Virus record (IMG/VR): IMGVR_UViG_3300009161_005617
Location: 1-25,722 of that record
Origin: a virus
Strand: one strand, 5' to 3'
Length of the DNA stretch: 25,722 nucleotides
Shown: in pieces, positions 1 to 25,722 of the stretch
How positions within the stretch are numbered: position 1 is the first letter of the stretch
How the letters are laid out: every line of letters begins with the position of its first letter
The notes under the pieces: model-generated
The model's input: only the letters and a program-made list of their open reading frames with translations
Told to the model about the DNA's origin: nothing
Databases searched by the model: none
Translations under genes and position numbers: made by a program

Positions 1-2483
1 ATATCCAAAATATCTTTAGATGTTGGCGGTTCTGGTTTGCCTCTCGATATAGTTTCTTTTTCTTTCATTTGATCTAATCCATCAATATTGACAAGATCAG
101 AATCAAGATCACCATTAGCTACAGCATCAGCCACTTTACCAAAATAATCTGCCATATATCCTTCAATAACAGCATCTGAAACATCTTCCAAATCAAATAT
201 TAATCTTGCTCCACTATTGACAAGATCAGCCTCAATTTGCATTAATTCCATTTCCAATTCTGTTCTTTCAGCAGATTCAATGTCAACAGATTGAATTGAT
301 CTATTAATTTGATTTTTTCTTTTTATAAGATTTCTTCTATAGTCTTGTCTTCCAGCAACAGAGAATGTTTCATGGAATATCATCTCTAGTCTGGTTCTTT
401 GCCTTTGAAGAATTTTGTTAATAGCTCCTTGAGGATCTGATATATTTATCACTTTCCCATCATCTGTAGTAAAAGTTCCAAATCTTCCAGCTTCTAAATC
501 TTTAAGTAATCTTCTAGCATTTGTACCGCCAGACACCAAGTGAACCATCTCATCTTGAATGTCGTGAATCCATTGCTCTTTTGCTGCTTCATAAATTTTA
601 GGTGATGTGACTTTTGACTTTAAATGTTTCTCAAAAATAGACCTTAAGTATGGAATATCACCATGAGTACGAGCATACATTTCACTCGGATTAACGATAT
701 AAGCTTCTTGCTCGGTCACTTCAGGATTTAAATGCTCAGACTTCATCATCATAAGATCACCAGAAGCTAAATAGTGTAAAGCATGGGCAACTTCGTGTCT
801 TCTAGTACCTTCAGTAAATATATCAGGAGACATATCTAAACTTTGTGACAGTTGTCTGTGATATTCAAGAGAATCATAACTATCTGTATTAATAACAATC
901 GCTGGTACAATTTCTTGTGTTTCTGGGTTTGGAAATCTTGGACAAAACAATCCTCTCCAAGATCCATCAGTAAAGCTTATTCCATTTATTTTAAGCTTGT
1001 TACTGTTATATTTTCTTAAGAAGTTTTTTAACTTATAACCAGCAAACTCAATAATCACCATCTTAGAAGCATATTTTTTTAAATCTTCTGGGCTGAGTGT
1101 GGTGTATCTGCCTTCGCTAGACATTCTTTCAAAATATGTGGGTGAGATTTGAGTAAAGAGCTTGTCGTATTCTTTTTGATCTTCTGTTAATTTTTTATCC
1201 CAATCAGATTTTTCTAATTTTGACGGACCTTTGTATGCAGGATCCCAAGCATTATTCCATACACCAGTGAAAGTATCGATAATATCAATGACACCTTCTT
1301 TTTTGGCAAGCAACAGTAATTTCAATCCATCATTCAATATAGATTGTTTTGCTTGATCGCCAGCTTGCTTTAATTGTTGAGCTTTATTAGATCCTAGTCT
1401 GTTAATTACAACTGTAGGTATTTTTTCATAATCTTCTGGGTTGTCTTCTAAATAATCTAACAAAACTTGATCTACGCAAAAGCCCTTTTGTAGCCAGAAG
1501 AATTTTATATCATGTAGTTTTTCTCTACAATAATCTTGAAAATCATCATCATTCTCCAAAAATGAAATATTTTCATCAGTGGTATTGTAATCTTCACCAT
1601 CTTTATATATTTTTTCAATCATCTCCTGAACTGCATTAGGTTTTTCAGCAAATTCTAAATCACTCTGTAATCTGGCGTAAAAATCTATGTAATACTTGAG
1701 TTCATATCCGGAAATCAAACTTATTGCTTTTTTATAGTCCTGTTTTACAATAGCAGCAAAAATAACAAAAACTTCATCTAAATCAATACCTGAATAAATA
1801 TAATTTGAAATTAAATTAATATCATAGTTACCTGATTGGATGTATTTCATTACTGAATCAGAGTCTTGAAAATTTTCTAGTAGTTCATTTTGAGACAAAC
1901 ATTTTTGAACAATCTTATTTCTGCTATCACTTTCAGGTACACCAAAAATTCCTTTGTCTCTTCCACCCATAATGAACATTGCGGTGGCATCTGTTAATTG
2001 AACACCTTTGTCCATCAATAAATTAACAGTGGTATATCCATAGCTCATAAAAGAACTAAAACTTGATTTTACTGTATCAGGATTGTAACAAATTCCACCA
2101 ATTTTAACAGCATTCCAAGAAGATTTTGAAATTAAATACTGATTCAATGAGCCCATAAAATTTAAAATAAAAAGTAAATCAGTATCCATGTTGCCTTTTT
2201 TCAAATAAGCATCAACAAATCTAATCAAATTTCGAACAAAACTACTTATGTCACTAAACACTTCGAATTTTTCATTACTCATATATTTCTGTAATATATT
2301 TGACTTTGTAATAGAATTAATAAACTTATGTAAAGATGACATAGTGGGCATTTTAGTTTCAGAATAAAAACTTAGATTAGAATCTTTAATTGATTTTTCA
2401 AAAGATCCTTGCCAAGAAATTTCTGTACTTGATAAAACGTCCCAAGCTGTAATTGCTGTTTTGATGAAATTTGAGTACCACAT
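1..2483 (-). CDS. Large putative zinc metallopeptidase (HEVAH motif), partial, C-terminus beyond the window
   Basis: An open frame runs leftward from an ATG at 2481-2483 to the left edge of the window without a stop, giving about 827 visible residues. The product begins MWYSNFIKTA. Residues 563-567 (bases 783-797) read HEVAH within RRHEVAHALHYL, the zinc-binding HExxH signature of metallopeptidases. A glutamate at about residue 601, in NPSEMYAR, is a plausible third zinc ligand, as in gluzincin-type enzymes. The 560 residues before the motif match no family I recognise. No signal peptide or membrane segment is evident. A sigma70-like promoter lies 38 bases upstream of the start. The gene is divergent from the head genes, so it is probably regulated separately. 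It could act on host or virion proteins, or be a structural protein with an embedded protease domain. The metallopeptidase call rests on one motif plus a spaced glutamate; the frame itself is certain. Confidence 0.7.
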   Translation of the reverse strand, partial: MWYSNFIKTAITAWDVLSSTEISWQGSFEKSIKDSNLSFYSETKMPTMSSLHKFINSITKSNILQKYMSNEKFEVFSDISSFVRNLIRFVDAYLKKGNMDTDLLFILNFMGSLNQYLISKSSWNAVKIGGICYNPDTVKSSFSSFMSYGYTTVNLLMDKGVQLTDATAMFIMGGRDKGIFGVPESDSRNKIVQKCLSQNELLENFQDSDSVMKYIQSGNYDINLISNYIYSGIDLDEVFVIFAAIVKQDYKKAISLISGYELKYYIDFYARLQSDLEFAEKPNAVQEMIEKIYKDGEDYNTTDENISFLENDDDFQDYCREKLHDIKFFWLQKGFCVDQVLLDYLEDNPEDYEKIPTVVINRLGSNKAQQLKQAGDQAKQSILNDGLKLLLLAKKEGVIDIIDTFTGVWNNAWDPAYKGPSKLEKSDWDKKLTEDQKEYDKLFTQISPTYFERMSSEGRYTTLSPEDLKKYASKMVIIEFAGYKLKNFLRKYNSNKLKINGISFTDGSWRGLFCPRFPNPETQEIVPAIVINTDSYDSLEYHRQLSQSLDMSPDIFTEGTRRHEVAHALHYLASGDLMMMKSEHLNPEVTEQEAYIVNPSEMYARTHGDIPYLRSIFEKHLKSKVTSPKIYEAAKEQWIHDIQDEMVHLVSGGTNARRLLKDLEAGRFGTFTTDDGKVINISDPQGAINKILQRQRTRLEMIFHETFSVAGRQDYRRNLIKRKNQINRSIQSVDIESAERTELEMELMQIEADLVNSGARLIFDLEDVSDAVIEGYMADYFGKVADAVANGDLDSDLVNIDGLDQMKEKETISRGKPEPPTSKDILD

Positions 2484-2520
2484 ATTATTTTTTATATTCT
2501 GTTTTTTTTTGTTTAATCCT

Positions 2521-2549
2521 ATTATAAAAATGAGGAATATTTTTTTCAA
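2521..2549 (-). promoter_or_regulatory. Sigma70-like promoter for the leftward metallopeptidase gene
   Basis: On the minus strand TTGAAA (2544-2549) is followed after exactly 17 bases by TATAAT (2521-2526). This is a near-consensus housekeeping promoter. It would start transcription near 2514 and give a leader of about 30 bases before the ATG at 2483. It indicates that this gene can be read by unmodified host RNA polymerase. Confidence 0.65.
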
Positions 2550-2581
2550 TATTATGTACTATATTATTATGTTCCATAAAA

Positions 2582-2619
2582 CCCTTTGAAAGTCCAAAAC
2601 ATCAAAGGGCTGTTTTTTT
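2582..2619 (+). terminator. Hairpin with U-tract before the first rightward gene (terminator or attenuator)
   Basis: CCCTTTGA (2582-2589) pairs with TCAAAGGG (2602-2609) around a 12-base loop and is followed by a run of seven T. It has the form of a Rho-independent terminator reading rightward, but no rightward gene ends upstream. It may stop stray transcription between the divergent genes or attenuate the gene starting at 2637. A short T run on the opposite side could make it weakly bidirectional. Confidence 0.6.
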
Positions 2620-2621
2620 GT

Positions 2622-2629
2622 CAGGGAGA
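2622..2629 (+). promoter_or_regulatory. Ribosome binding site that selects the GTG start at 2637
   Basis: CAGGGAGA lies about eight bases before an in-frame GTG at 2637-2639. A longer frame from TTG at 2586 would start inside the upstream hairpin stem and has no Shine-Dalgarno sequence, so the GTG start is preferred. Confidence 0.6.
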
Positions 2630-2636
2630 CATCAAA

Positions 2637-3347
2637 GTGATTGAAAAAAATACATCCGATGATATGATTTACAATTGGCGCAATGAACTCAAGGGTCATT
2701 CAAGTGGGATGAAAGTAGTGGCTTCCGCTAATGCTTTGAAATTAAAAAATCAAGGTTTTAGCAAGGATGAAGTTGTTGAACTTTTAGCAGCAGATAATTT
2801 TGATTTAGACTTGGCTAAAAGAGTAGCTTCAAATATTTTTGACGAAGAAGCTAATGTCAAGACAGCTATGGAAGTGGCTGTAGTCCCAACTAAGTATGCC
2901 GATTGCGCTCCTATCATCGAAAAGACTTTAGAAAAATTCAGCGCAAAAGAATTTGTTACAAAATTAACTTCTGGCCAACATGCAATTATCAGAGCTGATG
3001 ATAAATCTTTTGACTCTTGGAAAAGATTAGCTGAATTAGCAAAGAAAAATTATAACGCCAGACTTTCTTTACACAATGAATTAAAACCCTGGATTGAAGA
3101 AACTCTTTTAAATAATGTTTTGATTGCTGAAACATCAGATGTTAATATGAAAGTAGCTTCAAAAGGCAAGTATGTCGTTTCTATGAAGCACGGATCTGCT
3201 GAAGTTGATTTATCAAGCGGTACATCATCTAGCGAAAAGTTTAAAAAAGGCAATTATGCTGATTTTGGTTTAGCTGATGAGTTTATGGTAAAGGCTGCTG
3301 AAACTATTTCTCCATATGAAAGACTCAAAAGAGCTTTACAAGATTAA
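2637..3347 (+). CDS. Hypothetical phage protein, small helical domain
   Basis: This 236-residue protein is read from GTG 2637, chosen for the AGGGAG site just upstream. I do not recognise a family. It is mostly charged and helical in character. An early segment reads LKNQGFSKDEVVELL and continues with a second helix, a UBA-like or small helix-turn-helix pattern also seen in the proteins at 9857-10861 and 11705-12637. KVAS, RVAS and KTA motifs recur here, resembling the motif in the head proteins downstream. There is no signal peptide or membrane segment. The gene is bracketed by hairpins at 2582-2619 and 3368-3400, so it is probably its own transcription unit. It could be a minor head protein or a regulator; neither can be shown. 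Confidence 0.7.
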   Translation: MIEKNTSDDMIYNWRNELKGHSSGMKVVASANALKLKNQGFSKDEVVELLAADNFDLDLAKRVASNIFDEEANVKTAMEVAVVPTKYADCAPIIEKTLEKFSAKEFVTKLTSGQHAIIRADDKSFDSWKRLAELAKKNYNARLSLHNELKPWIEETLLNNVLIAETSDVNMKVASKGKYVVSMKHGSAEVDLSSGTSSSEKFKKGNYADFGLADEFMVKAAETISPYERLKRALQD

Positions 3348-3367
3348 TTTTAATCTGACTAAATACT

Positions 3368-3400
3368 AAACCCGTGGATTTCCACGGGTTTATTTCTTTT
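3368..3400 (+). terminator. Rho-independent terminator after the 2637-3347 gene
   Basis: AAACCCGTGG (3368-3377) pairs perfectly with CCACGGGTTT (3382-3391) around a four-base loop, followed by a T-rich tract. A GTG at 3374 that could extend the next gene lies inside this stem, so it is not the real start. Confidence 0.8.
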
Positions 3401-3412
3401 ATAATTTACAAT

Positions 3413-4102
3413 ATGGAAAAAGAACCAGAAATCATTGATGCTATAGTACCAGCACCAACACAAGAAATTAAAACCGACAAACCTAATAGGATGTTCAGTG
3501 ACCTAAAAGAAACTGACAAACCTCTATCCCCTTTGCCTCCAGACAGCATGGCAGATATATCTTATCCTCAATTTGTGGAACCAAGATGTGCTATGTGTAC
3601 TTCTCCTTTTAGAGATATAGCTGAACATGTATTTCTTGAATCTGGTAAAAAACCCCAAGCAGTAATTCATTTTTTTAATAAATATTATGATGCTAAATTA
3701 AACTGGGTGCAGGTTAACAATCACATGGAAAACCATTGTGATTTCAAAAAAATAGCTGTATCTGGTTTGAAAAATTACGAACAGAGAGAAGAGTTAATTG
3801 CTCCTTGGATCTTTAGAGAACACCAATTAGCATTAATAGCTCTTCTTGTTGAGCTTGATGATATTAGAGGTATGGATTGTTCAAAAAATAATGACCTCAA
3901 ATTAAGAAGAGCTCAAATGGTGGAAAGACTTGTCACAAAAATTCTTATGCTAAAAGATTCTAGAGACAATAATGGAATTTACTCAATTAACATTTTTGAA
4001 ATTTTGATGGAACTTCATGAAAATATGGAATCAGAAGTTGACAAAAGATTAATTAGAGACAAATTAAATTACTTGAGAGAAAAAATTAGTAAGGATAATT
4101 AA
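3413..4102 (+). CDS. Putative terminase small subunit (Zn-finger/HTH-like DNA-binding protein)
   Basis: This 229-residue protein is read from ATG 3413; the in-frame GTG at 3374 is rejected because it lies in a terminator stem. It sits immediately before the large terminase, with stop and start overlapping as TAATG, the usual place of a small terminase that recognises phage DNA and hands it to the motor. Residues 59-62 are CAMC, followed by a helical stretch and then HMENHC at 104-109. Together this is a C-x2-C...H-x3-H arrangement of the kind seen in small zinc-containing helix-turn-helix proteins. A proline-rich, probably disordered N-terminus (1-50) precedes it. The C-terminal half (about 125-229) is charged and helical, suitable for oligomerisation. 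The role is inferred from position and domain style, not from a specific match. Confidence 0.6.
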   Translation: MEKEPEIIDAIVPAPTQEIKTDKPNRMFSDLKETDKPLSPLPPDSMADISYPQFVEPRCAMCTSPFRDIAEHVFLESGKKPQAVIHFFNKYYDAKLNWVQVNNHMENHCDFKKIAVSGLKNYEQREELIAPWIFREHQLALIALLVELDDIRGMDCSKNNDLKLRRAQMVERLVTKILMLKDSRDNNGIYSINIFEILMELHENMESEVDKRLIRDKLNYLREKISKDN

Positions 4103-6216
4103 TGCGAAAGCCACTTCCAAAAGCTCCAGTTCCAGATTTAAAATCTCAACTATTACAACAATCCAGAGAGGCAGTAGAATTTTTCAAGGATTCTGGTTAT
4201 GCTTCTGAATTCTCTGATGATATTATGCCTTCTGTTAGATCAGAAGTAGCTCCACCGTCCAAACCTTCTAAAGATAGATTTAACCCTGATCAAATAGTAG
4301 ATATTATAACATTTATTGAACATCCATATTTCTGTAATTTGAAACCATACCCTTGGCAAAAATTAATCCTTAAGTGCTTCTATATGGGACAAGAAGGAAA
4401 CACTAATCTTAACATAAACTCAAGCGACAATAAAGATGATTGTAAAGGATGTGTTTGGGAATATGTCAATGATAATGAAAAAATCTTTGCAAATCATAAA
4501 AAACAAGGTAATCAATTTAAAACTATTTTCACAGTGACAAATTCTCCTTGTCTTCAATGCAAAAGATTGTCATCAGAAATCAGAGAGGTTAGATATCATT
4601 CCGCTAAACAAGAAGCAACAAATCCTGATGCTGAAAGGCAAGTGCTAAATTTATCTCAAAGACCCATTATTGATAATTTTCAATCAGAACAAGATTTATT
4701 AGAAGATGAAGAATTTGATCAAAAGCTAAGAAAACAAGTAGAAGATAAATGCACCAATAGATTTAAATTTGAAGAACTTGTTTTAGTGCTTGGCCGCCGT
4801 TCTGGAAAATCATTTCTTGTTTCAGCTATGGCTCTTTATGAACTTTACAGGCTAATTTCCATGGGTCATCCTCAAGCTAGGTATGGCTTGATGGAGTTTG
4901 ACGAAATTGTGCTGTTAAATGTGGCTAGAAATGAAGAACAAGCTAAGAAAGCTATCTTCTCTAAGATCAAACAAACAGTGCTAGCATCACCATTTTTTGC
5001 CCCTTATATTGGCAAAGACACAGAACTTGAAATGAGGTTTTATTCTGACCATGATCGGGAAGAAAATGAAAGAAGAAAACTTAAGGGTTTAAATCCATTT
5101 TCTGGTTCTTTGGTATTAAGATGTGGTTCTTCAAATGCTTCAGGTCTTGTAGGTCTTACTTGCTGGGCTATCATTATGGACGAAGTAGCTGCTATGGCTG
5201 GAGATAACCCTGATTCTGGTGTTGACTATGCTCTTTATGATGATCTAAAACCATCTCTGGCTACTTTTGGAAGAGATGGAAAAATGATGATGCTTTCCAA
5301 CCCCAAAGGACCAATTGGATTGCTTTATGATTTACATGAAAATAGACAAGATGATCCCACCACACTTGTAATGAGACTTCCCACTTGGCTCACTAATCCT
5401 AATATTGACATTGAATGGTTAGAAAGTCAAAAGAAAAAAGATCCCACCGAATTTACCATGCAGTATGGTGCTGAATTCGGAGCTTCTTCATCAGATCCAA
5501 TGTTTCTGAAAGATGACATAGACAGAATGTCTTCAAGTATGTTGATGGTTCCTAGAGCAGAAAGAGCTGCAAGTTTACATGAATATTATTGTCATCTTGA
5601 TCCTGCTAGAACATCAGATTATTATGCTCTTGTAGTGGCTCATACTGAAAATATGATTGGGCAATATGGTCCTGATAAATTACCTATGAAAAGAGTGGTA
5701 ATAGATCACATTCATTTTTGGAATCCTAAAACTAAAAACCAACCAGTTTCAGAAAGAGATGTAGAAGAATATGTCATTCAATTACATGCTAGATTTAAAT
5801 TCAAGCAAGTTAGTTTTGATCAATGGCATTCACAGTCTTCTATTATAAAACTACAATCTTTTGGTATCAATGTAGCAGAAAGACAATTTAATAAAGAATA
5901 TAAAGAGAAAATTTATACCGAATTGTCACAACTAATTAGAGAAGACAGAATTGATGTTTATGACTTATCTAGTGGAAAATATATTGATGAAGCTGGAACA
6001 GAACAAGATATCAATGAAATTCAAGAAGCTAAAATTCAATTCTTATTTTTACAAAAAAAATGGAAGGGCAAGAGATATTATATTGAATCATTGTCAGGGT
6101 ACAAAGATGATATTTGTGATGCTATTGCTGCTGTTTCCTATGAATGTTTAACAAGTAAAATACAATCAAGACTTCCAACTTCAAGATTAACAAATTTAGG
6201 GAGCAGGTTTAGATAA
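4102..6216 (+). CDS. terL: Terminase large subunit (packaging ATPase and nuclease)
   Basis: This 704-residue protein is the motor that pumps DNA into the prohead and cuts the concatemer. The ATPase shows Walker A GRRSGKS at 231-237, Walker B AIIMDE at 356-361 with catalytic E361, and a coupling motif MLSNPKGP near 397-404. The RNase H-like nuclease domain follows. It has D500 in HLDPA, D573 in SFDQW, and the terminal acidic cluster YKDDICDA at 667-674. All expected acidic positions are present, so the nuclease looks intact. Unusual is an insertion before the ATPase with CKGC at 114-117 and CLQC at 150-153, probably a zinc-binding knuckle. The length is above the roughly 450-650 residues usual for the family because of this region. 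The start overlaps the preceding stop, so the two genes are translationally coupled. Confidence 0.95.
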   Translation: MRKPLPKAPVPDLKSQLLQQSREAVEFFKDSGYASEFSDDIMPSVRSEVAPPSKPSKDRFNPDQIVDIITFIEHPYFCNLKPYPWQKLILKCFYMGQEGNTNLNINSSDNKDDCKGCVWEYVNDNEKIFANHKKQGNQFKTIFTVTNSPCLQCKRLSSEIREVRYHSAKQEATNPDAERQVLNLSQRPIIDNFQSEQDLLEDEEFDQKLRKQVEDKCTNRFKFEELVLVLGRRSGKSFLVSAMALYELYRLISMGHPQARYGLMEFDEIVLLNVARNEEQAKKAIFSKIKQTVLASPFFAPYIGKDTELEMRFYSDHDREENERRKLKGLNPFSGSLVLRCGSSNASGLVGLTCWAIIMDEVAAMAGDNPDSGVDYALYDDLKPSLATFGRDGKMMMLSNPKGPIGLLYDLHENRQDDPTTLVMRLPTWLTNPNIDIEWLESQKKKDPTEFTMQYGAEFGASSSDPMFLKDDIDRMSSSMLMVPRAERAASLHEYYCHLDPARTSDYYALVVAHTENMIGQYGPDKLPMKRVVIDHIHFWNPKTKNQPVSERDVEEYVIQLHARFKFKQVSFDQWHSQSSIIKLQSFGINVAERQFNKEYKEKIYTELSQLIREDRIDVYDLSSGKYIDEAGTEQDINEIQEAKIQFLFLQKKWKGKRYYIESLSGYKDDICDAIAAVSYECLTSKIQSRLPTSRLTNLGSRFR

Positions 6217-6221
6217 TTTTA

Positions 6222-7280
6222 ATGTCTAAATTGAATATTATGTCAAAGAATATTAAAACATCTCAATTTGGTGGCGTAGGTGGTGGTTACTCTGGATCAC
6301 CTTATCAGCCTGGTGGATCTCCTTTAGCTAGGGGCGGGTCCAAAGGTGTGGCCTATGATGTTAATAGTGTCTGGGGTGATGAAAACACTTTAGAAAAATT
6401 AATTTCAAAAACTCATCCAGATGCTGATTATTCTGACAGAAATATAGAATCTAGGCTTACACCTCAACACGAATATCAAGAAGAAAATAAAAATTATTAT
6501 CTTGATCCTAAAGAAAGACTGAGAGCTAGATTTAGAGAAGAGCTTCACGCACACAAACAATTATTAGAAGATCATGCAAAAAGCTTGCAAGAAAATAGTG
6601 TTGAATATATAAAAAATAATTATGCTCCTAAAGAAGAACATATGCTTACAATGGAACAGCAATTAAAACAAAGAAGAAAATATAGCGACAATCCTAAACA
6701 GAATTATTTTAAATACGAAGATGATATTCCTGAATTAATTCAACCAGAACGCACTCATCCTGTACTATCCAAAAATAACATACAAATTAAAAAAGCAGAT
6801 ATCATTTCAAGGCCCGGTCAAATAACTGATGAATTAGCTTCTGAGGAAAATTGGGTTGATAGTGAAAGATATAAAAATGCTCCTATGGGTAATTTCAATA
6901 TGTTAAAAAAACAAATTGATTTACCTAAATATTTGTATGAAGGAGATGGAGCTAACGTATCTTATCAACAAGAAGATGGTTTATGGCTTGATGATACAGT
7001 TTTAAATTATCCAGATTCTGAAACATTACCAGTTTTTTCTAATTCTGCAAAAGGCTCTGTCTACATCAAAAATGATGATGATAATAATTTATTTAAACCC
7101 TTAAAAGGTAATATTGAAAGCCAATTACACCAAACTTTCCCCTTAACTAGATTTGATAGAAATCAGCCTTCTTCTAGAATTGATGTTGCTACTAATACAA
7201 CAACAGAAGATATGGGTGTTGAAGATGAATATCAAGGATCTAGTTATATAGGTATGAGTTCTCCATCACCTTGGGGATAA
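6222..7280 (+). CDS. Hypothetical hydrophilic protein of the packaging operon
   Basis: This 352-residue protein is encoded five bases after the terL stop. I do not recognise it. The N-terminus is low in complexity, rich in Gly, Ser and Pro (about residues 17-45), suggesting a flexible tail. A strongly charged segment from about 95 to 155 is predicted helical and could form a coiled coil. The rest is polar with many Asn, Asp and Tyr, and ends in SSPSPWG. No signal peptide, membrane segment or catalytic motif is visible. Position between terL and further small head-region genes suggests a virion or assembly protein. A second in-frame ATG at 6240 would shorten it by six residues; neither start has a clear ribosome site. 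Confidence 0.75.
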   Translation: MSKLNIMSKNIKTSQFGGVGGGYSGSPYQPGGSPLARGGSKGVAYDVNSVWGDENTLEKLISKTHPDADYSDRNIESRLTPQHEYQEENKNYYLDPKERLRARFREELHAHKQLLEDHAKSLQENSVEYIKNNYAPKEEHMLTMEQQLKQRRKYSDNPKQNYFKYEDDIPELIQPERTHPVLSKNNIQIKKADIISRPGQITDELASEENWVDSERYKNAPMGNFNMLKKQIDLPKYLYEGDGANVSYQQEDGLWLDDTVLNYPDSETLPVFSNSAKGSVYIKNDDDNNLFKPLKGNIESQLHQTFPLTRFDRNQPSSRIDVATNTTTEDMGVEDEYQGSSYIGMSSPSPWG

Positions 7281-7297
7281 ATGTAAAATATATATAT

Positions 7298-8425
7298 ATG
7301 TATGATTATCTTATTATTGGAGCCGGATTATTCGGCTCCATTTTTGCTTATGAAATGAATAAAAATGGTTTCAAAGTAATGGTAATTGAAAAAAGAAATC
7401 ATATTGGTGGTAATTGTTTTACAGAACCTTTTGAGGATTATCATATTCACAAGTATGGTCCGCATATTTTTCATACATCGAATAAAAAAGTTTGGGAATA
7501 TGTAAATAAATTAACTCTGTTTGATAATTTTTCATTCAGAAATAAAGCTAATATTGATAATAAAATTTATTCAATACCTATAAATTTATCTACAATACAT
7601 CAAATTTGGCCTGACATAACTAGCCCAAATCAAGCAAGAGAAAAAATCAAAAAAGATTGCGTTCCATATGCAAATCCTAAAAATTTTGAACAATATTGCT
7701 TGTCTACAATGGGTAAAACTTTATACCAAATGTTCTTTTATGGTTACACAAAAAAACAATGGGGTAAGGAACCAAAACTACTTTCAGCAGATGTGGCAAA
7801 AAGAATTCCTTTAAGGTTTGATTTTAATGATCAATATTACCATGAATCTCAAATATATCAAGCTATGCCTACAAATGGATATACATCAATATTTGAAACA
7901 CTTCTCAAAGATATTGACATACAAATAAATGTAGATTTTTTGAAAGAAAAAAAATATTTTAAATCAATAGCAAAAAAAATTATATTCACAGGAGCAATTG
8001 ATGCTTATTTTGATTATATGTTCGGAGATTTAGAATACAGAACTTTGTATCATTATGATCAAATTTTAAGTGGTGATTTTCAAGGTACGGCTGTTGTCAA
8101 CTATCCTTTAGAAAAACAATTCTGGACAAGAATTATTCAACATAAACATTTTCATAAGGGCAAATCTAATAAAGATTATGTCACTATAGAAAGTTCCGCA
8201 CAATTTGATAAAAAAATTCATGAGGAAAGATATTATCCTATAAATGATCAAATAAATAATGATTTGTATGCTAAATATAAAATCTATGCTGAAGAAAATG
8301 AATCTAATGTAATTTTCGGAGGAAGGTTAGGGGAATACAAATATTATGATATGGACAAAACTATTGAAAAGAGTTTAGAGCTAGTTGATAAAGAACTTGA
8401 AGGAAAAAACCTGTTAATTAAATAA
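7298..8425 (+). CDS. glf: UDP-galactopyranose mutase
   Basis: This 375-residue flavoenzyme would interconvert UDP-galactopyranose and UDP-galactofuranose, the donor for galactofuranose in surface glycans. The FAD-binding Rossmann motif GAGLFGS is at 8-14. It is followed by HIGGNC at 35-40 and KYGPHIFHT at 52-60, which are typical of the family. Active-site blocks KKQWG (152-156), IPLRFDF (170-176) and FGGRLGEYKYYDM (340-352) are all present, and the length matches bacterial Glf (about 370). A longer frame from TTG 7271 overlaps the previous gene. ATG 7298 is preferred because MYDYLIIGAG is the canonical N-terminus. Codon use leans strongly to A/T. It lies between head genes, so its product probably feeds a glycosyltransferase such as the one at 24390-25214. 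That link is inferred. Confidence 0.93.
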   Translation: MYDYLIIGAGLFGSIFAYEMNKNGFKVMVIEKRNHIGGNCFTEPFEDYHIHKYGPHIFHTSNKKVWEYVNKLTLFDNFSFRNKANIDNKIYSIPINLSTIHQIWPDITSPNQAREKIKKDCVPYANPKNFEQYCLSTMGKTLYQMFFYGYTKKQWGKEPKLLSADVAKRIPLRFDFNDQYYHESQIYQAMPTNGYTSIFETLLKDIDIQINVDFLKEKKYFKSIAKKIIFTGAIDAYFDYMFGDLEYRTLYHYDQILSGDFQGTAVVNYPLEKQFWTRIIQHKHFHKGKSNKDYVTIESSAQFDKKIHEERYYPINDQINNDLYAKYKIYAEENESNVIFGGRLGEYKYYDMDKTIEKSLELVDKELEGKNLLIK

Positions 8426-8435
8426 AGGAATAATT

Positions 8436-8882
8436 ATGAACATTATTAAATTGTCTAAGTTTATTAAATTAGCTAAACACTTAGATTCTGTTGGGAAATT
8501 TAAAGAAGCAGATAATTTATTAATAAAAATTTCAAATTATTATCCAGAACAATCTCAAACCAAAACAAAAGATATATCTTATTTTGAATGGGATGAAACT
8601 ACAGAAGAACAATTCAAAGATAATGATACCAACTATATCACCAAAAAACCTAATTTATTACAAAAAGAATATTACCACATAGGTGAGGGAACAGACCCTG
8701 AGAAAAAAGATGAACTCAGCACTCAAGGATTATTAAATGGACCATCAGGATCAGGGATAGCAGCATATGATCCAGGAAATTTAGCTTCAAGTCCTTCAAT
8801 GTCTGGAGGAGTAGGAAATTTTACTTGGAACGAAGTTTACGATGAAAATCACCCAGAATATAATAGAATTCCAAGAAGATAG
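8436..8882 (+). CDS. Hypothetical small protein with an N-terminal helical motif
   Basis: This 148-residue protein has a good ribosome site (AAAGGAA) just before ATG 8436. The N-terminus is an amphipathic helix pair, with LAKHLDSVGKFKEADNLL at about residues 12-29. I associate this pattern (A-x-x-L-D-x-x-G-x-x-x-E-A-D) with the N-termini of otherwise unrelated proteins in large phage genomes, which is a recollection and not a search result. The remainder is polar, with a Gly/Ser-rich stretch at about 97-126, and looks disordered. No enzyme motif is visible. It is probably a virion-associated or assembly protein; the helical N-terminus might be a docking or targeting segment. Confidence 0.7.
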   Translation: MNIIKLSKFIKLAKHLDSVGKFKEADNLLIKISNYYPEQSQTKTKDISYFEWDETTEEQFKDNDTNYITKKPNLLQKEYYHIGEGTDPEKKDELSTQGLLNGPSGSGIAAYDPGNLASSPSMSGGVGNFTWNEVYDENHPEYNRIPRR

Positions 8883-8890
8883 AGGAAAAT

Positions 8891-9361
8891 ATGCCAATAC
8901 CAATTAAGCCAGTACACAACTTAGATTTACATGCTGAATTATTTGACATTCCTAATCAAGCACAAGCATTAGGTTTATCAGATATTCAAATTCAATTGTT
9001 AGGAATGAGTGGAAAACCTAACAAAGAAGCAGCGTCAAGACTTTCATCAAGAGATTACGATATTTTGAAAGAAATTGAAGCTGGAAATTCTGAGGTAGTT
9101 ACTGCTTCCACTGAATATAAAGCTCCTATTTATATCACCGACTCTGACATTTTATCCTTGAAAACTGCTGGACTACTTCAAGGGTATGGAAGAAATGTAT
9201 CTCTTACCGAAAGAGCTAAAGTAACTCTTAGAGATCATTATCTTTCTACAGATACAGTGAATGAATTTAGAAAAGCAAGAAGTAAAGATAGATTTGATTT
9301 AGAAGAAGCTAGAAATTTTAAGGTTTCCGAAGTTAAGTCAAAATTTAGAAAAGTAACTTGA
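8891..9361 (+). CDS. Winged-helix-like hypothetical protein ending in a TGA that may be read through
   Basis: This 156-residue product starts at ATG 8891 with GAGGAAA eight bases upstream. Residues about 76-118 resemble a winged helix: ITDSDILSLKTAGLL, then GRNVSLTERAKVTL. No family is certain. Its stop is TGA (9359-9361), unlike all other genes in the window, which end in TAA or TAG. The same frame then continues without a stop to 9736 through a complete DUF192 domain. Read through, the product would be about 281 residues with the TGA codon at position 157, next to the sequence KFRKVT. Possible explanations are programmed readthrough, TGA decoded as Trp, a recent nonsense mutation, or a sequencing error in TGG. 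Confidence 0.7.
   Translation: MPIPIKPVHNLDLHAELFDIPNQAQALGLSDIQIQLLGMSGKPNKEAASRLSSRDYDILKEIEAGNSEVVTASTEYKAPIYITDSDILSLKTAGLLQGYGRNVSLTERAKVTLRDHYLSTDTVNEFRKARSKDRFDLEEARNFKVSEVKSKFRKVT
9359..9361 (+). other. In-frame TGA joining two coding segments (candidate readthrough or recoded codon)
   Basis: The codon series is GTA ACT TGA CTC ACT GAT, followed by 124 more sense codons before TAA at 9734-9736. The base after TGA is C, a context often described as leaky. Tryptophan codons elsewhere in the window are TGG, which argues against wholesale reassignment of TGA. No evident selenocysteine hairpin follows. Confidence 0.55.
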
Positions 9362-9436
9362 CTCACTGATAATTCTGGTTCAGAATTTGATATTAGATTT
9401 ATTGCTGACACTGATAAAAAAAGATCTAAAGGATTA

Positions 9437-9736
9437 ATGTTTGCTGATCCTTTGGATGATACTGAGGTTGTTTTGTTTGTGTTTGATAGTCCTGATGGTT
9501 ATTCTTTCTGGAATAAAAATGTTGATTTTCCATTAAGTTTAGCATTCTTAGACAAAAATATGGAGATTGTTGATTTAGGAGACATGCAAAAACAAAGTAC
9601 TAAATCATTATCTCCAAAATCTAATTCTGTTGTTTATGTTGTAGAAGCCAAACTAAACTTCTTCGAAAACAATGGAATTAAAAAAGGCGACCAGTTTGAA
9701 ATTAAAAATAAAAAGCTGATTGTCAAAAAACAGTAA
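9437..9736 (+). CDS. DUF192 domain, in frame with the upstream gene across a TGA
   Basis: The segment matches the DUF192 family. GLMFADPL (codons 9431-9454) corresponds to the family's GLM-x-R block. FWNKNVDFPLSLAFLD is the counterpart of the FWMKNT-x-x-PLDI-x-FLD signature. YVVEAKLNFFENNGIKKGD matches the Y-V-L-E...GIKxGD end. The ATG at 9437 lies inside the domain, in the GLM block, and would lose the first beta strand. That strand is encoded between the TGA at 9359 and 9437 (EFDIRFIAD). No ribosome site precedes 9437. The domain therefore makes best sense as the C-terminal part of a readthrough product with 8891-9361, or as a remnant of a gene broken by a nonsense mutation. The function of DUF192 is not established. 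Confidence 0.75.
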   Translation: MFADPLDDTEVVLFVFDSPDGYSFWNKNVDFPLSLAFLDKNMEIVDLGDMQKQSTKSLSPKSNSVVYVVEAKLNFFENNGIKKGDQFEIKNKKLIVKKQ

Positions 9737-9746
9737 AAGAATAAAT

Positions 9747-9768
9747 AAAGGATTTTCCATCCTTTTTT
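9747..9768 (+). terminator. Short terminator-like hairpin after the DUF192 segment
   Basis: AAAGGAT (9747-9753) pairs with ATCCTTT (9759-9765) around a five-base loop and runs into further T residues. The stem is short and AT-rich, so termination is probably partial. Its place after 9736, and not after the TGA at 9361, fits the DUF192 segment being the true end of the transcript. Confidence 0.5.
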
Positions 9769-9810
9769 AAGAAGCTATTAATATATTTTTTAACAACGTC
9801 CTCGTGTAGG

Positions 9811-10873
9811 AAGTTGAGGATTATAAAAAAAATAAGCCGAGGAGTTTATAAAAATCATGGCAGATATTATTTTTCCAAATACATATCATGATGATTCTTT
9901 TGAGTCGGATGCTATGTTCAAAGGTATTGATTGGAATAATTTCAATCAAAAACTGGCACAAGCTAAAGAAGATAAAGAAAAAGAAGTTACCAGCGATGTT
10001 TTGGATTTACTAGAATCACTTAAAGAGTCTAATCCTAGCAAATTTCATGAAACTGTGAATAAAGTCATGCCCGAAAAGGCAGATGATAAAGTTGAAGTCA
10101 AGAAATCTGGTTGGAGAGCTGCTAAGGAAATGTGCTCCAGCTGTGATTGCGATCCATGCGAATGCGATGAAAAAGTAGCTAAGAAAAAGTGCAAAGAGTG
10201 TGGCAAGATCAAACCATGCGCTTGCGATAACAAAGAAGCTAAAATGGTCAAGAAAGCTCCTATAGCTTTCACACATCCTTCTCAACTTTCAGCAGAAGCA
10301 GTAGAAGCAGCATTAGCATCTGGTGATCAAGTTTTAGCTAACACTATTTTAGCTGCTAGACATGAGAGAAGAGTAAGATTGGCTAATAGAATCCAATCCA
10401 CTGTTCAAGCTCAAGAAGAAAAGGCAGTTAAACTTGCTCAAAGAAAAGCTTATAGAGAATCATTAGTGAAACAAGCAAGTTCTACAAAAACCACTATTAC
10501 AGCAAATAGATCAACTAAAACCAAAGCAGTGGCTGATAATGGTTTTGTTAAGATTTCTGAATTGAACCATAGAGCTAAAGCTGCTTTTGCAGAAAAGGCC
10601 CTTGCTGAGGGTTTTCCTTCAGAGTATGTAAATGCTGTTTTAGGTGAAGCTTTTAATTCTGCTGAAAAAACAGAAGAAATTAAGAGAGTGATGAGCTCCA
10701 GTCTTGAAGTAAATGTCAAGAAAGCAGCTGTTAAGTCAATGGTCAAAACTGCCACTCTTTCCAGTGCCGATTATTCTAGATTAGTTAACTATTGGAAGAA
10801 TGAATTAGGTTATGGCGATGTGGCGTGGATCAATGAGTTATTCACAAAGAAATACGATTAGAATCCTCAACTT
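9811..10873. repeat. Perfect 12-bp inverted repeat at the two ends of the Cys-rich gene
   Basis: AAGTTGAGGATT at 9811-9822, in the leader, is the exact reverse complement of AATCCTCAACTT at 10862-10873, right after the stop codon. In the messenger RNA the leader could pair with the 3' end. Alternatively the pair may mark the edges of a mobile or exchanged cassette. There is no flanking target duplication that I can see. Confidence 0.5.
9857..10861 (+). CDS. Cys-cluster hypothetical protein of the head module
   Basis: This 334-residue protein starts at ATG 9857 behind GAGGAG. Nine cysteines lie within residues 93-123 (C93, C96, C98, C101, C103, C112, C115, C121, C123). The C-x2-C-x-C-x2-C-x-C spacing resembles metallothioneins or a double zinc knuckle. 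The rest is Ala/Lys/Glu-rich and helical, with a segment near 245-280 resembling the small helical unit in the genes at 2637 and 11705. A KTAT motif occurs near residue 298, followed by LSSADYSRLVNYW; the scaffold-like protein at 21190 has a matching RTASLSS. I do not recognise a family. It is likely a minor head or core protein; metal storage is an alternative. Leader and terminator suggest its own transcription unit. Confidence 0.75.
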   Translation: MADIIFPNTYHDDSFESDAMFKGIDWNNFNQKLAQAKEDKEKEVTSDVLDLLESLKESNPSKFHETVNKVMPEKADDKVEVKKSGWRAAKEMCSSCDCDPCECDEKVAKKKCKECGKIKPCACDNKEAKMVKKAPIAFTHPSQLSAEAVEAALASGDQVLANTILAARHERRVRLANRIQSTVQAQEEKAVKLAQRKAYRESLVKQASSTKTTITANRSTKTKAVADNGFVKISELNHRAKAAFAEKALAEGFPSEYVNAVLGEAFNSAEKTEEIKRVMSSSLEVNVKKAAVKSMVKTATLSSADYSRLVNYWKNELGYGDVAWINELFTKKYD

Positions 10874-10876
10874 TGT

Positions 10877-10908
10877 TAGCCCAGGATAATATCTTGGGCT
10901 ACTTTTGT
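10877..10908 (+). terminator. Terminator after the Cys-rich gene
   Basis: TAGCCCAGGAT (10877-10887) pairs with ATCTTGGGCTA (10891-10901), eleven pairs including one G-T, with a three-base loop. It is followed by CTTTTGTT. The stem is strong and the U-tract modest. Confidence 0.7.
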
Positions 10909-10937
10909 TGATTAAAGAAATTAGGAAATAAAAGATA

Positions 10938-11702
10938 ATGGGCAACTTTAGAAGAGTATCTGACACTACTAACTTACCAAATTTTATCGAAAAAAAGTTT
11001 GTTGGTGCTCAAACTGAAATTGAAGAAGATCCATATGCTGAACTTAGAAATAATTCTGCTGATAACAGAGTAAAAATTTCTAAGCAAACTATGGGTATAA
11101 CAAAAACTGCTTCAATTAAGTCTTGGGAAAAAATAGAACAATCATCTACACTTAATCATTTTTCTGAAGACACATTAGAAAACAGATTACTTTCTGGCAA
11201 TTATGGTAATGAAAATACCAAAACTGCTAGTAACCTACAAGCATTTTCACCAGATGATTATATGAGTGTATTGATGAAAAGTCCACAAGAAATTTTCAAT
11301 CCTCAAATGTTTGGTATTCAAGAAGATTTTTTGGTTAGCCAAGAAAAAGAAAGTCATCAAGCAATTGTTAACAATCAACATAGAAGAGAAGCAAAAGCAT
11401 CCAGACATTCAAGCTGGGAACAAAATGCTCTTGATTCTTTAAGACAATCTAAAGTTGTTAACTCAAGAGCTCATTCTATCTTAAGAGTATCTTCAGACGT
11501 TGAGTCAAAATCATCACAATTTGGTGTCTTAGACCCTAATGAACTTGATGCTAGAGAAAACATGAGAGCAGCTAATCAAAACAGAGCTAGAGAGCAAAAA
11601 TTAGCTATAAAAAAGAAACAACACGAAGATCTTGTCAATAAATCTTTAAATCATTCTAAAACTTTAGCTGATATATACAATAGCTTTGATCTTGACGATT
11701 AA
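10938..11702 (+). CDS. Hypothetical head-region protein with two KTAS motifs
   Basis: This 254-residue protein starts at ATG 10938 with AGGAAA about ten bases upstream. I do not recognise it. It is polar, rich in Ser, Asn and charged residues, with no membrane segment. KTAS occurs at 56-59 and 95-98, the motif repeated in the portal, protease and scaffold-like proteins. The last third (about 195-245) is a highly charged, probably coiled helical region. It heads a run of four tightly packed genes leading to the portal (gaps of 2, 1 and 0 bases), so it is probably co-translated with them and has a structural or assembly role. Confidence 0.7.
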   Translation: MGNFRRVSDTTNLPNFIEKKFVGAQTEIEEDPYAELRNNSADNRVKISKQTMGITKTASIKSWEKIEQSSTLNHFSEDTLENRLLSGNYGNENTKTASNLQAFSPDDYMSVLMKSPQEIFNPQMFGIQEDFLVSQEKESHQAIVNNQHRREAKASRHSSWEQNALDSLRQSKVVNSRAHSILRVSSDVESKSSQFGVLDPNELDARENMRAANQNRAREQKLAIKKKQHEDLVNKSLNHSKTLADIYNSFDLDD

Positions 11703-11704
11703 AA

Positions 11705-12637
11705 ATGAGAAAATATTCGCAATTTAATGCTCCACTGGCATCAACTCCTGGTGGCCCTAATAACATTGAACTTAACGGTGAAGCTGCTGAATTTGGTGGT
11801 GAATCTGCTGAGGGTGTAACTCCTGAGGAAATGATTAAAGTCCTTGATGAAATTAATCAAATGGATAATTTTCAAGGAGATGCAAAAAATACAATTGTAC
11901 CCAAACTTGAAGATTTGTTATTGAAATTAAAAGACCAAGAAATAAAATCAAAAGTTTCTGTAATTATTAATGCATTAAATATGGCGAGTGATCCAAGAAA
12001 ACAAACAACTGATCCTGAAACTGGTAAAAGAGATCCAGGGCCAAAAGAATTGACCCAAACTCTAATTACCATAATTAAAAACAAAACTCCATCTGAAAAT
12101 CAAAACACTATGGAAAATCAATCACCCACGGAGAACACTATGGCATCTGTTTACAATCACAAAACAGCACAAAAAGTTATCAAGAAAAAAAAGAAAACTA
12201 GAGGAAATCCATTTAGAGTTCTGATGGGTAAAATTGGCAAATTATTAGACCATGGTGTTGGTAAGAGTGATATTGTCAGATATATTGCTAAAGAAGACAA
12301 GTGGAGCAATGAAACTATTGACAAAGCAGTGAAGATTGTTATGGATTATAACAAAAAACGAAATCAAAAAAAATCTTCAAATGATTCAAGAGTTGTTACT
12401 GCTGCTTACGATTACACAGAAAAACCAAATTTTGAAAAAAGATCCACACCTGAATTAATTTTTAGAGTTTGTTATTTATTAGATTTAGATGACTACAGCA
12501 AAACAACCAGACAAGGTCATGGCAAAGATGCTGATAGCAAAAAAGGCGTAAAAGAAGAAATTTCCAAAATTAGACAAGCCCTAACAAACAGAGGTATGTC
12601 AAAAGAAGAAATGGATAAACTAGGATTCGGAAAATAA
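11705..12637 (+). CDS. Hypothetical head-region protein with a basic helical domain
   Basis: This 310-residue protein starts two bases after the previous stop. The N-terminus is Gly/Glu-rich and flexible, then helical at about 40-95. A lysine cluster (KVIKKKKKTRGN, near 158-169) leads into a small helical unit, LLDHGVGKSDIVRYIAKED, which resembles a helix-turn-helix or UBA-like fold. The C-terminal region (about 235-310) is again helical and charged. The basic tract suggests contact with DNA. HKTAQ and VVTAA resemble the motif described for the other head proteins. No family is recognised. Confidence 0.7.
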   Translation: MRKYSQFNAPLASTPGGPNNIELNGEAAEFGGESAEGVTPEEMIKVLDEINQMDNFQGDAKNTIVPKLEDLLLKLKDQEIKSKVSVIINALNMASDPRKQTTDPETGKRDPGPKELTQTLITIIKNKTPSENQNTMENQSPTENTMASVYNHKTAQKVIKKKKKTRGNPFRVLMGKIGKLLDHGVGKSDIVRYIAKEDKWSNETIDKAVKIVMDYNKKRNQKKSSNDSRVVTAAYDYTEKPNFEKRSTPELIFRVCYLLDLDDYSKTTRQGHGKDADSKKGVKEEISKIRQALTNRGMSKEEMDKLGFGK

Positions 12638-12638
12638 A

Positions 12639-14051
12639 ATGAGTAGATACGAATTAACAACAAGAGTAGAAACTAAAAATCCTGAAACCCTGAAATTAGT
12701 TGGTGGGACAGGTCTTCTTAATATGCTTTCGGATACTATTAACAGAATGAGTGGCAATTCATATGTTTACAGTGATTCTCCATTTAGTTTATTAGATGAA
12801 AATAAAGACTTTGATAAAAATGACAAAATTGTACAGTCTTTTTTCAATAAGATAAACAATGTAGAAAAAGTATTTGCTTCTTCTAACGGTAAGCAAATTT
12901 TATCTGATACATATGGCACTTTATTGAATATTAGATTATCAGATTTAAGATTACAAATGAGAAAAGCATATAATTACATTCAAAATGCTTTAGATATCTC
13001 AAATGATGCTGTTAGATTGGAAAGAATTGCTTCAAAAATCCCAACAAGATCATCAGGGCATTATCAAGTAACAGCGCTCAAAGCTTTAGATGAGTTGATC
13101 AAATTATCATTAACTAGTTTCACAGACACAAAATTTAACAATGTAAAAAATTATGTTCTTTCAGGCAGCAAAGAAAACTACAGAACTGCCGCTAGATTAT
13201 TAAAAGATTCATTTGAAGAATTAACTCCTACTGAAAATAGAAGATTAGCTTACACCACTCTTCAAGTAAATATGAATGAGCCTTTCCTGTTGTGCCCAAA
13301 AGGTAAGTTTAATGGCTCAAATAACTCTGGCGCTGTACCGATGGAAATCTCAAAATGTAGAGAAAACTGTATAGACTCCAGAGTAGATGCTGATGGAAAA
13401 GTTAGCTGTAATTATCAAGCTTGGCTAACTGCTTCTTTTGAGCCTCATGATAAAGTTATGGCTAGATTAGATGTATCAAGACATCCTGACAATGAAGCTA
13501 ATTTGCTAAACATTGAAGAAGGCAAGCGAAAGAGACACGATGATCAACCAGGTTTCGAAAAAATGCTCGATGAAGCCAAAGAAGGTATCAATAAAGCAAG
13601 AAACAGTTCAGATTATGAAAACTCTAGAGAATATCAATTAAGAAATCGAAAAGCGCCATATTCAAATTATGAAAACAAAGAAAACAAAGAATTTGATCAG
13701 CCTATCGAATCAAAACTAAATCACAAACTTGATGATAAAGTTAAAACTACGAAAGTGGCTGGTGTTTTTGATTATATTTTAAATAGATCTGAAGATGAAG
13801 ATTCTTATGATGCTTATAGAAAATCATATCTTCAAAAAACTGCTAAATTAGTGGAAGATAAAGAAGATCAAGAAACAACAGAAACAATGCTAGAAGACAG
13901 AAGACATAACAACAAAATCACCAAAGATATTGAAGCATTGTTAGCTGGAGATGAAGTTGAATTTTCACATCAATATTCAGATGATGATCTTAAAACATTT
14001 GCTAGCGAATTAGGATTAGATCATTTATTAGAAGATAAAAGAGAAAATTAA
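12639..14051 (+). CDS. Hypothetical head-region protein with a central Cys motif
   Basis: This 470-residue protein begins one base after the preceding stop. Residues 1-215 are predicted mainly helical. A compact central block holds C219, then KCRENC (239-244) and SCNYQAWL from 256, a four-Cys arrangement (C219, C240, C244, C257) that could bind zinc or form disulphides. The C-terminal 200 residues are very charged, with many Asn, Asp, Glu and Lys, and probably disordered. They contain KVAG and KTAK motifs. No catalytic signature is seen. Its place directly before the portal suggests a head or packaging-associated structural protein. The next gene is in the same frame and starts on the base after this TAA. 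Confidence 0.7.
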   Translation: MSRYELTTRVETKNPETLKLVGGTGLLNMLSDTINRMSGNSYVYSDSPFSLLDENKDFDKNDKIVQSFFNKINNVEKVFASSNGKQILSDTYGTLLNIRLSDLRLQMRKAYNYIQNALDISNDAVRLERIASKIPTRSSGHYQVTALKALDELIKLSLTSFTDTKFNNVKNYVLSGSKENYRTAARLLKDSFEELTPTENRRLAYTTLQVNMNEPFLLCPKGKFNGSNNSGAVPMEISKCRENCIDSRVDADGKVSCNYQAWLTASFEPHDKVMARLDVSRHPDNEANLLNIEEGKRKRHDDQPGFEKMLDEAKEGINKARNSSDYENSREYQLRNRKAPYSNYENKENKEFDQPIESKLNHKLDDKVKTTKVAGVFDYILNRSEDEDSYDAYRKSYLQKTAKLVEDKEDQETTETMLEDRRHNNKITKDIEALLAGDEVEFSHQYSDDDLKTFASELGLDHLLEDKREN

Positions 14052-14333
14052 ATGTGGTACAGAATTATCAAATCTCAAGTCAATGATACAGAAGATTTGA
14101 AGATTCCTGCTTTTTTACTTGAAGGAGAGGAGAATATAAAGTCTCCTCTTTTTTCAAATTTAGAATCTCAATTGGAAGAAATTAGAACAGGTGAAGATCC
14201 TTTAGGCATATCTGTTGAAAAAGGACAAGGCGGGATGTATATGAAAAATGGCGAAGGCACATATCAATATTCATCTGGTAAAGGCGCACCAATGTTCCAA
14301 GATAATTTCCCTTCAAGTAAACAATTAATATAA
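14052..14333 (+). CDS. Small hypothetical protein before the portal
   Basis: This 93-residue product starts at the ATG directly abutting the preceding TAA, in the same frame, so translation is probably coupled by re-initiation. It begins MWYRIIKSQ, sharing the unusual MWY start with the metallopeptidase-like gene at the left. The C-terminal half is Gly-rich (GQGGMYMKNGEGTYQYSSG). No family is recognised. A terminator-like hairpin lies inside the coding region at 14126-14154, which might lower expression of the full-length transcript and of the portal. Confidence 0.6.
   Translation: MWYRIIKSQVNDTEDLKIPAFLLEGEENIKSPLFSNLESQLEEIRTGEDPLGISVEKGQGGMYMKNGEGTYQYSSGKGAPMFQDNFPSSKQLI
14126..14154 (+). 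terminator. Intragenic terminator-like hairpin upstream of the portal gene
   Basis: AGAGGAGA (14126-14133) pairs perfectly with TCTCCTCT (14142-14149) around an eight-base loop, followed by six T. It has the form of an intrinsic terminator but lies inside the frame 14052-14333. It may act as an attenuator, separating the small-gene block from portal expression. Confidence 0.45.
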
Positions 14334-14353
14334 TATCCTAAACAAGGTATAAT
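14325..14353 (+). promoter_or_regulatory. Candidate promoter directly before the portal gene
   Basis: TATAAT (14348-14353) lies 17 bases after a weak -35 TTAATA (14325-14330); a second TATAAT is at 14329-14334. Transcription from the first would begin close to 14360, almost at the ATG (14363), giving a nearly leaderless messenger. Such boxes arise often in AT-rich DNA, so support is limited. Confidence 0.35.
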
Positions 14354-14362
14354 ATAAGAGCA

Positions 14363-16708
14363 ATGGCAACAAAAACAACATTAGCTTCAGCAATTAGATC
14401 CGCAGGTAAATATGCGATCAAAGATGCTTCAGCTGTAAAATCTCCAGAATCATCAAATTACGCTAATAGTAGAGTAACAGTTACAGGGTCAAATGTATCA
14501 CCTAATTTAAGTAAAGTAGCTCAAATGGGTGGTGGTACAAATACGATGACCACTTCTCCTAACTTTTATTCTCCCTTCCTTACTCCATCATCTTTTCAAA
14601 TTCCAAATGCTAGACGTGAAGTTTACCTATGGGCTAACTGGTGGAAGAATAACGAGCCTAAAATTTCTGCTGCCATTAATTTTTATGCCAGTTATCCTTT
14701 TTCTGGATGGACTCTTGAATTCTCTTCTTCTTATGTAAAAGATTATTTCGAAAAACTTATAGACAAATTAAACTTTCAAAAATGGTTGCCAGAAGTTTCT
14801 AAGGTATATCATCTCCTTGGTGATTGTTTTGTTTTACTTTCGATAGATTGCCCTCATTGCCATGGTTCAAACTGGGATGATGATAAAAATAAAGAATGCG
14901 AACACGATGGAGCTTCTTGGAAATCTATATCTATCCTTAATCCAGACAGTGTATATAAAACTCCCGGTATGATTGATCAGCCTGGAAAGTATGTTTATAG
15001 ACCCTCATCTGATGAAGTGAGAATTGTTAATGAAAGAAATCCTAAAGATATTTATGATGCTATTCCTGACAGCATAAAGAAACTAATTCAAAAAGGCGAT
15101 CCAATCACATTAAATCCGATTTCTATTTATCACTTTAAATATGGCTCAAATCCCTGGGAAGATTATGGCACTCCGATGATCAGATCTCTTTTCCCGGTGT
15201 TGACATATAAAGATAAAATTAGACAAGCACAATTTGTTATTGCTGAAAGATTAATTATTCCTATCAAAGTGGTGAAGATAGGTAACAATGAAAGACCAGC
15301 ATCTCAAGAAGATATTGATAATGCTCAAGATGAATTAGCTGCTATCGCTAATGATCCTAACTTAACCCTTGTCACCCATCATGCTTTTGAAATGGAATAT
15401 GTTGGAGCAGATGGCAAAATTCATAATCTTTCTAATGAGTTTGAATTAATTGGTCAAGAAATCTTAGACGGAGTTATGCTTAATAAACTTTTACTTAATG
15501 GTGAAGGCCCAGCATATTCTTCAGGTCAAGTGGGTTTGCTTGCTATGGAAAAAAGAATCAACACTTTTAGAAATGAAGTGGCAAGATGGATTGAACAAAA
15601 TGTCTTTAAGCCTGTCTCACAATGGAATGGTTTTACTGTTGAAGGTGAGAGAGGGCAAGAAGAAATTGTCTACCCCACTATTAAATTTGATGATTTAGAC
15701 CTAAGAGATGATACAGGCAAACTTCAAACCCTTGTTACAGCAAATCAGAATGGTGTTATTTCAAATGTTAGCTTAATGGAAGCTTTTGGGTTAAATCCTG
15801 ATCAAGAAATTGAAAGATTAAGATTTGAACAAGGTAATAACTTTATGAATGATCAGAATTTTGGAATGCCAAATTTCTCATTCAATATGCAAAGCGGTCC
15901 TGTTACTGGTCAAGGTTTTGGTGCTGCTCCTCAAGGTGCTGCTCCTGGAATGCCAGCTGGTGGAGCAATGCCTGGTGCTGCTCCTGAAATGGGAATGACT
16001 GCGCAGACCAAAGATCAAATGTACAAGACAGCATCTGAAATTGTTAATGACATTTACAATGAAAGATTGAAACTAAATAAATCAAATGCTAACACTAGAG
16101 TAGCTGGAAAAAGATTTAAATCAGCAGCACATGAAGACTTTTTAATGTCAATTCACCCAGTTACAGGTAGAGGCAATCTTGGGCCTTTGCCAGATGAATA
16201 TGATGGCTTATATGGCACAATTAATGCTCAAATTTTAGGTGGTGATAATTCTATACCATTAAACAATGAAGCATTTATTGAATTGAAATTAGCCGAAAAC
16301 TCTGAAAATGAAATTTACAGAAATGTTTATGCTAAAAAGGCAGAGATGGGACAACCTCAATTGTTTACATCTATTGAGAAAATGCTTTACATCTTATTGT
16401 TGTCATTAAATATGCCTTATGCTTTGTATGCTCAATATTCAGCTGGTCCTACAGGTGATTATCAATTAGATGCTGCCATTCCATCTTTGCAAATTGGGTT
16501 AGAGGCTGATGGAGGAATTTGGCACAGTAATCCAGAAAAAATAGCAAGAGATAAAAGAAGAGATTCTGAATTAGCTGCTAACGGATGGGTAATTTTAAGA
16601 TTTACAGATAAAGAATTAAAAGATCATCCACAAGATTGTATGAATGTAATTTTGAAAGCTGTTAGGAAGAAATCTGGAGTTACCTCTGAGGGAAAGATTA
16701 CTCTCTAA
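14363..16708 (+). CDS. Portal protein with a C-terminal DUF559/Vsr-like nuclease domain
   Basis: This 781-residue protein has a portal region at about 80-500, forming the dodecameric DNA channel at the head vertex. Supporting signs are the WANWWKNNEPKISAAINFYA block (about 90-109), SIYHFKYGSNPWEDYGTPM (254-272), the following helical region, and the position before protease and capsid genes. A probable zinc knob (C163, C166, C179, H181) interrupts the wing. Residues 511-545 are an Ala/Gly/Pro/Met-rich linker, then KTAS at 555-558. Residues about 668-770 look like a PD-(D/E)xK nuclease of the DUF559/Vsr type: E672, D703 in YQLDAAIP, E714 and D716 in LEADGG, H721, then RDKRRDSELAANGW and RFTDKE. 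All key acidic residues are present. The fusion to a portal is unusual; frame and domain are continuous, without stop or frameshift. Confidence 0.88.
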   Translation: MATKTTLASAIRSAGKYAIKDASAVKSPESSNYANSRVTVTGSNVSPNLSKVAQMGGGTNTMTTSPNFYSPFLTPSSFQIPNARREVYLWANWWKNNEPKISAAINFYASYPFSGWTLEFSSSYVKDYFEKLIDKLNFQKWLPEVSKVYHLLGDCFVLLSIDCPHCHGSNWDDDKNKECEHDGASWKSISILNPDSVYKTPGMIDQPGKYVYRPSSDEVRIVNERNPKDIYDAIPDSIKKLIQKGDPITLNPISIYHFKYGSNPWEDYGTPMIRSLFPVLTYKDKIRQAQFVIAERLIIPIKVVKIGNNERPASQEDIDNAQDELAAIANDPNLTLVTHHAFEMEYVGADGKIHNLSNEFELIGQEILDGVMLNKLLLNGEGPAYSSGQVGLLAMEKRINTFRNEVARWIEQNVFKPVSQWNGFTVEGERGQEEIVYPTIKFDDLDLRDDTGKLQTLVTANQNGVISNVSLMEAFGLNPDQEIERLRFEQGNNFMNDQNFGMPNFSFNMQSGPVTGQGFGAAPQGAAPGMPAGGAMPGAAPEMGMTAQTKDQMYKTASEIVNDIYNERLKLNKSNANTRVAGKRFKSAAHEDFLMSIHPVTGRGNLGPLPDEYDGLYGTINAQILGGDNSIPLNNEAFIELKLAENSENEIYRNVYAKKAEMGQPQLFTSIEKMLYILLLSLNMPYALYAQYSAGPTGDYQLDAAIPSLQIGLEADGGIWHSNPEKIARDKRRDSELAANGWVILRFTDKELKDHPQDCMNVILKAVRKKSGVTSEGKITL

Positions 16709-16729
16709 CATCTTAATAGATTGTACAAT

Positions 16730-16760
16730 AAACCCATCGATTTCGATGGGTTTTGTTTTT
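16730..16760 (+). terminator. Rho-independent terminator after the portal gene
   Basis: AAACCCATCG (16730-16739) pairs perfectly with CGATGGGTTT (16744-16753), with a four-base loop, followed by TGTTTTT. Its design is the same as the terminator at 3368. Confidence 0.85.
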
Positions 16761-16828
16761 AAACAGGAATTAAACCTCTTGAATAAGAAGTGTTTTATAG
16801 ATTGTTTGTTATTTGAGGATGCATAAAT

Positions 16829-19800
16829 ATGTACAGAGTTGCTAAAGGTGGAGCTATAACTATAGAAAGTTTCTTGAATGAAAATGACAGAGATTTTGCT
16901 AGAAATTATATGCTTAAGACAGCTTCATCCACTATGAGAGAAGCTGCTAAAATTGGCTTACAATCTTTATATGCTGATCCTGAAGATGTATTAGAAAAAT
17001 ACAAAGACTTTGATATTGTTAAAGAAATGCAAGCTCGTAAAGGTGCCAAACTTTTATGGGTAAGAGCCAGAGCAATTGATGCTGATGTTGTTAATGCTAA
17101 TGGTGATTATTTTTCTAAAGAAGAATTACTTAAAGAAGTAGAAATCAAAGGCGAAAAAATCCCTTCATATAAAACATTTGAAGGTGTGCCAATTTACACA
17201 AATCACAAAAATGATGACATTGAGCAAGCCAAAGGAATGGTTGTATATGCTGAATGGGATGAAAAAGAAGATTGTGTTTATTGTACTTTTTTTGTCGATG
17301 AAGAAGCATATCCAGATATTGCTAGAAACATTCGCACTGGTGTTATTCATGATGTTTCAATGGGAGCTTCAGTTGAATACGGTATCTGTTCAAAGTGTAG
17401 CAACAAAGCATACACTGAAAAAGATTATTGTGAATGTTTAAAAAAATACAAAGGCAGAACACACCCTGACACTGGAAAGAAAATTTACGAAAAAAACTTT
17501 GATGTTAAATTCATAGAACTTTCTTGTGTTGGAGATGGAGCTTTTGAGTCTTGTGAAATTCAAGAAATTTATGATGTTGAAGATGTTTTAGATGCTGCTC
17601 AAAACTTAGAAAAAAAAGCACAAGAAATATGTTCAAATATTGTTTTAGCTCATCAAGGTGCTCCAAAACACGGCGTTGAGAAATATCAATATGAACATCT
17701 TTTAAGAGTAGCTGAAAACACTGCTACTACAGCTATTAGATTAGCCCAATCAGCTGGAACACTTGTTGGTGGTCCTTTACTAGCTGGTCAAGGTGCTAAT
17801 CAAAATTCAACTGTATCAGCAATTCTACAAGGATTAGGTATTGATCCAAGGTCTGGTTTAAATGTACTAGATATGATCAATTTATCATTAAACTTTTTAG
17901 AAGTGGCAGTAATGAATATGTTTGCCAGAAAAGACAATGTAGACTTGACCCATGTTGGCAAGATTACAAAAGCAATGGCAGACCTTCAATCTACAATGCA
18001 AGATATGATTGATGATGGAGTTGATGTTGGAGCTGGACAAAGAGCACCAATGAATCAAGGTCAACTTCAGCAACAACAACAATCAAATCCGATTTCTGCT
18101 AATGTTGGTTTAGCAGATTATAGCCCAGCAGGAGATGTTGGAAGAATGATTGAGCCTATGGTATCTAATTCTTCTGAACCTGTCGGTGGGGGTGTGGCGC
18201 TAGCAAGTTCTGATGTACATTTTGTTTGGGCAAGTGCTGATGGTAAAAGAGAAGTTTTTGCCAGTAATAAAACATCAAAGCCACAACCAAAAAATAAAGT
18301 TATGAACATGGCTGAAAATCTGATGAAATTAAAAAATTCAATTGGAGATGAAGCTGGAGTTCAAAACAGTATAAATAATGTCATTAGACTAGCTAATGAG
18401 AGAAACAAATTTATAAAGTCAAACACGCCAAAAAATAACGAGGCGGAGGTCATACATCAAATGGATCATTTTACAAAGATTGCTGCTGAACAAAGAAAGA
18501 AACTTGCCGCAGCTGTAACTATTGATTTTAAGGTAGAAGATAACACTGGTAACAGAGTTGTTCTTTCTACTGACGGTTCCATTTCTGGTTATGTTGAAAA
18601 TAAAAGAACAAATTGGAATCCAATTTTATCTGAAAAACAACTTGAAATGATGGAATCGGGTCAAGGTACAAGAGTTGCTGCTGATTTACTTAAGGATTTC
18701 AGTGGTTTTATTAAGACAGCTCTCCTTCCTGTTAAATCCAGAGAAGAATCAAGACAAAAACAGCTTGATGAAGTGAGAACTGGTGAAGGTTATGGAAAGT
18801 GGGATGTTTCAGTTCAAGACAAGTTGAGTGATCAATACAGAGACGATCTCTTAGATTTAAAAGAAAATCTTTTAGATGGCTCTGGTGATGGTGTCAGAAG
18901 AACTGAAAAGCATGAATCTGGTGAGAAGGCTCTTTCTGACGCTGGATTATATAAGCACAATGTAATTGACAAAGAAGTGAATAAAACTTATCAAGAACTT
19001 CTCGAAGACTCTCGAAAGGGTGTTGATGAAAGAACAATTGAGGAGAAGATAAGATCTTATCACAAGCATGGCACAGCACCTTCACATGAAGTTATGACAG
19101 CTACGGTTAGAGCATTAGCTAAAGCAGTAGTGGCAGCTGTTGAAACTCCTTCACAAATTATTAGAGTTGCTCAATTATTATCTCAAGAACCAGAATTGCC
19201 TTCAATGATTGGTGTTGCTTCTGAAGGTCAAGATTTTAGACAAGATCAAGATGAAAAGCAACAATTCTTTGGTGCTGAAAAAGGTGCTGATACTGGGGTA
19301 GCTGCTGTTCTTAAACAACTTGGCGCAGCAGTAACCATGGAAATCACTGCTGCTGATTTAGCTGAAGCACTTGCTGTCGCAGCTGAAGAATCTGAAATCA
19401 CTAAAGAGGGTGTCAAGAGAATTGCTGAGATCTTCATGGGACAAGCAAATGTACCTGGTGAAGGCCTTGATGTTGATGCTGTACCATCAAAAAATGAAGA
19501 ACTCAGATCTGCTCTTATGGCAGCAGTTGATTCAGATGACAAACTTCCATCAAAAGAAGATGTAAAATCTGCAATCTCTGCTATGGCTCAATCTTCTGAA
19601 GAAACAGGAACCACCCCTGATGAAGTAGTTGATGTTATAGCTTCTATGACAAAAGATCAACTTATTAAGGCAATTAGCAAAGCAAAAACTGCTACAGCTA
19701 CAGATGCAAGATTAAGATCAAGAGCAAGAAGAGAATTCTGGGGCGTTAAAACTGCTTCCACAAAAGATGTTGCTACTAATGTCGTTGGATGGTTAGCTGA

Positions 19801-21025
19801 CTATTCTACTAATTTCAACATCGGTACAAGATCAATTGTAACTGCTGCTAAGAGATTTGTTAGTGACCCAGAAGTAGCTGAAAGATTATTGATTAAAGCT
19901 ATTCAAGCAAAAAAACAAGCTGAATCTGGTATGAAAGTAACACAAGACAAAAGCGAAACCATGAGATTCATGTGTACAGTTGATGATCTTGATGGCGCAA
20001 ACCCTTCAGATGAGAATTTTGATGAAACATTTAAACAAAAGGCTATTCAAGTACTTTCAGAAAAAGGTTACCAAGTAGATCCAGGAACATTCTCATTTAC
20101 AGATCTTTGTGTATTTGAAGATGGCAGAGTTGAAGCTTCTGTTTCAACAAGATCAACCAAGACATTTGATGTTGAGAGATCCTCTTCAATGCCAATGGAA
20201 GGCTCTGTGGATGTAGCTGTTGTTGAATCACCAGTTGTTATGACTGAAGGTGCTAGATTCTCAAGAACAAGACTTCGTAATGAAGTTTTGGCTAAATATG
20301 CTCAAGTAGCTCCAGGTATGGGTGGTGGAATGGGTGCACCTATGGGTGGTGCTCCAGGCGCTGCTCCAATGGGAGATCCGATGGGTGCTCCTCCTGCTCC
20401 TGCTGGTGCTGATTTAGGTGTTTCAGCTTTAACTGGTGGACCTGATGCTATGGGTGAAGATATGGACGCAGTATCTGAGCCAGGTGCAAAGAAACCTTGG
20501 GGTAGTGTATGTCCTGTCTGCGGATCCGACGATGTAAATATTGCTGAGTCTAATGCTGATTGTCAATCATGCGGTAGTACATACAAGATCCTTCAATCAC
20601 TTGAGTTGGTATCTGAAGGTGGCAAGGGTGGTTCTGAGCCATCAATGGATGAAGGCTTGGGTGGAGCTGAATTAGGTGGAGCCGGATTGGGAGAAGCTGG
20701 ATTAGGTGCTGCTACAGCCCCTGCACCTGCTCCGGGAATGGGTGCTGGAAATATGGCTCCTATGGCTTCTGCTAAACTAATGTTAAGATTAGCAACAGTT
20801 GTAGATGCTGATGTTTACTTAAGAACCGCTTCTCCTGATTTCGACAGAACCACTGAGAAAAGATTACCAGTAGGTATGATTTGTCCAAAATGTGGAAACA
20901 GAAATGCTCACAAAGTCAAGTCTAGTACTTTCTGCTATGATTGTGGAACTTACAGCAAGACAGAAGTAAGAGCAAATACAAAGAATCCTTCCAAGCTTGA
21001 TGCCACTATCACTTGGATTGATTAG
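16829..21025 (+). CDS. Prohead-protease-like N-terminal domain fused to a long scaffold-like region and two zinc ribbons
   Basis: This 1398-residue protein starts at ATG 16829 behind TGAGGA. Residues about 70-250 resemble phage prohead serine proteases (HK97/T4-type fold). H126 in IYTNH and S177 in HDVSMGAS are the probable catalytic pair, followed by a Cys insert (C187, C190, C201, C203) and FIELSCVGDGAF. Such proteases trim scaffold and shell proteins before DNA packaging. The middle (about 260-1150) is long, Ala/Gln/Glu-rich and mostly helical, like a scaffold or core protein. Two Ala/Gly/Pro/Met-rich linkers (about 1160-1200 and 1285-1320) flank a zinc ribbon (C1228, C1231, C1245, C1248); a second ribbon follows (C1352, C1355, C1369, C1372). 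KTAS or similar occurs at 30-33, 953-956, 974-977 and 1332-1335, ahead of the protease and between regions, which fits self-processing but is unproven. Confidence 0.8.
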   Translation: MYRVAKGGAITIESFLNENDRDFARNYMLKTASSTMREAAKIGLQSLYADPEDVLEKYKDFDIVKEMQARKGAKLLWVRARAIDADVVNANGDYFSKEELLKEVEIKGEKIPSYKTFEGVPIYTNHKNDDIEQAKGMVVYAEWDEKEDCVYCTFFVDEEAYPDIARNIRTGVIHDVSMGASVEYGICSKCSNKAYTEKDYCECLKKYKGRTHPDTGKKIYEKNFDVKFIELSCVGDGAFESCEIQEIYDVEDVLDAAQNLEKKAQEICSNIVLAHQGAPKHGVEKYQYEHLLRVAENTATTAIRLAQSAGTLVGGPLLAGQGANQNSTVSAILQGLGIDPRSGLNVLDMINLSLNFLEVAVMNMFARKDNVDLTHVGKITKAMADLQSTMQDMIDDGVDVGAGQRAPMNQGQLQQQQQSNPISANVGLADYSPAGDVGRMIEPMVSNSSEPVGGGVALASSDVHFVWASADGKREVFASNKTSKPQPKNKVMNMAENLMKLKNSIGDEAGVQNSINNVIRLANERNKFIKSNTPKNNEAEVIHQMDHFTKIAAEQRKKLAAAVTIDFKVEDNTGNRVVLSTDGSISGYVENKRTNWNPILSEKQLEMMESGQGTRVAADLLKDFSGFIKTALLPVKSREESRQKQLDEVRTGEGYGKWDVSVQDKLSDQYRDDLLDLKENLLDGSGDGVRRTEKHESGEKALSDAGLYKHNVIDKEVNKTYQELLEDSRKGVDERTIEEKIRSYHKHGTAPSHEVMTATVRALAKAVVAAVETPSQIIRVAQLLSQEPELPSMIGVASEGQDFRQDQDEKQQFFGAEKGADTGVAAVLKQLGAAVTMEITAADLAEALAVAAEESEITKEGVKRIAEIFMGQANVPGEGLDVDAVPSKNEELRSALMAAVDSDDKLPSKEDVKSAISAMAQSSEETGTTPDEVVDVIASMTKDQLIKAISKAKTATATDARLRSRARREFWGVKTASTKDVATNVVGWLADYSTNFNIGTRSIVTAAKRFVSDPEVAERLLIKAIQAKKQAESGMKVTQDKSETMRFMCTVDDLDGANPSDENFDETFKQKAIQVLSEKGYQVDPGTFSFTDLCVFEDGRVEASVSTRSTKTFDVERSSSMPMEGSVDVAVVESPVVMTEGARFSRTRLRNEVLAKYAQVAPGMGGGMGAPMGGAPGAAPMGDPMGAPPAPAGADLGVSALTGGPDAMGEDMDAVSEPGAKKPWGSVCPVCGSDDVNIAESNADCQSCGSTYKILQSLELVSEGGKGGSEPSMDEGLGGAELGGAGLGEAGLGAATAPAPAPGMGAGNMAPMASAKLMLRLATVVDADVYLRTASPDFDRTTEKRLPVGMICPKCGNRNAHKVKSSTFCYDCGTYSKTEVRANTKNPSKLDATITWID

Positions 21026-21036
21026 TTAAAATAAAC

Positions 21037-21070
21037 TTTATGGGGGAGAATTAATTTTCTTCCCCATAAA
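21037..21070 (+). terminator. Strong hairpin after the protease gene, without a U-tract
   Basis: TTTATGGGGGAGAA (21037-21050) pairs with TTTTCTTCCCCATAAA up to 21070, about fourteen pairs with one G-T and a six-base loop. No T run follows, so it may serve as an RNA-processing or stability element instead of a classical terminator. Confidence 0.5.
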
Positions 21071-21081
21071 ACATTGTAAAA

Positions 21082-21189
21082 CTATAAATGAGCAGGTGGA
21101 AACACCTAATATTTAGAAGAATAAAATAAGTTGTAACAAGTATTCTTGTTTCAGCTTTTCAAACAAAATTTTGAGGGAAGCAGCTGATA
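21082..21189 (+). other. Structured leader of the scaffold-like gene
   Basis: The leader contains AGGTG-GAAA-CACCT (21094-21107), a small hairpin with a GNRA tetraloop, and AACAAG-TATT-CTTGTT (21135-21150). A possible CAGCT/AGCTG pairing encloses the ribosome site TGAGGGA. The start CTATAAATG near 21082 resembles a T4-type late promoter box with one mismatch. No known riboswitch is recognised. Confidence 0.35.
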
Positions 21190-22779
21190 ATGAAAAATGT
21201 AAAGAATAATGCCAATAATCAAGACAAAATGGCAGCTCTTCGCATTGCAGAAATCAAAGCCACCGATTTAGAAGATCTTAAGGACTGCGCTAACGATATG
21301 ACTAGAACAGCATCATTATCAAGTGATGAAGCCATTGTTGTAGCAAAAGCAATCAGAGCCAAGTATCTTCCAAATTTAGCAAAACAAGCCGGTTTAGATG
21401 AACGCAATGTCAAGAACTTAATCAATCTTGATAATGGCATTGAAGACACAGCAAACTTCGCAACCGATATAAATGAAGATGAAGATAACGAAATGCATCA
21501 TTTTGAAGATGATGAAGAAGATTTAGAAGAAGATTATACAGACGACGAAGCCGAAGTAGACGATTCAGAGATGGCAAAATTTGAAATTGAAGTTCCCGCT
21601 GATATGGTTGACGCAGCACAGGAAGCCGTGCAAAAAGCGCTTGACGAACTTCTTGGCGGAATGGATGATTCTGAAGAGTTTGAAGATGATGAAGAATTAG
21701 ATTTTTCTGATGAAGATGATGAAGAAGAAGATTTTGATGACTCAGATGATGATATGGATATGGAAGAAGATTCCGAGCAAATGCACAAATTAAGTAATGG
21801 AGTTAAGAAAATGAGTAAAAATGCTCAAAACTCTCGAAGAGCTGAGAGAGAAGAAATTCTTAAGAAGCTTGCTATGGCACCTGAAGAATATGATGTTGCC
21901 GCAGCTCCTAAGAACTACAAAAGCACAGAAGATTTTAACCTTCCTGGCCAAAAGAAGTTTCAGACTCAAACACTAGAAAACAGTGGAAGCAATAGCCTTA
22001 AGGATGAGAATCCTACTTGGGCTGAGCAAAAACTTTTTACTACTGACAAAGAGAAGATTCAGTCAAAAGACCAATTTACGAGTTTTACTCTTCCAGGCAA
22101 ATCAGAACCTTATGTACTTCATTTCGATGACTTAGAAGTACCTTCTGAAGGCCAAATGTTTGACACCCCAACAGTTCCAACACAAATGGAACATCAAACC
22201 CATAATACTACTGTTATGAGAACTGCTTCTGATAAAGTGGCTGTCGAGTGTACAACATGTGGTTACAGAATGTCGTTAGCAGAAGATCAAATGGATTCAG
22301 CTTCTTGCCCTGAGTGTGAAGATCACGAAGACGGCGAAAAAGAAGAAAAAGATACTAAAGCAAATATGACGTTTGATGTAAGAAATCAAAAAGTTACTAC
22401 TTCTTCAAATGATTCTAAGAAAGTTATTGCTTTAGAAACTGCTAGAATTAAAACAGCATTCTCTTGTTCATCCAAGCTTGCTGTTGCTGGAATTATTGAT
22501 GCTAATGAGATGGATTCTTATGCTGATCAAATGCTCAATGATGGACTTAAGGCTGATGCTATGATCAGACAAACCAAACTTTTACTTAAGTCTTCACAAA
22601 CAAATACCGAAAGAGTTGCTGCTGCTGCTGCTGACAGAATGAACAGTGTCAGAACAGCTTCTACTATGGGTATTTCTACGTCTCCTGCATTCTCTGGTGG
22701 TTTTACCTCCAATGGTGCAGCACTCGATATCCAAGCTGCTCTTAAGGGCACTTGGTCAATGCCTCAAATCGAGGATTAG
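21190..22779 (+). CDS. Acidic scaffold-like head protein with a zinc ribbon
   Basis: This 529-residue protein starts at ATG 21190 behind GAGGGA. Residues about 94-198 are dominated by Asp and Glu, as in many prohead core or scaffold proteins. A four-Cys ribbon lies at C354, C357, C373 and C376. RTAS or KTAF occurs at 39-42, 344-347, 421-424 and 488-491, the motif shared with portal, protease and the 10938 protein. The C-terminal 120 residues are helical and Ala-rich. The order protease, this gene, decoration protein, capsid protein supports a role as scaffold removed or processed before packaging. I do not recognise a named family, so the role is inferred from composition and place. Low-complexity tracts may mislead similarity searches. 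Confidence 0.65.
   Translation: MKNVKNNANNQDKMAALRIAEIKATDLEDLKDCANDMTRTASLSSDEAIVVAKAIRAKYLPNLAKQAGLDERNVKNLINLDNGIEDTANFATDINEDEDNEMHHFEDDEEDLEEDYTDDEAEVDDSEMAKFEIEVPADMVDAAQEAVQKALDELLGGMDDSEEFEDDEELDFSDEDDEEEDFDDSDDDMDMEEDSEQMHKLSNGVKKMSKNAQNSRRAEREEILKKLAMAPEEYDVAAAPKNYKSTEDFNLPGQKKFQTQTLENSGSNSLKDENPTWAEQKLFTTDKEKIQSKDQFTSFTLPGKSEPYVLHFDDLEVPSEGQMFDTPTVPTQMEHQTHNTTVMRTASDKVAVECTTCGYRMSLAEDQMDSASCPECEDHEDGEKEEKDTKANMTFDVRNQKVTTSSNDSKKVIALETARIKTAFSCSSKLAVAGIIDANEMDSYADQMLNDGLKADAMIRQTKLLLKSSQTNTERVAAAAADRMNSVRTASTMGISTSPAFSGGFTSNGAALDIQAALKGTWSMPQIED
21465..21780 (+). repeat. GAT/GAA-rich low-complexity tract coding for acidic residues
   Basis: The coding strand is a near-continuous run of GAT and GAA codons in two blocks around a less biased centre (about 21560-21660). 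The complementary strand gives spurious Ser-rich frames. Repeat slippage could vary the length between relatives. Confidence 0.6.
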
Positions 22780-22810
22780 TCCTTTTAAATTAATTAGGAG
22801 AAAATAAATT

Positions 22811-23452
22811 ATGGCAATTAGACCATTAAACTCAATTGTTGTAGCTAACTATAACACTGCTGCCAGTGCCTCATGGCTTTCTGGTGTTGTCTTAGTCAGA
22901 GATTCTGCAACCGCTGGTAACGTCACTCTTCCTAACGGCGCTAACAGAGCAAACGTTAACTTTGGCGTTGTTGGCTTCTCAGCTGATGATACTGCTAGAT
23001 CTGGTAACACCATGATTCTTGCAGATCCAGTTGGTGCTAACTTTACTGATGCTTCTGGAAACTTTGTAGCTAATAACACTGGTTATTATGTTGTTTCCAA
23101 AAGAGCTGTTGCTGACTTTTTGGCTGAGAACGTCAACAACGTCACCAACCCAACTGCTGGAACCACAGGTTTTGAAGGACCAAGAAGAGGCGTTGGCGTA
23201 TATTCAACTCCATCTGGTCAATTTATTACCGATATGTTTGTTGTTGGTTCTGGTTCTTCCGCTTCTGCTGCCAATGCTGATGGTGGCACCGCTACTTATC
23301 TTCCAGGCGCTCTCTTGACAGTCTCTGCTGCTGGCTCAGGAGCATCACAAGGTAAAATGGTTGAATTAGTCAACACAGCTTGGGGCCCAGTTGTCGCTGT
23401 TGTGGATCGCTACGATTCTGCCGCTGGTCTTCTTTACTTTACCGCTAAGTAA
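22811..23452 (+). CDS. Putative capsid decoration protein
   Basis: This 213-residue protein has TAGGAGAA ten bases before ATG 22811. It is rich in Ala, Gly, Val, Thr and Asn, with alternating beta-type strands and no Cys. It has no motif of an enzyme. Composition and position directly before the capsid gene fit a small shell-binding decoration or head-stabilising protein. Codon choice shifts to more C-ending codons (GGC, GTC, ACC, AAC) than the surrounding genes, a sign of high expression that it shares with the capsid gene. The [KR]TA[ST] motif of the internal head proteins is absent. A head-fibre role is an alternative. Confidence 0.6.
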   Translation: MAIRPLNSIVVANYNTAASASWLSGVVLVRDSATAGNVTLPNGANRANVNFGVVGFSADDTARSGNTMILADPVGANFTDASGNFVANNTGYYVVSKRAVADFLAENVNNVTNPTAGTTGFEGPRRGVGVYSTPSGQFITDMFVVGSGSSASAANADGGTATYLPGALLTVSAAGSGASQGKMVELVNTAWGPVVAVVDRYDSAAGLLYFTAK

Positions 23453-23480
23453 TAAGACTTAATTAAGGAGAAAAATTAAA

Positions 23481-24335
23481 ATGTCAATGATTAAAAGAAA
23501 TACCAATGAGCAAAGAGAATCCATCATTGCGATGGCTCTCGAAACTCCAGAGGGTAGAACAGCATTAGCTCAAGCAATGGTTGAGCCAATCAAGACCTCC
23601 CTCATGTACCAAGCAATTGGTAGAAAACTTCTCATGGTTGATGAGCTCCCACAAGGTGCTCTTGCAAGATATGAGAGAGATGTTGCTGTTAGATCTTTCG
23701 TTATTCCTAAGAGAGGCGCTGTGCCTTCAGCTGAAATCGAAGCAGAAGAGCTTTTAGTTCCAACTATCGAATTGGCTGCACACCCACAAATTAGATTGAA
23801 CGAAATCAGACAAAGAAGATTCTACATTGTCGATAGAGCTCAGGTCCGTGCTAAGGACTCTCTCCAAAGACAAGAAGATACAGAAGTCTTCAAGGTCATC
23901 AATGCTGGCGTTCCAACTGACCAAGCAATCTCCGTTTCTGGTACTCTTCAACCTGAGAACATCAACCTTGCGTTGACTCTCATCGAAGAGCACGAGTTAA
24001 TCGGCGCTAAGGTTGTTCTTCACCCACAAAGATACAAGGATATCAGAAACTGGGGCAAGGAATTCTTCGATGAGGCAACTCAAAGAGATATCCTTATGAC
24101 TGGTCTTTATGGCCACATCTATTCCGCAGACATCCACGTATCTACAATGGTTCCTAAGAACTCCGTGTATGTTCTTGCACCTGCACAATTTGTTGGCGCT
24201 ATGCCAATCAGACAAGACATCACTGTCCTCCCAGCAGACGATCCAAAGAGACTTAGACTCGGATGGGTTGTTTACGAAGAGCTCGGTTTTGCTCTTATCA
24301 ACGACTACTCAGTTTCAAGAGTAACTGTCAGCTAA
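23481..24335 (+). CDS. Major capsid protein (HK97 fold)
   Basis: This 284-residue protein has a strong AAGGAG site before ATG 23481; a second ATG two codons later is possible. It resembles HK97-fold capsid proteins of large phages. The most typical parts are HPQRYKDIRNWG (about 181-192), GLYGHIYSADIHVSTMVP, YVLAPAQFVGAMPIRQDITV, and the end DPKRLRLGWVVYEELGFALI. There is no long N-terminal delta domain, which suggests a separate scaffold. An RTAL at 26-29 resembles the recurrent motif and could be a maturation site. Codons are strongly biased to CTC, GGC, ATC and AAG, as for the most abundant virion protein. The gene ends at a strong terminator. Confidence 0.88.
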   Translation: MSMIKRNTNEQRESIIAMALETPEGRTALAQAMVEPIKTSLMYQAIGRKLLMVDELPQGALARYERDVAVRSFVIPKRGAVPSAEIEAEELLVPTIELAAHPQIRLNEIRQRRFYIVDRAQVRAKDSLQRQEDTEVFKVINAGVPTDQAISVSGTLQPENINLALTLIEEHELIGAKVVLHPQRYKDIRNWGKEFFDEATQRDILMTGLYGHIYSADIHVSTMVPKNSVYVLAPAQFVGAMPIRQDITVLPADDPKRLRLGWVVYEELGFALINDYSVSRVTVS

Positions 24336-24354
24336 TTTTATTACCTGGCAAATT

Positions 24355-24387
24355 AAGGGGAAGATTTATTCTTCCCCTTTTTTATTT
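24355..24387 (+). terminator. Strong Rho-independent terminator after the capsid gene
   Basis: AAGGGGAAGA (24355-24364) pairs perfectly with TCTTCCCCTT (24370-24379), with a five-base loop and then TTTTATTT. The strongest terminator in the window closes the capsid unit. Confidence 0.9.
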
Positions 24388-24389
24388 AA

Positions 24390-25214
24390 ATGTATAAAAA
24401 CAACATGAATAATATTTTGGTCACTTATGTTCAGGGTGAAAAGTTTTTTAATAATTTTGATTGTGAAATTTTTATGAAGTCAATTTATAAATTTAAAACA
24501 TTTGAAAAGCTTTGTATTGTGAAAGATATATCTGATCATAGTGTTAATGTTTTAAGAAAATACTTTGACCATATTGTTTTTCCAGATCATTCAATAAATT
24601 TTCCTAATAGTGATAGATTTATAGCATATTATGAATGGCTAGTAAAAAACCCGAATACATATGATTATGTTTTTCATGTAGATTTCAGAGATATGATTAT
24701 TCAAAAAGATCCCTTTGAATATATGAAAAAGTTTCCAGAATATGATGCTTTTCTGACAGTTGAAGGAATGAAAATTTCTGAATGTCAATGTAATAGTACT
24801 TGGGCACATAGTTTCAATGAACTTCTTTTAAGTCATAGACATAACTTCACTGATCATTTGGTTATAAACACAGGAACTATTGGCGCTAAATATTCAACAT
24901 TCTTAAACTTTTGCTTATTAATGTTTACTAATACCAACCGAATTGCAAAAAATTATACATTTGATCAAGCTGTTTTTAATTATCTTTATCCTTACTTTAT
25001 TCAAAATCCATTAGTTAAAATTTGCCACCCATCAGAGACACCTTTTATTGTTACTGGTGAAGGAGTAAAAAGAGGCCATGTTGATATTAAATTTGATGGT
25101 AATAAGGTTTTAAACTTAAATGATGAAGCATATTATATTGTTCATCAATGGGATAGACTAGAATTTGCCGAAAATATCAGAGAAAATAAAAGAAACTCAT
25201 TTTCTTTATTTTAA
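24390..25214 (+). CDS. Glycosyltransferase (GT-A-like)
   Basis: This 274-residue protein is probably a sugar-nucleotide-dependent glycosyltransferase. YDYVFHVDFRDMIIQKDPFE (about 91-110) carries a DxxD pair (D98, D101) and the RD-x-x-x-QxDPF pattern typical of GT-A enzymes that bind donor and metal. NTGTIGA (160-166) and FDQAVFN (191-197) are later conserved blocks of such enzymes. No signal peptide or membrane segment is seen, so it would act in the cytoplasm. The start at 24390 abuts the terminator's U-tract; ATG 24405 (MNNILVTYVQ) is equally likely, and neither has a ribosome site. Codon use is strongly A/T. Its partner may be Glf at 7298-8425; donor and acceptor cannot be told from sequence. 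Confidence 0.75.
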   Translation: MYKNNMNNILVTYVQGEKFFNNFDCEIFMKSIYKFKTFEKLCIVKDISDHSVNVLRKYFDHIVFPDHSINFPNSDRFIAYYEWLVKNPNTYDYVFHVDFRDMIIQKDPFEYMKKFPEYDAFLTVEGMKISECQCNSTWAHSFNELLLSHRHNFTDHLVINTGTIGAKYSTFLNFCLLMFTNTNRIAKNYTFDQAVFNYLYPYFIQNPLVKICHPSETPFIVTGEGVKRGHVDIKFDGNKVLNLNDEAYYIVHQWDRLEFAENIRENKRNSFSLF

Positions 25215-25694
25215 TGACATAATAAGTTGAATTATTTCAAATTCTTTCATAGACAACTTGTTGAATTCTTCTCTATTCATTGTAATTATATTTTTTAGCA
25301 TCATTCCCACCTCTATAACTATTGAAGGGGTGGGAAAACTTTTTGGAGTTTCAGAAAAATAATTTTTAGAAGCTTCATAATAAAAACTTGCTTCATTGGC
25401 AGTGAGATAATTTTCTTGAAAATATTTTTGCCATACAATCTCTAAGGCTTTGTGTTTGATATTTTTAAGTATCTCTTTATCATCAAAAACTTCTTGGGAT
25501 AAATTATTTTTCATCCAAATAAATTTTTGGTTCAATATTAATCTTTTTTCTTTTTCTGAATTTAATACATATTGATCATTTTTATATTGATGTGATTTAG
25601 CTTCAAAATCTAATGCTTCTTTCCAAGTGAGAAATTGAAAACAAAATGTAAATAGATCATCTTCGAATTCTAATTCTATTAAGCATTCATTCAT
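25206..25694 (-). CDS. Hypothetical protein, convergent to the glycosyltransferase
   Basis: This 162-residue leftward product begins at ATG 25692-25694 (MNECLIELEFEDDLF) and ends in TAA at 25206-25208, overlapping the last nine bases of the glycosyltransferase gene. It is helical and rich in Phe, Tyr, Glu and Lys, with no signal peptide, membrane segment or catalytic motif. I do not recognise a family. A small tail-assembly or chaperone-type protein is conceivable, but nothing in the sequence shows it. The promoter would lie at or beyond the right edge. No terminator separates the two convergent genes. Confidence 0.65.
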   Translation of the reverse strand: MNECLIELEFEDDLFTFCFQFLTWKEALDFEAKSHQYKNDQYVLNSEKEKRLILNQKFIWMKNNLSQEVFDDKEILKNIKHKALEIVWQKYFQENYLTANEASFYYEASKNYFSETPKSFPTPSIVIEVGMMLKNIITMNREEFNKLSMKEFEIIQLIMSLK

Positions 25695-25722
25695 AATTTC
25701 TTCAATATTCCAAAATTAATAT

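Follow-up and report, generated by a model that had tools for sequence, protein, structure and literature searches.

The portal protein of a phage head forms a ring, and its C-terminal part is directed towards the head interior. In T4, GFP attached to the C-terminus of the portal is located in the interior of the prohead (PMC10893049), and portal-GFP fusions still package DNA (PMC9958956). For enzymes of the ART, 2H and Nudix classes which occur as fusions to MuF or portal proteins, packaging and injection have been proposed (PMC9503650). Portals can also be processed: the portal gp81 of SPN3US is cleaved by the head protease, which removes an N-terminal propeptide and not a C-terminal domain (PMC10052503). 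On the enzyme side, the active site of Vsr comprises residues E25, D51, H64, H69 and D97, and counterparts of these residues are found in the DUF559 protein VsrA (PMC12907096). Few phage parts are as conserved as portals, and a portal bearing a nuclease was not found in the literature searched. A search combining portal and DUF559 returned no paper describing a DUF559 nuclease on a portal, and a survey of jumbo phages mentions neither DUF559 nor Vsr (PMC7824862).

Here, we analyse a stretch of 25.7 kb from an uncultured virus (the window, 25,722 nucleotides at its full length). It corresponds to a head module which contains the large terminase subunit (TerL), the portal, a protease-bearing head protein and the major head protein (Table 1). 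An earlier note, made from the letters of the DNA alone, had proposed that this portal ends in a nuclease domain of the Vsr/DUF559 type.

Table 1. Features of the portal gene and of its neighbourhood, in positions of the window
Feature	Position	Strand	Support
Terminase large subunit, ATPase and nuclease motifs intact (D500, D573, D669)	4102..6216	+	phrog_2, E 3.5e-25; motifs in relatives
Portal protein with C-terminal nuclease, 781 aa	14363..16708	+	single open frame
Portal core, residues 57-494, phage G-like / Mu-type	14531..15844	+	phage G gp14, phrog_16240
Ala/Gly/Pro-rich linker, residues about 514-549	15902..16009	+	alignment; length and sequence vary among relatives
KTAS, residues 555-558, candidate maturation-protease site	16025..16036	+	[KR]xA[S/A] in near relatives
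Second conserved segment, residues 579-627 (RVAGKRFKSAAHEDF...GG; RTASKR... in relatives)	16097..16243	+	alignment
Vsr/DUF559 (EDxHD-type) nuclease domain, residues 668-771	16364..16675	+	profile, model and structure matches
E672, equivalent of Vsr E25	16376..16378	+	60/60
D703, equivalent of Vsr D51	16469..16471	+	60/60
E714-A-D716-G-G-I-W-H721, equivalents of the Vsr H64/H69 region	16502..16525	+	E, D and H 60/60
D730 (equivalent of Vsr D97), R733, D734	16550..16564	+	60/60
Intrinsic-terminator-like hairpin and T run, 3′ of the portal gene	16730..16759	+	1 found vs 1.3 expected, weak alone
1398-aa head protein with N-terminal head maturation protease domain	16829..21025	+	phrog_18299, E 4.5e-17
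Major head protein	23481-24335

Residues 57-494 of the gene product share 28.9% identity with gp14 of phage G (tblastn, E 3e-57) and match phrog_16240 (E 1.9e-33) as well as the Pfam family Portal_Mu, the latter over its cut-off. TerL lies upstream, and the maturation protease and the major head protein lie downstream. Judged from these matches, the open reading frame at 14363-16708 is a phage portal protein of the phage G / Mu type. Portal and nuclease are joined in frame by a flexible Ala/Gly/Pro linker. A model of the full-length portal reached a pLDDT of 47 and was not used; the position of the C-terminus is taken from homology to other portals.

The nuclease motifs of TerL (D500, D573 and D669) are present in every relative with sequence spanning them. 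The portal nuclease as a substitute for a nuclease-less TerL is ruled out by these intact motifs, and the earlier note was right to regard it as an additional enzyme. Two further genes of the region may be mentioned here: a UDP-galactopyranose mutase gene lies within the head module (window positions 7271-8425; Pfam GLF, E 1.1e-58), and a DUF192 protein is encoded amid the head genes (9437-9736; E 7.2e-17). A short open reading frame resembling this DUF192 gene (start VVLFVFPRSERHAFWNKNVGFPL) occurs in the related locus L293, at about position 498.

Profile searches place the C-terminal domain in DUF559. The Pfam family PF04480 matches with E 2.8e-7 for the whole protein and 4.9e-8 for the C-terminal part, and the scores of 30.8-33.2 bits are over the curated cut-off of 20.6. 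MTES_1575 matches residues about 668-771 just under its cut-off, and the NCBIfam model PRK09767/DUF559 matches weakly (E 5.9e-7, far under the cut-off of that equivalog). The Vsr mismatch endonuclease proper (TIGR00632) missed its cut-off with 19 bits vs 97.85. An AlphaFold model of residues 555-781, derived from 20 relatives and with a pLDDT of mostly 80-92 in the domain, has the order helix, three strands, helix, strand, helix, that is a beta-beta-beta-alpha-beta-alpha core. Its best structural match is the DUF559 protein 3hrl (Z 11.2, 93 residues, 2.0 A). The catalytic domain of I-Bth0305I (3r3p) gave Z 11.1 over 96 residues at 2.2 A and a Foldseek E of 8.6e-4, and E. coli Vsr with DNA (1cw0) gave Z 9.3; 3hrl and 3r3p were also found by sequence profile alone. 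According to the model, the portal C-terminal domain has a Vsr-type PD-(D/E)xK fold. The HMM search and structure prediction which the earlier note had suggested as checks thus bear out its domain assignment, with DUF559 over cut-off and a model matching 3hrl, 3r3p and 1cw0. The Pfam scan of the portal revealed no NUMOD and no other DNA-binding module. A defence-system search of the nuclease gave weak matches only, to the PADLOC homing endonuclease model and to PDC-S37. In a BFVD fold search, the named entries among the 50 matches listed are called DUF559, endonuclease or uncharacterised and none is called portal; many entries are nameless.

When the Vsr set is aligned by order and spacing, its counterparts in the portal are E672, D703, D716, H721 and D730. 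These five residues are identical in 60/60 distinct domains, in an alignment where just 12 of 108 columns are invariant. The expression by which the domains were picked included D716, H721 and partly E714, so that the invariance of these positions is partly by construction; E672, D703, D730, R733, D734, G741, W742, R746 and F747 were not touched by it. An odd member (L270), which reads EADSETYH in this region, retains D716 and H721. Of the residues named in the earlier note, E672, D703, E714, D716, the GW pair and the RF pair are indeed present, while H721 and D730 had been overlooked. By this alignment the nuclease domain has the complete Vsr-type active-site set, and activity is predicted.

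How common is the fusion? A survey designed not to select for the nuclease, in which the portal-core alignment alone served as query, identified 79 loci, 73 of them with a portal frame ending in a stop codon. The nuclease domain is present in all 73 of these relatives with a complete 3′ end, in frame in 72 and behind an in-frame TGA in one. A search with the whole portal yielded 63 loci and searches with the nuclease only yielded 67 and 78 loci; every translated nuclease match is the end of a portal. The domains form 38 clusters below 90% identity, and the lowest pairwise identity is about 25%. The earlier note had named a frameshift as one way in which its proposal could fail and had called for a survey of portal homologues. 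Both points speak for the fusion: an origin by frameshift or artefact is ruled out, since the domain is in frame in all but one checkable relative. Contigs with a fused portal are as long as 476-479 kb, and the carriers are therefore jumbo phages. The portal nuclease is the sole DUF559 in eight of ten large contigs. Outside this group the picture changes. None of 50,697 phage records gave a match spanning 80% of the 781-aa protein, and in the portal matches listed from these records the alignment stops near residue 500. Direct reading of the portals of phage G, Tunturi_5, Rctr197k and LR745208 showed no nuclease, and the isolated phages with related portals that were checked are all without it. 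Within the group, the nuclease is neither a chance nor a recent insertion in the portal.

Several records show peculiarities. The exception mentioned above (L057 and L268, the same contig, 3300012000_000088) has an in-frame TGA in the linker and the nuclease as the next open reading frame; for this TGA, near position 7668, a sequence error, readthrough and a true split are indistinguishable. In five distant relatives (L131, L132, L192, L194, L199) the portal core contains intein-like inserts and the frame reaches 1150-1840 aa; the TerL frames in the records of L051 and L065 (1077-1085 aa) are apparently interrupted at one place. The EADSETYH variant of the nuclease is shared by L270 and L293. 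C5 cytosine methylases are encoded at similar places in both records, in contrast to the other eight contigs checked. L293 belongs, with L297-L303 and L317-L318, to JAFDWS010000002.1, a 1.36-Mb contig of an Armatimonadetes MAG which encodes a related portal (nuclease EADSETYH) and TerL. GC content is 0.52-0.57 in its first ~520 kb, which contain many tRNAs between about 440 and 520 kb, and about 0.60 in the remainder, as in another contig of the same MAG which carries ribosomal protein L2. Such a contig would have arisen by chimeric assembly or by integration of a phage of about 500 kb.

Portal core and nuclease share their history. The distances of the two parts correlate with a mirror-tree r of 0.95, the best of 2000 permutations reaching 0.50, and the main groups are common to both trees. 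The core has a median dN/dS of 0.08 and the nuclease one of 0.09, against 0.30 in the linker region; dS is near saturation and these values are rough. The nuclease is under purifying selection and has coevolved with the portal. Agreement of distances and trees together with low dN/dS therefore argues that the nuclease is a fixed part of the portal and not a passing mobile element.

A short motif deserves attention. KTAS (residues 555-558) lies directly past the linker, and its position is kept in nearly all near relatives despite variable surroundings. In the head-module proteins of the window (9857-24335), [KR]TA occurs 19 times vs 3.3 +/- 1.7 in shuffled sequences (500 shuffles, maximum 9). 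The head proteins of phage G (L013) contain nine, with 1.9 expected, and the motif is enriched in the head modules of relatives too. In the 358-kb contig of a relative the enrichment is found around the head genes, with chance level in five other stretches. KTAS also occurs at residues 30-33 of the 1398-aa head protein which carries the maturation protease domain. Because the motif is head-specific and a maturation protease gene adjoins the portal gene, the simplest reading is that [KR]xAS before the nuclease would be a maturation-protease site which frees the nuclease segment; alternatively, [KR]TA(S) could act as a head-targeting signal. More broadly, a head-specific [KR]xAS, enriched in phage G head proteins as well, offers a guess at the specificity of the maturation protease. 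In L193-L201, the most distant relatives with the fusion, [KR]xAS is missing from this place, and release is therefore perhaps not general.

Where would the enzyme sit? Since portal C-termini face the interior, as in the T4 GFP case, the nuclease is probably inside the head on the side away from the terminase, with at most 12 copies per virion. The earlier note had placed it at the DNA channel, where it could trim or nick the packaged end; the T4 portal C-terminal GFP, which is found in the prohead interior opposite the terminase (PMC10893049), speaks against this placement.

We propose, with a probability of roughly 0.45, that the C-terminal domain of the portal is an internal head nuclease encoded within the portal gene, possibly cut free and probably ejected with the DNA. 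Given the orientation of portal C-termini, up to 12 nuclease copies would lie within the head, beside the DNA. Cleavage at [KR]xAS by the head maturation protease encoded next door may leave a fragment of about 220 aa free in the head. The nuclease would then exit with the genome and could nick or cut DNA in the new host, be it the chromosome, plasmids or the DNA of rival phages. By the same logic as for the MuF and portal fusions, the portal nuclease would act on the DNA of the next host, and an attack on host or competitor DNA at ejection is compatible with the evidence. A fuller version, in which a jumbo-phage lineage makes a portal precursor, the [KR]xAS protease frees the Vsr-type nuclease and a dozen copies are ejected against host or competitor DNA, is tentative, and we regard it as possible rather than probable. 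No C5 methylase was found in eight of nine large viral contigs, and one was found in the ninth. On this count phage-coded C5 methylation is rejected as a means of self-protection, and the unexplained sparing of the phage's own DNA speaks against the proposal.

The main rival is a packaging helper at the portal: the domain would cut branched or nicked replication intermediates stalled there, as T4 endonuclease VII does. To our knowledge, Vsr, DUF559 and EDxHD enzymes are not known as junction resolvases. In T4, however, the resolvase gp49 is bound to the portal (gp20) and releases packaging-arrested Y- or X-DNA (PMC9958956), and fusion to the portal would provide the same spatial coupling. RuvC is present in phage G, where the portal is without the domain, and none of eight large contigs with a fused portal has a detected RuvC or Hjc, although these contigs may be incomplete. 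RusA-like resolvases are encoded in four of the eight contigs, two of them over cut-off, which weakens the view of the portal nuclease as the only resolvase; a search of the contigs for EndoVII matched nothing anywhere, controls included, and carries no weight. The portal C-terminus would also be inside the head, beyond where branches stall. We consider debranching unlikely. Processing of the phage's own DNA in the head, by nicking or trimming the first-packaged end or by coupling filling to cutting, appears slightly less likely still. The domain would be near the portal crown, where DNA enters, if the T4 portal is a guide, and its conservation is as strict as for a core function. Yet every relative checked has a TerL with its own nuclease, headful cutting takes place outside the head, and phage G-like portals manage without the domain.

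A retired nuclease could also be kept as a structural part, for instance one on which the internal core or scaffold docks. Surface outside the active site may be conserved, and 12 copies at the portal vertex would fit a core-nucleating role, but all Vsr-type catalytic positions are invariant in the 60/60 domains, down to about 25% identity, and we give this explanation only a slight chance. Slimmer still is the chance of a tethered homing-type nuclease, as the earlier note had considered, or of a selfish one, spreading the portal gene. The closest solved structure is a tie between the DUF559 protein 3hrl and the homing nuclease I-Bth0305I, and the PADLOC match, if weak, points the same way. 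Against this, the domain is universal in the group and not patchy, follows the tree of the portal core, is under purifying selection and comes with none of the DNA-binding modules of the Pfam scan.

The portal nuclease raises a question of wider interest: do giant phages strike at host or rival DNA as soon as infection begins, or do they resolve branched DNA at the portal? A domain fixed across a lineage with its active site intact must serve some need of these phages, and with it one can test directly if phages ship a nuclease built into the portal. The sequences suggest that, in a large group of uncultured jumbo phages, a nuclease is loaded into the virus, and it may be delivered to the next host.

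Compared with described systems, the domain resembles DUF559 (PF04480) and Vsr-like proteins such as 3hrl of N. gonorrhoeae and VsrA of Caulobacter in its fold, in the order and identity of E, D, D, H, D and in GW..RF. Those proteins are free-standing, whereas the domain described here forms the C-terminal end of a portal. The EDxHD homing endonuclease I-Bth0305I (3r3p) has the same fold (Z 11.1) and the same catalytic residue pattern. Unlike I-Bth0305I, the portal nuclease has no detected DNA-recognition modules and is universal, vertically inherited and not mobile; instead of a mobile homing context (intron, intein or free-standing), a link to the portal was found in every checkable relative. 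Phage G (Donellivirus) gp14 has a homologous portal core and likewise a Gly/Pro-rich tail, but it lacks the nuclease domain, and the 497-kb phage G genome contains no DUF559. T4 endonuclease VII on gp20 is, as here, a nuclease held at the portal; it is a separate, unfused junction resolvase of the HNH type, in contrast to the fused Vsr-type domain. Finally, MuF and portal fusions and polyvalent head proteins likewise carry an enzyme domain on a head protein and are proposed to be packaged and injected, but the enzymes of the MuF and portal fusions belong to other classes, ART, 2H or Nudix (PMC9503650).
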